Positions 1-64,000 of a DNA stretch of 64,000 nucleotides are shown here, one piece after another (position 1 is the stretch's first letter; the number at the start of each line of letters is the position of its first letter). The stretch comes from Thalassovita mediterranea (GTDB taxonomy: Bacteria; Pseudomonadota; Alphaproteobacteria; Caulobacterales; Hyphomonadaceae). The DNA lies in contig CP080408.1 of NCBI GenBank assembly GCA_019448215.1, positions 620,001 through 684,000 on the forward strand. Reading direction: 5' to 3'. A program made the translations under genes and the position numbers. The notes under the pieces were generated by a model, which ran no database searches, was not told the origin of the DNA, and saw nothing but the letters and a program-made list of their open reading frames with translations.

Positions 1-2
1 GC

Positions 3-311
3 AGGAAGACTGGCAAGGGCTTCTACACCTGGGAGGATGGCAAGCCCCAGAAGGAAGAGATCGAGGCTTCGGCTTCGGACCTTGAAGACCTGCAGGAGCG
101 CCTGCTTGCCCCGCTCTATGAGGAGGTTCGCCGGGTGCTCGACGAAGGCATCGTCGCATCTGAAGACCATCTCGATCTCGGCGCCGTCTTCGGGTCCGGC
201 TTTGCGCCCTTCCGCGGCGGTCCGTGCACTGCCCTTCGCCAGAAGAAAGATGTAGTCTCAGAAGCCAAGACGCCGGTTGCCCAAAAGCCGGCTGAGCCGA
301 ACGAGGCATAG
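3..311 (+). CDS. C-terminal fragment of a 3-hydroxyacyl-CoA dehydrogenase / FadJ-type multifunctional beta-oxidation protein
   Basis: The gene enters from the left edge; only its last 102 residues are present, in the frame starting at base 3. The fragment opens with RKTGKGFYTWEDGKP, the signature that ends the first C-terminal domain of 3-hydroxyacyl-CoA dehydrogenases. The helical repeat that follows contains EEGIVAS-like and GFAPFRGGP-like segments (here DEGIVASEDHLDLGAVFG and GFAPFRGGP), as in the alpha subunit of the fatty-acid oxidation complex (FadB/FadJ). That enzyme oxidises 3-hydroxyacyl-CoA with NAD, usually fused to an enoyl-CoA hydratase domain, which would lie outside the window. 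The tail after GGP is short and low in complexity. The stop TAG at 309-311 directly abuts the next ATG, so translation is probably coupled to the CoA-transferase gene. The family call is firm; FadB versus FadJ cannot be decided from this piece. Confidence 0.85.
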   Translation, partial: RKTGKGFYTWEDGKPQKEEIEASASDLEDLQERLLAPLYEEVRRVLDEGIVASEDHLDLGAVFGSGFAPFRGGPCTALRQKKDVVSEAKTPVAQKPAEPNEA

Positions 312-2222
312 ATGCAAGGCGATCACGAGGTGGGAACGGTGAGACCGCTGCCCGTCCACACGACCCCGGAAGCGGCTGCTGAAGCGGTCATCGATACAAT
401 TGGCAAGGATATCCGTCTCGCGCTGCCGCTCGGGCTCGGCAAGGCGAACCTGCTGACAAACGCCCTTTATGAGATTGCGAAGGCTGACCGGTCGATATCC
501 CTGAAAATCTACACGGCCCTGTCCATCATCCGTCCGACGACACCGCCCGGCCTGGCCACACGTTTCGGCAAGCCAGTCCTCGACAAGTTGTTTGGCGACT
601 ATCCCGACCTCACCTATGCGCGTGATCGGCTCCGCGGCGCGCTGCCGGACAATGTCGAGGTGGAAGAGTTTTTCCTCGCCACCGGCACACTGCTCGGCAA
701 TTCCTATGCCCAGCGTCACTACAATTCAGTCAATTATACCCATGCCATGCGCCGGATCGTGTCCCAGCGCGTCAACGTTCTTGGCCAGATGATCTCCCGG
801 CGCGATGGCCGCTACAGCCTTGCCTGTAATTCGGACCTCAGCCTCGACCTCATCCCACTAATGCGTCGCACTGTCGGGCGTGAGAACTTCATCGTCGTGG
901 GAGAGCTTAATGAGCGGCTGCCTTTCATGCCGAACGACGCCGAAGTTCCTGCCGACGAGTTCGACATGCTGCTCGACGCAGGCCCCTACGACCTTGCCGG
1001 CCCGCCTGCCCCGCGCGTCGACCTTACCAGCCACGCCATCGGCCTTCGTGCCGCGCGCCTCGTCAAGGATGGCGGCACGCTTCAGATCGGAATTGGCTCG
1101 CTGGGAGATGGGGCGGCCCAGTCTGTCCGCCTACGTCATAAGAACACGGGCGCATTCCGTCAGGCTGTCGCCGCCCTGCCCGGCCCGCATGGGCCGACGG
1201 AGGAAGGCGGCACAGATGCGTTTGAGACAGGTCTCTATGGCTGCACGGAGATGTTCACCCAGGGCATGTTCGAAATCCTGCGTGCAGGGATATTCAGGCG
1301 TAGGGCTCATGAAGGCCGCGACATCACCATTGATGGCGGCTTCTATCTCGGCCCGCAGACCTTTTATCGCGGCCTGCGTGAGGCACCTGACGACATCCTG
1401 AACCTCATCAACATGACCTCAGTCGATGACGTGAACGCGCTGTATGGCAATGAGGCCGTGCGTCGGCGCGAGCGGGTCGATGCCCGCTTCATCAACATCG
1501 CCATGAAGGCGACCTGCCTTGGCGCTGTGACCTCCGATGCCCTCGAAGATGGGCGCGTCGTCTCTGGCGTCGGGGGCCAGTACAATTTCGTCGCGCAGGC
1601 CCATGAGCTCGAAGGCGCGCGCTCCATCATCCTCCTGAAGGCGGTGCGCGAGAGCAAGGGTAAGGCTGAATCCAACATTGTCTGGAATTTTGGCCATGTG
1701 ACCGTGCCCCGGCACCTGCGCGATATCCTCATTACCGAATACGGCGTTGCGGATCTTCGCGGCCAGCCCGATGAGGAGTGCGTCAAGCGTATGCTGGCTA
1801 TCACCGACGCCCGCTTTATCGATGACCTTGTAAGAGAGGCAATCGCGGCAAAGAAGCTGAAGCCTGATTTCAAGGTGCCGGAAGCGTGGCGCAGCAATAC
1901 GCCTGAAGCCATCGAAGAAGCGCTATCGCCTTTCAGAGGCAAGCTGCCCGCCTTCCCGTTCGGAACAGAACTTAGCGAGACGGAGCAGACACTTGCGCCG
2001 GCTCTGGAACTGTTGAGCACAAAAACCGCAAACAGGCTACCGGCCCTGTTCTTTTCAATTTCCGCGATCATGTCCGGGACTCCGCGCAATCATGAGCGTC
2101 TCTACAAAGATGTGTTTGAACGCCTCGACCTTGTGCACCCGAAGACCCCCAAGGAATGGCTCTGGAAAAAGCTCGTCACAAAGGGCGTTGAAAGTACTCT
2201 GTCCGAGACGACGGCAAACTAG
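312..2222 (+). CDS. Acetyl-CoA hydrolase/transferase (family I CoA-transferase)
   Basis: A 636-residue protein of the acetyl-CoA hydrolase/transferase family, which moves or hydrolyses the CoA group of short acyl-CoAs through a glutamyl-CoA intermediate in the cytoplasm. The C-terminal domain is unmistakable: GVGGQYNFVAQAHELEGA, then VTVPRHLRDILITEYGVADL around residues 460-490. The catalytic Glu is probably Glu313 in GCTEMF; this assignment comes from the family pattern and was not aligned. The protein is longer than the roughly 430-500-residue simple members and carries N- and C-terminal extensions. Its ATG follows the preceding stop with no gap, so it is translated with the beta-oxidation dehydrogenase and probably recycles CoA or activates an acid for that pathway. 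The substrate is unknown. Confidence 0.85.
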   Translation: MQGDHEVGTVRPLPVHTTPEAAAEAVIDTIGKDIRLALPLGLGKANLLTNALYEIAKADRSISLKIYTALSIIRPTTPPGLATRFGKPVLDKLFGDYPDLTYARDRLRGALPDNVEVEEFFLATGTLLGNSYAQRHYNSVNYTHAMRRIVSQRVNVLGQMISRRDGRYSLACNSDLSLDLIPLMRRTVGRENFIVVGELNERLPFMPNDAEVPADEFDMLLDAGPYDLAGPPAPRVDLTSHAIGLRAARLVKDGGTLQIGIGSLGDGAAQSVRLRHKNTGAFRQAVAALPGPHGPTEEGGTDAFETGLYGCTEMFTQGMFEILRAGIFRRRAHEGRDITIDGGFYLGPQTFYRGLREAPDDILNLINMTSVDDVNALYGNEAVRRRERVDARFINIAMKATCLGAVTSDALEDGRVVSGVGGQYNFVAQAHELEGARSIILLKAVRESKGKAESNIVWNFGHVTVPRHLRDILITEYGVADLRGQPDEECVKRMLAITDARFIDDLVREAIAAKKLKPDFKVPEAWRSNTPEAIEEALSPFRGKLPAFPFGTELSETEQTLAPALELLSTKTANRLPALFFSISAIMSGTPRNHERLYKDVFERLDLVHPKTPKEWLWKKLVTKGVESTLSETTAN

Positions 2223-2553
2223 CGCCGCGAAGCCGCTATTTTAAGCCGCCGACTCGGAAGCGTTGGCGGCAGAAGCTCCCAGTTCTGGGACAGCACCGAC
2301 CCGACTGACATCACTCCGGCTGAATTTCGTGGGATCGAGCAATGGCTTTCATAGGTTGGGGCTATGGATTGCGTTGGAAAATCATATTGTTCCGGAAAGT
2401 CATGCAGCCGTAACCGTAACCGGTCACGCGACCCGTGGATGATGAGGCTGCGCCGGTCCTTTTTGCCGTCAGCTCTCATCCTCCTGATCGTCGCGCGCTC
2501 GAAACTGCTGCCTGAACCGCCAACGTCAGCCTCTTTTTTGGAACGCCAAGAGA
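2223..2553 (+). other. 331-bp intergenic stretch with one stem-loop
   Basis: No convincing gene is seen. A near-perfect inverted repeat (arms 2245-2253 and 2262-2270, GCCGCCGAC against GTTGGCGGC) lies just after the CoA-transferase stop and could be a weak terminator, but it has no T-run. The rest presumably holds the promoter of the MFS gene; no confident -35/-10 pair can be named. Confidence 0.4.
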
Positions 2554-3975
2554 ATGAGCGAAACAACCCAAAGCCCGCAAAGCTTCCAGTCCGCAGCCTC
2601 TGACGCCATGGGAAGAAGCTTCGGCTCCTTTGGTTACAGATCATTCGTCCTGATGTCGCTGACGGTGGTCTACACTTTCAACTTCATCGACCGGATCCTG
2701 ATCAGCGTTGTCAGCGTCCCCATCATCAATGAGTTCGAGCTTTCCCAATTCCAGTTCGGGCTCCTGTCCGGTATCGGCTTTGCTCTCTTCTATACATTGC
2801 TTGGCATTCCGATCGCGAACCTCTCTGAACGGGTTAGCCGGAAGCTGATCATCGGCATCTGCGTCATTCTCTGGTCGCTGGCGACGGTGCTTTGCGGCTT
2901 CACCACGGGTTTCGTAACGCTGTTGTTGGCCCGCATGCTCGTTGGCGTTGGCGAGGCCGGGTGTACGCCCCCGGCAAACTCCATGATCAGCGACTACTAC
3001 GCCCCTCGGGCGCGGCCGACGGCGCTCGGCATCTATGCGATGGGTGTGACGGCGGGCGGCGTACTGGCCCAGGTCTTCGGCGGCGTCATCCTCGATTATT
3101 TCACCTGGCGTGAGGCCTTCATCTTTGTCGGTGCGCCAGGCATCCTGATCGGCATCATCTTCCTTCTCGCCGTAAAGGAGCCACCGCGTGGCTATTCCGA
3201 TCCGGAAGGGACGGTGAAGGTTGAGCGCGCAAGCTTCCGCGACGCGCTGAAAGAGATTGTCTCCAAACGGACCTTCTGGATCATGTCGGCGGGCGCGACG
3301 ATTGCGGCATTTTCGGGCTATGCGCTGACGGGTCTTCAACCGCAGCATGTGGTCTTCACACATGGCTACACCCCCGCGCAGACAGCGCTGATGTTCATGG
3401 CCCCTGTCGGACTGGCAGGTACGTTGGGAGCATTCCTGGGCGGCTTCCTGACGGAGAAGGCCTCAAGGCGCTCCGCCACTGCGGCAACCTGGGTTCCTGG
3501 CATCGCCTTTTTGATCTGCGCACCGCTCTATGCTTCGGCATTTCTCGTACCCGGCAGCACGCTGATGCTTATCTTGCTGATGGTTGCCAGCGTCCTTCAG
3601 TATTTTTACCTCGGCGCGCAGTACAATATTGCTCAGGCCGTCGTCAGCGTGCGGGTCAGAGCCACCTCCGTCGCCATTCTCCTGTTCATCGTGAACCTGA
3701 TTGGATATGGCGTCGGGCCGCCTGCCCTTGGCATTGTTGCAGACCTCTCTTCGTCTGGCTGGATCGATGCGAACGGTCTTGCCGGGCAGATCACGGCATC
3801 CTGCAGCCTGACCGATAGCAGCCTGTCGCAGGAACTGATTGCCGCCTGCCGGGACGCCCGGGCCTACGGGGTCAAATGGGCCTGTGTCACTGCGACCGGC
3901 CTGTTCCTGTTCGCGGGTCTTTTCTTCCTCATCTCCGGCCGGACCTTCGTGCGCGACATTCAGGCCATGAAATAG
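2554..3975 (+). CDS. MFS transporter, spinster-like family
   Basis: A 473-residue inner-membrane transporter with about 12 hydrophobic segments. The N-terminal half carries the spinster-type signature FNFIDRILISVVSVPIINEF followed by SDxQ-like helix text, and later the MFS loop ARMLVGVGEAGCTPPANSMI and PRARPTALGIYAMG. These match the spinster/MFS_1 group that exports or imports lipids, sugars or organic acids. A long periplasmic loop near residues 400-430 contains three cysteines. The ATG at 2554 is preceded by a weak CCAAGAGA ribosome-binding site. It follows beta-oxidation-type genes on the same strand after 331 bp, so an uptake role for a lipid-like substrate is possible but only inferred. 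Confidence 0.85.
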   Translation: MSETTQSPQSFQSAASDAMGRSFGSFGYRSFVLMSLTVVYTFNFIDRILISVVSVPIINEFELSQFQFGLLSGIGFALFYTLLGIPIANLSERVSRKLIIGICVILWSLATVLCGFTTGFVTLLLARMLVGVGEAGCTPPANSMISDYYAPRARPTALGIYAMGVTAGGVLAQVFGGVILDYFTWREAFIFVGAPGILIGIIFLLAVKEPPRGYSDPEGTVKVERASFRDALKEIVSKRTFWIMSAGATIAAFSGYALTGLQPQHVVFTHGYTPAQTALMFMAPVGLAGTLGAFLGGFLTEKASRRSATAATWVPGIAFLICAPLYASAFLVPGSTLMLILLMVASVLQYFYLGAQYNIAQAVVSVRVRATSVAILLFIVNLIGYGVGPPALGIVADLSSSGWIDANGLAGQITASCSLTDSSLSQELIAACRDARAYGVKWACVTATGLFLFAGLFFLISGRTFVRDIQAMK

Positions 3976-4027
3976 GAAGTGCCAGCCTGGCCGGCGGCGC
4001 GCGCACCCCCAAGACGTACTCCCCCCC

Positions 4028-4060
4028 AAAAAAAGCCGCCCGGACATTTGGTCCGGGCGG
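4028..4060 (-). terminator. Rho-independent terminator of the small minus-strand gene
   Basis: A 10-bp perfect stem (4036-4045 with 4051-4060, CCGCCCGGAC) and a 5-nt loop. The seven A residues at 4028-4034 become a U-run only for a transcript running leftwards, so it ends the small gene at 4136-4276. It may also affect the convergent MFS transcript. Confidence 0.75.
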
Positions 4061-4109
4061 TAGCTGGGTTTCGAGGCGGGGAGGGGGGTGGGTAGGCCCG
4101 ACCCAGCTA
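4061..4109. repeat. Inverted repeat TAGCTGGGT / ACCCAGCTA beside the terminator
   Basis: Perfect 9-bp arms at 4061-4069 and 4101-4109 flank a G-rich 31-nt spacer and directly abut the terminator hairpin. In the leftward transcript they would form a second 3' hairpin between the stop codon at 4136 and the terminator. Function unknown. Confidence 0.5.
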
Positions 4110-4135
4110 ATTGGTCTTGATCTTCAGGGGGCAGA

Positions 4136-4276
4136 TCAGAACCGTGATGAGGCGTAGCGGCGTGCCCGTCGTTCACGCCAGAGACGGCGAAGGAAGGATG
4201 GGCTCTGCGCAAGCAGTGCCGGCGAACCGGCCTTCGTCGAAACGTAGGCGGGAGGGGGCGACTGCAGATTTCTCAT
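4136..4276 (-). CDS. Small basic protein, 46 residues, unknown function
   Basis: A short frame starting ATG-AGA-AAT-CTG at 4276, preceded by a good GGAGAAAAATA ribosome-binding site and followed by two hairpins ending in a seven-U terminator (4060-4028). This arrangement supports a real transcription unit. The product begins MRNLQSPPPAYVSTKAG and ends in a very basic tail with LRRLWRERRARRYASSRF. That tail loosely recalls the Arg/Trp-rich helix of DUF1127 small proteins, but the rest does not fit and no family is claimed. It is transcribed away from the OxyR-like regulator at 4388, so it shares the divergent promoter region 4277-4387 and may be one of its targets. Confidence 0.55.
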   Translation of the reverse strand: MRNLQSPPPAYVSTKAGSPALLAQSPSFLRRLWRERRARRYASSRF

Positions 4277-4387
4277 TATTTTTCTCCGTTGGTAAATCCG
4301 CTCCGTGGCGGACGCCCTTGATTTGCGACAGGCTAGTCCATAGTTCCAACTGAAAGTTTCTCTCAACACGATAGGCGGAGATTATGA

Positions 4388-5302
4388 ATGCGGCCGACAC
4401 TTCGACAATTGCAGTATCTGGTAGCGATTGCTGACACCGGGAAATTCGGCGAGGCGGCCAAGCGCACCAATGTAAGCCAGCCGAGCCTGTCTGCGCAGAT
4501 CGCAGATATGGAAGCATATCTCGGCAATGTGCTGATCGAACGTGGGCGCCACGGTGCATTCCTCACCCCTCTCGGCGAGGAAGCGGTCCGCCGCGCCAGG
4601 TTGATCCTGCGCGACGTTGAGGATCTGAAAGCCGTGCTCGCATCAGAACATGACGCCCTCAACGGTCGCATCAGGCTGGGCGTGCTGCCAACCATTGGCC
4701 CATACCTGCTGCCCGCCGTCACGCGGCATCTCCATGCGAAATACCCCGACTTCCGTCTGGGCGTTCGCGAAGAACGGACGATCGATCTCGAGGAGCACCT
4801 CCATGACGGCCGCTTTGATACGGTGATCTCGACGATCGAGGACCATGCCAATGCCGAGCACGTTCCTCTCTTCGAAGAGGAGTTCTGGATATGCGCAGCG
4901 CCTGACGATCCGATTGCGCAAAGCTCAGGCGACATCAAGCTGGCCGATCTGAAAGAGCGACCGCTACTGACCCTGGGATATGGTCACCGCTTCAATCACA
5001 AGATCCAGACGATCGCCGAAGCGGCAGGCGCGCATGTGAGCAGTGAATATGAGGGCACCAGTCTCGACGCGGTCCGCCAAATGGCGGAGATGGGTGCGGG
5101 CGTGGCGGTTCTGCCCAGCCTTTATGCACTTACCGAGGCAAGGAGAGACCCCGATCTCGTCGTCAGGAAGATTGATGACCCTCTCGCGAGACGTGAAATC
5201 TCGCTGATCTGGCGCCAGACCTCACCTTTGCGCGATCGCCTGCTAAAGCTCGCTGAAGAGCTGAAAACAGCGGCCGTCTCGGTTCTTGTGGGCCGACGCT
5301 AG
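4388..5302 (+). CDS. LysR-type regulator, OxyR-like but without the redox cysteines
   Basis: A 304-residue LysR regulator. It has an N-terminal winged helix (residues 1-60, PTLRQLQYLVAIADTGKFGEAAK and SQPSLSAQI) and a substrate-type effector domain. The overall text follows OxyR, the peroxide sensor: the segment LLTLGYGHRFNHKIQTIAEA aligns without gaps to the E. coli redox loop. However, the peroxidatic Cys199 is Arg201 here and the resolving Cys208 is Ala210; the only cysteine is Cys169. The downstream SLDAVRQMAEMGAGVAVLP also matches OxyR. The ATG at 4388 has GGCGGAG eight bases upstream. If it senses peroxide it cannot use the classical disulfide, so it may respond to a small ligand instead. 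Divergent from a small basic protein and upstream of a small unknown gene. Confidence 0.85.
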   Translation: MRPTLRQLQYLVAIADTGKFGEAAKRTNVSQPSLSAQIADMEAYLGNVLIERGRHGAFLTPLGEEAVRRARLILRDVEDLKAVLASEHDALNGRIRLGVLPTIGPYLLPAVTRHLHAKYPDFRLGVREERTIDLEEHLHDGRFDTVISTIEDHANAEHVPLFEEEFWICAAPDDPIAQSSGDIKLADLKERPLLTLGYGHRFNHKIQTIAEAAGAHVSSEYEGTSLDAVRQMAEMGAGVAVLPSLYALTEARRDPDLVVRKIDDPLARREISLIWRQTSPLRDRLLKLAEELKTAAVSVLVGRR

Positions 5303-5342
5303 AAACCCAGTCATAGCTTTTTATGATCAAGCCATCTGTTTT

Positions 5343-5363
5343 ATTCAATTTTTCAGATTGAAT
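5343..5363. promoter_or_regulatory. LysR-type operator candidate (ATTCAAT-N7-ATTGAAT)
   Basis: Perfect 7-bp inverted repeat with a 7-nt spacer, fitting the T-N11-A shape of LysR sites. It lies between the OxyR-like gene and the gene at 5403, about 40 bp before that start, so it could be that gene's control site. Confidence 0.45.
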
Positions 5364-5402
5364 TGAGCTTCCTAGCTTGTCTCTCAACAGAAGGAGACAA
5401 GT

Positions 5403-5777
5403 ATGAGCGTTGTCCGAAAACAGACAGATCCACCGGTCCGGACCGTTAGGCTCGCCTATGTCCTGGACGATACATCCGCCGATACTGAAAACGCGGTCCT
5501 GAATGAACCGAGATCAGGCGATGAGTTCTGGATGCTCGCGGAATGGTCTCGTTCCGGTGAGAGCCTCGCCTTCCATGCCGAGTCCCTGATCAGTTGGGCA
5601 CCCGTTGAGATACTTGAGCGTCCAACACCGGTCGTGGATGAGACCGGACAGGCAAAATGGCTGTGCAAGTTTCGATATTTTGGTCCCATAAAGGACCGGG
5701 CACGGCTGATCGAGAACGTGAAGGGTGTCCTCAGCGCACTTGCCCATTGGCACCCTGTCCGCCGGGATAGCCTCTGA
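5403..5777 (+). CDS. Conserved-looking hypothetical protein, 124 residues
   Basis: A soluble, acidic-to-neutral 124-residue protein with no signal peptide, membrane segment or motif that I recognise. A strong AGAAGGAGACAAGT ribosome-binding site precedes the ATG, so the frame is very likely translated. The middle holds a tryptophan-rich stretch (DEFWMLAEWSRSGESLAFHA) and a second part with AKWLCKFRYFGPIKDRARL, suggesting a small beta-sheet fold. It follows the LysR regulator on the same strand with a 100-bp gap containing an inverted repeat, and the sequence TCTCTCAACA occurs just before the ribosome-binding sites of both genes (4359-4368 and 5380-5389). It may therefore belong to the same response. 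Function unknown. Confidence 0.65.
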   Translation: MSVVRKQTDPPVRTVRLAYVLDDTSADTENAVLNEPRSGDEFWMLAEWSRSGESLAFHAESLISWAPVEILERPTPVVDETGQAKWLCKFRYFGPIKDRARLIENVKGVLSALAHWHPVRRDSL

Positions 5778-5841
5778 TTGCCTGATGACCACCGCCGCCC
5801 CGTTCGGCTGTGAGGCATCAGAAACGATCAGCCACCCTACC

Positions 5842-5878
5842 ATAGCAAATAACTATGCCGTCAAAAGATAACGACGAT
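5842..5878 (+). promoter_or_regulatory. OxyR-box-like element (ATAG-N7-CTAT-N7-AAAG-N7-CGAT)
   Basis: The known OxyR recognition pattern is four ATAG-type elements, ATAG-N7-CTAT-N7-ATAG-N7-CTAT. Here the first pair is exact (ATAG 5842-5845, CTAT 5853-5856), and the second pair keeps the exact 7-nt spacing with one mismatch in each element (AAAG 5864-5867, CGAT 5875-5878). It lies 57 bp before the 59-residue gene at 5935. Confidence 0.5.
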
Positions 5879-5934
5879 TTGAGCTTATCGATAGCGATTG
5901 CCATTTCCACTTCAAACCAAAGAGGATGACTTAA

Positions 5935-6114
5935 ATGAACTGGCTTATGGAGATGTTCTCTGAATTCTCCGACAAGGTGATGGGTGAAAGCGACGTGCAC
6001 GAGCGCGGTCGAAGATCGCGCCTCAAGGAAGCGCGCGAGCGAGCCTACCACCCCAAGACGCCACGTCGCGAGAAGAAGCGCGGCGCGAACAGGTTTCACG
6101 ACCTCGACTGGTAA
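5935..6114 (+). CDS. Small charged protein, 59 residues, unknown function
   Basis: A 59-codon frame (ATG 5935, TAA 6112-6114) with a good AGAGGA ribosome-binding site eight bases upstream. The product starts MNWLMEMFSEFSDKV, a short amphipathic segment, and continues with a highly charged Arg/Lys/Glu-rich part (RLKEAREARERAY-like, RREKKRGANRFHDLDW). No known domain is recognised. It has its own OxyR-box-like upstream element and a hairpin (6141-6172) downstream, and lies 83 bp before nhaA on the same strand. This suggests a stress-linked small gene, possibly co-transcribed with the antiporter. It would be missed by annotation with a 60-residue cut-off. Confidence 0.6.
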   Translation: MNWLMEMFSEFSDKVMGESDVHERGRRSRLKEARERAYHPKTPRREKKRGANRFHDLDW

Positions 6115-6140
6115 CCACCCTTCCATCTTCAATTCCAATC

Positions 6141-6172
6141 GCAGCCAGGGCCTTGTTGCGCGTCCTGGCTGC
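6141..6172 (+). terminator. Stem-loop between the 59-residue gene and nhaA
   Basis: Perfect 9-bp stem GCAGCCAGG (6141-6149) with CCTGGCTGC (6164-6172) and a 14-nt loop. The following bases (TCATTCT) are only weakly U-rich, so it may be an attenuating or processing hairpin rather than a full terminator. Confidence 0.45.
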
Positions 6173-6197
6173 TCATTCTGCTAGAAGGAACAGATTC

Positions 6198-7424
6198 ATG
6201 TCCCTGATCGTCGCGAGGATACAGAACTTCCTCAAACTGGAATCGTCGGCCGGCGTTTTGCTGATGCTGGCCGCATTGATGGCATTGATCGCCAGCAACT
6301 CCATGCTGAGCGGGCTCTATGGCGGCTTTCTGACGACTCCGGTCGTCGTTCAGATCGGCGCGCTTGAGATCGCAAAGCCTCTCCTGCTCTGGATAAATGA
6401 TGGCCTGATGGCCGTCTTCTTTTTCCTGATCGGCCTGGAGATCAAACGAGAAATCCTCGAGGGTGAGCTCTCCTCTTTCGACAAAGCCGCCCTTCCGCTG
6501 ATTGCCGCCATTGGCGGCATGGCCGGGCCTGCGATCATTTATGTACTAATAAACTGGTCGACCCCGGAGACGCTCAATGGCTGGGCGATCCCGGCTGCGA
6601 CCGATATCGCATTCGCGCTTGGTGTGCTGATGCTCCTCGGCCGGTCGGTGCCGACATCGCTGAAAGTCTTCCTGCTCGCGATCGCGATCATTGATGACCT
6701 CGGCGCCATTACGGTTATCGCCCTCTTCTATACGTCCGATCTGTCAACCATGGCGCTTGGCCTGGCCGCGATTGGCCTGGCCGCGCTCGTCGTGCTCAAC
6801 CGCGCCGGGGTAAAGACGATCACGCCATATGCACTGATTGGTCTCTTTATCTGGGTCTGCGTCCTGAAATCTGGCGTCCACGCGACCCTTGCAGGCGTCC
6901 TGACCGCACTCGCAATCCCGATCCACGGTAAGACCAAGGAGGCCCAGTCTCCGCTTCACAAGCTGGAGCATGGCCTGCATCCGTGGATCGCATTCGGTGT
7001 CCTGCCGATATTTGCCTTTGCCAATGCGGGTGTGTCGCTCACCGGGCTTTCGCTCGAGGATCTTGCCGCCCCCATCACGCTTGGCGTTGCCGCAGGCCTC
7101 TTCATCGGCAAACAGATCGGCGTGTTCGGCGCGACCTTCCTTGCGGTCAAAGCGGGCATCGCGCGCCGGCCAGAAGGCACCAACTGGGCGCATATCTACG
7201 GCGTCGCATGTCTGACCGGTATCGGTTTCACGATGAGCCTGTTTATCGGCATGCTGGCCTTCGACGCGAGAGATAGCCTTGACCAGGTCCGGATCGGGGT
7301 CCTTGCAGGCTCGATCCTGTCGGCGATCGCTGGTGTTATCGCCCTCAAGCTCGCCGCGCGCATGAGTGTGCCTGCTGAGCCCAGGCCGGCGACGCAGACG
7401 GATGGCTCAAAAGCCCTCGCCTGA
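6198..7424 (+). CDS. nhaA: Na+/H+ antiporter NhaA
   Basis: A 408-residue inner-membrane antiporter that exchanges internal Na+ for external protons and helps control pH and salt. The family core is clear: FFFLIGLEIKREILEGELSS near residue 75, PAATDIAFALGVLMLLG near 130, and AIIDDLGAITVIALFYT, whose two aspartates (Asp166, Asp167) match the ion-binding pair Asp163/Asp164 of the E. coli protein. The C-terminal GIGFTMSLFIGMLAF is also conserved. About 12 membrane segments are visible. I use the ATG at 6198 (MSLIVARIQNFLK) because AAGGAAC lies at the right distance. A strong terminator follows at 7488. Consistent with a marine or saline habitat. Confidence 0.95.
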   Translation: MSLIVARIQNFLKLESSAGVLLMLAALMALIASNSMLSGLYGGFLTTPVVVQIGALEIAKPLLLWINDGLMAVFFFLIGLEIKREILEGELSSFDKAALPLIAAIGGMAGPAIIYVLINWSTPETLNGWAIPAATDIAFALGVLMLLGRSVPTSLKVFLLAIAIIDDLGAITVIALFYTSDLSTMALGLAAIGLAALVVLNRAGVKTITPYALIGLFIWVCVLKSGVHATLAGVLTALAIPIHGKTKEAQSPLHKLEHGLHPWIAFGVLPIFAFANAGVSLTGLSLEDLAAPITLGVAAGLFIGKQIGVFGATFLAVKAGIARRPEGTNWAHIYGVACLTGIGFTMSLFIGMLAFDARDSLDQVRIGVLAGSILSAIAGVIALKLAARMSVPAEPRPATQTDGSKALA

Positions 7425-7487
7425 ACCCGAGTCTCCAAACTGTTCTGGCAGGGCCTTAAGATCTTGCCTGACAGGACCATAAAAGCG

Positions 7488-7520
7488 AACCGCCCGGACA
7501 TTGAGCCCGGGCGGTTTTCT
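7488..7520 (+). terminator. Rho-independent terminator after nhaA
   Basis: 10-bp stem AACCGCCCGG (7488-7497) with CCGGGCGGTT (7507-7516), then TTTTCTT. An A-run at 7481-7484 could let it work in the opposite direction too, ending the convergent gene at 7566. Confidence 0.85.
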
Positions 7521-7565
7521 TGTCTTCGAGGTTTATGTCCAACCGCTGTCAGACATCGCGAAGCG

Positions 7566-8318
7566 TCAGAATTCCCGGCCGATAAAGACCTTGAACATTG
7601 CGTCGTCGCTCGCCTCTGTGAGCCCGGCGCGAATAGCCGACTGCAGGAAGACGCCATTTGACCAGTCGAGCTTCAGGACTGGACCGATCTGGTGGGCCTG
7701 TTCATCGAGGCCACCAATATCCCGGCTGTTGCCCCATTCACTGAAGATCTCCACGCCGAAGCGGGCGCCGGATGAACCAAGCATGTCTGTATCGATCGCG
7801 CGTGTGAGTTGGGCGCGTGTCTCTATTTCCACGCCTCCCTGGCTTCCCGAACCGGTTTCAACTTCGCCAATTGCGTTGGCGCGCCATTCCCAGGCGCCGG
7901 CAAACTTGTCAGTGATGGTCAGCCTTACTTCAGCTTCGTCAGGACCGCCGCCATCGGCAAAGCCATAAGCGAGGCGAAGACCGCCATTGAAGCCTTCGCC
8001 GGAGCGCGCTTCCTCGCTCCATTGAAACCAGTTCTCGACAGTGAAGGCGCTGAAATCCCAATCCTCATCTTCCGGACGGGAGAAGGAACTGATCAGGCGC
8101 AGCTGGTACCAGCCGGTCGCCGCATAATCATAGTGGATACGAGCTGCGGCATCGCCAGCGTCATTGACCCCAAAACGGGTTTCAACTGACTGCTCGCCGT
8201 CAGAGATCCCGGCGGAGCCGACATTCCCGGTCAGGGACTGGGCATTGGCCTCGGATGAAAGGGCTAATGCGCACGCGGCGACGACGCCCGGCGCCAGCAA
8301 TAAACGGATGTTCGACAT
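7566..8318 (-). CDS. Exported outer-membrane-type protein, unknown function
   Basis: A 250-residue protein with a clear Sec signal peptide (residues 1 to about 27, hydrophobic core LLLAPGVVAACALALSS and cleavage after ANA). The mature part alternates polar and aromatic residues and ends in FIGREF, with a terminal Phe typical of outer-membrane beta-barrels. Segments such as WYQLRLISSFSRP, WFQWSEEA and GFNGGLRLAYGFADGG look like barrel strands. I chose the ATG at 8318 (MSNIRLLL) because GAGG lies about ten bases upstream; a TTG seven codons earlier has no such support. Similar proteins are usually annotated only as hypothetical. The start lies beside the terminator of the next minus-strand gene. 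Confidence 0.7.
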   Translation of the reverse strand: MSNIRLLLAPGVVAACALALSSEANAQSLTGNVGSAGISDGEQSVETRFGVNDAGDAAARIHYDYAATGWYQLRLISSFSRPEDEDWDFSAFTVENWFQWSEEARSGEGFNGGLRLAYGFADGGGPDEAEVRLTITDKFAGAWEWRANAIGEVETGSGSQGGVEIETRAQLTRAIDTDMLGSSGARFGVEIFSEWGNSRDIGGLDEQAHQIGPVLKLDWSNGVFLQSAIRAGLTEASDDAMFKVFIGREF

Positions 8319-8337
8319 GATTGTTTTCGACCTCAAC

Positions 8338-8384
8338 AAAAAAGGCGCGCCAGAGTGCGAGTGAGGGGAACACTCTGGCGCGCC
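8338..8384 (-). terminator. Strong Rho-independent terminator of the NTF2-like gene
   Basis: A 14-bp perfect stem (8344-8357 with 8371-8384), each arm containing GGCGCGCC, 13-nt loop, then six U in the leftward transcript (A-run 8338-8343). It separates the gene at 8411 from the outer-membrane-type gene downstream. Confidence 0.9.
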
Positions 8385-8410
8385 GAGTTCTCAGGGATGG
8401 GGAGTGCTAG

Positions 8411-8989
8411 TTATTGTGGGGCATAGGGCAGCGAGGAGTGGTGAAGGACAATCTTCAGCTCACCTTCATTGTCGCGGACATAGCCGAAGCTGTACTCGAC
8501 TTTCACTTCCTCACCAGTGGTGCGGGTGAAGTAGTAGTTGCCCATAGCCATCGCGCTGTCAGAATCGACGAAGGTGGCTTCGTTCTCCCAGCGAACATTG
8601 GTGTATGGCGCGATCGCGAAGCCATTGTCCTCATCGATGGAACCACCGACAAAATAGGAGAGCGCGCCGTCAAAGTCGCCGCGGAACTGCTCCTCGGCCG
8701 CCAGCGTCGGCTTGAAGAGAACCGGGTGCGAACCGTAGGCATAGAAGCGTTCGATGTGCTCTTCAGCTGCTTCGGTATAGTCTTTGCCTTCAGAGAAAGC
8801 CTTGCCGATGGTCACAATGCCTTCGCCCCAAGCCTGCTGCGCTTCGGCAACGTCGGCTTTGGTGATTGGCGCGGAAGATGCCGTAGAAGCGCTCGAGCTG
8901 ACGGCCTGGGTCTGCGCGAAGGCAGGGAAAGCGATCGCCAGCGGAGCTGCGATAAGTGCGGTTTTCGAAATTGATTTGATCATGGTCAT
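8411..8989 (-). CDS. Secreted NTF2/SnoaL-like protein
   Basis: A 192-residue exported protein. The signal peptide spans residues 1 to about 25 (ALIAAPLAIAFPAFAQ), followed by a Ser/Ala-rich linker and a domain of about 140 residues. That domain contains AQQAWGEGIVTIGKAF, a helical stretch, then VLFKPTLAAEEQFRGD, AMAMGNYYFT, KVEYSFGYVRD and KIVLHHSSLPY. This resembles the SnoaL-like/calmodulin-kinase-association NTF2 fold. Relatives are sometimes labelled phosphoribosyl-AMP cyclohydrolase, but no cyclohydrolase cysteine or metal motif is visible, so that name should not be used. Two ATGs (8989 and 8983) both lie near an AAGGCGAG; the first is used. It is divergent from the two-component operon across a 180-bp region with a palindrome and ends at a very strong terminator. 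Confidence 0.75.
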   Translation of the reverse strand: MTMIKSISKTALIAAPLAIAFPAFAQTQAVSSSASTASSAPITKADVAEAQQAWGEGIVTIGKAFSEGKDYTEAAEEHIERFYAYGSHPVLFKPTLAAEEQFRGDFDGALSYFVGGSIDEDNGFAIAPYTNVRWENEATFVDSDSAMAMGNYYFTRTTGEEVKVEYSFGYVRDNEGELKIVLHHSSLPYAPQ

Positions 8990-9115
8990 TACTCGCCTTG
9001 TGTCTGACGGCGCACGGCGAGAGCCGTAACTGCCGGTATCTGGCGGGCTTCATTGCCCGTGGCGAAGAAATGGCCTGTCGCGCCCCGCTTGAATTCGGCC
9101 AGTCAGCAGGTCTGG

Positions 9116-9136
9116 CGGCCTAGGCCGAATGGCCTA
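9116..9136. promoter_or_regulatory. Overlapping palindromes in the divergent promoter region
   Basis: CGGCCTAGGCCG (9116-9127) is a perfect 12-bp palindrome and overlaps TAGGCC-GAAT-GGCCTA (9121-9136), a 6-4-6 inverted repeat. They lie 34 bp before the kinase start at 9170. A plausible operator for the NarL-type regulator encoded by the operon. Confidence 0.45.
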
Positions 9137-9169
9137 TGCGTTTTCCGCGGGCTGCCTTAGATAGTTCGC

Positions 9170-10261
9170 GTGTCCAAAGAGCCTTCTTCCCTGTCTGCAG
9201 AACCAGAAACGGTTGCCGAACTTCGCGATCTCTATCGGTCTGCCGAAGCCCGGGCCGCACGCCTGCGGCTTCTCGTGGAGGCCAGCCGCGACCTGTCGGC
9301 TGCAGACGGAGACACGCTTTCAACGGTCCTTCAGCACAGTGCGATGCGCGCAGCCCACTTTGCCGGAAGCCGCGAAGGGGCCGTCTCGTTTGAAGCAAAT
9401 GTCGGCGGCATTCCACTTATCGCGCCTGGTTCAACTGATGAGCGGGTGGGCACGCTTCGACTGTCAGAGCTTGGCAGCCTCGACACACTCGCCGATGAGG
9501 AAGACAGGCAGGCCCTCTCCCTTCTCTGTCAGCTCATGGCCTCGTCCATCCAGCGGGTGGCAAAGCAAAGGGAAAACGATTTTCTCCTCGACACACTTCA
9601 GGAGCGCGAACGCCGCCTCGAGCATGTGATCGGTAATCTCTTCAATGCGCAGGAGGAAGAGCGTCGCCGGGTCTCCAGAGACCTGCATGACGGTGTAGCC
9701 CAGACTGCGGGCGCCCTGTTTCGACAGCTCGAAGCCATTCCCACCGATGAAGCAATTTCCGACGCAGAGCGGTCGAGGCTCATCGGCATGTCGCAGGGAC
9801 TTATACGTGAACTTCGCGCCGTGATCGCAGGGCTTCGGCCAACCGCACTCGACGATCTTGGCCTCGCCTCGGCGCTCAAAGTCATGAGCGACAAGATGAG
9901 AGCAGATGGATTCGACGTGTCCGTGGCCGCCGACCCTGGCATGGAGTGGCCCGCTGGCCTCTCCACCGCCTACTACCGGATTGCTCAGGAAGCGCTGGCA
10001 AACGTCAAGAAACACGCGGGTGGTCCGTGCCGTGTGGATGTCACGCTTAAAGCGGTTCCTGATGCGGGCCGCTGGAGCATGGCCATTCGCGACTACGGGG
10101 TCGGACTAGGCGCGGGCACAGACGCCGCCAAATTGCCCGGTGAGCAAGTCGGCATCGAAATGATGAAAGAGAGAATGCTCTCGATCGGCGGGCGCCTGAT
10201 GGTCAGCGAGATGCCGGGTGGCGGCGTACAGGTTACGGCGGAAATTGAGGGTATTCGGTGA
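9170..10261 (+). CDS. Cytoplasmic NarX/DegS-type sensor histidine kinase
   Basis: A 363-residue kinase without membrane segments, starting at GTG. Residues 20-135 look like a degenerate GAF-type sensory domain. They are followed by a short coiled coil (residues 135-165) and a HisKA_3 domain with the phospho-acceptor His173 in RRVSRDLHDGVAQT. The C-terminal ATP-binding domain has YYRIAQEALANVKKHA (N box), RDYGVGLG (G1) and GGRLMVSEMPGGGVQVT (G2). Such kinases phosphorylate NarL/LuxR-type regulators; the next gene encodes one and starts within this gene's stop (GTGA overlap), so they form a cognate pair. The signal is unknown. Confidence 0.9.
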   Translation: MSKEPSSLSAEPETVAELRDLYRSAEARAARLRLLVEASRDLSAADGDTLSTVLQHSAMRAAHFAGSREGAVSFEANVGGIPLIAPGSTDERVGTLRLSELGSLDTLADEEDRQALSLLCQLMASSIQRVAKQRENDFLLDTLQERERRLEHVIGNLFNAQEEERRRVSRDLHDGVAQTAGALFRQLEAIPTDEAISDAERSRLIGMSQGLIRELRAVIAGLRPTALDDLGLASALKVMSDKMRADGFDVSVAADPGMEWPAGLSTAYYRIAQEALANVKKHAGGPCRVDVTLKAVPDAGRWSMAIRDYGVGLGAGTDAAKLPGEQVGIEMMKERMLSIGGRLMVSEMPGGGVQVTAEIEGIR

Positions 10262-10905
10262 GCGCTCAGATCCGGCTTCTCATTGTGGATGATCACGAAC
10301 TGGCGCGAGAAGGGCTGAAATCGGCCTTCATTCGCGGTGGAATGGATGTGGTCGCAGCGGCAAAGGACGGCGCCGAAGCGCTCGAGATGATCGCCCGGCA
10401 TCAGCCGGATCTTGTCGTCCTCGATATCAGGCTCGGTGAGGGTATGGACGGGCTCGGCGTTGCGCGGGAGGTGTCCCGGCTGCCGGATGCGCCGAAAATC
10501 ATGATGCTGACCCTGCATGATGATCCAGATTATGTACGCGCAGCGCTGGATGCCGGCGCGACTGGCTACGTGCTGAAAGATGCGTCGCTGGACGATCTCT
10601 GCGAAGCGGCCCGGCAGGTGATGGCTGGCGGCACCGCGATCCCGGCAGCCTTGCTATCATCGCTCCTCTCCCGGCCAAACCGCCCGAATGATGACGAACT
10701 GGCGCTCGACAGGCTGACACCGCGTGAGCGCGCCGTTCTGGACCATGTTGCCGAAGGCATGACGAACAAGGCCATCGCCAGAGAACTCTCGATAAGCCCC
10801 GCAACAGTGAAGGCGCATGTTGAGCGGCTCATCGCCAAGCTTGGCGTCGCTGATCGTACGCAGGCCGCCGTTCTCGCTACGCGCTGGCGGGAAAGGCAGA
10901 GCTGA
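10258..10905 (+). CDS. NarL/LuxR-type response regulator
   Basis: A 215-residue regulator with a receiver domain (acidic pair Asp11/Asp12, phospho-acceptor Asp56 in LVVLDIRLG, conserved GYVLKDAS lysine) and a C-terminal LuxR helix-turn-helix. The latter contains LTPRERAVLDHVAEGMTNKA and ISPATVKAHVERLIAKL. It starts with GTG and overlaps the upstream kinase gene by four bases. When phosphorylated by that kinase it should bind DNA as a dimer; the palindromes at 9116-9136 before the operon are the obvious candidate site. It ends four bases before the second kinase, so four signalling genes are probably transcribed together. Confidence 0.93.
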   Translation: MSAQIRLLIVDDHELAREGLKSAFIRGGMDVVAAAKDGAEALEMIARHQPDLVVLDIRLGEGMDGLGVAREVSRLPDAPKIMMLTLHDDPDYVRAALDAGATGYVLKDASLDDLCEAARQVMAGGTAIPAALLSSLLSRPNRPNDDELALDRLTPRERAVLDHVAEGMTNKAIARELSISPATVKAHVERLIAKLGVADRTQAAVLATRWRERQS

Positions 10906-10909
10906 CGTC

Positions 10910-12904
10910 ATGACGGATGCACCAGCGCGAAAAGTAGGAGTTGGCCGCTATTGGGCAGACCTTTCCCTGCCCTTCAAGGGACTCGTCCTCGTGGCCCTGC
11001 CCCTCGTTATCCTGATTGGATCGCTCGGCAGTCTTTATATCGCAAGCGATGCAGAGGCGCGGGCTGAGGACGATGTACGACGCGCCTTCGCAATTCAGCG
11101 CGACATCTATCAGGTCCATGCGCTTCTTGCAGAAGCCGCCAGCGGCGTACGCGGCTATCTGCTAACCGATCAGAACCGCTTTCTCGAACCTTTCTACAAG
11201 GCCGAACGCGAATTGCCTTTGACCCTGGCACGCCTCGATGAAGCGATTGAGGACGAAGGCGTCCGGCGTGAGTTCGAACGGTTTCTGGAGATCACTGAGC
11301 AGAAACAGGCAGGCCTCGATGCCCTGATTGCGCTCGCCCGCCGTGAAGGGGAGCGTCCGGCGAGGTCCGATGCAGTGCTTTCCGCCCTTGTGGCAAACAA
11401 GGCCGTTCTTGATGATTTGCGCAGTCAGATTGAAGAAATCCAGCGCCAGGAAGGCATCCTGCTCGACAACCGGCGCGCGCGTGTCGACACCGTCCGCGCA
11501 CGCTTCCTCGCACTGACCGCAATCAGCGCCATTGTTGGACTGCTGGGCAGCCTTACTGCCGTCTTCCTGTTCTCAACCGGCATCGTGCGCCGTGTTCGCA
11601 TGCTTCAGGTAAACGCGGAAAAGCTACAGGCTGGCGATCCGCTAAACCCGTTTCCGGATGAGCGTGACGAGATCGGCAGGCTCGCAAAAAAAGTGGACCG
11701 CGCCAGCGAGCTGCTCAGGGCTCGCGAACGCGACCTTCGAGAGGGCGAAGAACGGTTCAGGCTCGTTGTGGAAGGCGTACGCGACTATGGGATTTTCGCG
11801 CTCGACCCCGAAGGAAATGTCACAAGCTGGAATACTGGCGCAGAGCGCATCAAGGGGTGGCGCGCCGACGAGATACTGGGCCGCTTCTTCGGTACGTTTT
11901 ATCCGGAAGAGACGCGCGATTACCTTCCAAAGGAAATACTTGAGCGCGCACGGCGTGATGGCACGACGGAGGATGAAGGCTGGCGCATGCGTAAGGATGG
12001 CACGCGCTTCTGGGCCAATGTCGTGGTCACGGCGCTTCGCGATGAGACGGGTGAGCTCAGAGGTTTCGCGAAAGTCACTCGCGACATGACAGAACGCAAG
12101 CGTGCCGAAGAGTTCCTGAAGCTGGCGAGGGAACAGGCGGTCGCCGCGAGTGCCGCAAAAAGTGAGTTCCTGTCACGCACAAGCCATGAACTTCGCACAC
12201 CAATGAGCGCCATCCTCGGCTTTGCGCAAGTGCTGGAGCTCGACCGGGGAGAGCTTTCTCCGACGCACCAGACGTCAGTTGACCAGATCCTGAAGGCAGG
12301 GCGTCATCTTCTTTCCCTCATCAATGACCTGCTCGACATTTCCAGCATCGAGGCAGGCGGCGCTGAGCTGAAAGAAGAAGACCTCAGCTTGAACGATGTC
12401 CTCGCTGAAGCTTACGACCTCTCTGGTCCGATCTTGAGGGCTGCCAGCCTCCAGTACGACCTTTCACTCCTGCCAGAAGACACGAAAATCACTGGCGATC
12501 GCCGACGGATCGTGCAGGTCATCCTCAACCTCGCTTCCAATGCTGCAAAGTATAACCGCGAAGGCACATCGGTTCAGATCATTGCTGAGAAAATGGAGAA
12601 CCAGGTTCGTGTTCATGTGCTTGATGACGGGAACGGCGTGAAGGAGGCAGACGTCTCTCGCCTGTTTACGCCCTTCGACAGGCTGGGCCGACAGAAGGTC
12701 AAAGGTGTTGAGGGCACAGGCCTTGGCCTGGCGCTCTCCAAGCGGCTCGTTGAATCCATGGGCGGCGAAATCGGCTACGCCCATCGCAAGGATATGAGCG
12801 GCGGCGCAGACTTCTGGTTCACCCTGAAAATGGCTCAACCTGGCCAGACCAGCGGCGAGGGAGCCCAAGCGCAGCACACCAAGGAATCTTCGAAGAAGGC
12901 ATGA
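10910..12904 (+). CDS. Membrane CHASE3-HAMP-PAS sensor histidine kinase
   Basis: A 664-residue kinase beginning at ATG 10910 (MTDAPARK), four bases after the regulator gene. Order of domains: a first membrane segment (residues about 24-45); a periplasmic helical CHASE3-like domain (about 47-195, with LLAEAASGVRGYLLTDQNRFLEPF as its mark); a second membrane segment (about 200-222); HAMP (about 223-275); and PAS (about 285-400, with DYGIFALDPEGNVTSWNTGAERI). These are followed by HisKA with His426 in SRTSHELRTPM and an HATPase domain (NLASNAAKYN, DDGNGV, GTGLGLALSKRLVE). It overlaps the stand-alone receiver gene by ATGA. The signal is unknown. Confidence 0.92.
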   Translation: MTDAPARKVGVGRYWADLSLPFKGLVLVALPLVILIGSLGSLYIASDAEARAEDDVRRAFAIQRDIYQVHALLAEAASGVRGYLLTDQNRFLEPFYKAERELPLTLARLDEAIEDEGVRREFERFLEITEQKQAGLDALIALARREGERPARSDAVLSALVANKAVLDDLRSQIEEIQRQEGILLDNRRARVDTVRARFLALTAISAIVGLLGSLTAVFLFSTGIVRRVRMLQVNAEKLQAGDPLNPFPDERDEIGRLAKKVDRASELLRARERDLREGEERFRLVVEGVRDYGIFALDPEGNVTSWNTGAERIKGWRADEILGRFFGTFYPEETRDYLPKEILERARRDGTTEDEGWRMRKDGTRFWANVVVTALRDETGELRGFAKVTRDMTERKRAEEFLKLAREQAVAASAAKSEFLSRTSHELRTPMSAILGFAQVLELDRGELSPTHQTSVDQILKAGRHLLSLINDLLDISSIEAGGAELKEEDLSLNDVLAEAYDLSGPILRAASLQYDLSLLPEDTKITGDRRRIVQVILNLASNAAKYNREGTSVQIIAEKMENQVRVHVLDDGNGVKEADVSRLFTPFDRLGRQKVKGVEGTGLGLALSKRLVESMGGEIGYAHRKDMSGGADFWFTLKMAQPGQTSGEGAQAQHTKESSKKA

Positions 12905-13362
12905 CCTCCATCGCAGTCCCATATGATCAGATCCTGCAGCGGCGTGTCCTGATTATCGATGATGAGGAAGCAAACCTCCTCTTGCTGGAAACCCTGCTCA
13001 AACGTGAGGGCTATTCCGAAATCCACTGCCTGTCTGATCCATCGCAGGCCATCGAGAAATTGGTCGAGATCGAGCCACATATCATTCTGCTCGATCTGAT
13101 GATGCCCGACATCGACGGCTATCAGCTGCTCGATGCGTTTCGCCGCCACAGCCGACCAGATGAGTTTCGGCCCGTTCTTGTGCTGACAGCCGACACAACC
13201 CTTCAGGCCCGCCGCCGGGCGCTTTCTCTTGGCGCAAAGGATTTTGTGTCCAAACCCTTCGATGTGATCGAAATCGCGTTGCGGATATCCAACCTGCTGG
13301 AGACGCAAATCCTCTACGAGCGCCTGAGACACCGTACTGAGCCGGCGGACGGCATAGAATAG
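12901..13362 (+). CDS. Single-domain response regulator (CheY-like receiver)
   Basis: A 153-residue protein made only of a receiver domain, with an acidic cluster DDEE at residues 20-23, phospho-acceptor Asp65 in IILLDLMMPDIDGYQLL, and the conserved AKDFVSKPFD lysine. There is no DNA-binding or enzymatic output domain, so it must act by protein contact or as a phosphotransfer intermediate. The ATGA overlap with the CHASE3 kinase makes that kinase its likely partner. It may connect to the NarL-type pair at the head of the operon as part of a relay, but no histidine phosphotransferase is visible. Confidence 0.9.
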   Translation: MTSIAVPYDQILQRRVLIIDDEEANLLLLETLLKREGYSEIHCLSDPSQAIEKLVEIEPHIILLDLMMPDIDGYQLLDAFRRHSRPDEFRPVLVLTADTTLQARRRALSLGAKDFVSKPFDVIEIALRISNLLETQILYERLRHRTEPADGIE

Positions 13363-13376
13363 ACTGGCTACCCAAA

Positions 13377-13395
13377 TTTAATGTGATATATTAAT
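13377..13395. promoter_or_regulatory. TetR operator copy 1
   Basis: TTTAATGTGATATATTAAT, 19 bp with a central A. It shares shape and most bases with the sites at 16857 and 17580, and lies 64 bp before the MBL hydrolase start. Confidence 0.6.
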
Positions 13396-13458
13396 TTCTC
13401 CCGATGTCGCGTCGAGGGTGTCGGTAGCGGCCGTTGAATGGGTCTGGGGGATGTAAGC

Positions 13459-14544
13459 ATGGTCTGGGTACGCAGGATAATCATCGCTATCGTCATTGTG
13501 GCGGCCTTGGCGTTCGCCGGTTTCAACCTGTTCAAACAGCAGATTGCCATGGCCGCCTTCAACCGCACGGTAGAGCGCAATGCAGGCGTGGACAGAACGG
13601 CAGATCTGCCGGACGGGCTGCATGTCTATGTCTGTGGATCTGGCTCTCCCATGTCTGATCCGACACGCGCCGGTCCCTGCATCGGAATTCTTGCCGGGAC
13701 GCGCGCCTATATCATCGACGCTGGCGCAGGCGGCGCGCGCAATCTCGGAACGATGGGATTTCCGTGGGGCAGGCTCGAGGCGGTCTATCTCACGCACATG
13801 CATTCAGATCATATCGATGGCCTGGGAGAATTACTGCTCCAGTCCTGGATTGCTGGCGCGCGCAAGACGCCGACGGCGATATTCGGCCCTGTCGGGACAA
13901 GCGAGGTCGTTGACGGGTTCAACGCCGCTTACAGGATCGACAGCACCTTCCGCCTCGCCCATCACGGCATGGAGGTCGCAGATCCCGCAGGCTTTGGCGG
14001 CATCGCAACCGAGATTGAGCTGCCAGCTGGGCCCGCAGGTGAGAGCGTCGTCTTCCAGGATGGTGAGCTGACGATCACTGCCATACGCGTCGATCACTCA
14101 CCAATTGAGCCCGCTTTCGCCTATCGCATTGATTACAAGGACCGGTCCATATCGCTGAGCGGTGACACCATATTTCACCCGCCATTCATCGCCGCTTCGA
14201 CGGACGTGGACATCATGTTCCACGAGGCCCTCAACAGGGAAATGGTGACCGCAATCAGCGCTAAACTCGGTGAGCGGGGCGTAGCCAATGGCCAGAAAAT
14301 CTTCACCGATATTCTCGATTATCACGCCTCACCAGTGGAGGCCGCCAGAGCCGCCCAGGAAGCTGGTGCAAGGCATCTTGTGCTCTACCACCTGGTGCCG
14401 CCCCTTCCTGTGCCACTTATAGAGGCCGCATTCGTGGGCGATGCCCGGTCACACTTTGATGGGCCAATAACAGTCGGGCGGGACGGCATGCTCTTCAGCC
14501 TTCCAGCCGGGTCAGATCGCATAATCAAACGAACGACATTCTAG
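13459..14544 (+). CDS. Membrane-anchored MBL-fold hydrolase (RNase Z / AtsA arylsulfatase-like)
   Basis: A 361-residue metallo-beta-lactamase-fold enzyme with an N-terminal membrane segment (residues 5-25) and a periplasmic catalytic domain. The metal motif is complete: THMHSDHIDG with His113, His115, Asp117 and His118. The domain opens with CGSGSPMSDPTRAGPC and later shows SGDTIFH and a C-terminal LYHLVPP. This layout fits the RNase Z-like subgroup, which includes the MBL-type arylsulfatase AtsA. A sulfate-ester role is attractive because type I sulfatases with a matching operator lie nearby, but the substrate cannot be read from sequence. I prefer ATG 13459 over ATG 13438 because CTGGGGGA lies at the right distance. 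It is followed after 14 bp by the DUF4345-like gene. Confidence 0.8.
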   Translation: MVWVRRIIIAIVIVAALAFAGFNLFKQQIAMAAFNRTVERNAGVDRTADLPDGLHVYVCGSGSPMSDPTRAGPCIGILAGTRAYIIDAGAGGARNLGTMGFPWGRLEAVYLTHMHSDHIDGLGELLLQSWIAGARKTPTAIFGPVGTSEVVDGFNAAYRIDSTFRLAHHGMEVADPAGFGGIATEIELPAGPAGESVVFQDGELTITAIRVDHSPIEPAFAYRIDYKDRSISLSGDTIFHPPFIAASTDVDIMFHEALNREMVTAISAKLGERGVANGQKIFTDILDYHASPVEAARAAQEAGARHLVLYHLVPPLPVPLIEAAFVGDARSHFDGPITVGRDGMLFSLPAGSDRIIKRTTF

Positions 14545-14558
14545 GTGAGGACCAGACC

Positions 14559-14939
14559 ATGACCTTGGCTGCAAAAGGTGCCGGACTACTCGTTTTCCTG
14601 TTTTCAGTCCTGCTCGGGGCGGCCGCGTTGATCGCCCCGGACAGGGCCGCCGAGCAGCTTGGCTTCGCCCCTCTCAGCGACATGGGCAGAAATTCAGTTA
14701 GGGCCGACATTGTCGGCTTTGCCTGGGCAAACGCCTTGCTATGCGGCGGTGCACTTTTCACAGGCCGGGTGCACTGGTTCTACGGCGCGGCCTGTCTGTA
14801 CGCGATTGCGGTCACCGGCCGCATCATTGACGTGGTCCTGTCGGGACCACCTGAGGGCGTTGCACGCGCAATTATCGTCGAATTGGTGCTTGTGGCGCTA
14901 GCGCTCTTTGCAGGCAGATGGAGTGCCTCATCGCGCTGA
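14559..14939 (+). CDS. DUF4345-like small membrane protein
   Basis: A 126-residue protein with four hydrophobic segments (about residues 5-27, 46-66, 70-90 and 103-120). Its loop RAAEQLGFAPLSDMGRNSVRADIVGF fits the DUF4345 family of unknown function. GTGAGGACC precedes the ATG. It lies 14 bp after the MBL hydrolase gene and is probably its operon partner under the operator at 13377. A short inverted repeat CCGCACG/CGTGCGG (14941-14970) follows, between this gene and the convergent isomerase-like gene, without a clear U-run. Confidence 0.7.
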   Translation: MTLAAKGAGLLVFLFSVLLGAAALIAPDRAAEQLGFAPLSDMGRNSVRADIVGFAWANALLCGGALFTGRVHWFYGAACLYAIAVTGRIIDVVLSGPPEGVARAIIVELVLVALALFAGRWSASSR

Positions 14940-14998
14940 CCCGCACGGTCGGCTGAAACACTTCGTGCGGTTCAGCGAGCGAGGGCAATGGCCATCCT

Positions 14999-15646
14999 TC
15001 AGCGCTTTGGCACACCAGCTTTCTCCATCCGCCAGCGAAGCGTATCGATCCTGTCCTGACCAAAGAACGGCTCGTCCTCGAACACCATGGTCGGCACGCC
15101 CCAATGCCCGGACGCGTCCAGGGCTGCCTGATTGCGCTCTATTTCCGTTTCATGATCACCGTTTGCGATGGCTTCGTCCATCTCCGCAAGGTCCAGCCCC
15201 GCCTGCGCAACCGCATCGCCAAGGCTTGATCCCTTGTCCCAGTCTTGGGTGCCACCGAAGATCAACGCAGATACGTGACCGGCCAATTCAAGTCCCTTTC
15301 CGCGCCGGTTCGCCTCCACACCAAGTTTCGTCAGCCGATAAATGTAGGGCTGCTCCTCGGCGACCTTCATGGTGGCGAAGTCCTGTACGACCGGGTCGGG
15401 GCGAAGCGGATAGATTACAGGCCGACCAAGCATCTCACCTCGCCGCATGCTATCGCGAACGATATAGATCGGCGCGCGTCGGTCGTTCGCATCGAACAGC
15501 GCCTCAGGGTTGCGGATCGCGAGCGGCAGTACGGGCCGAAGAGCAATATCGACTTCGAAGTCCTCACCCAGCTTCAGCAAGTCTGGAACGACGAGCCTGG
15601 AATACGGGCTTCGAAAGGACCAGAAAACGTCGATCTTCGCGGTCAT
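14999..15646 (-). CDS. DsbA-fold protein, 2-hydroxychromene-2-carboxylate isomerase-like
   Basis: A 215-residue cytoplasmic thioredoxin-fold protein of the DSBA/kappa-GST group. The N-terminal FWSFRSPYSRLVVPDL has the Ser-Pro-Tyr pattern used by 2-hydroxychromene-2-carboxylate isomerases in place of the CXXC of true DsbA, so a glutathione-dependent isomerase or transferase is more likely than a disulfide catalyst. The C-terminal HWGVPTMVFEDEPFFGQDRID is the family's cis-Pro and closing motif. AAAGGAATATGAT precedes the ATG. It lies 30 bp downstream of the dehalogenase-like gene on the same strand and is probably co-transcribed. Such enzymes occur in aromatic or halogenated-compound degradation; the substrate here is unknown. 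Confidence 0.8.
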   Translation of the reverse strand: MTAKIDVFWSFRSPYSRLVVPDLLKLGEDFEVDIALRPVLPLAIRNPEALFDANDRRAPIYIVRDSMRRGEMLGRPVIYPLRPDPVVQDFATMKVAEEQPYIYRLTKLGVEANRRGKGLELAGHVSALIFGGTQDWDKGSSLGDAVAQAGLDLAEMDEAIANGDHETEIERNQAALDASGHWGVPTMVFEDEPFFGQDRIDTLRWRMEKAGVPKR

Positions 15647-15676
15647 ATCATATTCCTTTGCGTTAGCGCAGATTGG

Positions 15677-16744
15677 CTAGTCTCCAGTAATGACGCCAGA
15701 CTGCGCAGAGCTTTCCTGTACTTCATCCACCACTCTCATCACAGCATCAGCGATGACGCCGGGCACTTCTTCCTGGAGGAAGTGACCCGCCTCTGTCTCA
15801 GTTACCGGCGCGGTCGGAAAATGCTCCATCATGGAAGGGAGTGTGCGTCCGACAATCGGATCATTCATCCCCCAGACGATTTCGACCGGAATGTCGAGGC
15901 TGCGAACATATGGCACCAGTTTCGCCATCTCCGCGGTGCTGGGATGATCAGGTGAATGCGGCACCATTCGCATCATGGCGAGCGGAGCTTTCTTGTTGCC
16001 GCTTTCCAGAACTGGCCGACCATAAAGCTCCTTGACCTCGGGGGGCATCGAATCCGGATCGTGCTGAGGGCTATCCAGTTGATCAAAAATGGAATTGACG
16101 GTTTCAACGGCCAGCTCGCCGACAATCGGCGTCCTCACCAGATCATGGATACGCGAAAGGCTGATGTTCTCGGTCGGCGCATAAATCGCCGTGTTCATCA
16201 TGACAGCGCCTTCGAGAAGCCCCGGAGAAAGCGAGAGCGCACCTACGCCGATAATGCCGCCCCAATCCTGACCGACATAGACGACACCCTCAAGGTCCAG
16301 TTCGTTCAGAGCCTTGTTGAGCCATCGATTATGGTTGGCAACTGTATGCTGCCTGACCGGGACTTTCGATGAAAACCCGAGACCAACCAGTGTCGGCATG
16401 ATGACCCGGACACGATCGAGCGTAAGCTCTTCAACCACTTTCCGGTAGAGAAAACCTGATGTCGGATTGCCGTGCTGCATGAAGACCGGATAGCCCGTGC
16501 CCACTTCCAGCATGTGGATCTTGATGCCCGGTTCGACCTCTATGAGGTAGCTCTTATAGTCTTCGGTGACAAAGCGAGCAGCATAGTCCGGGAGCGGGAA
16601 TGCCTCGAATGTCTTGGCGCCGATGGTGACAACCCCCTGCCCTTCTGGCGTCACCAGTTTTCCTTGCCGGGTAATGAGGAAAGCGCCGACAAGCGCTGCC
16701 ACGACCAATGTGGCGAGAACGATCAATACGATCCTCAAAATCAT
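15677..16744 (-). CDS. Membrane-anchored alpha/beta hydrolase, haloalkane-dehalogenase-like
   Basis: A 355-residue alpha/beta hydrolase with an N-terminal membrane anchor (residues 2-25). Its motifs match haloalkane dehalogenases closely: HGNPTSGFLYRKV (oxyanion and halide-binding Asn93), nucleophile Asp160 in YVGQDWGG, and catalytic His321 in EAGHFLQEEVPG. Dehalogenases of this group hydrolyse carbon-halogen bonds, but epoxide and ester hydrolases share the fold, and the usual halide-binding Trp is present directly after the nucleophile (DWGG). The anchor is unusual for this normally soluble family. AGGAGGGGAAC precedes the ATG. A perfect 19-bp palindrome 113 bp upstream matches the operators of the nearby sulfatase operon. 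Confidence 0.82.
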   Translation of the reverse strand: MILRIVLIVLATLVVAALVGAFLITRQGKLVTPEGQGVVTIGAKTFEAFPLPDYAARFVTEDYKSYLIEVEPGIKIHMLEVGTGYPVFMQHGNPTSGFLYRKVVEELTLDRVRVIMPTLVGLGFSSKVPVRQHTVANHNRWLNKALNELDLEGVVYVGQDWGGIIGVGALSLSPGLLEGAVMMNTAIYAPTENISLSRIHDLVRTPIVGELAVETVNSIFDQLDSPQHDPDSMPPEVKELYGRPVLESGNKKAPLAMMRMVPHSPDHPSTAEMAKLVPYVRSLDIPVEIVWGMNDPIVGRTLPSMMEHFPTAPVTETEAGHFLQEEVPGVIADAVMRVVDEVQESSAQSGVITGD

Positions 16745-16856
16745 GTTCCCCTCCTGCCCGACCTCGCTAGCCAGTGACGTCGTCGCCTATCAAATGGCCC
16801 GCCACGGATCCCGCCTCGGCCGACCGGCGGGCTCGGCGCATTCAGGCAGCCCGCCC

Positions 16857-16875
16857 ATTAATGCAATGCATTAAT
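16857..16875. promoter_or_regulatory. TetR operator copy 2, perfect 19-bp palindrome
   Basis: ATTAATGCA-A-TGCATTAAT, perfect 9-bp arms around a central A. It lies upstream of the dehalogenase-like operon (start 16744) and just past the end of the tetR gene. It is the best copy of the three operators in this region. Confidence 0.75.
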
Positions 16876-16937
16876 AAAGATCTGTTGCGATTAGGCAAGC
16901 GCAGTCTTGAGGTTCAACCTCTGCCATGACGCAGGCT

Positions 16938-17552
16938 TCAGGCTTCAAGAAAGCCCGCAAGGCCGGCAGCCGCCTCGCTCACCGCTTCGGTGACGGGTGG
17001 GGCAGTTCCCGCCTCGAGGTCACGCGCAAAGTCAGCGCTCTGCATCAGGGAAAGCTTGAAAGCCAGACGAAGTCGCGCCTGCAATACCTCAGCAGGCACA
17101 TGGCCTATCTTGCTTGCGAGCCCTTCCCGGAGGCTCAAGACACTTTTCATGCCGATGTCCTGTACGAGGGCCATGACGTCGAAGCGGGGGTCAGCCGCAA
17201 GCTGAACACAAAACCTCGCATAGAGGCGTCCGTCTTCATCCATGCACGACTCGAACAGCGGGCTGATCGCGGCTTCCAGGAATTGCTGAAGCGTCCAGTC
17301 AGACCCTGACTGGAGAAGCGCCGTCAAACGCTGAAGCCGCGCCGATTCAATCGACTTGTATCGGTGCGCGAAAACCTCGCGCATAAGCGCTTCGATATTT
17401 CCGAAGTGATAGTGAACGGCGCTTGGATTCTTCGCGCCAGCCGCAACGGTAATGTCCTTCACCGAGACCGTGCCAAGGCCCTTCTCAGCAAACAGGCGTT
17501 CGGCCGCGCGGATAAGCGCTGCTTTCGTATTCGACTTCGTACTTTGTTGCAT
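16938..17552 (-). CDS. TetR-family regulator of the sulfatase region
   Basis: A 204-residue repressor. The N-terminal helix-turn-helix (residues about 8-60) reads KAALIRAAERLFAEKG and AAGAKNPSAVHYHFGNIEAL, typical of TetR; the C-terminal helical ligand domain is not assignable to a ligand class. I take ATG 17552 (MQQSTKSNTK) as start, because an earlier ATG would place the gene over the operator at 17580. It is divergent from the sulfatase operon and directly downstream of the dehalogenase operator, so it is flanked by two copies of the 19-bp site that it most likely binds. Release by a pathway substrate would switch on three transcription units. Confidence 0.88.
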   Translation of the reverse strand: MQQSTKSNTKAALIRAAERLFAEKGLGTVSVKDITVAAGAKNPSAVHYHFGNIEALMREVFAHRYKSIESARLQRLTALLQSGSDWTLQQFLEAAISPLFESCMDEDGRLYARFCVQLAADPRFDVMALVQDIGMKSVLSLREGLASKIGHVPAEVLQARLRLAFKLSLMQSADFARDLEAGTAPPVTEAVSEAAAGLAGFLEA

Positions 17553-17579
17553 TCGACCGGCACCTGATGCTATCGCAGC

Positions 17580-17598
17580 ATTAATATGATACATTAAA
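17580..17598. promoter_or_regulatory. TetR operator copy 3, between tetR and the sulfatase operon
   Basis: ATTAATATG-A-TACATTAAA. It lies 28 bp before the tetR start and 52 bp before the sulfatase start, fitting control of both and self-repression. Confidence 0.65.
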
Positions 17599-17649
17599 AG
17601 GCGCTGGCCAGATAGTCGTTGCGCCAGCTTCTTTTGGGGGGACTAGCAA

Positions 17650-19335
17650 GTGTGGAAGCGTATCGCCATCACTACAGTGGGCTTGGTGATCATTTTGGCC
17701 GGTCTTGCCTGGCTCAACCGAAAAGCGATCATTCTTCACCTCGTTTCCAGTCAGGGAGAGGTGGAGGTGGCCGAGAACCGATCCATCGAGTGGAATCAGG
17801 GACCTGCCGCCGAGCAATCCGGGACGCCAAGACCTCCAAACATCATCTTTATCCTGGCAGATGATCTCGGCATCAACGATATCTCGACCTTTGGCGGCGG
17901 CGTGGCCGACGGTGCGGTGCCAACCCCAAATATCGACAGACTGGCCGGCAGCGGCGCTATTTTTCAGAACGCCTATTCAGGTACGGCAACGTGCGCACCG
18001 TCGCGGGCCATGCTGCTCACCGGACGATATCCGACCCGGACCGGATTTGAATTTACTCCAACGCCGCCCGGCATGGGCCGCGTGGTTTCGATGTTTGCCG
18101 AAGATACACTGGAAGACGCTGGCCTGCCGCCCATGACGTGGAACAGGCAAGCCGATGAGAGCGGTGTTCAGTATGCCGATATGGGCTTGCCCGGCGAAGA
18201 AGTGACCATCGCTGAAGCGCTCCAGACCGCGGGCTACCACAACGTCCATATCGGCAAGTGGCATCTGGGGCGGGCCACCCCCTTCAGGGCCGTGTCTCAA
18301 GGGTTTGACGAAAGCCTTCTGATGGCAAGCGGGCTCTACCTTCCAGAAGACGACCCGGGCGTTGTGAACGCGAAACTCGATTTCGACCCGATCGACATCT
18401 TCCTCTGGGCAAGGATGCAGTTTGCCGCTGATTTTGACCGCGCCGGAGAAACGCCAGGTGATGAGTGGTTTGAGCCCGCTTCCTACATCACCGACTATTA
18501 CACCGACGAAGCGCTGGACGTTATCGAAGCCAATCGCAACCGTCCCTTCTTCCTGTACCTGGCTCATTGGGGTGTACATTCACCACTGCAAGCAACCCGC
18601 GAAGACTTCGAGGCGGTCGGCGATATCGAGCCCCACCGCGAACGCGTCTACGCAGCCATGATCCACGCACTGGACCGCAGCGTTGGAAGGATCATGGACA
18701 AGCTTGAAGCGGAGGGCCTCGCTGACAATACGATCATTGTCTTTACCTCGGACAATGGCGGCGCCGGATATATCGGCATCCCGGACGTGAATGCACCTTA
18801 CCGGGGCTGGAAGATTACCCTGTTTGAAGGCGGCATCAGGGTTCCAATGTTCATATCATGGCCGGACCGGATTGCGCCCGGCACAGTGATTGAAGAGCCT
18901 GTCGCCCATATCGACGTACTTCCCACGCTTGTGGCTGCCGCAGGCGTATCCATGCCAGGGAATGTAGAGATCGACGGCCGCAACATTCTGCCGCTTGCCA
19001 CAGGCGAGGCGGAGGTTTTTGAGCGCCCGGATGACGCGATCTTCTGGTCGAGCGGCTACTACAAGGTCGTGCGGTCTGGTGACTGGAAGCTGCAGGTGAA
19101 TGAACGCCAATCGAAAAGCTGGCTGTTCAACCTGGCTGAGGATCCGACCGAAACGCTCAATCTCATCGAAAGCCATCCCGATAAAGCAGCGGACCTGCAG
19201 GCCCTCATTGATCGCCACTGGGCAGACGCGCGCGCGCCTCTTTATCCATTTACGACCGAGACCCCAGTGCGGATCGACAAGACGAATGCTGATCCGGCCG
19301 GTCCCGATGACGAATATGTCTACTGGCCGAACTGA
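17650..19335 (+). CDS. Type I (formylglycine) sulfatase, membrane-anchored
   Basis: A 561-residue sulfatase with an N-terminal signal anchor (residues 3-22). Family motifs are complete: IIFILADDLGINDIS (metal aspartates), TCAPSRAMLLTGRYPTRTG with Cys115 as the residue to be converted to formylglycine (CXPSR type), GKWHLG, and IVFTSDNGGAG (Asp/Asn metal ligands). It should hydrolyse sulfate esters in the periplasm. The start is GTG 17650 with GGGGGGA upstream. The stop is three bases before the second sulfatase, and a formylglycine-generating enzyme follows, so the operon supplies its own maturation enzyme. The closest subgroup is arylsulfatase A-like; the substrate is unknown. Controlled by the TetR operator at 17580. 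Confidence 0.92.
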   Translation: MWKRIAITTVGLVIILAGLAWLNRKAIILHLVSSQGEVEVAENRSIEWNQGPAAEQSGTPRPPNIIFILADDLGINDISTFGGGVADGAVPTPNIDRLAGSGAIFQNAYSGTATCAPSRAMLLTGRYPTRTGFEFTPTPPGMGRVVSMFAEDTLEDAGLPPMTWNRQADESGVQYADMGLPGEEVTIAEALQTAGYHNVHIGKWHLGRATPFRAVSQGFDESLLMASGLYLPEDDPGVVNAKLDFDPIDIFLWARMQFAADFDRAGETPGDEWFEPASYITDYYTDEALDVIEANRNRPFFLYLAHWGVHSPLQATREDFEAVGDIEPHRERVYAAMIHALDRSVGRIMDKLEAEGLADNTIIVFTSDNGGAGYIGIPDVNAPYRGWKITLFEGGIRVPMFISWPDRIAPGTVIEEPVAHIDVLPTLVAAAGVSMPGNVEIDGRNILPLATGEAEVFERPDDAIFWSSGYYKVVRSGDWKLQVNERQSKSWLFNLAEDPTETLNLIESHPDKAADLQALIDRHWADARAPLYPFTTETPVRIDKTNADPAGPDDEYVYWPN

Positions 19336-19338
19336 TCC

Positions 19339-21108
19339 ATGAAGACCGCATTATATTTCCTGCGCTCAATCCTCGCGCTTTTCGCGCTCTCGGCATCACT
19401 TGCCGCGCATGCAGAGCGGCCGAACTTTATCGTTATTCTGGTTGATGACGCGGCTCTCATGGACTTCCAAGTCTATGGCGGGGAAGCAGCGACACCCAAT
19501 ATCGACATGTTGGCGAATAGCGGCGCCTTGTTCACCCAGCATAGGGCCACGCCGTTCTGCGCCCCATCGCGCGCCATGCTGCTCACCGGCCTCGATAATC
19601 ATCTTGCGGGATTTGGCACCATTGCGGAAGTCCTGCCACCCGAACACCGCGGCCAGCCCGGCTATACAATGGCGCTGGAACCCGGCGTCGAAACGATCGC
19701 GACAAAGCTCAGTCGCGCAGGCTATCGGACCTATATGACGGGCAAGTGGCACTTGGGACATGGCGAGGGCGAGTTGCCCGTGGATCATGGCTTCGACCAT
19801 TCCTTCATCCTCGACGCCTCCGGGGCCGATAATTGGGAGGACAAGCCCTACCTGCCCTACTACAAGGAGGCGCCCTGGTTCGAGGATGGGGAGAAAGCCG
19901 ACCTTCCGGACGACTTCTATTCCTCGACTTTCATTGTCAGGCAGATGCAGGACTATCTGGAGGCAGATGAGGCCCAGTCAGAGCCATTCTTCGCCTATGT
20001 GTCATTCATGGCGGTCCATATCCCCGTCCAAGCGCCAAAGTCTTTCACGGACAATTATCTCGACACCTACCGCGATGGCTGGGACGGGATTCGTGAACAG
20101 CGGTGGCGCCGTGCTCAGGAGTTGGGGCTCGTTCGAGAGGGCGCCGCGCTGGCGCCTCAGCCCGAAACAATCCCGCGCTGGGACGACCTGTCTGAGGAAG
20201 AGCAGCGCATCGCCGCCAAGAGCATGGCAGTCAATGCAGGTGCGCTGGAAGCCATGGATGCCGAGGTGGGCAACCTCATCAACTATCTGAAAGCGTCCGG
20301 TCAGTTCGAAAACACTGTCTTCGTCGTCACTTCAGACAATGGACCTGAAGGCGGCGACCCATGGGATACACAGCTCCAGTTGTGGTTCGACCTGAAAGGA
20401 TATTCCCGCGACTATGACACACTGGGCGAGCGCGGTAGCTATGTCGCGCTTGGCTCTGGTGGCGCGAGCGCGATGGCGGGACCGAACAATCTGTTCAAGT
20501 TTCACGCTGGCGATGGCGGCTTGCGCGTTCCCCTCATCATGTCGGGCCCGGGGCTGCCAGAGGCTTCAACGGTCTCAGCTTTCACGACAATGGCAGACGT
20601 GACGCCAACCCTGCTCGAACTCGCCGGAGCAGAAAGTGATGCTCCCGGCACAAAGCCAATCACAGGTCGGTCGCTGCTGCCGCTTTTGAATGGCGAGGCC
20701 GGAACCGTTTATGGCGAACATGAAGCCGTCGGCTTTAGCACTTCGGGGCAGGCTGCTCTCTATCGCGGCCGCTACAAACTCGTGCGTAATCTTCCTCCGC
20801 ATGGCGACAGCGTCTGGCGTCTGTTCGATATGGAGAATGACCCCGGCGAGACGGCTGACCTCTCAGTTGAAATGCCGGATCTCAAGGCCGACCTCATGGA
20901 AGCGTATCGTCAATATGCTGAGCGGGTCGGCGTGCTTGAATTGCCACCAGGTTATCAGGTCGAACAGCAAATCGCGCACAACATTCGCGAAAAGCTCTGG
21001 GAGTATTACTGGTACTGGTTCCTGATCGCGGGCCTTTTGCTTCTCGTCATTCTGGCGCTGCTCTTCATTGGGGCAAGGCGCCTGTTGCGGACGATGCGAG
21101 CTCGGTAG
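19339..21108 (+). CDS. Type I sulfatase with signal peptide and C-terminal membrane anchor
   Basis: A 589-residue sulfatase with a cleavable signal peptide (residues 1-25, ending in AHA), the active-site motif FCAPSRAMLLTG with Cys74, MTGKWHLGHG, VVTSDNGPEGG and a C-terminal membrane helix (about residues 556-580, WFLIAGLLLLVILALLFIG) followed by a basic tail. The catalytic domain therefore faces the periplasm and is held to the inner membrane, as also expected for the first sulfatase through its N-terminal anchor. The second enzyme is not a close copy of the first and probably acts on a different ester or position. It starts three bases after the first sulfatase and ends six bases before the FGE-like gene. 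Confidence 0.92.
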   Translation: MKTALYFLRSILALFALSASLAAHAERPNFIVILVDDAALMDFQVYGGEAATPNIDMLANSGALFTQHRATPFCAPSRAMLLTGLDNHLAGFGTIAEVLPPEHRGQPGYTMALEPGVETIATKLSRAGYRTYMTGKWHLGHGEGELPVDHGFDHSFILDASGADNWEDKPYLPYYKEAPWFEDGEKADLPDDFYSSTFIVRQMQDYLEADEAQSEPFFAYVSFMAVHIPVQAPKSFTDNYLDTYRDGWDGIREQRWRRAQELGLVREGAALAPQPETIPRWDDLSEEEQRIAAKSMAVNAGALEAMDAEVGNLINYLKASGQFENTVFVVTSDNGPEGGDPWDTQLQLWFDLKGYSRDYDTLGERGSYVALGSGGASAMAGPNNLFKFHAGDGGLRVPLIMSGPGLPEASTVSAFTTMADVTPTLLELAGAESDAPGTKPITGRSLLPLLNGEAGTVYGEHEAVGFSTSGQAALYRGRYKLVRNLPPHGDSVWRLFDMENDPGETADLSVEMPDLKADLMEAYRQYAERVGVLELPPGYQVEQQIAHNIREKLWEYYWYWFLIAGLLLLVILALLFIGARRLLRTMRAR

Positions 21109-21114
21109 GCATTC

Positions 21115-22071
21115 ATGAAAGCCTGGTCCTGCTCCATCACACTCCTCGTTGTCGCCAGTTCAGCAGCGGCGGAAAGCGCTGGTGATCTTGTCTGGACCGA
21201 CGTTCCGGGCGGCTGTTTCCAGATGGGCGAGACGAGGGCTTATCCGGAAGAGGCGCCGGTCCACGAGGCATGCGTCGAACCTCTGCAAATGACGCAAACT
21301 GAAATCACGAATGCGCAATTTTCCCGTTTCGTTGACGAGACCGGCTACGTCACCCGGGCAGAAAGGGGATGGCGGGCCGATGAACCAGAAGGCCCCGGCA
21401 TCGACGTTCCGCCAGCGTCTGCCGTCTTCACACCGCCTGAGCGCATGCGAACGGCCAATCCAATCTGGTGGAAGCTTATTGACGGAGCCAATTGGCGCGC
21501 GCCAGCCGGAGCGGCAGCGAGCGATGACACTTCGCCCGACTGGCCCGTCGTTCATGTAACGCTGGAAGATGCGCAAGCCTTTGCAGCCTGGGCAGGCGGA
21601 CGCCTTCCGACGGAAGCGGAGTGGGAACATGCGGCCCGCGGCGGTCATGAAGGTCGGCTGCTCTCCTGGGACCCGGACAGCGAAGGAAGTTCAGGTCCTT
21701 TGGCCAACACCTGGCAAGGCATCTTTCCCATAGAGGATACCGGAGACGACGGTTTCGCAGGTCTCGCCCCCGTCGGGACCTATCCTGCGAATGAGTTCGG
21801 CCTCTATGACATGATCGGCAATGTCTGGGAGCTAACGGCGACCCCGTATGCGCCATCCTACCGCCGCGCAGATCAGGCCCGCGCCCAGCCGGCCGGCTTT
21901 GATCCGGCTCAGCCCGGCATACCGGTCGTGACGATAAGAGGCGGCTCTTATCTCTGCAGCACATCGTTCTGTTATCGCTTCAGACCTGCAGCGAGACAGG
22001 CCCAGGACATCGCTTTCGCGACCTCGCACATCGGCTTTCGCCTCGTGAGGGACGTTCCTGCGAGAGACTAG
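21115..22071 (+). CDS. Exported formylglycine-generating enzyme (SUMF1/FGE family)
   Basis: A 318-residue FGE-family protein. It reads VPGGCFQMGETRAYPEEAPVH at the start of the domain, LPTEAEWEHAARGG in the middle and GNVWELTATPY near residue 240. The C-terminal RGGSYLCSTSFCYRFRPAAR keeps the two active cysteines, Cys281 and Cys286, with the C-x4-C spacing of human FGE (Cys336/Cys341). These bind copper and oxidise the sulfatase cysteine to formylglycine using oxygen. Many family members lack these cysteines; this one should be active. An N-terminal signal peptide (residues 1-20, ITLLVVASSAAAES) predicts a periplasmic location, unlike well-studied cytosolic bacterial FGEs. It is the last gene of the sulfatase operon. 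Confidence 0.9.
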   Translation: MKAWSCSITLLVVASSAAAESAGDLVWTDVPGGCFQMGETRAYPEEAPVHEACVEPLQMTQTEITNAQFSRFVDETGYVTRAERGWRADEPEGPGIDVPPASAVFTPPERMRTANPIWWKLIDGANWRAPAGAAASDDTSPDWPVVHVTLEDAQAFAAWAGGRLPTEAEWEHAARGGHEGRLLSWDPDSEGSSGPLANTWQGIFPIEDTGDDGFAGLAPVGTYPANEFGLYDMIGNVWELTATPYAPSYRRADQARAQPAGFDPAQPGIPVVTIRGGSYLCSTSFCYRFRPAARQAQDIAFATSHIGFRLVRDVPARD

Positions 22072-22082
22072 AAATGACCCGC

Positions 22083-22802
22083 CTACAGGGTTTCCGGGGC
22101 GCGCTCAGTGATATGGGGGCCAGCCTTTGAGAGTTGGGCCTGATACGCTTCGATCTTCGACTGAAGCAGTTTCTGCCCCTGCGGCGTTGCTGATCCCTTC
22201 AGACAGAGCGCATAGCCGATGCCGACCGTGGGCGTCAGTGCAGAGGTCGATACCCCTCCCATCGCCCACGAAAGAAGCGCGCCGCCGGTCACATGCGCCA
22301 TGGACTGCATAATCAGCTCTGCCGGGATATCTTCCGCCAGATAGCCATCACGAACGGCGTTGCTGACAAGGCCGAGCCAGATCGCGCGCGTCTGGGCGAG
22401 CCGCTCTGGTGTTGCAAGCCCGGTGTCATCCTGTCCGGAGGTGGACAGCAGCGCGCGCCAGAGCGTGCGATAGAATTCCGGGTCGCTTGTATAATAGCTG
22501 AACGCAAGGTCGTGCGCGCCGAAGATGCGGTCGATACTGTTGCCACTATCAAGCTTGCGGAAACGCTCAGCGAAATCGCGCTCATCCTCAAGCACGGCCA
22601 GTACGACAGCGCGTTTCGACCCGAACAGGTTGTAGGGCGTTGACAGGCTGACGCCTGCGCGCTGTGCCAGCGTCCGCATGGAGAGGTCGGTTTCGCCCGT
22701 CTCGCGGATGAGGTCGCGCGCCGCACGCACAATATCAGTACGCCGCCGCGCCTTGGCCTGCTCGCGCTTGCCCAAGTCTTCCACGGTTTGAAGCCCCTTC
22801 AC
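22083..22802 (-). CDS. TetR-family regulator at the end of the hydrolase operon
   Basis: A 239-residue regulator with an N-terminal helix-turn-helix (RRRTDIVRAARDLIRETGETDLSMRTLAQRAGVSLSTPYNLFGSKR, about residues 19-65) and a helical ligand domain of unknown specificity. I choose GTG 22802 because GAGGGATCGGCA sits right before it and begins just at the stop of the FAD oxidoreductase gene; a TTG 33 bases earlier lacks such support. It is the sixth and last gene of a tightly packed minus-strand operon, so it may repress its own operon, plausibly at the palindrome 27522-27533. Confidence 0.85.
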   Translation of the reverse strand: MKGLQTVEDLGKREQAKARRRTDIVRAARDLIRETGETDLSMRTLAQRAGVSLSTPYNLFGSKRAVVLAVLEDERDFAERFRKLDSGNSIDRIFGAHDLAFSYYTSDPEFYRTLWRALLSTSGQDDTGLATPERLAQTRAIWLGLVSNAVRDGYLAEDIPAELIMQSMAHVTGGALLSWAMGGVSTSALTPTVGIGYALCLKGSATPQGQKLLQSKIEAYQAQLSKAGPHITERAPETL

Positions 22803-22812
22803 TGCCGATCCC

Positions 22813-24333
22813 TCAGGCCGCAAGTCCGGCCTCAACGGGTGTCTGGCGCATATCGGCCTTTGGGTCGAGGTTAAGTGCCACCATCATCTGCTGGCGCTCC
22901 GGCCCGGGCTTGGGTGGATAGGCTGCCGCATTCCGCTTCTTTCCACGCGACCAGTACCAGAGCACGCGTCCCAAATTTGCGGGTTTGCCCAGCCATTTGT
23001 TGGGATGTTCCAGCATGTGAAAGCCCCGCATCGCCTGACGAAGAAGATCGACGTCAGAGCGCAGCGCGATCCGTACGCCATCCTCGAAGAAGCTTTCCAC
23101 CAGTTTGCCGCGCCAGCTCTTCTTGTAGCCCGGTGTCAAGGCAGCTTCAGCCCGTTTGATGGCAGAACGGTCCTGCGCACGCTGGTTCATGTAATAGGGC
23201 CGAAGCTCTGTGCGCAGCTTTGCATGATAGACACGCTGACGCTCGGTCGCATCCGACGTCTCTTCCAGCGTCTCGCGCAACATTTCTGCGCTCACAGCCG
23301 CGAATGAACACCCGCGGCCATAGAGTGGGTTAGTTCTCACCAGCGTATCGCCGAGCGGATAATAATTGCGCGTCGCCGGTACATTATCGACGACCATGTC
23401 CCGCCAGCGGCTATGAAGGTCTCCCATGCCATGCACCTTGCCGCGCGGTTCGGAACGGCTCTCATTGGTCCACGGCTCGATCCCTGGAAGCTGCAGCGTG
23501 ATGGCGTGGAAGACGTCGGGGTTCATGATCGCCTTGCGCAGCTCCAGCTCCACCTCAGGCACGGAAATCGTGACCGAGAAACAGCCATTGTCGCCAGGAA
23601 ACACACCGAACTTGATATAGCCAAGATCGCCGCTCGCAGGCGGGTTCTCCGTCCGCGACGGTTCATCCTGTCCCGGCCTCAGCCGGTAGTGGCGGGTGAA
23701 GTAGAGAATACCCGCCGTCTCGCTCTCTTCAGCGATTGCCGCGCCTTCATCCATCAGCTGCTGGATGAGGAAACCTGACTTGCCGCTGGCATCGACGATA
23801 ATGTCGGCAGAGAGAACCACCGGCTCATTATTCTCTTCTCCGCTCACACCGCAAACCTTGATGAGGCTGCCTTCCCCTGCCCGGGTGGACAGTTTGCGTA
23901 CAAAGAAGCCGGATCGGATCGTTACATTCTCCAGCCCTTCAACATAACGACGAATGGCAAGCTCGAGCGTCGTCCGGCGGCTGGTAATGATTGTAAGATC
24001 AGCATCCTCTGGCAGCGGCTCATATCGATCGCGCTGCTGCTCGGTCAGCATCATGTCGAAGGTGAGATCGCGTGTGCCGAGGGCCTTCAGCTCCTCAAGC
24101 AGGTCTGGGTGATGCTGCTTGATGATGTTGCGAAGCCGGGCAAGGAAGGCATGGCTCTGACGGACATGCCCTGCACCCCGCCGGTGCCAGTCCAGGAAGA
24201 CCACGTCCGGATCATCAGCTGGCGGCGGCGCGTCCCGCTCCAGTATTGTGATCTGCCGACCGGTTGGCGCAAGCGACAGCGCGGTACAGAGCCCGCCAAT
24301 GCCTGCGCCGATGACGAGAACTGTTTCCGTCAT
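22813..24333 (-). CDS. FAD-dependent oxidoreductase / monooxygenase-like
   Basis: A 506-residue flavoprotein. The N-terminus TVLVIGAGIGGLCTALSLA is the Rossmann GxGxxG motif, followed about 20 residues later by the acidic end of strand two (ILERDAPPP). A second FAD motif appears as YPLGDTLVRTNPLYGRGCSFA (the GD motif of aromatic hydroxylases and geranylgeranyl-reductase-like enzymes). It therefore belongs to the broad hydroxylase/reductase flavoprotein class; which reaction it performs is open. A very good AAGGAGGTGGATGG ribosome-binding site precedes the ATG. It overlaps the upstream hydrolase by four bases (ATGA) and is followed by tetR. An oxidation that makes an epoxide would fit the epoxide-hydrolase-like neighbour, but this is inference. 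Confidence 0.8.
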   Translation of the reverse strand: MTETVLVIGAGIGGLCTALSLAPTGRQITILERDAPPPADDPDVVFLDWHRRGAGHVRQSHAFLARLRNIIKQHHPDLLEELKALGTRDLTFDMMLTEQQRDRYEPLPEDADLTIITSRRTTLELAIRRYVEGLENVTIRSGFFVRKLSTRAGEGSLIKVCGVSGEENNEPVVLSADIIVDASGKSGFLIQQLMDEGAAIAEESETAGILYFTRHYRLRPGQDEPSRTENPPASGDLGYIKFGVFPGDNGCFSVTISVPEVELELRKAIMNPDVFHAITLQLPGIEPWTNESRSEPRGKVHGMGDLHSRWRDMVVDNVPATRNYYPLGDTLVRTNPLYGRGCSFAAVSAEMLRETLEETSDATERQRVYHAKLRTELRPYYMNQRAQDRSAIKRAEAALTPGYKKSWRGKLVESFFEDGVRIALRSDVDLLRQAMRGFHMLEHPNKWLGKPANLGRVLWYWSRGKKRNAAAYPPKPGPERQQMMVALNLDPKADMRQTPVEAGLAA

Positions 24334-25292
24334 CCATCCACCTCCTTCAGGAAGCGAAGAATGACCTCATTGGTCTTTTCCGGCGCTTCCTGCTGCGTCC
24401 AGTGTCCGATGCCAGGGATGAGCTCATTGATGCGCAGGTCACGCACATAATTTGGCATGGCCTGATAGGCCTCAGCGGCCATCATGATCACCCCATCATT
24501 GGCCCCGCCAAGAAAGAAACCGGGCTGGTCGATATGCTCAGGCGCGCCCTCGGTCAGCTTCCAGGCAAGATCGTGGTTACGATAATAGTTTAGAGGCCCG
24601 CGCATACCTGACCGCCCGAACTCGCCGGCATAGAAGTCGAGATCTTCCTCGCTCAGCCATGGCGGAAGCGTTTCAGGATCTGGCAGACTGCTGAACATGT
24701 CGTCGTCCGGGCCTTTCGGCGTGAGTTGTGTGAGGTCCGTCTCCCCGCCCGCAAGAACCAGGAACTTCTTCAACGCCGTTCGGATATCGGCCTCGAATTC
24801 AGCCTCGGCGACGCCCGGTTCAAAGAAGTAGAGCTGGTAGAAAAACTGGCCCTTGAACATCTCGCGCATGGCCGGCATCGGCTGGACCGGAGAGCGCGGC
24901 ATGAAGGGCACCGACAGCGCCCCGACTGCACGCACCTTATCTGGATGATGGAGGGCCGTCGCCCACGCCGTCGGCGCGCCCCAGTCATGACCGATGACGA
25001 TTGCCTCATCATAGCCAAGCGCTGGGATCAGATTGATAATGTCCTTGCGGACTTCAACCTGATTGTACGCCTCGATCTCATGCGGCTTGTCGGACTTGCC
25101 ATAGCCGCGCATGTCCGGTGCCACGACGTGATAGCCAGCATCGGCGATCGGTTTGAACTGATGGCGCCAGGAATACCACGACTCCGGAAAGCCATGCAGA
25201 AGCAGGACGAGAGGCCCCTCCCCTGCTTCTGCGATGTTGAGCTCTATGCCGTTTGTTGCGACCCGGCGCTCGCTCACCCCGGGCCAGCTCAT
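24330..25292 (-). CDS. Alpha/beta hydrolase, epoxide-hydrolase-like
   Basis: A 320-residue cytoplasmic alpha/beta hydrolase. It has LLLHGFPESWYSWRHQ (HGxP oxyanion motif), DMRGYGKSDKP, nucleophile Asp103 in VIGHDWGAPTAW and catalytic His297 in PGIGHWTQQEAP. The HGFPESW plus GHDWGA pair is typical of soluble epoxide hydrolases, which add water to epoxides to give diols; fluoroacetate dehalogenases share it. Tyrosines that activate the epoxide are plausible in the cap (FYQLYFFEPG and NYYRNHDLAWK). The gene overlaps the amidohydrolase upstream and the FAD oxidoreductase downstream by ATGA, indicating coupled translation and a shared pathway. Confidence 0.87.
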   Translation of the reverse strand: MSWPGVSERRVATNGIELNIAEAGEGPLVLLLHGFPESWYSWRHQFKPIADAGYHVVAPDMRGYGKSDKPHEIEAYNQVEVRKDIINLIPALGYDEAIVIGHDWGAPTAWATALHHPDKVRAVGALSVPFMPRSPVQPMPAMREMFKGQFFYQLYFFEPGVAEAEFEADIRTALKKFLVLAGGETDLTQLTPKGPDDDMFSSLPDPETLPPWLSEEDLDFYAGEFGRSGMRGPLNYYRNHDLAWKLTEGAPEHIDQPGFFLGGANDGVIMMAAEAYQAMPNYVRDLRINELIPGIGHWTQQEAPEKTNEVILRFLKEVDG

Positions 25293-26986
25293 TCGGCTGC
25301 GACCAGCTCAGGCTGCTGGGACGTCTCGCCCGGCAGGACCGCGCCGCGGGCTTCCTGATAGCCGCCCTTAGCCGACCAGGCGATGCCACCGCTTACGATG
25401 ACCGTATCGACGCCATGTGAATCGCGCACATAGCGGCTGCCATCGCCCGGCACATCCTGGACGAACTTCTCAACACCGCGGTCAACCGTTTGCGGGTCGA
25501 AGACGGCGATGTCTGCGATATAGCCCGGCTGCAGAAGGCCGCGCTCCGGAATACCCCAGATGGACGCCGTGTCCGACGTTACCTTCTTCACCGCATCCTC
25601 AAGCCGCATGGTCTTCAGATTGCGAACGAAGTGGCCGAACAGGTAGCCCGTATCGCCATAGGTCGAGAATGACAGGATGTGCGCGCCGCCGTCGCTCGCG
25701 CCGATATGGACGCGGGGATGCTTCAGCAGGCTGACGACCTTGTCGTCATTATTGTGACCCATGTCAGCCGCGAGGAAATGCGCCTCAAGGTCCTCTTCAA
25801 CCGAAATGTCGATCATGGCTTCGACCGGTGTGACACCGCGCTCGGCAGCGATGCCAGCGAGCGTCTTGCCGACATATTTCTGGTTGGCTTCTGTCTTGAC
25901 CTGACGCAGCACGAGGCGCGGCCAGAGGTCTTTGGCGTCCGCAACCTCAGCGGCACGTGCTTTCCGGTTCTCCGGATCGGCAAAGTGCGCCTTGATTTCC
26001 GCCGGGGTGCCGAAGCGCATGATCCGATACCAGTTCGGGTAGCGGATGAAGAGGAGGCTCGGCACGGCGAAGGAGAAGGAGATGTCGATCGGGCGCGTCT
26101 GGACTTGCGGCCACACGCGGGCCCCGCGCGCAAACTGCTCATCGACGCGGTTCATCACCTTGTCCACAGCATCGACATTGTCCGAGTTCACGAAGAGCGG
26201 CGAGAAGGTCGTCGGGATCTGATACTTGATCGACATTTCCGCCAGCTGGTCGAGACGCGCAATCGTCAGGTCCGGATCGTAGAATTCCGGGACGATCTGC
26301 AGCATGCGGCCATACTCGCCGAGGACAGCCGCGAGCGCATCAACTTCGCGCGCATCGGCATAGCGGCTCGGCACGGGCTGGAGCGTCTCGTCCATGTCGA
26401 CATAGCTGGTGGAAAGGCCCGCCGCGCCAGCGTCGAGACATTCGCGCAGGACGTCCTGCATCTCCGCGATTTCCGCGTCAGTCGCGGTCCGCTCTGTCGC
26501 CGCATCATTCATCACCCAGAGACGGATGACACTGTGGCCGACGAGTGGCGCGACATTGATCGCGAGGCCCTTGCGGATGCGCGTGATATATTCAGAGAAG
26601 GTTTCCCAGTCCCAGACCACACCTTCGCGGAAAGCCTTGTACGGCATTTCCTCGATCTGGTTGAACATGCCGACAAGGCGCATGCGGTGGTCGGCCTTCA
26701 GGGGTGCCAGCGAGAGAGAGCAATTGCCGGGCACGATGGTGGTCACCCCGTGCGAAAGCGCAGGCTTCGCCGCGCCATCCCAGAGAAGCTGCGCATCGAA
26801 GTGCGTGTGGGGGTCGATGAAGCCTGGCGCGACAACCTTGCCGGCCGCGTCGACTTCCTTGTCTGCGGTTTCAGCAATCTTGCCGATCTTGGCGATGCGG
26901 TTGCCTTTGACAGCGACGTCGGCTTGGTAGCCTGGCAGGCCGGAGCCATCGACGACAGTGCCGTTGCGGATAATGAGATCATACAT
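25289..26986 (-). CDS. Amidohydrolase, N-acyl-D-amino-acid deacylase-like
   Basis: A 565-residue member of the amidohydrolase superfamily, D-aminoacylase branch. The N-terminal YDLIIRNGTVVDGSGLPGYQADVAVKG is the composite beta-sandwich start. GFIDPHTHFDAQLLWDG carries the metal-binding HxH, and later GASDGGAHILSFSTYGDTGYLFG has the catalytic Asp region. These enzymes hydrolyse amide bonds of N-acylated compounds in the cytoplasm. I place the start at ATG 26986 (MYDLIIRN), with GAGGGAA eight bases upstream; a longer reading frame exists but has no ribosome-binding site. It overlaps the small gene before it by 8 bp and the hydrolase after it by 4 bp. Confidence 0.87.
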   Translation of the reverse strand: MYDLIIRNGTVVDGSGLPGYQADVAVKGNRIAKIGKIAETADKEVDAAGKVVAPGFIDPHTHFDAQLLWDGAAKPALSHGVTTIVPGNCSLSLAPLKADHRMRLVGMFNQIEEMPYKAFREGVVWDWETFSEYITRIRKGLAINVAPLVGHSVIRLWVMNDAATERTATDAEIAEMQDVLRECLDAGAAGLSTSYVDMDETLQPVPSRYADAREVDALAAVLGEYGRMLQIVPEFYDPDLTIARLDQLAEMSIKYQIPTTFSPLFVNSDNVDAVDKVMNRVDEQFARGARVWPQVQTRPIDISFSFAVPSLLFIRYPNWYRIMRFGTPAEIKAHFADPENRKARAAEVADAKDLWPRLVLRQVKTEANQKYVGKTLAGIAAERGVTPVEAMIDISVEEDLEAHFLAADMGHNNDDKVVSLLKHPRVHIGASDGGAHILSFSTYGDTGYLFGHFVRNLKTMRLEDAVKKVTSDTASIWGIPERGLLQPGYIADIAVFDPQTVDRGVEKFVQDVPGDGSRYVRDSHGVDTVIVSGGIAWSAKGGYQEARGAVLPGETSQQPELVAAE

Positions 26987-27251
26987 GGGGCGTTTCCCTC
27001 TGGTCTTGTTCTTTTTCGTTGAGATATCGGGCCGAAGAGGCGGCGAGTGCGTCGCGCACACGCTCCCACCCGGTTCCTGTCAGGTCTTCCGGCTGGTCTG
27101 CGCCGGTCGACTCCATCAATTGGCTTGTTGCGTACTCATCAAGCGTCACGAGTGACTGCCCACCATTCTCGAAGGCGAGCGTCACTATAAGTTCGGCGAT
27201 ACCATCATGGGCGGCGGCGATCTGAACGTGCTTGATGATTGCGCCGCTCAT
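26979..27251 (-). CDS. Small hypothetical protein, 90 residues
   Basis: A 90-residue protein beginning MSGAIIKHVQIAAAHDGIAELIVTLAFENGG, which looks like a small beta-sheet unit, followed by SLVTLDEYATSQLMESTGA and a charged C-terminus. No family is recognised. It overlaps the 80-residue gene upstream by ATGA and the amidohydrolase downstream by 8 bp, so it is certainly in the operon and likely translated. The conserved coupling suggests an accessory or subunit role for the amidohydrolase, but nothing in the sequence proves it. Confidence 0.7.
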   Translation of the reverse strand: MSGAIIKHVQIAAAHDGIAELIVTLAFENGGQSLVTLDEYATSQLMESTGADQPEDLTGTGWERVRDALAASSARYLNEKEQDQRETPHV

Positions 27252-27490
27252 GCGGCCGCCATGGGTGGTTCGATGAAGATCACGTCACTCGGCAGGATCG
27301 GATTGCCGGCGCGTGGGCTACCTTCCGGCGCCGGCGCGCGCATATAAACGTGAAGGTTCCAGCTCTGCAGGCTGGCAATGCCATCTTCGGTTTTCAGCTT
27401 TGGCAATTCCCGCTCGGCAATCGTGGCCCAGCTGTCGCCAGCCTGCGGCCTGATGGATTTCCGGACGACCGATAGTGTGGTGTCAGTCAT
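27248..27490 (-). CDS. Small LysM-like protein, 80 residues, first gene of the hydrolase operon
   Basis: An 80-residue protein starting at ATG 27490 (MTDTTLSVVRKSI) with GGGAGCG upstream. The middle reads GDSWATIAERELPKLKTEDG, then LQSWNLHVYMR and LPSDVIFIEPP. The pattern GDSWATIA...LQSWN...LLPSDVIFI resembles a LysM fold, although no signal peptide is present, so an intracellular role is likely. It heads the six-gene operon; the palindrome AGAACATGTTCT lies 32 bp upstream of the start. Its function is unknown; with the 90-residue neighbour it forms an unusual pair of small proteins in front of an amidohydrolase. Confidence 0.65.
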   Translation of the reverse strand: MTDTTLSVVRKSIRPQAGDSWATIAERELPKLKTEDGIASLQSWNLHVYMRAPAPEGSPRAGNPILPSDVIFIEPPMAAA

Positions 27491-27521
27491 GTTTCGCTCC
27501 CGTCCTATTTTGACAAAAATT

Positions 27522-27533
27522 AGAACATGTTCT
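27522..27533. promoter_or_regulatory. Palindromic operator candidate AGAACATGTTCT
   Basis: Perfect 12-bp palindrome in an A/T-rich context, 32 bp before the first gene of the hydrolase operon. TAGAACATGTTCTG fits the TnnAACnnGTTnn shape known for the TetR-family regulator KstR. The operon's own TetR gene is the natural candidate ligand-sensing repressor. Confidence 0.6.
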
Positions 27534-27611
27534 GATATTGCGCACAAGCATTTTCGCTGCGTCAGCGCAGGCTTGAAAGTCGCTTCGTGTGGGCGCGGGA
27601 GGTGACCACAG

Positions 27612-27659
27612 GCTGAACGGCGAACTCCGGCTTGGTTAAGTGCAGACCTTCTAGGCAGG
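27612..27659 (+). promoter_or_regulatory. Promoter-like element before curlin gene 1
   Basis: Contains ACTCCGGCTTGGTTAAGTG followed by CTTCTA and CAGG. Nearly the same element (ACTCCGTTTTGGTTAAGTG, then CTTCCTA and CAGG) occurs before the second curlin gene at 28369-28405, so the two genes probably share promoter and regulator. Confidence 0.5.
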
Positions 27660-27709
27660 CATCTCCGCGCGTTGCCAGCGCGCCCTCGACCCTGAAAGGA
27701 AAATTGAAA

Positions 27710-28222
27710 ATGAAACTCCGCCTGCTTCTCGCCGCTTCGGCCAGTATTGCCTCCGTCGCTGTCGCCGCCCCACTTGCCGACGCACAGCCTCGCAGTCAGA
27801 TTCGCATCGAACAGACCGGCACCAATAACCAGATCGCAGGCCGTCAGAGCGGTTATCAGGTCTCACTCTCTGTAAAGCAGGACGGATATGGGCAGTACAT
27901 TCAGGCAGCCCAGAGAGGCGCCCGGACCGTCGCTGCGATCCGCCAGTATGGGGCAAGGAACGAAGCGGCCCTGACGCAGGACGGTTGGCGCAACCGGTCC
28001 TTTCTCGGACAACTCGGTGCCTATAACCGCAGCAGCACCTACCAGTCCGGCAGCAACAACATTACCGGCGTCGCCCAGATGGGGTCGAACAACACGGCTG
28101 TGACAACGCAGACCGGATCTTACAGCGCGCTCGGCGTCATTCAGGTCGGCAACGGCCAGACGACCAACGTCACCCAGACGCGAGACGGTGAAGTGAAGCT
28201 CGTCATTCAGGGCGGTTTCTAA
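27710..28222 (+). CDS. Curlin-repeat protein 1 (CsgA/CsgB-like)
   Basis: A 170-residue exported protein. The signal peptide (residues 1-24, LRLLLAASASIASVAVAAPLADA) is followed by about six imperfect repeats with the curlin pattern Q-x-G-x4-N/A-x5-Q, for example IRIEQTGTNNQIAGRQSG, then VKQDGYGQYI, IRQYGARNEA, LGQLGAYNRS, VAQMGSNNTAV, IQVGNGQTTNV. Such repeats stack into extracellular amyloid fibres. I use ATG 27710 with AGGAAAATTGAAA upstream. The following gene encodes a close paralogue; one may be nucleator and the other the major subunit. The secretion genes csgG, csgE and csgF are not in the window. A strong terminator follows. Confidence 0.85.
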   Translation: MKLRLLLAASASIASVAVAAPLADAQPRSQIRIEQTGTNNQIAGRQSGYQVSLSVKQDGYGQYIQAAQRGARTVAAIRQYGARNEAALTQDGWRNRSFLGQLGAYNRSSTYQSGSNNITGVAQMGSNNTAVTTQTGSYSALGVIQVGNGQTTNVTQTRDGEVKLVIQGGF

Positions 28223-28251
28223 ACAGGCAGCCGAAATCGGGCTGCTTCGAT

Positions 28252-28288
28252 AAAGCAGGAAAGGCCGCCCGCCTTTCCTGCTTTTTGC
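28252..28288 (+). terminator. Rho-independent terminator after curlin gene 1
   Basis: 14-bp stem AAAGCAGGAAAGGC (28252-28265) with GCCTTTCCTGCTTT (28271-28284), 5-nt loop, then T-rich TTTTGCTTTTT. The second curlin gene must therefore have its own promoter. Confidence 0.92.
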
Positions 28289-28368
28289 TTTTTCCAAGGC
28301 CATCAGAGCGTGACCAGATCAGCCACCCGACATACGGGCGAATTCGGTGAGCGGAAGGTGAACGCCCC

Positions 28369-28405
28369 ACTCCGTTTTGGTTAAGTGGCGGCTTCCTAAA
28401 CAGGA
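28369..28405 (+). promoter_or_regulatory. Promoter-like element before curlin gene 2
   Basis: ACTCCGTTTTGGTTAAGTG then CTTCCTAAACAGG; matches the element before curlin gene 1 (27612-27659) in sequence, spacing and distance to the start (about 50-90 bp). Confidence 0.5.
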
Positions 28406-28453
28406 AAATGTGACGCGTCCCTCGCGTGCACTTGAACCTGAAAGGAACTCAAA

Positions 28454-28966
28454 ATGAACCTCCGTATTCTTCTCGCCGCATCGCTCAGCGTTGTTTCCAT
28501 CGCCGCCACTGTTTCGACCGCTGACGCCCAGTCGCGCAACAATGTGCGCATCAACCAGTCCGGCTATTCGAACGAGATTGCCGGGCGTCAAACCGGCTAC
28601 CAGCAGTCGCTGTCTGTTCGCCAGAACGGCTATGGCCAGTTCATCAGCACCTATCAGAACGGCGCACGTAACGGCGCGACCGTTGGCCAGTACGGCAGAA
28701 GCAATGACGCCATCGTGGCTCAGCATGGCCGCCGCAACTCCACGGTCGTTGGCCAGAACGGTGCCTACAACTATGCCGACACCTATCAGAACGCCTACAA
28801 CAGCACGACCGGTGTCGCCCAGATCGGCAACGGCCACACGGCCGTCACCACACAGACCGGTTCCTATAACGGCCTCGGCGTGATCCAGGTCGGCGAAGGC
28901 CAGACCGCAAATGTCCGCCAGTCCGGACGCGGCAATGTCACGCTGGTGATCCAGGGCGACCACTAG
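28454..28966 (+). CDS. Curlin-repeat protein 2 (CsgA/CsgB-like)
   Basis: A 170-residue exported paralogue of the preceding curlin, of equal length. It has a signal peptide (residues 1-26, LRILLAASLSVVSIAATVSTADA), then repeats such as VRINQSGYSNEIAGRQTG, VRQNGYGQFISTYQNGARN, VGQYGRSNDAIVAQHGRRN and IQVGEGQTANVRQSG. It is richer in Gln and Asn at repeat positions than gene 1, as in a major fibre subunit; both end in LVIQG plus two residues. AAAGGAACTCAAA precedes the ATG. Its own promoter-like element and a GC-rich terminator at 28981-29020 bracket it as a single unit. Confidence 0.87.
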   Translation: MNLRILLAASLSVVSIAATVSTADAQSRNNVRINQSGYSNEIAGRQTGYQQSLSVRQNGYGQFISTYQNGARNGATVGQYGRSNDAIVAQHGRRNSTVVGQNGAYNYADTYQNAYNSTTGVAQIGNGHTAVTTQTGSYNGLGVIQVGEGQTANVRQSGRGNVTLVIQGDH

Positions 28967-28980
28967 TCGATACGACAGAA

Positions 28981-29020
28981 ACGGCCGGGAGCGTAGCGCG
29001 CTTCCGGCCGTCTTCTTTTG
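28981..29020 (+). terminator. Terminator after curlin gene 2
   Basis: Stem ACGGCCGG (28981-28988) with CCGGCCGT (29004-29011); inner GAGCG/CGCTT pairs extend it. Followed by CTTCTTTTG. Confidence 0.75.
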
Positions 29021-29163
29021 AACGAGCCGAGGCGTGAGCGCGGTCCAGTTGCGCAACATTTACGCCAGACAAGGGCACATTGCCGCTTCCGGCTTGTGAC
29101 ATCTCCATTGGGCGGATAACGAATAGTTTCATTTGCATCCTTTTGCCCAAACCGGAGCTATTC

Positions 29164-31374
29164 ATGTCATCCAGAAAATCTGAGACCAAACAACTGGGCG
29201 CGCGCCTTGGCACTGTTTTAGTGGCCGCGCTTTGTATTGCTGGCATCGCCCAGACAGCATCAGCGAAGGAAGGCATGTGGACGCCGGACCAGCTGCCTCA
29301 GATTGCAGATGACCTTCGCAAAACCGGGCTGGAGCTTGACCCGGCCTCGCTGACCGATCTCACCGCATTCCCCATGGGCGCCGTCATCTCGCTCGGCGGC
29401 TGCACCGCCAGCTTCGTGTCGCCGACCGGTCTTGTCGTGACCAACCATCACTGCGCCCGCGGCTCCATCCAGTACAACTCCACCGAGGAAGAGAACTTCC
29501 TTGAAACGGGCTTCCTGGCCGACAGCCTTGAAGACGAACGCGCTGCTGCACCCGGCACGCGCGTCTATGTCACGGTGAATGTAGAGGACGTCACCGAACG
29601 CGTGCGCGGCAATATCGAGCAAGGCATGTCGGGTGAGGAAATCTTCGCCGTTGTCGACAATGCCGAGAAAGCGATCGTCGCAGAGTGTGAAGCGCAGGCC
29701 GGGCACCGTTGCCAGGTTTCCTCTTTCTATGGCGGCCTTGAGTACAAGCTGATCGACCGTCTGGAGATCCGCGACGTCCGTCTCGTCTACGGCCCGGGCG
29801 ACAGCATCGGCAAATATGGCGGCGACATCGATAACTGGATGTGGCCGCGCCACACTGGCGACTTCGCCTTCTACCGCGCCTATGTCGGCCCGGACGGCCT
29901 GCCAGCAGACTATGCCGAAGAAAACGTCCCGTTTGAGCCAGAGCACTTCCTCAAAGTGTCGGCGGGCGGCCTCAATGATGGCGACTTCGTCATGGCGGCC
30001 GGCTATCCAGGCTCCACCCAGCGCTATACCCGCCTCACCGAGGTCGAGCAGACTTTCAACTGGCAGTATCCGGAGTTTCAGGCGCTTCTCGCAGACTGGA
30101 TCGCCGCCATCGAAGACGCAGCACCCGCTGGCTCTGACGCGCGCATCAAGTATGAGTCACGCCTCGCCGGTCTCAACAACTACATGAAGAACCTTGGCGG
30201 GCAGATCGAAGGCGCGCGCCGCGTTGACCTCGTGGGCCGGCGCGCAGAGCGCGAAGAAGCGCTCAACGCCTGGATTGCGGAGCAGACCGGCGATACAGAC
30301 TATGCAGAGACGCTTGCTGCACTCGACGCCCTCAGCGCCGAGAGTGCAGAGGTCAGCCGTGAGAACTGGGGCTATTCCAACGCCAACCGCTCGCAGCTTC
30401 TGTCTGCCGCCAAGCGCCTCTACCGTCTGTCGCTGGAGCGTCAGAAGCCGAATGAAGAGCGTGAAAGCGGCTATCAGGAACGCGACATGACCTTCTTCCG
30501 CCAGGGTCTGCAGGCGCTTGATCGCCGCTTCGACCCGGCCGTCGAAAAGGCAGAGTGGATGCTCTTCCTGAAGGACTACATGACGGCAAGCGACACAGTC
30601 CGGGTTGCGGCCTTCGATGAAGCCCTCGGCCTGCCGGAAAACTGGGACGAAGACGCGGTGTCGGACATTCTCGATACCTATTACGCCGAAACTGAGCTCG
30701 ACGAGACCGAGTTCCGCCTCTCGCTGATGGAGCAGGAGCCAGGCTTCTTCGAAGACAGCAATGACCCGTTCATCGAACTCGCCGTTGCTCTTTATGAAAC
30801 TGACCGCGAGATGGAAGCCGCCGCCAAGGACCGCGCAGGTCGCATGGCGTCGCTGCGCCCTGACTATATGCAGGCCATCATCGACTGGCAGGCCAGCGAA
30901 GGCTTCGCAGCCTATCCTGATGCCAACTCGACCCTTCGCGTCACCTACGGCACCGTCCTTGGTGGCTCACCGAAGGATGGTCTTGTCTACACGCCGTTCA
31001 CGACGCTGGAAGGCATCACCGAGAAAGACACAGGCGAAGAGCCATTCAACTCGCCGCAGCGCCAGCTCGACCTGATCGAGGCAGGCGATTACGGCCAGTA
31101 CGCGCTCGACACGCTTGGCTCGGTGCCGGTCAACTTCCTGTCTGACCTCGACTCCACCGGCGGCAACTCCGGCTCACCGACGATGAACAGCAAGGGCGAA
31201 CTGGTCGGCCTTCTCTTCGATGGCACGATCGAGAGCGTGAATTCCGACTGGGACTTCGACCCGCGCACCACGCGCACCATCCATGTCGATTCCCGCTACA
31301 TGCTCTGGGTCATGGACAAGGTTGATGACGCCGATCGCCTGATCGAGGAAATGACCATCGTCAGCGGCGAATAA
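29164..31374 (+). CDS. S46-family dipeptidyl peptidase (DPP7-like)
   Basis: A 736-residue exported serine peptidase of family S46, which removes dipeptides from the N-terminus of oligopeptides in the periplasm. A signal peptide (residues about 1-38, VLVAALCIAGIAQTASA) is followed by KEGMWTPDQLP, the family's opening. The triad is visible: His95 in VVTNHHCARG, Asp233 in RHTGDFAFYRAY and Ser669 in STGGNSGSPTMN. The residue 18 positions after the Ser, which sets P1 choice in Porphyromonas enzymes (Gly in DPP7, Arg in DPP11), is Gly687 here, so hydrophobic rather than acidic P1 is expected. Start ATG 29164 with GGAG upstream. It is monocistronic and convergent with lysR. Confidence 0.92.
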   Translation: MSSRKSETKQLGARLGTVLVAALCIAGIAQTASAKEGMWTPDQLPQIADDLRKTGLELDPASLTDLTAFPMGAVISLGGCTASFVSPTGLVVTNHHCARGSIQYNSTEEENFLETGFLADSLEDERAAAPGTRVYVTVNVEDVTERVRGNIEQGMSGEEIFAVVDNAEKAIVAECEAQAGHRCQVSSFYGGLEYKLIDRLEIRDVRLVYGPGDSIGKYGGDIDNWMWPRHTGDFAFYRAYVGPDGLPADYAEENVPFEPEHFLKVSAGGLNDGDFVMAAGYPGSTQRYTRLTEVEQTFNWQYPEFQALLADWIAAIEDAAPAGSDARIKYESRLAGLNNYMKNLGGQIEGARRVDLVGRRAEREEALNAWIAEQTGDTDYAETLAALDALSAESAEVSRENWGYSNANRSQLLSAAKRLYRLSLERQKPNEERESGYQERDMTFFRQGLQALDRRFDPAVEKAEWMLFLKDYMTASDTVRVAAFDEALGLPENWDEDAVSDILDTYYAETELDETEFRLSLMEQEPGFFEDSNDPFIELAVALYETDREMEAAAKDRAGRMASLRPDYMQAIIDWQASEGFAAYPDANSTLRVTYGTVLGGSPKDGLVYTPFTTLEGITEKDTGEEPFNSPQRQLDLIEAGDYGQYALDTLGSVPVNFLSDLDSTGGNSGSPTMNSKGELVGLLFDGTIESVNSDWDFDPRTTRTIHVDSRYMLWVMDKVDDADRLIEEMTIVSGE

Positions 31375-31421
31375 GCTCGCCCGAATATAGACACCCGGCC
31401 TCGCGCGGCAGCCTCTTTCGA

Positions 31422-32357
31422 CTAGTCGATGAAGATGTTGCGGATCACATTGCGGATCCAGCGCAGGCCGGGGTCATCATTCTTGTCACTCGACCAGGAC
31501 AGGAACATCTTGAACTTCGGATAATCAAACGGCGCCGGCAGCACCCGAAGACGGTAGAACGGCGCCACCAGCGTTGCAAAGCGTTTCGGGACGGCCGCGA
31601 TCAGGTCAGTCGTCGCAACGGTCAGCGCCAGATCCGACGCATTCGGCAGAATGCACACCTCCCTGCGCTTCAGCTGTTCGGCCATCAACATATGAGGCAC
31701 CTGCAGGCGCTGCTGGATTGGCGTTTGTAACACCGCGTGCCCCAGCGTTTCGAAATGCTCCCTCGTCATCTCATGCGTCACGGCCGGATGACCTTCGCGA
31801 ACGATATAGGCCGCCTCAACATCCGTTATCGGCTCAAACACAAGGCCCGGCGTCTTCACCGGGTACACGTCCAGCATGAGATCGGCTGCGCCATTCGTCA
31901 GCGCATCATGCGGGCGCTGCCAGTCCGGCGTAATGACTTCCAGCTTGCAGCTGGATTCGCGATGGTCCAGCAGCTTCAGAAGCGGGGGCAAAACAGACGG
32001 CACGCTATAATCATGCAGCACCAGCTTGAAGTGCCGGTTTGCCGTCGCGACGTCAAAGTCCGCCTCTGCCTGCAGGCCGCTCCGCAGCAGGTTCAGCGCA
32101 TCCGAGATCGGTCCGGCAAGGCTCAAGGCAAGCGGCGTTGGCCTAACCCCGCGATCAGAGCGCACAAACAAACGGTCAGAAAACTGCTCTCGCAACCGGT
32201 TCAAAGCATTGCTGACCGTCGGCTGCGCCATGCCGAGCGTCTGGGCGGCCTGGCTGACACTCTCAGCTTTGAAGATCGCCTCGAAAACCACAAGCAGGTT
32301 GAGATCGATCCGCCTCAAGTCCCGAACATGGCGCTCGGCTACAGCTTCTTTAGACAT
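31422..32357 (-). CDS. LysR-family regulator divergent from the autotransporter
   Basis: A 311-residue LysR regulator. The N-terminal helix-turn-helix (LRRIDLNLLVVFEAIFKAESVSQAAQTLGMAQPTVSNALNRLR) belongs to the NodD/NahR/LeuO-like branch, as does FSDRLFVRSDRGVRPTPLA. I take ATG 32357 (MSKEAVAERHVRDL), with GGGAATG upstream; the longer frame extends through the promoter region. It is transcribed away from the first giant autotransporter across 327 bp that contains two LysR-type inverted repeats, so it most likely controls that gene and itself. Confidence 0.88.
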   Translation of the reverse strand: MSKEAVAERHVRDLRRIDLNLLVVFEAIFKAESVSQAAQTLGMAQPTVSNALNRLREQFSDRLFVRSDRGVRPTPLALSLAGPISDALNLLRSGLQAEADFDVATANRHFKLVLHDYSVPSVLPPLLKLLDHRESSCKLEVITPDWQRPHDALTNGAADLMLDVYPVKTPGLVFEPITDVEAAYIVREGHPAVTHEMTREHFETLGHAVLQTPIQQRLQVPHMLMAEQLKRREVCILPNASDLALTVATTDLIAAVPKRFATLVAPFYRLRVLPAPFDYPKFKMFLSWSSDKNDDPGLRWIRNVIRNIFID

Positions 32358-32383
32358 TGTTAAATCATTCCCACAGAGAATAT

Positions 32384-32394
32384 TAGATGATCTA
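32384..32394. promoter_or_regulatory. Palindrome TAGAT-G-ATCTA near the lysR start
   Basis: Perfect 5-1-5 palindrome, 27 bp before the lysR start. Candidate autoregulatory site. Confidence 0.4.
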
Positions 32395-32488
32395 GTGCCT
32401 GCTCTATGCATAATCCAGCAATACGCAATACAAGATACAGCTGGAGGCGTTTTTTCGTACGTTATCGGCTCGATATTCACCCGACAAA

Positions 32489-32505
32489 TATTTCATATTC
32501 AAATA
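32489..32505. promoter_or_regulatory. LysR-box-type dyad TATTT-N7-AAATA
   Basis: Perfect 5-bp arms with a 7-nt spacer, containing a T-N11-A. It lies in the 327-bp region between lysR and the autotransporter gene, about 180 bp before the latter. Apart from this and the palindrome at 32384, I see no gene or hairpin in the region. Confidence 0.45.
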
Positions 32506-32684
32506 CTGGCCATTGCTGTCGCGTGCGCCTGCGGTTCATTTCCCGGGCGGCGAGACGACCTCAGGTAGCGAATGCGTGCCTGCGCTCGAAAGCCGCCTGA
32601 ACCACCGGGTGAACCCTGTCTGCTCAATCTGCGCGACCGGTTTCTGCCGTTTTCGGCATACGCCCCAGCATCTGAGGACCAGAA

Positions 32685-35600
32685 ATGACCGTACGCACCA
32701 CCAAGGCCGTCAAAGGCCGACTTATGATTTCGAGCGCGCTTGCGGCCATGGTGGCTGTGATGCCTGCCGGGCTCGCCCATGCCGAGAAGGGAGGTAATGG
32801 CGGAGCCAACGGACCGGGTGGGCAAAGCGTAACGCTTGGCACTGGCGAAGCTGGCAGAGACAACGGCGGCATCTCAGATGCGGGCGGCGGCGGGGCCGGT
32901 GAAATTGGTGGCAATGGCGGCAATTCACAAGATGCAAACGGAGGCCAAGGCGGACAAACGGCTGGCGCCGACGGTCAAGACGGACAAAACTCAACGGGTC
33001 TCGTATTTGCGGGTGGTGGTGGCGGCGGGGGCGGGGCCCACGGCAGCGTCGGGCCCGGTCTTGCGACAACCAGCGTAACGGGCGGAAACGGCGGCAATGG
33101 CGGAGCGGGGGGCAGCCGCTCGGGGAATGGCGGCGGCGGGGGCGCTGGAGGCTATGGTCATGTTGTCACTGGGACAGGAAGTCTGGGAACGTTGTCCGTT
33201 GACACCGCCGGAGGCCGCGGCGGCAATGGCGGCGATGGTTTGAACGGGTTTTCGGGCGGCACGGGCGGCGACGGGGGCAAAGGCCTCGTTTTCGCCGACG
33301 AGGCTGGCGCGACTTTCACAATCGCAACTGGCACAACCGTAACCGGAGGCAATGGAGGGACGAATGGTGGCCCGTATGGGGGCGCAGGCGGCTCAGGTGG
33401 AACCGGTCTCGAAGGCTCCAACCTCAATGTAACACTCGCGGGCACGGTCGCAGGCGGCTCGAATGGTATCGGGACCGCAACAGCGAACGCCTTCAACTTC
33501 ACTGGCGGCACGAACACGCTCTCCATTGCATCTACAGGGGTGATCACCGGCGGCATCCGCACCAATGGCGCTCTGGACATCGCCCACGATGATGCGACCT
33601 ACACGCTTTCAAACATCATTTCCGGCACGGGCTCGATCTCCAAATCGGACTCCGGCACGCTAACGCTAAGCGGAGCCAACACCTATTCTGGCGGCACCAC
33701 GATTACAGACGGCACGCTCTCAGTCTCGGCCGACAACAATCTCGGCGCATCATCGGGCACGCTGACTTTGGGTGGTGGCACGCTGGCAACAACAGCGAGC
33801 TTCGCTTCTGCACGCGACGTAACACTCCTGTTCGGCACCGGTGGCAACGATATCAATGTCGCCGCCTCAACTGAATTTGTGCTTTCGGGCAACATTTCAG
33901 GTGATCGGGGCTTCGCAAAGACCGGGGACGGCACGCTTGTCCTCAGCGGCGACAATACCTTCCTCGGCATGCTGAGCATTCGCGGGGGCGTTGTGAACAT
34001 CCGCAGCGACCAAGCACTTGGAGACTCTTCTGGGCTGACCGTTGTGCTTGCAGACGCAGCCCTTCATCTACAGGGAGGGATTACGACTGGGGACTCGATT
34101 GTCATATTTGGCGACGGCATCGCGAATACCGGCTCAATCCGCAATATTGCGGGCGAGAACACCATTACTGGCGACCTCGTTCTCAATACCGACACCCGCG
34201 TTAACTCAGACGCGGGGACACTCACCCTCGCGGGTGATATCAATGGTGAATTGGGCGGTGGCAGCCCCGTAAACGTCGATCTCGCACTCGGCGGCGATGG
34301 AGATGGCATTGTGAGCGGTGACCTCGGCTCGCAGATCGTCGACCTCATCAAGGATGGCGCAGGGACGTGGACGCTGAGCGGCACGAACTCAATTCAGAAC
34401 GAGGTTCTCATCCAAGCCGGCGCATTAAACGTTCAAAGCGACGGCGCGCTCGGCTCACCAACCGGGACAGTTGAGGTGTCGGCCAATGGAACGCTCGAAT
34501 TCCAGGGCGGCGTCACGGTCACCAAGCAGGCAATCAACGCAACAGGCGCGAACACGGGTGCCGGCCTCATCAGAAACGTGTCTGGCGACAATACTTTCAA
34601 CGGCGCCGTCAACCTGGACGGCACGACGAACATTACCTCCGATGCAGGCTCAATCACGCTGGCTGGCGGCGTTACAGGCAATGGCACGCCGCAACAGCTC
34701 AACGTCACGGGCGATGGCGATGCCACCATCAACGGGCTGTCGGATATCACCATTCTGGAAAAGCGCCTTGGTGGGACGTTGACCCTGTCAGGCACGAATA
34801 CGGTGAATACCGGCATCGGTATTTTCGACGGTGAAATCCTGGTCGAGAATGGGACGGTCAACAGGGCCGCTGGCACGGACCTGATCCGCGGCGGGCTGCT
34901 GACAGTTCGCGGCGCAAATGGTCTGTACAATGCAGACCGGATACAGGTTGGCACCAATGCGGGTGATGACGGTGAAATGCAGGTTGTCGGTGGCGGTACG
35001 GTGGATGCGAACATTATTACCGTTGGAGGAAATGATGCAGCCACCACCGGAGCCATGCGTGTCAGCGGTGCCGGCTCAACTGTAACAACAGACTTTTTCT
35101 ATGCTGGCGGAGGAGAAGGCGAGGGAACGCTGGAAGTCACCGACGGCGGTTCGGTCGATGCAGGATTCATCTCCATTGGTGGGACGCAAGGACCGGGAAC
35201 CGCTCGCGTAACAGGGGCGAACTCGCGCCTGTCATCTTCTGGCGACTTTCGTGTGGGGGGTATTTTCGGCAACGCTGATGGCATCCTGACCGTTAGCGAG
35301 GGAGGTACGGTCTCTGCCAGAAACGGCACTGGCTCAATTTTAGTCGGCAATGTTCTGACCGACGGAACGCTTGAGATCGGGGCGAGTGAAGGCGATGCGC
35401 CGGTCGGTGCGGGCATCGTAGATGCAGCAGCGCTTCAGCTCGACACGAGCGGCAGCACGCTCGTATTGAACCATACCGATAGCGACTACGTCCTCTCCTC
35501 GCAGGTCGGCGGCCTAGGCCAACTTCGCCAAATTGCCGGCACAACCATCCTGACTGGCGAGAACACCTATGCTGGCGGCACGCTCATTTCTAGCGGTACG

Positions 35601-38600
35601 CTTCAGATCGGCAATGGTGGCACCACCGGCTCGATCCTCGGCGATGTGGTCAATAATAGTTCGCTCGTCTTCAGCCGTAGCGACGACCTGACCTATAACG
35701 GCATTATCTCCGGAACTGGCAGCGTTTTCAAGACGAGCGCAGGCACACTTCGCTTGCTGGATGCCAACACGTATTCGGGTCTCACGACCGTCTCTGACGG
35801 CGCGCTTGTCATCGATGGCTCCATCGCTGGCGACGCCAATGTCGATACAGGTGCACGCCTGTCGGGCAATGGCAGTGTCGGCGGGCTCGTCACCATCGCG
35901 AATGGCGGCACGCTGGAAGGCCGCAGCGAGGAAAGCCTGTCGATGGGGGCTCTGTCCCTTTCAAGCGGGTCGGTCATCGACGTCGCGCTCGGTGCGCCTT
36001 CGACGACCGCCCTGTTCGACGTGACCGGCGACCTCACGCTCGACGGCACCGTAAACGCAACCGATAGCGGCGGGTATGGGGACGGCGTCTATCGCCTCAT
36101 GAATTATGGCGGCAACCTCACGGACAATGGACTGGAAGTCGGCTCAACACCGGCAGGCAGCAGCGCTGTCGTGGTTCAGACTGCGCTTGCCAATCAGGTC
36201 AATCTGGTCGTTGGCGGGATGACACCGCCGCCGCCCCCTCCTCCACCTCCCCCTGGTCCGAACCCAACGCCAGATCCAACCCCGGCCCCCAGCCCCGCGC
36301 CCTACATCCAGTTCTGGGATGGCTCACAAACCAGTGCGAATCGTGCGATCGATGGCGGCTCTGGCACCTGGATCCTCGGTCAGACCAACTGGACACGTGC
36401 CGACGGCGACACGAACGACGCCTGGGACGGCGGCTTCGCTGTCTTCCAGGGCCCTGCCGGGATCGTCGAGATCGACAATTCCAATGGCGTCATATCCATT
36501 GGCGGCATGCAGTTCGCCAATACCGGCATGACGGTGCAGGGCGACGCGCTGACCCTCGCTGGCGCGAATGGCGGCACAGTCATCCGCGTCGGCGACGGCA
36601 CATCGGCGGGTGCCGCGATGACGGCGACGGTCTCGTCAGTGATCACCGGCGCGAGCGAACTCGTCAAATCGGACCTCGGCACGCTCGTTCTCTCGGGCGA
36701 TAATACCTACACCCGGGGCACCGATATCGCGTCAGGAACTCTCTCGGTATCGTCCGACAATAATCTCGGGGCTGCATCCGGCGCTCTGACCATGTCAGGC
36801 GGCACGCTGGCCACAACAGCAAGCTTCGACAGTGCAAGGGCGGTGTTTCTGGAGGCCAGCGGCGGTGTAGACGTTGCGGCGGACACCGAACTCGGCCTCA
36901 CCGGCACGGTGGGCGGCGGAGGCCGTCTCATCAAGCGTGGGAATGGCACGCTGCGCCTGACCGGCACGAACACATATACAGGTGGCACCGAAATCAACGC
37001 AGGCACGCTGATAGGTAACACCACCTCCATTCGCGGCGATATCGCCAATGTGGGTGAGCTGGTCTTCAATCAGGATGCTGCAGGCACATTCGCCAACCGG
37101 ATTTCCGGCACCGGAAGCCTCGTCAAAAGCGGTGACGGCATCCTGACGCTCGCTGGCGCCAACACCTATACTGGCGGCACGCGCCTTCAGGCCGGAACGC
37201 TCTCCATCTCAGCCGACAACAATCTTGGCGGCGCCAGCAGCACGCTGACTATCGCTGGCGGCAACCTTGCCACGACCGGCTCGTTCGCAAGCGAGCGCAA
37301 GGTTGTGCTCGAGAGCGACAGCGAGGTCAGCACCGAAGCTGACACCGAGCTTGCCCTGAACGGCGAAGTTTCGGGCGCAGGCAAACTTACAAAGAGCGGC
37401 GACGGCACGCTGCGCCTTGCTGGCACCAACACCTATGAAGGTGGCACGGAAATCGCGGGCGGCATTCTCTCGGTCTCTGCCGATGAAAATCTCGGTGCCG
37501 ATGCAGGCGCGCTGACCTTCAGCGGCGGCACGCTGGCAACGACAGCGAGCTTCGAGTCTGGCCGCACATTCGTCCTCAATGCCGACGGCAATGTTGACGT
37601 CGCCGGCGACACTGAACTTGACCTCACCGGCGCCATTGAAGGCGCTGGCGCCCTCATCAAGCTCGGAGATGGCAGCCTGCGCCTCAGCGCAGCGAACAGC
37701 TATGCTGGCGGCACGCAGGTCCTTGCAGGGACGCTGATCGGCAACACCACGTCGCTTTCGGGCATGATCGCCAATGAGGCCACCCTCATCTTCGATCAGG
37801 ATGAAGACGGCGCCTTCGACGGCACGCTTTCCGGTTCCGGTTCCCTCCAGAAGGTCGGGAGCGGGACGGTCACGCTGGACCGACTTCACCCTTTCTCAGG
37901 CGACACGCTGATCTCTGACGGCATGCTTGTCGTGAATGGTGGCAGCGCGGATGAAGCCGGGCTTGGCGGAACAGTGACCGTCGGCGAAAATGGCGTGCTG
38001 GGCGGCAGCGGCTCCGTTGGCGGCCTCAACGTCAATGGTACGATCAAGCCGGGCAACTCCATCGGCACCCTAGTCGTAGCGGGCGATGCAAGCTTCGGCG
38101 CCGGGGCTGTCTATGAAGTGGAAGTCGACCCTACCAGCACCGCAAGCGATCTGATTGCCGTCTCGGGCAGCGCCAATATCGATAGCGGCGCATCGGTTCG
38201 CCATATCGGCCTCGATGGCGTCTACGCCCCGACCAGCACCTATACGATCCTGACCGCTGATGGCGGGGTCAACGGCACTTTCGGCAGCGTCGATACCGAC
38301 TTTGCCTTCCTCGACGCGGCGCTCGGCTATGATGCCAATTCGGTCGCGCTGACCCTCACGCGCAATGACATCGACCTGGCGGACGTCGCCCAGACGATGA
38401 ACCAGCGCGCTGCAGCGGGCAGCGTTGAGAGCCTCGGTTTCGGAAATGCACTCTACGGCGCCATTCTCGTCCAGAATGAGGTGTCGGCCCGCGCATCATA
38501 CGACATGGTGTCGGGCGAGGTTTACGCCTCCCGCAAGACCGCCCTTATCCATGACAGCCGCCACACGCGTGACGCAGCGAGCCTGCGCCTGCGTTCGCAG

Positions 38601-39446
38601 ATTGCCCAGCCAGAGAACGGTCAGGGCTTCACCGGCTGGGCCCACGCCTTTGGCGGCTGGGGCACCGTTGACGGAAAGGGTAACACGGCGACGATGGACA
38701 ACCACACTGACGGCGTCCTGTTCGGCCTCGACCGGACGTTCGCGTCAGGCTGGCAGACGGGCATCATGGGCGGCGTCAGCCATTCTGGCCACGATGTCGA
38801 CCAACGCGCCTCCTCAGCCAAGAGCGACAATGTCCACCTCGGCGTGTATGGCGGCAAGGCGTGGGGCATGATCTCGCTGCGCGGCGGCGCTGACTATACG
38901 TGGCACGATATCTCGACCAGCCGCCGTATCCTAAGCGCGAACCTGTTCGACCGTGCACGGTCTGGCGCCGATGCCACCACCTCGCAGGTCTATGGCGGAA
39001 TCGCCTATGACATGAGCACCGGCATGGCTCAGATCGAGCCTTTCCTCAACGTCGCTTACGTCAACATTGATCTCGATGGGGTCAGCGAGGTCGGTGGACC
39101 AAGCGCCCTCACGGTGAATGGCAGTTCCGCAGACAGCACGCTCACCACGCTCGGGACGCGTCTGTCATATCCTTTCGCAGTGGCTGGCGTGACCGGCCGC
39201 CTGAATGGCTCGATCGGATGGCAGCACGCGTTTGGGGATGTGCGCAGCTTCTCGACTAACCGTCTCAGCGGCGGCGATGCCTTTACGATCGAAGGCGTAA
39301 CCCTGGCCCGCGACACAGGCGTGGTCGAAACCGGCCTTGATTTCGACCTGTCGGGTTCGGCGAAGCTCGCCATCACCTATCAGGGCCAGTTCGACGACGG
39401 CTCAAACCAGCAAAGCGTAAACGCCCGCGTCGCCTTCGCTTTCTGA
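32685..39446 (+). CDS. Giant autotransporter 1 with PGRS-like glycine-rich head
   Basis: A 2253-residue type Va autotransporter. Signal peptide residues 1-33 (ending GLAHA); a glycine-rich region (about 35-255) with many GGNGG and GGAGG units; then a long passenger of autotransporter-associated beta-strand repeats (GTLTLSGANTYSGGTTI-type). The passenger includes at least four copies of the module SADNNLG...GGTLATTASF at about residues 347, 1356, 1508 and 1598. A proline-rich linker (about 1180-1205) splits the passenger in two. The C-terminal beta-barrel (about 1980-2253) starts near GWAHAFGGWGTV and ends VNARVAFAF with the expected terminal Phe. It should pass through the outer membrane and display an adhesin-like beta-helix. 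GAGGACCAGAA precedes the ATG. The terminator 39472-39508 ends it. Confidence 0.93.
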   Translation: MTVRTTKAVKGRLMISSALAAMVAVMPAGLAHAEKGGNGGANGPGGQSVTLGTGEAGRDNGGISDAGGGGAGEIGGNGGNSQDANGGQGGQTAGADGQDGQNSTGLVFAGGGGGGGGAHGSVGPGLATTSVTGGNGGNGGAGGSRSGNGGGGGAGGYGHVVTGTGSLGTLSVDTAGGRGGNGGDGLNGFSGGTGGDGGKGLVFADEAGATFTIATGTTVTGGNGGTNGGPYGGAGGSGGTGLEGSNLNVTLAGTVAGGSNGIGTATANAFNFTGGTNTLSIASTGVITGGIRTNGALDIAHDDATYTLSNIISGTGSISKSDSGTLTLSGANTYSGGTTITDGTLSVSADNNLGASSGTLTLGGGTLATTASFASARDVTLLFGTGGNDINVAASTEFVLSGNISGDRGFAKTGDGTLVLSGDNTFLGMLSIRGGVVNIRSDQALGDSSGLTVVLADAALHLQGGITTGDSIVIFGDGIANTGSIRNIAGENTITGDLVLNTDTRVNSDAGTLTLAGDINGELGGGSPVNVDLALGGDGDGIVSGDLGSQIVDLIKDGAGTWTLSGTNSIQNEVLIQAGALNVQSDGALGSPTGTVEVSANGTLEFQGGVTVTKQAINATGANTGAGLIRNVSGDNTFNGAVNLDGTTNITSDAGSITLAGGVTGNGTPQQLNVTGDGDATINGLSDITILEKRLGGTLTLSGTNTVNTGIGIFDGEILVENGTVNRAAGTDLIRGGLLTVRGANGLYNADRIQVGTNAGDDGEMQVVGGGTVDANIITVGGNDAATTGAMRVSGAGSTVTTDFFYAGGGEGEGTLEVTDGGSVDAGFISIGGTQGPGTARVTGANSRLSSSGDFRVGGIFGNADGILTVSEGGTVSARNGTGSILVGNVLTDGTLEIGASEGDAPVGAGIVDAAALQLDTSGSTLVLNHTDSDYVLSSQVGGLGQLRQIAGTTILTGENTYAGGTLISSGTLQIGNGGTTGSILGDVVNNSSLVFSRSDDLTYNGIISGTGSVFKTSAGTLRLLDANTYSGLTTVSDGALVIDGSIAGDANVDTGARLSGNGSVGGLVTIANGGTLEGRSEESLSMGALSLSSGSVIDVALGAPSTTALFDVTGDLTLDGTVNATDSGGYGDGVYRLMNYGGNLTDNGLEVGSTPAGSSAVVVQTALANQVNLVVGGMTPPPPPPPPPPGPNPTPDPTPAPSPAPYIQFWDGSQTSANRAIDGGSGTWILGQTNWTRADGDTNDAWDGGFAVFQGPAGIVEIDNSNGVISIGGMQFANTGMTVQGDALTLAGANGGTVIRVGDGTSAGAAMTATVSSVITGASELVKSDLGTLVLSGDNTYTRGTDIASGTLSVSSDNNLGAASGALTMSGGTLATTASFDSARAVFLEASGGVDVAADTELGLTGTVGGGGRLIKRGNGTLRLTGTNTYTGGTEINAGTLIGNTTSIRGDIANVGELVFNQDAAGTFANRISGTGSLVKSGDGILTLAGANTYTGGTRLQAGTLSISADNNLGGASSTLTIAGGNLATTGSFASERKVVLESDSEVSTEADTELALNGEVSGAGKLTKSGDGTLRLAGTNTYEGGTEIAGGILSVSADENLGADAGALTFSGGTLATTASFESGRTFVLNADGNVDVAGDTELDLTGAIEGAGALIKLGDGSLRLSAANSYAGGTQVLAGTLIGNTTSLSGMIANEATLIFDQDEDGAFDGTLSGSGSLQKVGSGTVTLDRLHPFSGDTLISDGMLVVNGGSADEAGLGGTVTVGENGVLGGSGSVGGLNVNGTIKPGNSIGTLVVAGDASFGAGAVYEVEVDPTSTASDLIAVSGSANIDSGASVRHIGLDGVYAPTSTYTILTADGGVNGTFGSVDTDFAFLDAALGYDANSVALTLTRNDIDLADVAQTMNQRAAAGSVESLGFGNALYGAILVQNEVSARASYDMVSGEVYASRKTALIHDSRHTRDAASLRLRSQIAQPENGQGFTGWAHAFGGWGTVDGKGNTATMDNHTDGVLFGLDRTFASGWQTGIMGGVSHSGHDVDQRASSAKSDNVHLGVYGGKAWGMISLRGGADYTWHDISTSRRILSANLFDRARSGADATTSQVYGGIAYDMSTGMAQIEPFLNVAYVNIDLDGVSEVGGPSALTVNGSSADSTLTTLGTRLSYPFAVAGVTGRLNGSIGWQHAFGDVRSFSTNRLSGGDAFTIEGVTLARDTGVVETGLDFDLSGSAKLAITYQGQFDDGSNQQSVNARVAFAF
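32790..33460 (+). repeat. Glycine-rich GGNGG coding repeats in autotransporter 1
   Basis: In-frame runs of GGCGGC/GGCAAT units encode GGNGGANG, GGGGGAHG and similar, giving a PE_PGRS-like composition. A matching but shorter region is at about 39775-40330 in autotransporter 2. Confidence 0.8.
36222..36300 (+). other. Proline-rich hinge in autotransporter 1
   Basis: Encodes ten consecutive prolines followed by GPNPTPDPTPAPSPAP. It divides the passenger into two beta-repeat blocks; the part after it restarts with IQFWDGSQTSANRAIDGGSG. The paralogue has only a short PGPDPD at the equivalent place. Confidence 0.8.
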
Positions 39447-39471
39447 GGCTTTCGACGCCGCCACTAGATCA

Positions 39472-39508
39472 GGCCCTCTCCCAAGACCGGGAGGGGGCCT
39501 TTTATTAT
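39472..39508 (+). terminator. Terminator after autotransporter 1
   Basis: Stem GGCCCTCTCCC (39472-39482) with GGGAGGGGGCC (39489-39499), then TTTTATTA. The hairpin and preceding bases are identical to those after autotransporter 2. Confidence 0.88.
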
Positions 39509-39669
39509 GACCATTGCGAATATTGAGAGGACAAGCCATCTCGCGCCGATCTGGATTTGGCTTGCATTCTATTTCTGCTTGATAGACCGTCTTTCTTCAG
39601 AATGTCGTTAGGCCGTGCGCATCGGGGTTAACTCTTACCCTTCGCCGGAAATTCTCGATGGAGGGGACC

Positions 39670-42600
39670 ATGAGCCAACATTCCACGAAAGCTGTCAGAG
39701 GCCAGTTGATGAAATCGACAGCGCTGTTGGCCCTCATAGTGGCGCTTCCGGTTGGGCTTGCCCACGCAGAGAGGGGTGGCAATGGAGGTGGCACCAACGC
39801 CGGAGAGGGCGGTCAAAGCGTTGCCACAGGCAGCGGCAATAATGGAACGGCGGGGTCTGGCACATCGGGCGGCGGCGGCGGCGGTGCCGGAGAGGTGAGC
39901 GGAAATGGCGGTGCTGGCGCAGGCGCAAGCCCCGCAGCGGGCGGCTATGGCGGCGTACATGGTGGAGTGGGAGCTGGCCTGCCCGCAGGATCCGTTACCG
40001 GCTACAACGGCGGCGATGGAGAAAACGGCGGAGCCACCTCCGGCGGTGGGGGCGGCGGCGCTGGCGGCTATGGCTATGTTGTCACTGGCTCCGGCTCCCT
40101 CGGCACACTCTCAGCTGTTGTAAGTGGCGCGAATGGCGGCGATGGCGGAAGTGGACAGTCCGCTGGCTTTGGCGGGGATGGCGGCAAGGGCCTCCTTTTC
40201 ACCGATACGTCCGAAAAAATCGTGGCGATCGGTGCCGGTTCCAGAGTTAACGGCGGCGATGGCGGCGCTGATGGCGACGGCGCAGGTGGTGGCGGTGCTG
40301 GCGGCACCGGACTGGAAGGCGCAAATCTGGACCTCAGACTCTTTGGCACAGTGGCAGGCGGTTCCAACGGCGCAGGCACAGAAACGGCATACGCTCTCCA
40401 CTTTACGGGCGGTACAAATTCGCTGTTCATTGAAAGGACCGGCGTGATTTCGGGCGGCATCCGGACCGATGGAACGCTCGACATATCAACTCGAGATTCA
40501 ACCTACACGCTCTCGAACACGATTTCTGGATCAGGGTCTCTCTTAAAGTCCGGCACGGGCTTACTGACTCTTACGGGTAACAATACCTATACCGGCAATA
40601 CCTCAATCTCAGGCGGCACTCTCATCGCTCAGAGCGATAATGCGCTTGGCGCCGCATCTGGCAGTGTCGATATTTCGTCTGACGCAAGGCTACTACTTCG
40701 GGGCGGCGTCACAATCGACAAGCAGGCGCTCAACTCCATCGGTGACAACACGGCGTTAGCGCTTCTTCAAAGCGACTCCGGCGACAACACCTTTACCGGT
40801 GTGATCAATCTTGGTGGCTCGGCCGATATCAGAACCTCCAACGGATCCTTGACACTGTCCGGGGGTGTGGCGGGGAATGGTGCTGACCAAAACCTCACCA
40901 TCCAGGGAGATGGCGACACAACGATCAATGGGCTGTCAAATATCAGCACGCTGGAAAAAGAAGACGATGGCACGCTCACGCTGACGGGGACCAGTACACT
41001 CAGTGACCGCTTCATCATCACAGACGGCGATGTTGTCATCGACAATGCAACACTGACAACCACGTCGGGTATGTCCATCAATGGCGCCGAAGTTGTCATT
41101 AAAAATGGAACGCTAATCAGCACATCCGGCTTCGACCAGATCGGCGTCTCTGAGTTTCCTGGAGATATCAGCCGCGGAGGCAGTGTGACTGTGAGCGGCA
41201 GCGGCGCTGCGTACAATGCGAATTCGATAAGTCTCAGCTCCGCATCGCTTAAAGTTCTTGATGGTGGTACTGTCACCGCTAATGGAATCACGGCCGGTGG
41301 CTTCGACGTGGTTGAAGGTGGACATGTCGTCGTTAGCGGCGCTGGGTCTTCGATAACCACATCTTCTCTCACTATAGGACGGGCCGAAGCAGGAGGGACT
41401 CTCGATATCACCGATGGCGGTGTCGTTGAGACGACCAATCTCACTATTGGGGGCTTTGATGCGAGAGGGGACGCAACAGTCTCTGGCGCAAATTCTGTTC
41501 TCTCTGTTGCGAACCATTTTACGATTGGCGGACTCTTAAGCGCAGGCGATAGCAGTCTGACAGTCAGCGACGGAGCAACAATTTCCGCTGGCGATGGCGC
41601 TGGAACGATCATGGTTGGTAATGCAGAGTCCGGCTCTGCGCGCGGTAACCTTAATATCGGGTCTAGTTTAGGCGCCCCAGTCGGTGCCGGTACAATAGAC
41701 GCCGCCGCGCTGGTCATGGGTGGCGACCTCAGTGCAATCCGTTTCAACCACACTGAAGACGACTATGTCCTCTCCGCCGACATCAGCGGGTCTGGGTCAG
41801 TTGGGCAGCGTGCCGGCACGACAATACTAACAGGCGAGAATACCTACACAGAAGGCACAGCAATTAGCGGCGGCACTCTTCAGATCGGTGATGGCGGCAC
41901 AAGCGGCTCCATAACTGGCAGTGTCCGAAACAACGCTTCTCTCGTTTTCAACCGAAGCGACGCGCTAACTTTTGATGGACAAATCTTCGGAAGCGGACGT
42001 GTCTCGCAAAAAGGCACAGGCACTCTCCGTCTGACTGCAGATCATACCTATTCAGGCGGCACAACCGTCGAGAACGGGACACTGATCGTTGATGGCTCCA
42101 TAGAAGGTGATGCCGATGTCCGCACAGGCGCCCGTCTTTCGGGCTCGGGCAGCGTCGGCGGACTGATCACCATCGAAGATGGCGCGACGCTGGAAGGCGG
42201 CACTGGCCAAACCCTTTCAATGGGGAGCCTCACACTGTCAGAGAGCTCGAACGTCGATGTTGCCCTCGGCGCGCCTTCAGACTCTGCCCTGTTCGACATA
42301 TCTGGCGATCTGACGCTTGATGGCACGGTGAATGTCTCCGATGCAGGCCAATTCGGTCCCGGCGTGTATCGCCTGATGGATTATGGCGGGTCTCTCACTG
42401 ACAATGGACTGGAGGTTGGTTCGGTGCCGGCCGGCACAAACAGTGTCATCGTTCAGACTGCGCTAGCCAACCGCGTCAATCTAGTTGTCGACACGGCCGC
42501 CCCGGGTCCAGACCCCGATGTCCTCACGGTTCAGTTCTGGGATGGGACGCAGACTGAAGCGAATGGCGCAATCGATACAGGATCGGGTACCTGGAGCCTC

Positions 42601-45591
42601 GGCCAGACAAATTGGACCCGGCCTGACGGGAATACGAATGATGAATGGCAAGGCGGTTTTGCCGTCTTCCAGGGCCAGGACATCACGATCACTGTCGATA
42701 ATTCGAACGGCGACATCTCTGCATCGGGCATGCAGTTCGCCAGCGATGGCATCCTGGTTCAGGGCGACGCTCTAAGGCTTGCTGGTTCGAACGGCCAGAA
42801 CATATTCAGGGTTGGCGACGGATCCGGCGATCCAGATATGACCGCAACCATCTCGTCGAGTATCACTGGACCCGCGAGCCTGATAAAGAGAGAGGCGGGC
42901 ACCCTCATTCTCACCGGCCAAAACACCTACGTCGGCTCAACCGACATTGAGGGTGGAACCATTTCGGTCTCGTCTGACGCCAATCTCGGAAGCAGCAGTG
43001 CACTTCTACGGTTTTACGGCGGCACGTTGGCAACGACGGAAAGCTTCGAAAGCGCGCGCACTGTGTCAATCTCGACGAGCGGCAGCGTTGATGTCGCTGC
43101 CGACACCGAGCTTCACCTTTCAGGGCGGGTGACCGGTTCAGGACAGTTCCGGAAACTCGGCGGTGGTACTCTGCGCCTGAGCGGCGCAAATGGGTCCTTC
43201 AACCACGAAATTGTCGAAGGCACGCTGATTGGCAATTCAGCATCTATCCGGGGCGATGTCGCAAACTCGGGTGAACTCGTCTTCGACCAGAGTGACAGCG
43301 GTCTATATGGAAGTCGCATTTCGGGCAGCGGCACCTTCATCAAACGCGGCGATGGCGTGCTCAGCCTGCTAGGCAACAACACACATACAGGCGGAACGAT
43401 TATCGAAGCAGGTGCCCTGCTGATAACCGAGGATCGCCAACTTGGCGACGTAGCGAGCGAACTGGTGCTCGCTGGCGGTAGGCTCTTTACCACCGCGTCC
43501 TTCGACACCGATCGGAAAGTCATCCTGACCGCCGACAGCATTGTCGATGTGGCCAACGGGACTGAACTTGGATTTACCAATAGCGTCGAGGGTGAAGCCG
43601 GTCTCATCAAGATTGGCGACGGTCGTCTGCGGCTGAGCGGGTTCAATACCTACACAGGCGTAACGGAAATTCGCGAAGGCACACTCATCGTCGACTCCAG
43701 CAGACTGGTCGGCCCTATCGTCAATGACAGCGTACTGATCTTCGATCAGGGCATCGATAACGAGTATGGCGGCGATCTTTCCGGCTCTGGCATTCTGATC
43801 AAGCAGGGGAATGCGCGCCTGCGCCTCAGCGGGACAAATACGCATACGGGCGGCACGCAGATACTGGCAGGCACATTGATCGGCGATACCGACTCCCTGT
43901 TCGGCGACATCTCGAATGCAAGCGCGCTGATCTTTGATCAGGATGATGACGGTGACTTCAATGGCACGCTGTCAGGAGACGGCTCCCTTGAGAAAACGGG
44001 CAGCGGTGCTGTTACATTGAACGGCCTCCATCCGTTCTCCGGCAACACGCTGATCTCCGAGGGCACGCTTATCATCAATGGCGGCGATGCAACCACGCCC
44101 GGACTAGGCGGCGACATCACTATCGGTGAAAATGGCGCGCTTGGAGGAAGCGGATCGGTTGGCAGCCTGGCTGTCAGCGGCACCATCGCGCCTGGCAATT
44201 CAATTGGAACGCTGACCGTCGCGGGCGATGCAAGCTTTGACGCTGGGTCTGTCTATGAAGTCGAAGTGGACCCGGCGGGCTCTGCAAGCGACCTGATCGC
44301 GATCTCCGGCACGGCCACTATTGATAGCGGTGCATCAGTCCAGCACATCGGCCTTGACGGCCTTTATGCAGCAAGCAGCACCTACACAATCCTCACCGCG
44401 GATGGCGGCATCAATGGAACGTTTGGCAGCGTCAGCTCCGACTTCGCCTTCCTTGATGCCTCTCTCGGCTATGACGCCAACTCAGTCGCGCTGACGCTCA
44501 CCAGGAACGGCGTCGCGCTGACGGACGTCGCCCAGACGGCAAGCCAGCTCGCAGTCGCGAGCAGTCTTGCAAGTCTTGATCTAGGTGACCCGCTCTTCGG
44601 CGCCGTCATCGTGCAGGACGCTGCAACGGCACGGGCTTCGTATGATCTTCTTTCGGGAGAAGTCTACGCCTCGCGCCAGGCGGCCTTCATCAATCAGAGC
44701 CGCCGCTCGCGGGACGCGATCAACTATCGCTTGCGCCAGCAGGCCGATGACAATGCGGCCGATCAAACGGGTACCGTCTGGACAAGTCTGTTCGGTGGAT
44801 GGGGCAGCGTCGATGGAGAGGGCGCCATCGTATCGCTGGACACTGATGAGGCAGGGATCCTCTTTGGGGCTGACCGGACATTCTCGAATGGTTTGCGTGC
44901 AGGTGTCATGGGCGGCTTCAGCCAGTCAGGTCACGATGTCGAATCGCGCGCGTCATCGGGTGAGAGCAACAATGTCCATCTTGGCGTCTATGGCGGCAAG
45001 AATTGGGGGGCTTTGTCACTTCGCACAGGCGCAGCCTACACTTGGCATGACAGCGAGGTTTCACGCCGCATCGTCAGCGCAAACCTGATCGATCGCACAA
45101 AGGGCAGTATGGACGCACGGACGGCGCAGGCCTTTGGTGAGATCGGCTACAGCTTTGCGACGGGAGGCATCGAAATCGAGCCTTTCGCGAATGTCGCCTA
45201 CGTCAATATCGAAACGGACGGCTTCACCGAAAATGGCGGGCCAAGTGCACTTACCGTGGAAGGCGACACGGTTGACACGACGCTCACCACGCTCGGCGCA
45301 CGGCTTTCCTCCTCTGCCTTCAGTCTCTCGAATATGACGGGCAGATTCCACGCCTCCGCCGGGTGGCAGCGTGCCCATGGCGACCTGGATACTTTCTCGA
45401 CCAACAGGTTCGCGAACAGCGTTGCTTTCACGGTTCAAGGTGTCACCGCGGCGCGCGATGCAGCGGTCATCGAGGCAGGTCTCGATCTGGATATCTCATC
45501 CACGGCGACATTGGGCCTCGGCTATCAGGGGCAATTTGGCGACGGAACAAAACAGCAAAGCCTAAACGCTCGCGTCGCCGTCGCTTTCTGA
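39670..45591 (+). CDS. Giant autotransporter 2, tandem paralogue
   Basis: A 1973-residue autotransporter, clearly a duplicate of the gene before it: MSQHSTKAVRGQLMKSTALLAL against MTVRTTKAVKGRLMISSALAAM. The same order follows: signal peptide (about residues 1-33), glycine-rich head (about 35-220), beta-strand repeats, IDTGSGTWSLGQTNWTRPDG restart, shared 'LHPFSG.TLIS' segment before the barrel, and a barrel (about 1700-1973) ending LNARVAVAF. The passenger middle is the most diverged part, and several SADNNLG modules of copy 1 are missing. The start is set at ATG 39670 by alignment with copy 1 and by GGAGGGG; an in-frame ATG 12 bases earlier is possible. The two copies may display different adhesive surfaces. 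Confidence 0.93.
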   Translation: MSQHSTKAVRGQLMKSTALLALIVALPVGLAHAERGGNGGGTNAGEGGQSVATGSGNNGTAGSGTSGGGGGGAGEVSGNGGAGAGASPAAGGYGGVHGGVGAGLPAGSVTGYNGGDGENGGATSGGGGGGAGGYGYVVTGSGSLGTLSAVVSGANGGDGGSGQSAGFGGDGGKGLLFTDTSEKIVAIGAGSRVNGGDGGADGDGAGGGGAGGTGLEGANLDLRLFGTVAGGSNGAGTETAYALHFTGGTNSLFIERTGVISGGIRTDGTLDISTRDSTYTLSNTISGSGSLLKSGTGLLTLTGNNTYTGNTSISGGTLIAQSDNALGAASGSVDISSDARLLLRGGVTIDKQALNSIGDNTALALLQSDSGDNTFTGVINLGGSADIRTSNGSLTLSGGVAGNGADQNLTIQGDGDTTINGLSNISTLEKEDDGTLTLTGTSTLSDRFIITDGDVVIDNATLTTTSGMSINGAEVVIKNGTLISTSGFDQIGVSEFPGDISRGGSVTVSGSGAAYNANSISLSSASLKVLDGGTVTANGITAGGFDVVEGGHVVVSGAGSSITTSSLTIGRAEAGGTLDITDGGVVETTNLTIGGFDARGDATVSGANSVLSVANHFTIGGLLSAGDSSLTVSDGATISAGDGAGTIMVGNAESGSARGNLNIGSSLGAPVGAGTIDAAALVMGGDLSAIRFNHTEDDYVLSADISGSGSVGQRAGTTILTGENTYTEGTAISGGTLQIGDGGTSGSITGSVRNNASLVFNRSDALTFDGQIFGSGRVSQKGTGTLRLTADHTYSGGTTVENGTLIVDGSIEGDADVRTGARLSGSGSVGGLITIEDGATLEGGTGQTLSMGSLTLSESSNVDVALGAPSDSALFDISGDLTLDGTVNVSDAGQFGPGVYRLMDYGGSLTDNGLEVGSVPAGTNSVIVQTALANRVNLVVDTAAPGPDPDVLTVQFWDGTQTEANGAIDTGSGTWSLGQTNWTRPDGNTNDEWQGGFAVFQGQDITITVDNSNGDISASGMQFASDGILVQGDALRLAGSNGQNIFRVGDGSGDPDMTATISSSITGPASLIKREAGTLILTGQNTYVGSTDIEGGTISVSSDANLGSSSALLRFYGGTLATTESFESARTVSISTSGSVDVAADTELHLSGRVTGSGQFRKLGGGTLRLSGANGSFNHEIVEGTLIGNSASIRGDVANSGELVFDQSDSGLYGSRISGSGTFIKRGDGVLSLLGNNTHTGGTIIEAGALLITEDRQLGDVASELVLAGGRLFTTASFDTDRKVILTADSIVDVANGTELGFTNSVEGEAGLIKIGDGRLRLSGFNTYTGVTEIREGTLIVDSSRLVGPIVNDSVLIFDQGIDNEYGGDLSGSGILIKQGNARLRLSGTNTHTGGTQILAGTLIGDTDSLFGDISNASALIFDQDDDGDFNGTLSGDGSLEKTGSGAVTLNGLHPFSGNTLISEGTLIINGGDATTPGLGGDITIGENGALGGSGSVGSLAVSGTIAPGNSIGTLTVAGDASFDAGSVYEVEVDPAGSASDLIAISGTATIDSGASVQHIGLDGLYAASSTYTILTADGGINGTFGSVSSDFAFLDASLGYDANSVALTLTRNGVALTDVAQTASQLAVASSLASLDLGDPLFGAVIVQDAATARASYDLLSGEVYASRQAAFINQSRRSRDAINYRLRQQADDNAADQTGTVWTSLFGGWGSVDGEGAIVSLDTDEAGILFGADRTFSNGLRAGVMGGFSQSGHDVESRASSGESNNVHLGVYGGKNWGALSLRTGAAYTWHDSEVSRRIVSANLIDRTKGSMDARTAQAFGEIGYSFATGGIEIEPFANVAYVNIETDGFTENGGPSALTVEGDTVDTTLTTLGARLSSSAFSLSNMTGRFHASAGWQRAHGDLDTFSTNRFANSVAFTVQGVTAARDAAVIEAGLDLDISSTATLGLGYQGQFGDGTKQQSLNARVAVAF

Positions 45592-45616
45592 GCCTTTCAA
45601 AGTCGCCACTAGATCA

Positions 45617-45650
45617 GGCCCTCTCCCAAGACCGGGAGGGGGCCTTTTCC
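45617..45650 (+). terminator. Terminator after autotransporter 2
   Basis: Stem 45617-45627 with 45634-45644, then TTTTCC. Same hairpin as after autotransporter 1, including the flanking CCACTAGATCA, so the duplication includes the 3' end. Confidence 0.85.
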
Positions 45651-45778
45651 GTTGGAGCCGACATACGGCAAACCCAGCCGCAGGTGCGCCTGACGCCGCG
45701 CTAGGTAGTGTTCCTCATTGGCGATTGCCCTCATGACGCGTCTGCTAGGCCCACGCTGAAACGTGAGGGCCCTTGCCC

Positions 45779-46924
45779 ATGGATGGATCATTTTCTTCGC
45801 AGTTTAGCCAGACAGCGACCGATACAGATCGCGGCGCAACGGAAGGTTTCCGGCGTGAGGTAGACCGCTTTCTGGCAGAGGAACTGACGCCAGAGCTGAG
45901 AGACGCCGGACGCGCGACGACCGGACTCAAATCACCCTCATGGGCCTGCAAGGAATGGCGCCAGAAGCTCTTAGACAAGGGATGGCTCGCGCCAAGCTGG
46001 CCAAAGATGCATGGCGGCGCGGGCTGGTCGACGGCGGAGCGGCTCTACTTTGAGCAGGCTTGCGCCGCCAATGACGCGCCCCTCATCATGTCGTCCGGAA
46101 TCCGCACCATCGGCCCTCTCCTGATGCAGGAAGGCACCCCCGCCCAAAAGGCCCACTACCTGCCGCGCATCCTGACCGGCGAACATGAATGGTGTCAGGG
46201 CTTCTCCGAGGCCGGAGCGGGGTCAGACCTCCCTGCCCTCTCCATGAAAGCAGAGCTGACTGGTGACCACTTCCTGCTGAATGGCACCAAGCTCTGGACG
46301 AGCTTCGCCCAGATGGCGACGCATATGTATATGCTGGCCCGCAGCGAGCCGGGCTCAAGCGGCCGCGACGGGCTCGTCTTCCTCCTGCTGGACATGTCGC
46401 TCCCCGGTATCGAGGTCCGCCCGATCCGCTGTATCGACGGCTCCGAAGAGATCTGCGAAGTCCACTTCGACAATGTGAAGGCGCCTGCAAGTAGCGCGCT
46501 CGGCAAGGCCGGCGATGGCTGGCGCATCGCGCGCGTCCTGATGAAGATCGCCCGCTCGAATAACACGACCACAGGAACGCTGAGACAGGCATGGCGCGCC
46601 GCATCGCGGTTCGTGGCAGCGGCAGAGAAAGACCCTGACCTCAAGCGCCGTCTGGACCTGCTCGAGGCAGATATAACCGGATTCGAGGCTCTGGAGGCGA
46701 GGCTCTCAAAAGAGCACGCGGAACTTAACGACGCTTCCCGTTCAGCGATGATGAAACTACGCGCCAGCGAGCTGCATCAGAAAATCACCGAAGTGGCGCT
46801 GGAGGCTGCGCCGCACGATGAAAAGGCGCTTGCGAAATACTTCTTTACCCGCGCCGCGACGATCTATTCCGGCACGAGCGAAATTCACCGCAACAGCCTC
46901 GCCCGGGCAATCGGCTGCCCCTGA
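45779..46924 (+). CDS. Acyl-CoA dehydrogenase
   Basis: A 381-residue flavoenzyme of the acyl-CoA dehydrogenase family, making the 2,3-double bond of an acyl-CoA. The N-terminal helical part has WLAPSWPKMHGGAGWSTAE; the middle beta domain has CQGFSEAGAGSDLPAL and NGTKLWTSFAQMATHMYML (FAD and substrate contacts); the C-terminal part ends YSGTSEIHRNSLARAIG. These are typical of the short-chain/pimeloyl-type members often found in steroid or branched-acid degradation. The catalytic base is not obvious from the text alone. I use ATG 45779 with GAGGG upstream instead of the TTG two codons earlier. It stands alone between the autotransporter terminator and convergent hemN. Confidence 0.9.
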   Translation: MDGSFSSQFSQTATDTDRGATEGFRREVDRFLAEELTPELRDAGRATTGLKSPSWACKEWRQKLLDKGWLAPSWPKMHGGAGWSTAERLYFEQACAANDAPLIMSSGIRTIGPLLMQEGTPAQKAHYLPRILTGEHEWCQGFSEAGAGSDLPALSMKAELTGDHFLLNGTKLWTSFAQMATHMYMLARSEPGSSGRDGLVFLLLDMSLPGIEVRPIRCIDGSEEICEVHFDNVKAPASSALGKAGDGWRIARVLMKIARSNNTTTGTLRQAWRAASRFVAAAEKDPDLKRRLDLLEADITGFEALEARLSKEHAELNDASRSAMMKLRASELHQKITEVALEAAPHDEKALAKYFFTRAATIYSGTSEIHRNSLARAIGCP

Positions 46925-46953
46925 ATCCCGGAAACTGAAAAGCCGCTGAGCGC

Positions 46954-48300
46954 CTAACCAGCTATGGCGTGGCGCTTCGCAGCCTGGACGAGGCGCGGGT
47001 CGAGCGCGGCCGCCACATTGCGGATAAGGAGGCGCGCGGTCTCAGGCACGCTGACTTTCAGACCATCGATGACGCACAGGTCATGCGCCTCAAGCTGACG
47101 CATCCGCGCTAGCGCAGCGTCGAACTCATGGCGGTCATAGCCGAAGCGATGCAGCACATCGCCCAGATCGACTTTCAGATCACAGAGCAGACGCTCGATC
47201 GCATAGGCCCGCATCTCATCCTTGCCCGTCTTCGCAATGCCGCGAGCGATAGGCAGCTCGCCGTCCAGCACGCTATTGCGCCATTCCAGAAGGCCCTTCT
47301 GGCCCTGGGCATAGCCTTGCGGGAAGCCTGAGATCGCCGTCTGCCCGATACCGATGAGGTAGCGGCTCTGATCGTCCGTATAGCCCTGGAAATTGCGCCG
47401 CAGCCGTCCATTGGCAGCCGCGATGGCAAGACTGTCGGTCGGCAAGGCGTAGTGGTCAAAACCGATACTCGCATAGCCTGCCTTTTCGAAGATGCGTTCG
47501 GCGACCTCAGCCTGACGCATACGCTGGGCGAGACCCGGAAGGTCCGCCTCGGCGATGGCGCGCTGGTGCTTGGCGAACCAAGGCACGTGCGCATAGCCGA
47601 AGACTGAGATGCGGTTGATACCCGTCTCAGCGCAATAGTCGGCCGCTTCCGCAACATCGGCTTCGGTCTGAAGCGGCAAGCCATACATGAGGTCAGCATT
47701 CAGCGCCCGGATGCCGACCCGTCGAAGCGATGCGATATGCCGGGTGATCATCGAGCGCGGCTGGATCCGGTTGATGGCCTTCTGGACAGGCAGGCTCAGC
47801 GTCTGAACGCCGAGGCTGGCACGCGTCACACCGCTATCGGCCATCGCCTCGATCATCCCGTCACTCAGGACGCGGGGGTCGAGCTCAACTGAGAGCTCTG
47901 CATCTGCTGCAACCCGGAACCGTGAACGGATATGCCGAGTGAGGCGCCGGAAATCGTCTGGCGACAGCGCGTTCGGTGTGCCGCCGCCAAAATGAAGATG
48001 GCGGACCTCGCCCTCACCGATCTGCTCGGACCAGAGATCGACCTCTTTCAGAAGGACGTCGAAATAGGAAGCGATCCGGTCATAGCCGTTGGGGACAGAG
48101 GTCGCGCAGCCGCAATACCAGCAGAGCTTCCGGCAGAACGGGATATGAACATAGACGGAGAGACCTTCGCCTTCCTCGATTGCAGACAGCCATGACTTCA
48201 CCGTTTCAGCAGTCACGGATGCGTCGAAATCAACCGCGGTCGGATAGCTTGTATAGCGGGGCACCTGCGCGCCAGCGAACTCGATCCAGTCGTCTCTCAT
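46954..48300 (-). CDS. hemN: Oxygen-independent coproporphyrinogen III oxidase HemN
   Basis: A 448-residue radical-SAM enzyme that converts coproporphyrinogen III to protoporphyrinogen IX without oxygen, feeding heme synthesis at low oxygen. The iron-sulfur motif is HIPFCRKLCWYCGC with Cys56, Cys60 and Cys63; HLHFGGGTPNALS and SVELDPR follow in the usual order, and the C-terminal HemN domain is present. Full-length for true HemN (about 450) rather than HemW. ATG 48300 is used; the TTG three codons earlier is less likely. It lies 70 bp after ccoS on the same strand, so heme supply is placed with the heme-rich cbb3 oxidase genes. Confidence 0.93.
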   Translation of the reverse strand: MRDDWIEFAGAQVPRYTSYPTAVDFDASVTAETVKSWLSAIEEGEGLSVYVHIPFCRKLCWYCGCATSVPNGYDRIASYFDVLLKEVDLWSEQIGEGEVRHLHFGGGTPNALSPDDFRRLTRHIRSRFRVAADAELSVELDPRVLSDGMIEAMADSGVTRASLGVQTLSLPVQKAINRIQPRSMITRHIASLRRVGIRALNADLMYGLPLQTEADVAEAADYCAETGINRISVFGYAHVPWFAKHQRAIAEADLPGLAQRMRQAEVAERIFEKAGYASIGFDHYALPTDSLAIAAANGRLRRNFQGYTDDQSRYLIGIGQTAISGFPQGYAQGQKGLLEWRNSVLDGELPIARGIAKTGKDEMRAYAIERLLCDLKVDLGDVLHRFGYDRHEFDAALARMRQLEAHDLCVIDGLKVSVPETARLLIRNVAAALDPRLVQAAKRHAIAG

Positions 48301-48370
48301 GCCTGCCAATCCCTTGCTTCGGTCTTGGCAGAAAACTAGCTGCGGAGCGGTTGAGGGTCTTTAGGTAGAC

Positions 48371-48535
48371 CTACTTACAGGCCTGTTCGGCGGGGTGATC
48401 CTCATCGATCAGGATGCGGGCTGCGGCGCCGTCCGGGTCATCGAACTGGCCTTCGCGCACCGCCCAGATGAAGCTGACGAGGCCAACCAGACCCAGCATC
48501 AGAGCAACGGGAATAAGAAAGGCGAGCATTTCCAT
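48371..48535 (-). CDS. ccoS: cbb3 oxidase maturation protein CcoS
   Basis: A 54-residue protein with one membrane segment (MEMLAFLIPVALMLGLVGLVSFIWAV) followed by REGQFDDPDGAAARIL, the CcoS hallmark. It is needed for cofactor insertion into cbb3 oxidase. The ATG lies one base after the ccoI stop (TGATATG), so translation is coupled. Confidence 0.9.
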   Translation of the reverse strand: MEMLAFLIPVALMLGLVGLVSFIWAVREGQFDDPDGAAARILIDEDHPAEQACK

Positions 48536-48536
48536 A

Positions 48537-50747
48537 TCAGGACCTCTTCCAGCCGGGCCGAAGCGCATTCAGCGTCACAATAATGGACGACCCCGACATG
48601 GCGATCGCCGCGACAAGTGGTGTCGCAAAGCCTGCAACCGCAATCGGCACCGCGATGAAGTTATAGACCGCAGCCAGTGAGAAGTTCTGCACCATCCGGC
48701 GGCGGGCAAGGCTCGACGCGTCGATCATGGTCAGGATCGCGCCGAGGCCCGCTCCCGTATAGACACCATCACTCGCAGACTGGCTGACATCCATGGCGCC
48801 GCCCGGCGCGAGCGAAGCATGCGCCAGCGAAAGCGAGGCAGCGTCATTGAGGCCGTCGCCGATCATCAGAACCTTGCGTCCTTCCGCGCGCAGCTCTTCC
48901 AGTCGCGCAACCTTGTCGGCCGGGCTTGCGCCCGCGCGCCAGTTGGTCACCGACAGCGCCGATGCAATCGTGGCAACCGCATCTGGGCGATCGCCCGACA
49001 GGATCTCGACACTGATGCCGCGGCGACGCAGCGTTTCGACGACATCGCCCGCGCCGGGGCGCAGCGCATCCTCGAACAGGAAGCGATGAGGGGCCGCATT
49101 GCCCTCGACATACCAGAGCTGAAGGCTGGTAGTGGCAGCAGAGGCTTCCTCGCCAACCCATTCGGCAGAGCCGAGACGGCAGCGAACGCCATCAATCTCA
49201 GCCTCGAGACCAAGGCCCGGATGCTCCTTCACATGGGCAGCGACGCTGCCTGCGCCAGCCGCGGCGACGAGCGCGCGTGACAGCGGATGGCGGGACGCGC
49301 GCGCAAGACGTGCGGCGCGCTGGAAGATGTCCTCATCGTTGGAACTGCGGACAAGCTCAGGCTCTCCGAGGGTCAGCGTGCCCGTCTTGTCGAAGACGAC
49401 GTGATCACACTCTGCAATCCGCTCAAGCGCATCGCCGGAGCGAAGGAAGACACCTTTACGGAACAGGCGACCGGCGGCGACCACCTGCACGACAGGCGCG
49501 GCCAGCGCGAGCGCGCAAGGACAGGTAATGATCAGCGTCGAGACAGCGATCATGATCGCTTCACGCACCCCTGCCCCAGCCAGAAGCCAGCCAATCAGGG
49601 TTAGCGCAGCGGTAGTGTGAACCAGCGGAATATAGAGCGAGACCGCCTTGTCTGCGATGCGGCGATACTTGGAGCGACGCTGCTCACCCGCCTCAAGCAT
49701 ACGTGCGATATCGGCGAGCAGAGAATCGCTTGCGGCTGAGATCGCGCGCCCGCGCAGGGGCTGCGTCAGATTGATTGAGCCCGCAAAGAGCCGCGCTCCG
49801 GGCGCAATGGCACGCGGCAGGCTCTCACCGCTGACGAGGCTCTCATCAGCCTCGCTGACACCGTCCAGCACATCGATATCGACGGTCAGGCGCTCGCCCG
49901 GCGCAACCAGCACGATATCGCCGGCGATGATTTCATCGGCACGTACAGAGCGCGCTTCAGTGCCTTCCAGACGGGTCACGGTACGCGCCTGCAGGGCCGC
50001 CAGATCGTGCGCGGCGGCATGGGTCCGTCTGCGGAGGCGCGCATCGAGGAAGCGGCCGATGAGAAGGAAGAAGAGCAGCATGACAGCGGCATCGAAATAG
50101 GCATGCTCGCCGCCCCGGATTGTCTCGGTGACACTCACGCCAAGGGCGAGCAGCACGGCGAGCGAAATCGGCACATCCATATTGGCATGGCCGCGGCGAA
50201 GCACTGACCAGGCTGACTGGAAGAAGATACGGCCCGAAAAGAGCGCGGCCGGAAGGGCAATGGCGCCAGAGATCGCATGCATGACCCGCCGGGTCGTCTC
50301 ACCCATCTCTCCATGACCAGACCAGATCGAAACAGAGAGCAGCATGACATTCGCTGCCGCGAAAGCTGCGACAGCCATGGCGATAAGCAGCTTGCGCTCC
50401 TCGCTCTTGGCCGCGCTGTCTGCCGCGTCGGGCGCGAAGGGGGCGACACCATACCCAAGCGCGGACACCGTTCCTGCGACGTCGTTTGCCGAGAGGTCAC
50501 CGCGCCAGCGTACATCAAACCGACCATTGGAGAGGTTGAGGCGCGCCTGCGTCACCCCGGGAAGGGCCTGCACGCTCTTCTCGATCTTGGAGAGGCAGCC
50601 AGCGCATTTTGCGCCGCGCACGGTCAGCTGGAGTGTGTTGCCCTCAGGCAAGCGGCGGACGAACGCGCTGATGTCGCTCGCATGCGCCTGTTCAGCGGGT
50701 GCGAGCCCGCTGGGGCAGCCTGCAGAGGGATTACCTGCAGTGGTCAC
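48537..50747 (-). CDS. ccoI: Copper-exporting P-type ATPase CcoI (FixI)
   Basis: A 736-residue P1B-type ATPase that delivers copper for cbb3 assembly. The N-terminal heavy-metal domain has GAKCAGCLSKIEKS. Eight membrane segments include the metal site TCPCALALAAPV. The phosphorylation site is FDKTGTLTLGEPE and the hinge MIGDGLNDAASL. GTG 50747 is taken as the start because it overlaps the ccoH stop (GTGA); a longer frame would run through ccoH. A cysteine-containing stretch (GNPSAGCPSG) precedes the metal domain, as in many CcoI proteins. It is followed immediately by ccoS. Confidence 0.93.
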   Translation of the reverse strand: MTTAGNPSAGCPSGLAPAEQAHASDISAFVRRLPEGNTLQLTVRGAKCAGCLSKIEKSVQALPGVTQARLNLSNGRFDVRWRGDLSANDVAGTVSALGYGVAPFAPDAADSAAKSEERKLLIAMAVAAFAAANVMLLSVSIWSGHGEMGETTRRVMHAISGAIALPAALFSGRIFFQSAWSVLRRGHANMDVPISLAVLLALGVSVTETIRGGEHAYFDAAVMLLFFLLIGRFLDARLRRRTHAAAHDLAALQARTVTRLEGTEARSVRADEIIAGDIVLVAPGERLTVDIDVLDGVSEADESLVSGESLPRAIAPGARLFAGSINLTQPLRGRAISAASDSLLADIARMLEAGEQRRSKYRRIADKAVSLYIPLVHTTAALTLIGWLLAGAGVREAIMIAVSTLIITCPCALALAAPVVQVVAAGRLFRKGVFLRSGDALERIAECDHVVFDKTGTLTLGEPELVRSSNDEDIFQRAARLARASRHPLSRALVAAAGAGSVAAHVKEHPGLGLEAEIDGVRCRLGSAEWVGEEASAATTSLQLWYVEGNAAPHRFLFEDALRPGAGDVVETLRRRGISVEILSGDRPDAVATIASALSVTNWRAGASPADKVARLEELRAEGRKVLMIGDGLNDAASLSLAHASLAPGGAMDVSQSASDGVYTGAGLGAILTMIDASSLARRRMVQNFSLAAVYNFIAVPIAVAGFATPLVAAIAMSGSSIIVTLNALRPGWKRS

Positions 50748-51250
50748 GGCACCCTCACATCCTTGCGCGCTTCGATTGTGACGTCGCCGGACATATCCGT
50801 AGCGGTGACGATCATCTCCCACTGACCGCTCTCAAGCTCTGGCAGGTCGGCGCGGTAGAGGCCGGGCGTGCCAGCAGCAGCCAGCGCGACGGTCACATCC
50901 TGCGCGCCCGTCGTAAGCCGGCGCAGCTTCGCCTCAACGCTAAGGCCGCCGACAGGCGCGCCGTCTGCATCTGCGACCTGCACAGCAACAGCTTCCAGCC
51001 CCGACAGGCCTGCCCGCACCGTCCAGCCAAGCTCTGCCTGCGCACGGCGCGCTTCGAGCGTCTGGTTATAGTTGAGGCCCTGAAGATAGGACTTCTCGAC
51101 ATCCTCACCGGGGAAGCTGGTGATCGCCGAATAGAGAAAGAAACCGTTCACCGTGAACATGACGCCGAAGAAGGCGAGCATGATCAGGAGAACGTGCCAG
51201 CCCTTGAGCTGGCGTTCACGCGGGGCGTCGATGAGCGTTGCGGTGGTCAT
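50744..51250 (-). CDS. ccoH: cbb3 assembly protein CcoH (FixH)
   Basis: A 168-residue protein with one N-terminal membrane segment (WHVLLIMLAFFGVMFTVNGFFLY) and a periplasmic domain containing SFPGEDVEKSYLQGLNYNQTLEARRAQ, the FixH signature, and GLYRADLPELESGQWEM near the end. It stabilises assembling cbb3 oxidase. Between ccoG (3-bp gap) and ccoI (4-bp overlap). Confidence 0.92.
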   Translation of the reverse strand: MTTATLIDAPRERQLKGWHVLLIMLAFFGVMFTVNGFFLYSAITSFPGEDVEKSYLQGLNYNQTLEARRAQAELGWTVRAGLSGLEAVAVQVADADGAPVGGLSVEAKLRRLTTGAQDVTVALAAAGTPGLYRADLPELESGQWEMIVTATDMSGDVTIEARKDVRVP

Positions 51251-51253
51251 GAT

Positions 51254-52711
51254 CTAGTCTCCCGGCGCCATGAAACTCGTGCGGTTTCCATGGAGCTCGC
51301 CTGTGGCTGTGTCCTGAAGAAGAAGGGTGAAGTGGTCGCGCCCGCCTGCGGTTTCCTGCGGCACGGTCACGAAGATGCGGTAGCGGTCCACACCATGGGC
51401 TGCGACTGGCAGGAAGATACGGCCTGCCTCAGTGGCTTCGAGACCGATCACTTCCAGCTCAAGCCCATCAATGCCATTGGCTTCAAGGCTCATTTCGCGC
51501 GCCTCGCCGGACTTGTTGACCAGCTTTAGCGTATAGCCGTTGCGGACGTCGCCGTCAGACAGGCGCACATAAGGCGGCGAACGGTCCTTCAGTACGTTGA
51601 CCTCAAATGTGCCTCGATTGAGCAGCCCCCAGGCCATCAGCACCGCAATGGCGACCATCAGCGCCGCGTAAAGCACGGTCCGCGCACGGATCAGGCGGTA
51701 CTGCGCCGGCATGCCCGCTGCGCGCCGCGCAACGGCAATGTCCGTGTCATAAGCAATGAGACCGGTCGGGCGCTCGACCTTCTTCATCATCTCATCGCAG
51801 GCATCGATGCACAGCGCGCAGTGGATACACTCAAGCTGCGCGCCGTCGCGGATATCGATCCCCATCGGGCAGACCTGAACGCACTGCTTGCAGTCAATAC
51901 AGTCACCGCGCCCTTCCCAGCTCTCACCCTTGCGGTGAGGGCCGCGCGGCTCCCCCCGGTCATAGCGATAGGTGACATTGAGGGCGTGCTCATCGGTCAG
52001 TGCGGCCTGGATGCGTGGCCACGGGCATAGATAGGTGCAGACCTGCTCACGCATGGTCCCGGCAAGCGCATAGGTCGTCCCCGTCAGGATGGCCGCAAAC
52101 CAGTAGGCCGAGAGCGGCGCCTCGCCGATAAAGAAGGTCTGCGCGATCATCTGGGCATCATGGAAGTAGAGAATGAACGCGCCGCCCGTCACAAAGGCGA
52201 TCAGCAGCCAGACCGCATGCTTGCCAACCTTCCGCCAGGCCTTGTCGAAACTCATCGGCTTGGCATCGAGCCGCATGCGCGCCGCCCGGTCCCCCTCAAA
52301 CGCCCGTTCAACCCAGATATAGAGGTCGGTCCACACCGTCTGTGGGCAGGCATAGCCGCACCAGACCCGCCCGAACAGCGATGTCACGAGGAACAGGCCA
52401 AGCGCGGCAAGGATCATCAGGCCTGCGAGATAATAGGCCTCCTGCGGCCAGATCTCGATCCCGAAGAAGAAGAACCGCTCACCCGCAAAGTCCGCCAGCA
52501 CCGCCTGGTCAGGAACCCCTGCCCCGCGGTCCCAGCGCAGCCATGGCACCAGGTAATAGATGCCCAGCATCCCCGCCATGGCGACCCATTTCACCGTCCG
52601 GAACTTGCCATGGGCAAGCTTCGGATAGATCTGCTTGCGCTTGGCATAGAGATCCTGCGGCGGAGGGGCCGGTGGCGGAGACTTTGGCGTTATGAGGGTG
52701 ACGCGGCTCAT
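51254..52711 (-). CDS. ccoG: Ferredoxin-like membrane protein CcoG (FixG)
   Basis: A 485-residue membrane protein with about five helices and two 4Fe-4S clusters: CIDCKQCVQVCPMGIDIRDG and CIHCALCIDACDEMM near residues 280-330. Upstream FGRVWCGYACPQTVWTDL is also a family mark, and the C-terminus is an immunoglobulin-like periplasmic domain. CcoG reduces copper for the cbb3 oxidase pathway. First gene of the GHIS assembly block, 11 bp after ccoP. Confidence 0.93.
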   Translation of the reverse strand: MSRVTLITPKSPPPAPPPQDLYAKRKQIYPKLAHGKFRTVKWVAMAGMLGIYYLVPWLRWDRGAGVPDQAVLADFAGERFFFFGIEIWPQEAYYLAGLMILAALGLFLVTSLFGRVWCGYACPQTVWTDLYIWVERAFEGDRAARMRLDAKPMSFDKAWRKVGKHAVWLLIAFVTGGAFILYFHDAQMIAQTFFIGEAPLSAYWFAAILTGTTYALAGTMREQVCTYLCPWPRIQAALTDEHALNVTYRYDRGEPRGPHRKGESWEGRGDCIDCKQCVQVCPMGIDIRDGAQLECIHCALCIDACDEMMKKVERPTGLIAYDTDIAVARRAAGMPAQYRLIRARTVLYAALMVAIAVLMAWGLLNRGTFEVNVLKDRSPPYVRLSDGDVRNGYTLKLVNKSGEAREMSLEANGIDGLELEVIGLEATEAGRIFLPVAAHGVDRYRIFVTVPQETAGGRDHFTLLLQDTATGELHGNRTSFMAPGD

Positions 52712-52722
52712 CGGCTCTGCCC

Positions 52723-53607
52723 CTACTCCCCGCCGCCAAGCGAGTGGACATAGACCGCCAGCGACTTGATCGTGGCCTCGTCGAGACGCTCACCCCAGGC
52801 AGGCATGTGCGCATTGCGGGCGTTGTAGACGGTGTTGTAGACATCGCGGTATTCGCCGCCGAACACCCAGATATCGTCCGTCAGGTTTGGTGCACCGACA
52901 GTGCGGTCGCCGGTCCCGTTGTCGCCGTGGCAGGACGCACATTGTGCAGCATAGATATCGGCGCCGCGATTGCTCGCTGCCTCATCCACCTCGCGGCCAG
53001 ATAGCGACAGGACATGATTGACGACATCGTCGATCTGCTGACGCTCCAGAAGCCGGTCGCGGCCGAAGGCTGGCATAAGGGAGAACCGCGTTTCCGGGTC
53101 TTCTTCATGCCGAATGCCGTGCTGAAGCGTGTACTGGATGCCCTCAAGCGTACCCGACCAGAGCCAGGCATCGTCGGCGAGCGTCGGATAGCCCTTCGCG
53201 CCCCGGCCGCCCGCGCCGTGACAGGTGGCGCAATTGTCCCCAAAGGCGCTCTCGCCAGATGCCATTGCAAACTGCTGCAGCTCACGGTCCGTCTCGATTT
53301 CTTCGAGGCTCGCCGTCAGTAGGGCTGCGCCAGATGCGCTACGCTGCGACCGCAGGCTTTCAACCTGCTCAGCCACCGCGATCCGGTCAGATTGGCCTGC
53401 AAGGCCACGCGTATTGGTGCCAAGACCCGGCAGGGCCGGAATGGCTGGCATGACGACCATATAGCCAATCGAGAAGGCGATGGTGCCGTACCAGATATAG
53501 AGCCACCAGCGGGGGAGCGGGTTGTTCAGCTCCTTGATGCCATCCCATTCGTGGCCCGTGGTCTCTACGCCGGTTGGTTGGTCGATATCCTTGTGGTGTT
53601 CACTCAT
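52723..53607 (-). CDS. ccoP: cbb3 oxidase subunit III, diheme CcoP
   Basis: A 294-residue subunit with an N-terminal membrane helix (WWLYIWYGTIAFSIGYMVV) and two heme-binding motifs, CATCHG and CASCHG, with axial Met in later segments (FSLMPAFG and AHMPAWG). It carries electrons to the catalytic subunit. Its ATG overlaps the end of ccoQ by 8 bp. Confidence 0.94.
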   Translation of the reverse strand: MSEHHKDIDQPTGVETTGHEWDGIKELNNPLPRWWLYIWYGTIAFSIGYMVVMPAIPALPGLGTNTRGLAGQSDRIAVAEQVESLRSQRSASGAALLTASLEEIETDRELQQFAMASGESAFGDNCATCHGAGGRGAKGYPTLADDAWLWSGTLEGIQYTLQHGIRHEEDPETRFSLMPAFGRDRLLERQQIDDVVNHVLSLSGREVDEAASNRGADIYAAQCASCHGDNGTGDRTVGAPNLTDDIWVFGGEYRDVYNTVYNARNAHMPAWGERLDEATIKSLAVYVHSLGGGE

Positions 53608-53761
53608 CTCCCGGCTCCCGGTCTGAAAGTGGAAGGCTTGCCGCCTTGTCGAATTTCTTCTGGTTTTTGGGCCAGAGCGCGTAGGCCAGAACGGCGGCGA
53701 AAATCGCCACGAAGTAGATCAGGCCGCCGGTCTGGGCGAAGCTGGACAGTCGTTCGTACAT
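53600..53761 (-). CDS. ccoQ: cbb3 oxidase subunit CcoQ
   Basis: A 53-residue protein reading MYERLSSFAQTGGLIYFVAI, one membrane segment, then ALWPKNQKKFDKAASLPL, the typical CcoQ form. It stabilises the interaction of CcoP with the core. It lies 12 bp after ccoO and overlaps ccoP by 8 bp. Confidence 0.92.
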   Translation of the reverse strand: MYERLSSFAQTGGLIYFVAIFAAVLAYALWPKNQKKFDKAASLPLSDREPGDE

Positions 53762-53773
53762 GTCACTTTCCCC

Positions 53774-54541
53774 CTAGCGCGCGTTCATCAGGTCTTCGGC
53801 TTCGTAGGTGGAGAAATCCACCAGCGTGCCGGTCATCTGCAGGTAGGCGACGAGCGCATCCATCTCGGTGATCCGGTCTGGATCCTGGTCGAAGTCGCGG
53901 ATCTGGACGGTGCCTTCGCGGCCGGATGCTTCGGTGTAGCGAGCCACCAGCGCGTCCTGCTCATCGAAATAGATGTCGGGGTCCACCTGGGCCCGAAGGT
54001 CCATGCTGGCATTCTCGATCATCTCGTCGGTGTAGGGAACGCCGACCGCACGAAGCGCTTTCAGGTCATCCTGGATATTGCGGAAGTCGAGCGACTTCTC
54101 TGCCAGGAAGGCATAGGGCGGCATGATCGATTCCGGCACCAGGGCACGCGGGTCGATCAGGTGATCGACATGCCATTCGTCGGAATACTTGCCGCCGACG
54201 CGGGCAAGGTCAGGCCCCGTCCGCTTCGAGCCCCACTGGAACGGGTGGTCGTACATCGACTCTGCCGCCAGAGAGTAGTGGCCATAGCGCTCCACCTCGT
54301 CGCGCAGCGGGCGCACCATCTGGCTGTGGCAGACATAGCAGCCCTCGCGCAGATAGATGTTCCGGCCAGCCACTTCGAGCGGGGTGTAGGGGCGCATGCC
54401 TTCCACCTTCTCGATGGTGTTCTCCATGTAGAAGAGCGGTGCCATCTGGATAAGCCCACCGATCGAGACCGTGATCAGGATGCCGATCGTCAGGATGAGC
54501 GAGTGGCGTTCGAACACGCCGTGTTTGTTGAGCAGTCCCAT
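53774..54541 (-). CDS. ccoO: cbb3 oxidase subunit II, monoheme CcoO
   Basis: A 255-residue subunit with an N-terminal anchor ([23 protein letters not shown]) and a heme c motif in [48 protein letters not shown] is the subunit signature. It passes electrons from CcoP to CcoN. 14 bp after ccoN. Confidence 0.95.
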
Positions 54542-54555
54542 TGTTCTCGACGCTC

Positions 54556-56235
54556 CTATTCGGCCGGCTGCAGCTCAGCGGCTGCCGGTGGTTGGCTTAC
54601 GGGATTTGCATCGGCGGGCTGGTTGATGCGCTCATGGCCCATCGCGGTCCGGATCAGGTTGTAGGACATGATCACAGCGCCGCTGAGGTAGAGCAGGCCG
54701 CCCACCATGCGGATGATGTAGCTGATATGCTTGGCCTCGACCGTTTCCACGAAGCTGTATTCGAGGAAGCCGAAGTCGTTATAGGCGCGCCACATCAGGC
54801 CTTCCATGATGCCCGCGAACCACATCGACACGATGTAGAAGACGATACCGATCGTCGCGAGCCAGAAGTGCCACTCGACCAGCGCCATCGAGTAGAGGCT
54901 CTTGCGCTTGTACAGCCACTGGGTGAGGCAGTAGAGCGCCCCGAAGGAGATGAAGCCAACCCAGCCGAGTGCACCGGAATGCACGTGGCCAATGCCCCAT
55001 TCTGTATAGTGGCTGAGCGAGTTCACCGCCCGCACCGACATGAGGGGGCCTTCGAAGGTCGACATGCCATAGAAGGCGAGCGAGACGACCATCATGCGGA
55101 CCACAGGGTCGGTGCGAAGCTTGTCCCAGGCGCCCGACAGGGTCATCACGCCGTTGATCATGCCGCCCCAGCTTGGCATCCACAGCATGATCGAGAAGGT
55201 CATGCCGAGGGTCTGCGCCCACTGCGGAAGAGCGGTGTAGTGAAGGTGGTGCGGACCTGCCCAGATATAGATGAAGATCAGCGACCAGAAGTGCACGATC
55301 GACAGGCGGTAGGAATAGACTGGCCGGTCCACGCGCTTCGGAATGTAATAATACATGATGGCGAGGAAGCCGGTCGTCAGGAAGAAGCCGACAGCATTGT
55401 GGCCATACCACCACTGGGTCAGCGCATCCTGCACGCCCGCGAACAGCTGATAGCTCTTCGACGATCCGAGCGAGACCGGCAACGAAAGGTTGTTCACGAT
55501 GTGCAGCATCGCGATGGTCACGATGAAGGACAGGTAGAACCAGTTTGCCACATAGATATGCGGCTCTTTCCGCTTCCAGAGCGTGCCGAGGAAGATGATG
55601 AGATAGGCGACCCAGACGATGGTCAGCCAGAGGTCGGCATACCATTCTGGTTCGGCATATTCCTTCGACTGGGTAATGCCCATCAGATAGCCGGTCGCGG
55701 CGATCACGATGAAAAGCTGATAGCCCCAGAAGACGAACCAGGGCCACATGCCGCCGAACAGGCGCGCGCGGGTGGTGCGCTGGACGACGTGGAAGCTGGT
55801 GGCGAGAAGGACGTTGCCACCGAAGGCAAAGATCACGGCCGACGTATGGAGCGGACGTAGCCTGCCAAAGTTCGTCCAGCCGAGCTCCTCAACATAGAAG
55901 AGATTTGGCCAGGTCAGCTGACACGCGATGAGAACGCCGACCAGAAGGCCTGCGAGCCCCCAGAACATGGCAGCGGCCACACCGAATTTGACGAGCGTGT
56001 CCTCATACTGGGTCTCATCAAAGGGATTGCGGTCGCCGAGCTTGCCGGCCCAGAGCGCAATCCCCACCAGCCAGGCGATGATTGCGGAAAAGAACAGGAG
56101 CGCGTGAACGCCCATCAGATTGTCTGCTGCGTTACCGGCGATCAGGATCGCCAGGACAGCGAAGACGCAAAGGAAGGCCGACACCATTCCGGTGCTGCTG
56201 TCCCTTGCCCCTCTCTTAAGGATGCTGGTGCTCAA
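54556..56235 (-). CDS. ccoN: cbb3 oxidase catalytic subunit I, CcoN
   Basis: A 559-residue heme-copper oxidase subunit with about 12-14 membrane helices. Conserved segments include [24 protein letters not shown] (heme ligand), [26 protein letters not shown] with the CuB His and the Tyr of this class, and [18 protein letters not shown]. It reduces oxygen with high affinity. The start TTG 56235 is favoured by GAGGGGTAGG about eight bases upstream; an ATG 48 bases downstream would shorten the N-terminus. First gene of the minus-strand ccoNOQP-GHIS block and divergent from the 87-residue gene and fixL. Confidence 0.94.
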
Positions 56236-56299
56236 TTTGCCTACCCCTCAACATTCAGACGCCACCAGAAGCGGCGGCTGTCTCATCATGGCTGAGGGA

Positions 56300-56343
56300 T
56301 TACGTAAGGACCGGGATGTCCGGTATACGGGCTCATACGTATG
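56300..56343. promoter_or_regulatory. Two TACGTA palindromes in the cco/fixL divergent region
   Basis: TTACGTAA (56300-56307) and CATACGTATG (56334-56343), both perfect palindromes, lie 65-108 bp upstream of ccoN and before the small gene at 56394. They resemble reported FixJ targets (GTA-rich half-sites) but the match is loose. No TTGAT-N4-ATCAA FNR/FixK box was seen in this region. Confidence 0.4.
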
Positions 56344-56393
56344 GGCCAGCCTGTCGCAGACACAGTAGGTTGCGGGCAATAGGAGGCCCCCGC

Positions 56394-56657
56394 ATGAACC
56401 GTGTCATCATCTTCACCGTCGGGTTGGCCATTGCGATGATCGCGTGGCCGCAAGTCCAGTCGCATCACCTGCGCAGTGAATTGCTGCCGCTTGCCTGGTG
56501 CTCGTCGTCAGGCCAGGCGCCAGGCACGCAAAGCCTTTTCGGCATGCATTGCGTTTGGTGTCCGGTCTTCGTCTCCGGTATCGCCGTCATGATCGTCAGC
56601 CCGTTCCTTCAGCATGCGCGCATGCTGATGCAGCGGCTGGCCCGGGTCATGCCATGA
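56394..56657 (+). CDS. Small cysteine-containing membrane protein, 87 residues
   Basis: An 87-residue protein with a very good AGGAGG ribosome-binding site (56381-56386) eight bases before the ATG. The N-terminus MNRVIIFTVGLAIAMIAWPQV is a membrane segment or signal anchor; a periplasmic-looking part holds LAWCSSSG, then MHCVWCPVFVSGIAVMIVSPFL, giving a C-x2-C pair next to a second helix, with three histidines nearby (SHH, MHC). Family unknown to me. Its place between ccoN and fixL, behind the candidate FixJ sites, suggests a role linked to cbb3 oxidase or to metal or redox handling. Confidence 0.65.
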   Translation: MNRVIIFTVGLAIAMIAWPQVQSHHLRSELLPLAWCSSSGQAPGTQSLFGMHCVWCPVFVSGIAVMIVSPFLQHARMLMQRLARVMP

Positions 56658-56771
56658 GAAATCAGCACCTGCCGTCACGCTACTTGTTGACCTCCCGGCC
56701 CTGCCTGTCGCATTGCGAATGTGCAGACGGACGGGGTGTGAACACTGAAAAGCCGGGACCAGATCTACGAT

Positions 56772-57896
56772 ATGGCGGAGATGGACGTTGACGCGCTCCA
56801 TCAGCACTTCCGGTCCATCCTCCAATCGGTGCCGGATGCCATGGTCGTCATCAACGACGCCGGGATCATCACGGCTGTCAGCAAGGCGGCAGAGACCCTG
56901 TTCGGCTATGAAGTGGACCAGCTGCTCGGCCGCAATGTCAGCATCCTCATGTCGCCCACCGACAAGTCGCAGCATGACGGCTATATCTCGCGCTATCTTC
57001 GCACAGGCGAGCGCCGCATCATCGGCATCGGTCGCACGGTCACGGCAAGGCGCGCAGACGGCTCCCTGTTTCCGATCGACCTCAAGATCGGCGAAGCCAA
57101 GATCGGCGATCACTATCTCTTCACGGCATTCATGCGGGACCTGACCGAGCAGCGGCGCAATGAAACGCGCATGAAGGCCCTGCAGGCCGAGCTCGTCCAT
57201 TTCTCGAGATTGAGCTCGGTTGGGACGATGGCATCTGCCCTCGCGCATGAGCTGAACCAGCCGCTCACCGTCGTGACCAATTACCTTGAAGCGGCCCGCG
57301 ACATGCTCGACGCGCCGGACGAAGAAACCATGAAGATGGTGCAGGAAGCGCTGAACGAAGCGGCGAAGCAGTCTGTTCGTGCAGGCCAGATCGTCCGGAA
57401 GCTTCGAGATTATGTCTCTCGCGGCGAAGTCGAGAAGCGTCCGACAGATCTCGTCCCACTGCTCGGCGACGCCGTCGCCCTCGTCCAGACCGAAATGAGC
57501 ACAGCAACAGGTGCCATCTCGGTCAGCGTGGCGGAAAGCACGCCGCATGTGATGATCGACCCGATCCAGATCCAGCAGGTCATTATCAACATCGTGCGCA
57601 ACGCCATTGAAGCGATGGGGACGCAAATCGATCCGAAGATCGAAATCCGCGCAATGATCGGCGGCAACGGCATGGTGCTCGTCACCATCGAAGATAATGG
57701 CCCCGGTATCGACCGGGAGGTGTCCGAACACCTCTTCCGCCCGCTTGCCAGTTCCAAGTCCACGGGCATGGGCCTTGGCCTCTCCATCTGCCGCACCATT
57801 GTCGAAGCGCATGGCGGCACCATCGAGGCAATGCCCGCAGGCGACACGGGAACGCGTTTCGCCTTCACGCTTGAACCTGTAGAAACTGACGCATGA
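56772..57896 (+). CDS. fixL: Oxygen-sensing heme-PAS histidine kinase FixL
   Basis: A 374-residue soluble kinase. Residues 10-130 form a PAS domain very close to the heme PAS of rhizobial FixL: FRSILQSVPDAMVVI, SRYLRTGERRIIGIGR, PIDLKIGEAK, FTAFMRDLTEQ. The axial histidine (His200 in Bradyrhizobium) is His68 in SQHDGYISRY and the oxygen-contact arginine (Arg220) is Arg88, with identical spacing, so heme-based oxygen sensing is expected. The kinase part has phospho-acceptor His159 in ALAHELNQPLT, then IIVNIVRNAIEAM-like N box (INIVRNAIEAM), EDNGPG and GMGLGLSICRTIVEAHGG. No membrane anchor is present, unlike Sinorhizobium FixL. Overlaps fixJ by ATGA. Confidence 0.93.
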   Translation: MAEMDVDALHQHFRSILQSVPDAMVVINDAGIITAVSKAAETLFGYEVDQLLGRNVSILMSPTDKSQHDGYISRYLRTGERRIIGIGRTVTARRADGSLFPIDLKIGEAKIGDHYLFTAFMRDLTEQRRNETRMKALQAELVHFSRLSSVGTMASALAHELNQPLTVVTNYLEAARDMLDAPDEETMKMVQEALNEAAKQSVRAGQIVRKLRDYVSRGEVEKRPTDLVPLLGDAVALVQTEMSTATGAISVSVAESTPHVMIDPIQIQQVIINIVRNAIEAMGTQIDPKIEIRAMIGGNGMVLVTIEDNGPGIDREVSEHLFRPLASSKSTGMGLGLSICRTIVEAHGGTIEAMPAGDTGTRFAFTLEPVETDA

Positions 57897-58519
57897 CCGA
57901 TTCAGAAAAGCCGCTCGTCCACCTCGTCGACGATGACGAGGCTATCCGCCATTCCGCCAGCTTCATGCTGCGCCTCGCAGGCTACCGCGTGCAGACCCAT
58001 CCGGACGGGGTGAGCTTTCTGGCAAAGCTCGACGATCTGGAATCAGGCTGCGTGCTTCTCGACGTCCAGATGCCGCAGATGAATGGCCTCGCGGTTCAAA
58101 AAGCCCTTAATGAGCGCGGCTGCGAAATGCCGATCATCGTCCTCACCGGACATGGCGACGTGTCCGTCGCAGTGCAGGCCATGAAGGCGGGCGCGGTCAA
58201 CTTCGTCGAAAAGCCTTATGAAAAGCAGGTCCTGCTTCAGGCGATCAATGAGGGGTTCGAACACCTCGACAGTCTCCACCAGGGCGCGGTCCAGAAGGCC
58301 GAGGCTGAAAAGCGCCTCGCACATCTCAGCCCGCGTGAACGCGACATCCTTGATGGCCTCGTCGACGGGCTGACCAATAAGGGTATCGCCAACTCACTCG
58401 ATATCTCACCGCGCACGGTGGAAATCCACCGCGCCAACATGATGGACAAGCTTGGCGTGGACAGCCTTTCTGCCGCCCTTCGTATCGCTTTCGCCGCCGG
58501 GCTCGGCGCCAGCAGCTAG
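57893..58519 (+). CDS. fixJ: Response regulator FixJ
   Basis: A 208-residue regulator with a receiver domain (DDDE at residues 13-16, phospho-acceptor Asp57 in CVLLDVQMPQMNG, lysine in FVEKPYE) and a LuxR-type helix-turn-helix (LSPRERDILDGLVDGLTNKGIA and ISPRTVEIHRANMMDKL). It is the partner of FixL and activates microaerobic genes. With ccoN divergent nearby and no fixK in the window, direct control of the cco block is possible. It is convergent with the large autotransporter gene, 12 bp from its stop. Confidence 0.93.
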   Translation: MTDSEKPLVHLVDDDEAIRHSASFMLRLAGYRVQTHPDGVSFLAKLDDLESGCVLLDVQMPQMNGLAVQKALNERGCEMPIIVLTGHGDVSVAVQAMKAGAVNFVEKPYEKQVLLQAINEGFEHLDSLHQGAVQKAEAEKRLAHLSPRERDILDGLVDGLTNKGIANSLDISPRTVEIHRANMMDKLGVDSLSAALRIAFAAGLGASS

Positions 58520-58531
58520 GCGACTTGCAGA

Positions 58532-61500
58532 CTACCAGCTAGTCCGCATTTCGCCGCCGCCGCAGCCAGACTGGCTTGCGAAGGCGCTATGCACACCGCC
58601 GCCCGGCACATCACAGCGTCCGCCCATGCCCATACCGGCCGGACCGAAGGCCATCTGCTGGATGCCTTGCGCCAGCCCGCCTGACCCGAATGGCACACGG
58701 ATCTCAAGCCGCGCCGTCTCCGCCCGGAAATCTCCGGCGCCCACACCTGCGATCCCAACCTCAAGACGCACCAGAGGGCCCCACTTGGTCTGTGTCGCCA
58801 CGCCAATCCGCGCATCGGCACGAAGGTCGGTTTCATCGCTGCTCAGGAAGCCGCTCTCAGTCAGCAGGTCAGCGCTGTCATAGTCCCAGATGGCATCGAG
58901 GCGGCCGCTCAGCTGTAACCAGCCGCCATCCCGGAACTCATTGCGCCACGCCACTTCAGGCCCCGCCCGGAAGCGGCCGAGGCTGATATCCTGCGACGGG
59001 ATCTTGATACCAAGGCTGTCGAGATAGGCAGACTGGGTTTCCTTATACTGGGTGATGCCTGCCTGCGGACGAACCGTCCAAGGTCCAGAGCGAAGCTCGC
59101 CGGTCACATTGGCCTGAACCATGATGCGCTGGGTATCAAAGTCATCACTATAGAGGCCAAGCGGGTTCACGCGGTTATCCGACTCACCGAACATGGCGAG
59201 GCCATCGACAGTCAGGCTGTCCTTCACACGCCAGACGGCATAGGGACCCGCCATCCAGCCATTGCCCTGCACCTGCGCCCCCCGCACAGCGCCAGCATCG
59301 GTGAAGACTTCGCGCGCCTCATCCTCCATCCAGTCATACTGGGCCATCGCACCAATGATCAGGTCGTCACCGAGGAGGTAGTCCACGCCGAGTTGCACAG
59401 CGGCAAAGTCGGTCTTTGACCGCTCACCGGCCCGGTCATCGCGCACACCGGACGCTTCAGCCGCCAGCCAGATGTCCCAACCGTCGAGGAACGGCGCATC
59501 CGAATTGCCGAACCGCGCGCCGCTATCAGCCTCCTCAGCGGCGACGGCGTTGCGGGCGCCAGCCAGAGAGACACTGAAGTCCATCTGGTAGAACCCCGCC
59601 CCCGACGCGTTGGCCGACATGCCGCCCCGCTGGGCCGAATTGCGCTCAGCAAAGCGGCGCGACAGCTCTGGCGCAGCGTCGATGATGCGGTCAGCCCGGC
59701 GGAACAGGAAGTTGCGGATCGCGCGCTGGGTCGCCAGCCTTACGGCATCCTCATCGCGCACATTCTCAAACACGCAGACTATGCTCTCGCCCGGGTCGAC
59801 ATCCACGGTCGCCGTGTCGGTGACCGGGTCATAGCGCGTCGCGCCGTCCAGATCGCCCGAGCAGTTGAAGGCCTCCACCCGCCAGCCCGGAGGCGCGGTC
59901 TGGGTGATGTCATAGCTGCCGAACAGGATGTCGCCGCTGCCCGCACTCGCCCGGTTATTGCTCGTCGACAGGGTCAGATTATTGAATGCCGGCACGTCGG
60001 AAACATAGGTAAAGCTCGCTTCACCAGACGGCCCCGGCGGCGTCGTCGCGATCAGCTGGACATTGCCGAAACGCTCCTGCACGGCGACATTCACCGGCAG
60101 CTCCACCAGGATCGTGCCCGGCCGAAGGCCCACGCCAACCGCGCCGCCACCGCCCGACTGGACTGGCTGACCATCAGCGCCGCCAAGCGAAGCGAAGGCA
60201 ACAGGCGCATCGCCCACCGTCACAGTAACCGTGCCGACATAGTCGCCCGCGCCGAGGCTGTTCACCTCATCATTGAGGCTGACCGACAGGTCGAACGTAC
60301 CAAGCGGTGAGATCGTGCCCGATAGCGGCGTCACCGTGATCCACGGCACATCGACCTGCACCGTGAACGGAAGTGGCGCGCTGCCCGGATTGGAGATGGT
60401 TGCAACCGTCGCCGCCTGTTCAGGGTCAGCAATGTCGGAACTCAGGTCGATGACCACTTCAGGAATTTCGGAAACAGCGGCCAGAGACACACTCGCCTCA
60501 AGGCTATCATTGCCCGCCGCGTCGACACCCGCCGCTGCCGCGACCGCAATGCTGACGGTCCCTGGCGCCGATGGCGTGATCAGCGCCGTATAGACCGATC
60601 CGCTGGTCGCCGCGAAATTGCTCGCCGCTGCATTCCCGAGGACGATATCCGCCAGCTCGAAACCCGTCACATCCTCGGTGAAGGTAAAGGTCGCGGTGAA
60701 CGCCCCCGTTGTTTCGGCATCCGGGAAAGTGATGGAGAGACCCGGCGGCGTTGCGTCAGCAAGGATTGAGAATTGAGCCGCCACCTTGTTGCCATTCCCG
60801 GCCGCATCCGTTGCCACATCCGCCGCAATGTCGAGCGTAACGGCGCCATCGGCCGCCGGCGTGACATCAGCGGTGAAAACCTTCGCGCTCGTCGAGGCAA
60901 AACTGGCGAGCGTCCCATTTGCGACCGTGACATCTTCAGCGGCAAAACCGGTCACGTATTCGTTGAAGGTGAAGGTGACCGGGAAAGACCCGGGCACAGG
61001 GCCGGCAGCGGTGCTGGAGATCACGATCGACGGCCCGATGGAGTCATTGTCCAGGACGATCTGGTTATTGTTGGTCCCGGTCGGGGTTTTGATGATGAGC
61101 GCATTGCCCGCGGCGTCCAGCAACTGGACCGCATCTGCGACAGTCAGCGTCACCGTCCCATTCAACTCGGCAAGGTCGCCGCCCGCCAAGGTCAGCCTGT
61201 AATAGTCGGCACTGATAGGCTCGAGGCTGAGCGTTGCCGAAGTGCCAGCGACACTGAAGTCAGCCGCACCGACTGACGCGCCGTCCATTGGCTCGCTGAA
61301 ACGCACGCCCCAGGCCAGCGTGTCGGCATCGGTCGGGCTTTGCGTCCCTTCGAAAAGGTCGATGCTGGTGATGGTCGGCGCCGTATTGTCCAGCGTATAG
61401 CTGTTCTCATTCGTGCCTGACGGCTCACCGCTCAGCAGCGGGTTGCCGAACTCGTCGGTTGAGCCGGCCTTCATGGTGATCGTGACCGGGCCGTTGACGC

Positions 61501-63805
61501 TCGCAAGATCGCCGCCCGATGCCGTCACATAAAATCCGATGCTGTAGCGTTCGACAGACAGCGTAGCTGTCGTCCCTGTCAGCGTGAATTCGCTCGTCTT
61601 CACATTATAGAGCGGCGAGATATTGCTGAACTGGAAGTCCCAGACCAGCGTATCGGCATTGGTCAGCTCGCTTGTCGGGGCGGACCGGGTAATCGACGCG
61701 AGAATGGGGCCGCTATTGTCGACTGTATAGGTCTGGTCAGTGGCTGGCTCTCCGGCAAGGAGCCGATTGCCGGCAAAATCAGTAATCCCGAACATCAGGA
61801 CTGGCGGTGGTGGCAACTGCTGGTGTGCGCCGATATCGCCGCCGACTGCCAGATCCAGACCAACAATGCCATTATAGGATGCAAGGTCGCCACCTGAAAC
61901 TGTCAGCAGAAAGGCCTCGCCGCTGAATCCGCGAGCCCCTTTGCGAGGCTGCTGTACCTGGACCTTCATGCCCATATCGCCGAGGTCTCGCTCGCCTCCA
62001 AGGGCCGCCATTTCCGTGCCCGTCGCCGTGGTACCCGTCACCTGGAAGCTGCTCGTCCCGACACCGCGTACAGGCTCACTGAACGTGATCTTGAAGACCA
62101 GCTCATCGGCATTGGTGTTTTCGTCCAGCGGTGTGTAGCGCTCGAAAGCCGTCACCATTGGCGGGGTGGAATCGTTCTGGACGAAGTAGGTGATGTCCTC
62201 CAGGCCAAGCGGCGTATTGTTGACGAGTGCATTTCCTGCAACGTCGGCGATTTGCCGCTCACTGTTGAAACTTAGAACTACCGTTCCGTCGAGATCAGCC
62301 AGATCACCGCCCGACACAGTCACCTCGAAAACGGTAGAACTGAAGCTGTTCACCGATAATGTTCCGGTCGTGCCCGATACGGTGAAATCAGCCGCTGATA
62401 TCGTCGAAACATCCATCGGCTCATTGAACTCGACGCGCCAGGTCAGGCTGTCGGCATCGGTGTTGATCGCAGAGGGTGAAAATCGGGTGATCGACTGAAT
62501 GCGCGGCGCAATTACATCGGTCACGGTCAGGGAAGCGGATGCTGCGCCGCTATTGCCAGCAGACGAGGTGAGGTCGCCGGTCGTTTCATTGAATGTACCG
62601 GCCTGGTCCGAACTCACCAGCACCTTGATCGTACAGGAAGCGCCCGCCGCGACGGTGCCGCCAGAATAGGAAATGGAGCTGCTGCCCGCCGCCGCGCTTA
62701 GCGTACCGCCTGTACACGTGGTAGACGCGTTGGGCGTGTCATGCACTTCCAGTCCTGCGCTCAGATTATGCGTAAAAGCCAGCGAAGTCGCCTCGCTCGC
62801 CCCGTCAAGCACATTGGCGATCGTATAGGTGATCTCCGCGCTGTCAGTATTGTCTGTCGAGCCGGGATTGAACGTCATGCTGAAGGTCGGCGGCGGAGCT
62901 ACAAAAGTGAGCGTCCCGGTTGCTGGGGAAGCCGTTTCCGCATTGCTAGAGAGCAAGCCCGTCGCAAGTACAAACTCACCAGCAGAACTGGAGGTCACAT
63001 CAACCTTAAATTCGCACGTATCTCCGGCGCCAACCGTCCAACCCCTTGCCGAAAAAGATGTGGGGCCACTGGAAGTATCTGCCTTGTCGTTGTTCTGACA
63101 GGTTGTGGACTTATTCGAGGGGCTCGCCGTGGTCAGGGGCGTCGACCAACTGTGGCTGAATTCAAAGCCATTAACAGATGAAAAATTAGCTGTTGCATCG
63201 ACGGTGTATACAATTGTCGCTGTTTCACCGGACACGAATGTCGTTTTCGGCGAGCCTGCACTGTCCTCGAAGGACATGGTGAAAAGCGGTGCTGGAGTTT
63301 GGGCGACAAGGGTCGCTGAAGAAGTTGTGCCAGTTCCTACAGAACTGCTCAGGGCGCTCGATGTCATGTTGTAAGTGTTGGGGCCGAATGGCACCACATC
63401 TATTTCGAAGATACAGCTAGCGCCTGCCGGCACCTCATATCCACTGACGCTGTACGAGGAAGTAAATCCGCCGCTCAAGTTAATACTGGAAGACCCAGTA
63501 GTGTTGCAGGTGGTCGTGGCCACTTCCGGCGTCGTCAGACGCAGATTGGTCGGTAGATTATGGGTGAAAGCCAGATTGCTGACGACGAAGCCATTACTAG
63601 AGTTATCGATGGTGTGGATCAGGGTGACTGTCTGTCCTGTCTGCACATTGCTGACTGGATTTCCGCTTTCGTCTACGACCTGAAGCGAAAAACCGGGCGA
63701 CGTCCCGACCGCATGAGCGGCGCCAGCAATCCAGACCACGCTTGATAGCGCTGCAAGCCGGGTCACGCGGCCAATCCAGTTAATCGTCTTCTTCACCATA
63801 GCCAT
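58532..63805 (-). CDS. Large Ig-like repeat autotransporter
   Basis: A 1757-residue exported protein. Signal peptide residues about 1-32 (RLAALSSVVWIAGAAHA). Residues about 33-430 hold three or four DUF11-like repeats, each with FTHNLPTNLRL-type and TTC...GGTVAAGASCTI text with paired cysteines. About 430-950 are some five Ig-like units of the form FTVSGTTGTLSV...VTVSGGDLA.LNGTV; one has a 50-residue insert with LPPPPVL. About 950-1150 are two more Ig-like units (FTFNEYVTGFAAEDVTVANG). A BACON-like region follows (PLPFTVQVDVPWITVTPLSG). The last 300 residues form a beta-barrel ending GGGEMRTSW. Likely a surface stalk with adhesive function. ATG 63805 has GGGGGGA upstream. It starts 139 bp from the divergent riboswitch. 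Confidence 0.85.
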   Translation of the reverse strand: MAMVKKTINWIGRVTRLAALSSVVWIAGAAHAVGTSPGFSLQVVDESGNPVSNVQTGQTVTLIHTIDNSSNGFVVSNLAFTHNLPTNLRLTTPEVATTTCNTTGSSSINLSGGFTSSYSVSGYEVPAGASCIFEIDVVPFGPNTYNMTSSALSSSVGTGTTSSATLVAQTPAPLFTMSFEDSAGSPKTTFVSGETATIVYTVDATANFSSVNGFEFSHSWSTPLTTASPSNKSTTCQNNDKADTSSGPTSFSARGWTVGAGDTCEFKVDVTSSSAGEFVLATGLLSSNAETASPATGTLTFVAPPPTFSMTFNPGSTDNTDSAEITYTIANVLDGASEATSLAFTHNLSAGLEVHDTPNASTTCTGGTLSAAAGSSSISYSGGTVAAGASCTIKVLVSSDQAGTFNETTGDLTSSAGNSGAASASLTVTDVIAPRIQSITRFSPSAINTDADSLTWRVEFNEPMDVSTISAADFTVSGTTGTLSVNSFSSTVFEVTVSGGDLADLDGTVVLSFNSERQIADVAGNALVNNTPLGLEDITYFVQNDSTPPMVTAFERYTPLDENTNADELVFKITFSEPVRGVGTSSFQVTGTTATGTEMAALGGERDLGDMGMKVQVQQPRKGARGFSGEAFLLTVSGGDLASYNGIVGLDLAVGGDIGAHQQLPPPPVLMFGITDFAGNRLLAGEPATDQTYTVDNSGPILASITRSAPTSELTNADTLVWDFQFSNISPLYNVKTSEFTLTGTTATLSVERYSIGFYVTASGGDLASVNGPVTITMKAGSTDEFGNPLLSGEPSGTNENSYTLDNTAPTITSIDLFEGTQSPTDADTLAWGVRFSEPMDGASVGAADFSVAGTSATLSLEPISADYYRLTLAGGDLAELNGTVTLTVADAVQLLDAAGNALIIKTPTGTNNNQIVLDNDSIGPSIVISSTAAGPVPGSFPVTFTFNEYVTGFAAEDVTVANGTLASFASTSAKVFTADVTPAADGAVTLDIAADVATDAAGNGNKVAAQFSILADATPPGLSITFPDAETTGAFTATFTFTEDVTGFELADIVLGNAAASNFAATSGSVYTALITPSAPGTVSIAVAAAAGVDAAGNDSLEASVSLAAVSEIPEVVIDLSSDIADPEQAATVATISNPGSAPLPFTVQVDVPWITVTPLSGTISPLGTFDLSVSLNDEVNSLGAGDYVGTVTVTVGDAPVAFASLGGADGQPVQSGGGGAVGVGLRPGTILVELPVNVAVQERFGNVQLIATTPPGPSGEASFTYVSDVPAFNNLTLSTSNNRASAGSGDILFGSYDITQTAPPGWRVEAFNCSGDLDGATRYDPVTDTATVDVDPGESIVCVFENVRDEDAVRLATQRAIRNFLFRRADRIIDAAPELSRRFAERNSAQRGGMSANASGAGFYQMDFSVSLAGARNAVAAEEADSGARFGNSDAPFLDGWDIWLAAEASGVRDDRAGERSKTDFAAVQLGVDYLLGDDLIIGAMAQYDWMEDEAREVFTDAGAVRGAQVQGNGWMAGPYAVWRVKDSLTVDGLAMFGESDNRVNPLGLYSDDFDTQRIMVQANVTGELRSGPWTVRPQAGITQYKETQSAYLDSLGIKIPSQDISLGRFRAGPEVAWRNEFRDGGWLQLSGRLDAIWDYDSADLLTESGFLSSDETDLRADARIGVATQTKWGPLVRLEVGIAGVGAGDFRAETARLEIRVPFGSGGLAQGIQQMAFGPAGMGMGGRCDVPGGGVHSAFASQSGCGGGEMRTSW

Positions 63806-63943
63806 GTGCGTCCCCCCACCCAGTCTGGTCCCGAGCGCGAGGCTAGAGGCCCGGAACGGGGCGTGCATCACCCGAACGGGTGAGTGGGCGGCGATTATTC
63901 AAAGTATTGACTTGCCTGCCTGCCTGGCACATCACCGCGCCCA

Positions 63944-64000
63944 GATGGTGCCCCTCTAACAGGGGGCTAAGAGGGAAGCCGGTGTAAATCCGGTGCTGTA
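63944..64000 (+). promoter_or_regulatory. Cobalamin (B12) riboswitch, 5' part, cut by the window edge
   Basis: The segment reads GATGGTGCCCC, a short hairpin with CCCCT/AGGGG, then CTAAGAGGGAAGCCGGTG, TAAATCCGGTGCTGTA. These are the conserved 5' features of the cobalamin riboswitch: the GAGGGAA core, the GGTG...CCGG stem and the GCTG. The B12 box and the regulated gene lie beyond base 64000. It reads rightward, so it controls a gene outside the window, perhaps a cobalamin transporter or synthesis gene. Confidence 0.88.

Follow-up and report, generated by a model that had tools for sequence, protein, structure and literature searches.

A predicted TetR-controlled regulon for the breakdown of a sulfated compound in Thalassovita mediterranea and related Alphaproteobacteria

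In the window, a stretch of 64,000 nucleotides from the Thalassovita mediterranea genome, three copies of one 19-bp palindromic site most probably place three transcription units under the control of a neighbouring TetR family regulator. Comparison with related genomes makes us highly confident that this regulon is real, and we give a probability of about 0.8 to the full reading, namely a TetR-controlled regulon of three units, wider in relatives, for the uptake and breakdown of a sulfated compound. The regulator would act locally, most likely as an autorepressor, by binding directly, at three promoters, to (A/T)NTAATG-N5-CATTAN(A/T) or to sites closely resembling it. It would thereby control the genes for an MBL-fold hydrolase and a small hydrophobic protein, those for a haloalkane dehalogenase (HLD)-like hydrolase and a DSBA-family protein, and the operon of two sulfatases (SulfA and SulfB) and a formylglycine-generating enzyme (FGE). 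An effector derived from the substrate would bind TetR and switch on the three units together.

The tetR gene (16938..17552, minus strand) encodes a protein of 204 aa with a TetR_N helix-turn-helix domain (PF00440, E 4e-10, 39.7 bits against a cut-off of 24). Its start at 17552 agrees with that of relatives in a 19-row alignment, and an alternative frame of 218 aa from 17594 would run into operator 3. Operator 1 (13377..13395, plus strand, TTTAATGTGATATATTAAT, matrix score 26.6 bits) precedes the MBL unit, about 43 bp 5' of the MBL gene as called. Operator 2 (16857..16875, minus strand, ATTAATGCAATGCATTAAT, 30.2 bits) precedes the HLD-like/DSBA unit and is a perfect palindrome, with 9-bp arms flanking a central A. 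Operator 3 (17580..17598, ATTAATATGATACATTAAA, 26.6 bits) lies between the divergent tetR and sulfatase operon, that is between the tetR start (17552, minus strand) and the SulfA start (17650, plus strand). A sequence search of the window confirmed the positions of the three sites and the perfect symmetry of the middle one as recorded in the initial annotation, which had also put each site directly before its unit; this holds for their positions, with the correction that operator 2 stands about 113 bp from the HLD-like start codon, past the 3' end of tetR and about 63 bp beyond it.

No exact match other than the three operators is present in the window, and 100 dinucleotide shuffles of the window gave none. 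The complete genome, a single contig of 3,218,854 bases, contains just three copies of TTAATN7ATTAA, all within 4.2 kb, and the chance that three randomly placed sites would all fall inside 4.2 kb is about 5e-6. The genome-wide motif scan that had been proposed, run here as a pattern search, thus returned no exact match besides the three operators. When we allowed up to one mismatch in the relaxed pattern WNTAATRN5YATTANW, we found seven places in the same genome (the three exact operators and four with one mismatch) against nine for the reversed control, so that there is no sign of further operators there.

Among the 105 genomes of the window's family, 31 have a match to TetR at E <= 1e-10, and three have one above 50% identity: the window's own genome, G015 (97%) and G025 (56%). 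G015 carries the same regulon genes with sites at the same three places, and the flanking DNA shows gaps and changes. Its operator 1 reads ATTAATGTGATATATTAAT, the 19-bp site of operator 3 is unchanged, and operator 2 differs in two bases, both within the 5-base spacer. A scan of a contig collection with two peptide patterns, together with an alignment of three TetRs, then gave close TetR relatives in at least 18 alphaproteobacterial loci (L059-L076, with L059 and L062 being the contigs of G015 and G025), with 48-97% identity over nearly the full length; this number is a lower bound, since the scan used only these two patterns and the best 80 of 122 confirmed places. The next long matches among these best 80 of 122 reach 36-38%, and some short stretches elsewhere up to 48%. 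The hosts belong to Henriciella, Maricaulis, Novosphingobium, Sphingomonas, Porphyrobacter, Erythrobacter, Sandarakinorhabdus and less precisely named Alphaproteobacteria; AAP60, AAP62 and AAP81b bear no metagenome-bin mark and are probably isolates.

Across L059-L076, sites precede tetR itself and genes for SulfA, SulfB, HLD, MBL and DUF4345-like proteins. In the relatives the regulon extends beyond the genes of the window locus: sites also stand 5' of genes for EF-hand proteins, a Baeyer-Villiger monooxygenase (BVMO), a TonB receptor and an MFS_2 transporter. In Porphyrobacter sp. AAP60 they are found upstream of BVMO, TonB, MFS/tetR, SulfA and HLD, and in Sandarakinorhabdus sp. AAP62 upstream of BVMO and other genes. 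On two further contigs, sites lie between SulfB and FGE. A search for the same gene set and motif in related genomes, as had been suggested, found the motif recurring with close TetR relatives and much of the gene set. In the window's own genome, exact and relaxed pattern searches found no BVMO, TonB, MFS or EF-hand gene under the operator, and no site was found within the 18 kb surrounding its nearest BVMO (51%, G000:C1:982667).

The relatives sharpened the consensus to A/T-N-TAATG-N5-CATTA-N-A/T. Searching HNTAATGN5CATTAND in 17 whole genomes with a TetR relative, we found 33 sites, with at least one in 16 of the 17, against two for the reversed control. These are 17 of the 18 holders; L062 was left out, and its contig, entered later as L036, contributed two more sites, giving 35 distinct strict sites after a duplicate was dropped (L165 14034 = L063 1759). 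With gene starts extrapolated from tblastn, the centres of 33 of the 35 fall 5-139 bp upstream of the closest regulon-gene start, and not one of the 35 is located within such a gene. Two frames of a simple gene caller (L063 127-1803 and L162 1256-4822) were rejected as artefacts, tblastn placing HLD and BVMO there. Counting against the assignment, no target was recognised for two strict sites (L064 16218, and L071 3168, before a DUF6515 protein), and the genome of L070 has a TetR relative and no strict site. All four sites found outside L059-L076 precede regulon genes (G110:C60 before BVMO, G112:C197 and G116:C26 before SulfB/FGE, and G108:C135:16030 before SulfB), a test that is not fully independent because these promoters are homologous to the ones that shaped the motif.

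Scoring with a matrix gave a comparable picture. At 20 bits or more there are 55 sites in the 293 kb of L059-L076 (17 of the 18 loci), against three in the 1,006 kb that surround 62 less closely related TetRs. Two of these three adjoin another TetR in Variovorax (L107). A matrix built from the window's three sites alone gave, at 18 bits or more, 42 sites in 272 kb against 23 in 1,006 kb, and at 14 bits or more 55 against 150, a less clean separation. Most of these numbers are weakened by the fact that the loci counted, or promoters homologous to theirs, had themselves served to shape the pattern and the matrix. The plain TTAATN7ATTAA is too loose across the family, with matches in 23 of the 105 genomes and in 28 of 105 for the reversed control; in G007, G029 and G046, sites of this form have a distant TetR match nearby. 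Together, uniqueness within the genome and recurrence with TetR relatives bear out, as far as sequence comparison goes, the proposal that a single type of TetR operator unites the three units.

How the regulator acts is suggested by the placing of its sites. A matrix site stands just 5' of tetR itself in 13 of 17 loci (L060-L076), which fits autorepression, and TetR-family proteins are mostly repressors. Both points speak against a TetR that works as an activator, or together with a required second factor, instead of as a simple repressor, and we consider such a mode of action improbable. It would, however, accommodate the wide range of operator-to-start distances given above. With these distances, and with no sigma-70-like promoter detected at any of the sites, an overlap of operator and promoter could not be shown. 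The promoter and terminator scans were uninformative, with one promoter-like site, away from all operators. One detail counts against the simple picture: the centre of operator 3 is 37 bp from the tetR start in the window, compared with 20-21 bp in relatives with a strict site at this position.

The operon divergent from tetR encodes two sulfatases and their presumptive activator. SulfA (17650..19335, plus strand; PF00884, E 6.4e-54, 183.7 bits) and SulfB (19339..21108, plus strand; PF00884, E 2.3e-57, 195 bits), both scored against a cut-off of 25, have the domain and the C-x-P-x-R motif of FGly (S1) sulfatases, in the form CAPSR in both. FGE (21115..22071, plus strand; PF03781, E 3.4e-69, 233.8 bits), aligned to 1y1e, which we take to be the human enzyme, retains both cysteines of the C-terminal GGSYxCxxxxCYRxR stretch, presumably the active-site pair. 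The best PDB sequence matches of SulfA are kappa-carrageenan S1 sulfatases, headed by exo-4S-kappa carrageenan S1 sulfatase, and that of SulfB is P. aeruginosa arylsulfatase (331 bits to 4cxk and 1hdh; the latter appears as P. aeruginosa atsA, S1_4, in the available part of PMC5066984). Read from the translations, SulfA, the HLD-like hydrolase, the MBL protein and FGE have a hydrophobic N-terminal stretch and SulfB a C-terminal one. From these end segments we infer that the compound is lipophilic and that much of the chemistry takes place in the periplasm or at the membrane.

The MBL-fold hydrolase (13438..14544, plus strand), with its hydrophobic N-terminal helix, may be the third sulfatase of the regulon, a candidate S4-like arylsulfatase, because its best PDB match is an arylsulfatase. 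Its start may be the ATG at 13459, as the alignment suggests, and H120, H122, D124 and H125 of the HxHxDH motif are invariant in seven rows. The structure model (pLDDT 84.1) has 8gyg as its best fold match, and this arylsulfatase is the best PDB match in sequence as well as in fold, with 22-23% identity over the fold alignment and with PNGM-1 and RNase Z close behind. Its first description as an MBL hydrolase is correct for the fold and might be made more specific. The MBL-type arylsulfatases of Pseudoalteromonas (AtsA, SulfAtlas S4, to which we assume 8gyg, from P. atlantica, to belong) have the MBL fold and HxHxDH in common with the window protein, which differs from 8gyg in its extra N-terminal hydrophobic helix. 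The available part of PMC5066984 places S4 arylsulfatases near the RNase Z clade, with Alphaproteobacteria as the best-represented class, and gives at least 30% identity to AtsA as the selection criterion for S4. The same unit holds the gene of a small hydrophobic protein of 126 aa (14559..14939, plus strand), with a 93% identical copy in G015. It had been described as DUF4345-like, a likeness that found no support in Pfam or NCBIfam (no match at E <= 0.001). In related loci, DUF4345 is matched by two small proteins that fall on either side of the cut-off, each by a narrow margin.

On the minus strand, the HLD-like alpha/beta hydrolase (15677..16744), which has a hydrophobic N-terminal segment, contains the catalytic pentad of haloalkane dehalogenases (N93, D160, W161, D295, H321). 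D160, W161, D295 and H321 are invariant in 10 of 10 rows, and position 93 is Asn in eight window-type rows and Glu in two ABH2 rows. Its scores are well below the NCBIfam haloalkane dehalogenase cut-offs (132.7 against 265, 116.5 against 241 and 96.4 against 466), and a separate ABH2 protein of L064 passes NF002043 (394 against 265). For the halogenated substrate considered at first, the preserved catalytic residues are therefore favourable and the scores unfavourable. The Asn, Asp-Trp, Asp and His of DhmeA, a subfamily III haloalkane dehalogenase, are matched by the window protein, which is set apart from that subfamily by scores under the NCBIfam cut-offs and by its N-terminal segment; according to the available part of PMC10503415, the dehalogenase activity of subfamily III is low, and the beta-lactone decarboxylase OleB is one of its members. 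The accompanying DSBA-family protein (14999..15646, minus strand; PF01323, E 7.9e-15) is weakly like 2-hydroxychromene-2-carboxylate isomerase, with a weak match to 2imd over 45 residues (E 4e-4); its earlier description as a glutathione-type isomerase is tentative, with the DSBA domain and this match as its basis.

Because the operator of the relatives also precedes BVMO, TonB receptor, MFS_2 and EF-hand genes, their wider regulon may serve to take up and break down a sulfated, probably lipophilic molecule, which would turn into a ketone once desulfated; a sulfated lipophilic compound of this kind is our best guess for the substrate. Sulfate would be removed by SulfA and SulfB, once these had been activated by the FGE of their operon, and perhaps by the MBL protein, and the HLD-like hydrolase and DSBA-like protein would then act on the desulfated product. 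In the PDB, the BVMO of L073 has matches to 5mq6 and to phenylacetone and steroid monooxygenases. It scores 657.6 bits with the model for PtlE pentalenolactone D synthase, below the cut-off of 1100, and was therefore not assigned as a PtlE-type enzyme. The catabolic pathway for a sulfated compound put forward in the initial annotation is plausible, and it is strengthened by the two FGly sulfatases with their FGE, by the third candidate, and by the BVMO, TonB receptor and transporter of the relatives, while no direct support was found for an aromatic substrate.

Many clustered marine S1 sulfatases act on sulfated polysaccharides, and the carrageenan sulfatases matched by SulfA, the TonB receptor of the wider regulon and the resemblance of its MFS_2 transporter to sugar symporters would suit such a substrate here. 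However, no glycoside hydrolase or polysaccharide lyase family was found among 30 proteins scanned, a BVMO and an HLD-like enzyme would be unexpected in glycan breakdown, and SulfB matches the P. aeruginosa arylsulfatase, so that we hold a polysaccharide to be an unlikely substrate. We would rate as a long shot the breakdown of lipids that are both sulfated and halogenated, for example chlorosulfolipids, which occur in chrysophyte algae. The sulfatases would desulfate them, the HLD-like hydrolase would dechlorinate them and, once the freed secondary alcohol had been oxidised, the BVMO of the fuller regulons would cleave the chain beside it. If true, this would constitute a bacterial sink for such lipids; a literature search by titles and beginnings of abstracts found no description of bacterial chlorosulfolipid or danicalipin breakdown.

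The enzymes are not tied to this regulator, which counts against the reading given here, because relatives of SulfA occur in 72 of the 105 family genomes at E <= 1e-60 (best matches mostly 62-72% identical), compared with three of 105 for TetR above 50% identity. Relatives of the HLD-like hydrolase occur in five of 105 at E <= 1e-45. Among the SulfA loci retrieved, four (L205, L206, L208 and L210) carry SulfA with some of the SulfB, FGE, MBL, GST-like and HLD-like genes and lack any matrix site that reaches 13 bits. These operator-free loci suggest that the regulon with operators is one regulated version of a commoner enzyme set. The glutathione S-transferase-like protein (by Pfam, L066 copy) adjoins MBL in two fuller loci and SulfA in the four operator-free ones. 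In the TetR tree, Sphingomonadaceae, Erythrobacteraceae and Sphingosinicellaceae are mixed inside well-supported groups, and many inner forks are weak. Among 397 sampled genomes of G111's family, one TetR match was found at E <= 1e-40, in G111 itself, with at most seven first-look candidates per genome scored in the rows shown, so that misses are possible. The mixing in the tree and this single occurrence in 397 are both in keeping with sideways movement. No close TetR was found in a plasmid collection, where 75 records match, all below 60% identity (29.6-35.6% among the ten matches listed).

Two other regulators flank the locus, a second TetR (22083-22835) and a response regulator (12901-13362), the gene of the latter ending so close that operator 1 starts 15 bp after it, and both have matches in G015 as well. 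It is nevertheless very unlikely that one of them binds the sites and that the closeness to tetR is incidental: the motif accompanies relatives of the product of tetR 16938-17552 in other genera, and no gene called in L060-L076 clusters with the second TetR or the response regulator (at 38% identity or more). Finally, the sites have AT-rich bases and lie in promoter regions, but that the three palindromes are a chance cluster of such DNA is hardly credible, the pattern being unique to them in 3.22 Mb and its recurrence with close regulator relatives in other families contradicting it.

The gene combination had not been recognised as a described pathway, and our searches of open-licence literature agree with this. 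They found no description of a TetR/sulfatase/FGE operator regulon and no system of sulfatase and BVMO with a TonB receptor or haloalkane dehalogenase, and in the Hyphomonadaceae sulfatase, steroid and Baeyer-Villiger literature titles and beginnings of abstracts held nothing on this regulon. The linkage of two or three sulfatase types with a BVMO and a haloalkane-dehalogenase-like enzyme is a combination absent from the literature searched. Since the window and the 18 related loci now give a joint definition of regulator, operator and targets, an effector screen would be a direct way to the natural substrate.

TetR control of catabolic gene sets is a known kind of system, of which this regulon is a new, clearly delimited case. 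With TetR autorepressors that have a divergent operon and a small local regulon, the window shares the TetR_N domain and a palindromic site between tetR and a divergent operon. The best PDB match of its TetR by profile is 2fbq, over N-terminal residues 5-66 only, and its best NCBIfam score is that for PsrA (51.5 against a cut-off of 300). The slfRCHSL operon of plasmid pP62BP1 differs, according to the available part of PMC3346939, in its AraC-type regulator, its type 3 (MBL-related) alkylsulfatase, its dehydrogenases and its CoA ligase, and none of its five genes encodes an FGly sulfatase, FGE, BVMO or HLD; like the regulon described here, it is nonetheless a regulated set, predicted to serve the use of organic sulfates, in which a sulfatase is joined to follow-on enzymes.

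EF-hand proteins, small proteins of calcium-binding type, are repeated members of the wider sulfatase regulon, encoded for instance at 13851-14804 in locus L066 and at 13507-15014 in locus L073, together with similar cases.

The minus-strand window genes at 22083-27061, which encode a second TetR protein, an FAD-dependent oxidoreductase, an alpha/beta hydrolase and an amidohydrolase, lack the operator and probably form a separate catabolic unit. Further along the window lie two very large tandem frames (32685-39446 and 39658-45591), whose N-termini look alike by eye. By a domain scan covering the first of them, we found an autotransporter beta-domain and 10 PATR repeats in the frame at 32685-39446.

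We also observed clusters in other genomes of the family (loci L205, L206, L208 and L210) in which a gene for the sulfatase SulfA is accompanied by some of the SulfB, FGE, MBL, GST-like or HLD-like genes, without the operator. A different, weakly TetR-like protein adjoins SulfA in L205, and a gene judged by eye to be similar to it adjoins SulfA in L210. In genome G063, where the search of the family genomes gave no TetR match at E <= 1e-10, a palindrome resembling the operator (L207, 9635-9653; 19.7 bits against the operator matrix) lies upstream of a SulfA homologue.

Finally, a matrix scan of a locus from the betaproteobacterium Variovorax sp. dw_308 revealed tandem TAATG-N5-CATTA-like sites (L107, 13859-13895) scoring 23.2 and 25.8 bits, directly upstream of a second, distant TetR gene (~29% identity). 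Judging from these sequences, the operator type may be common to a wider TetR group.
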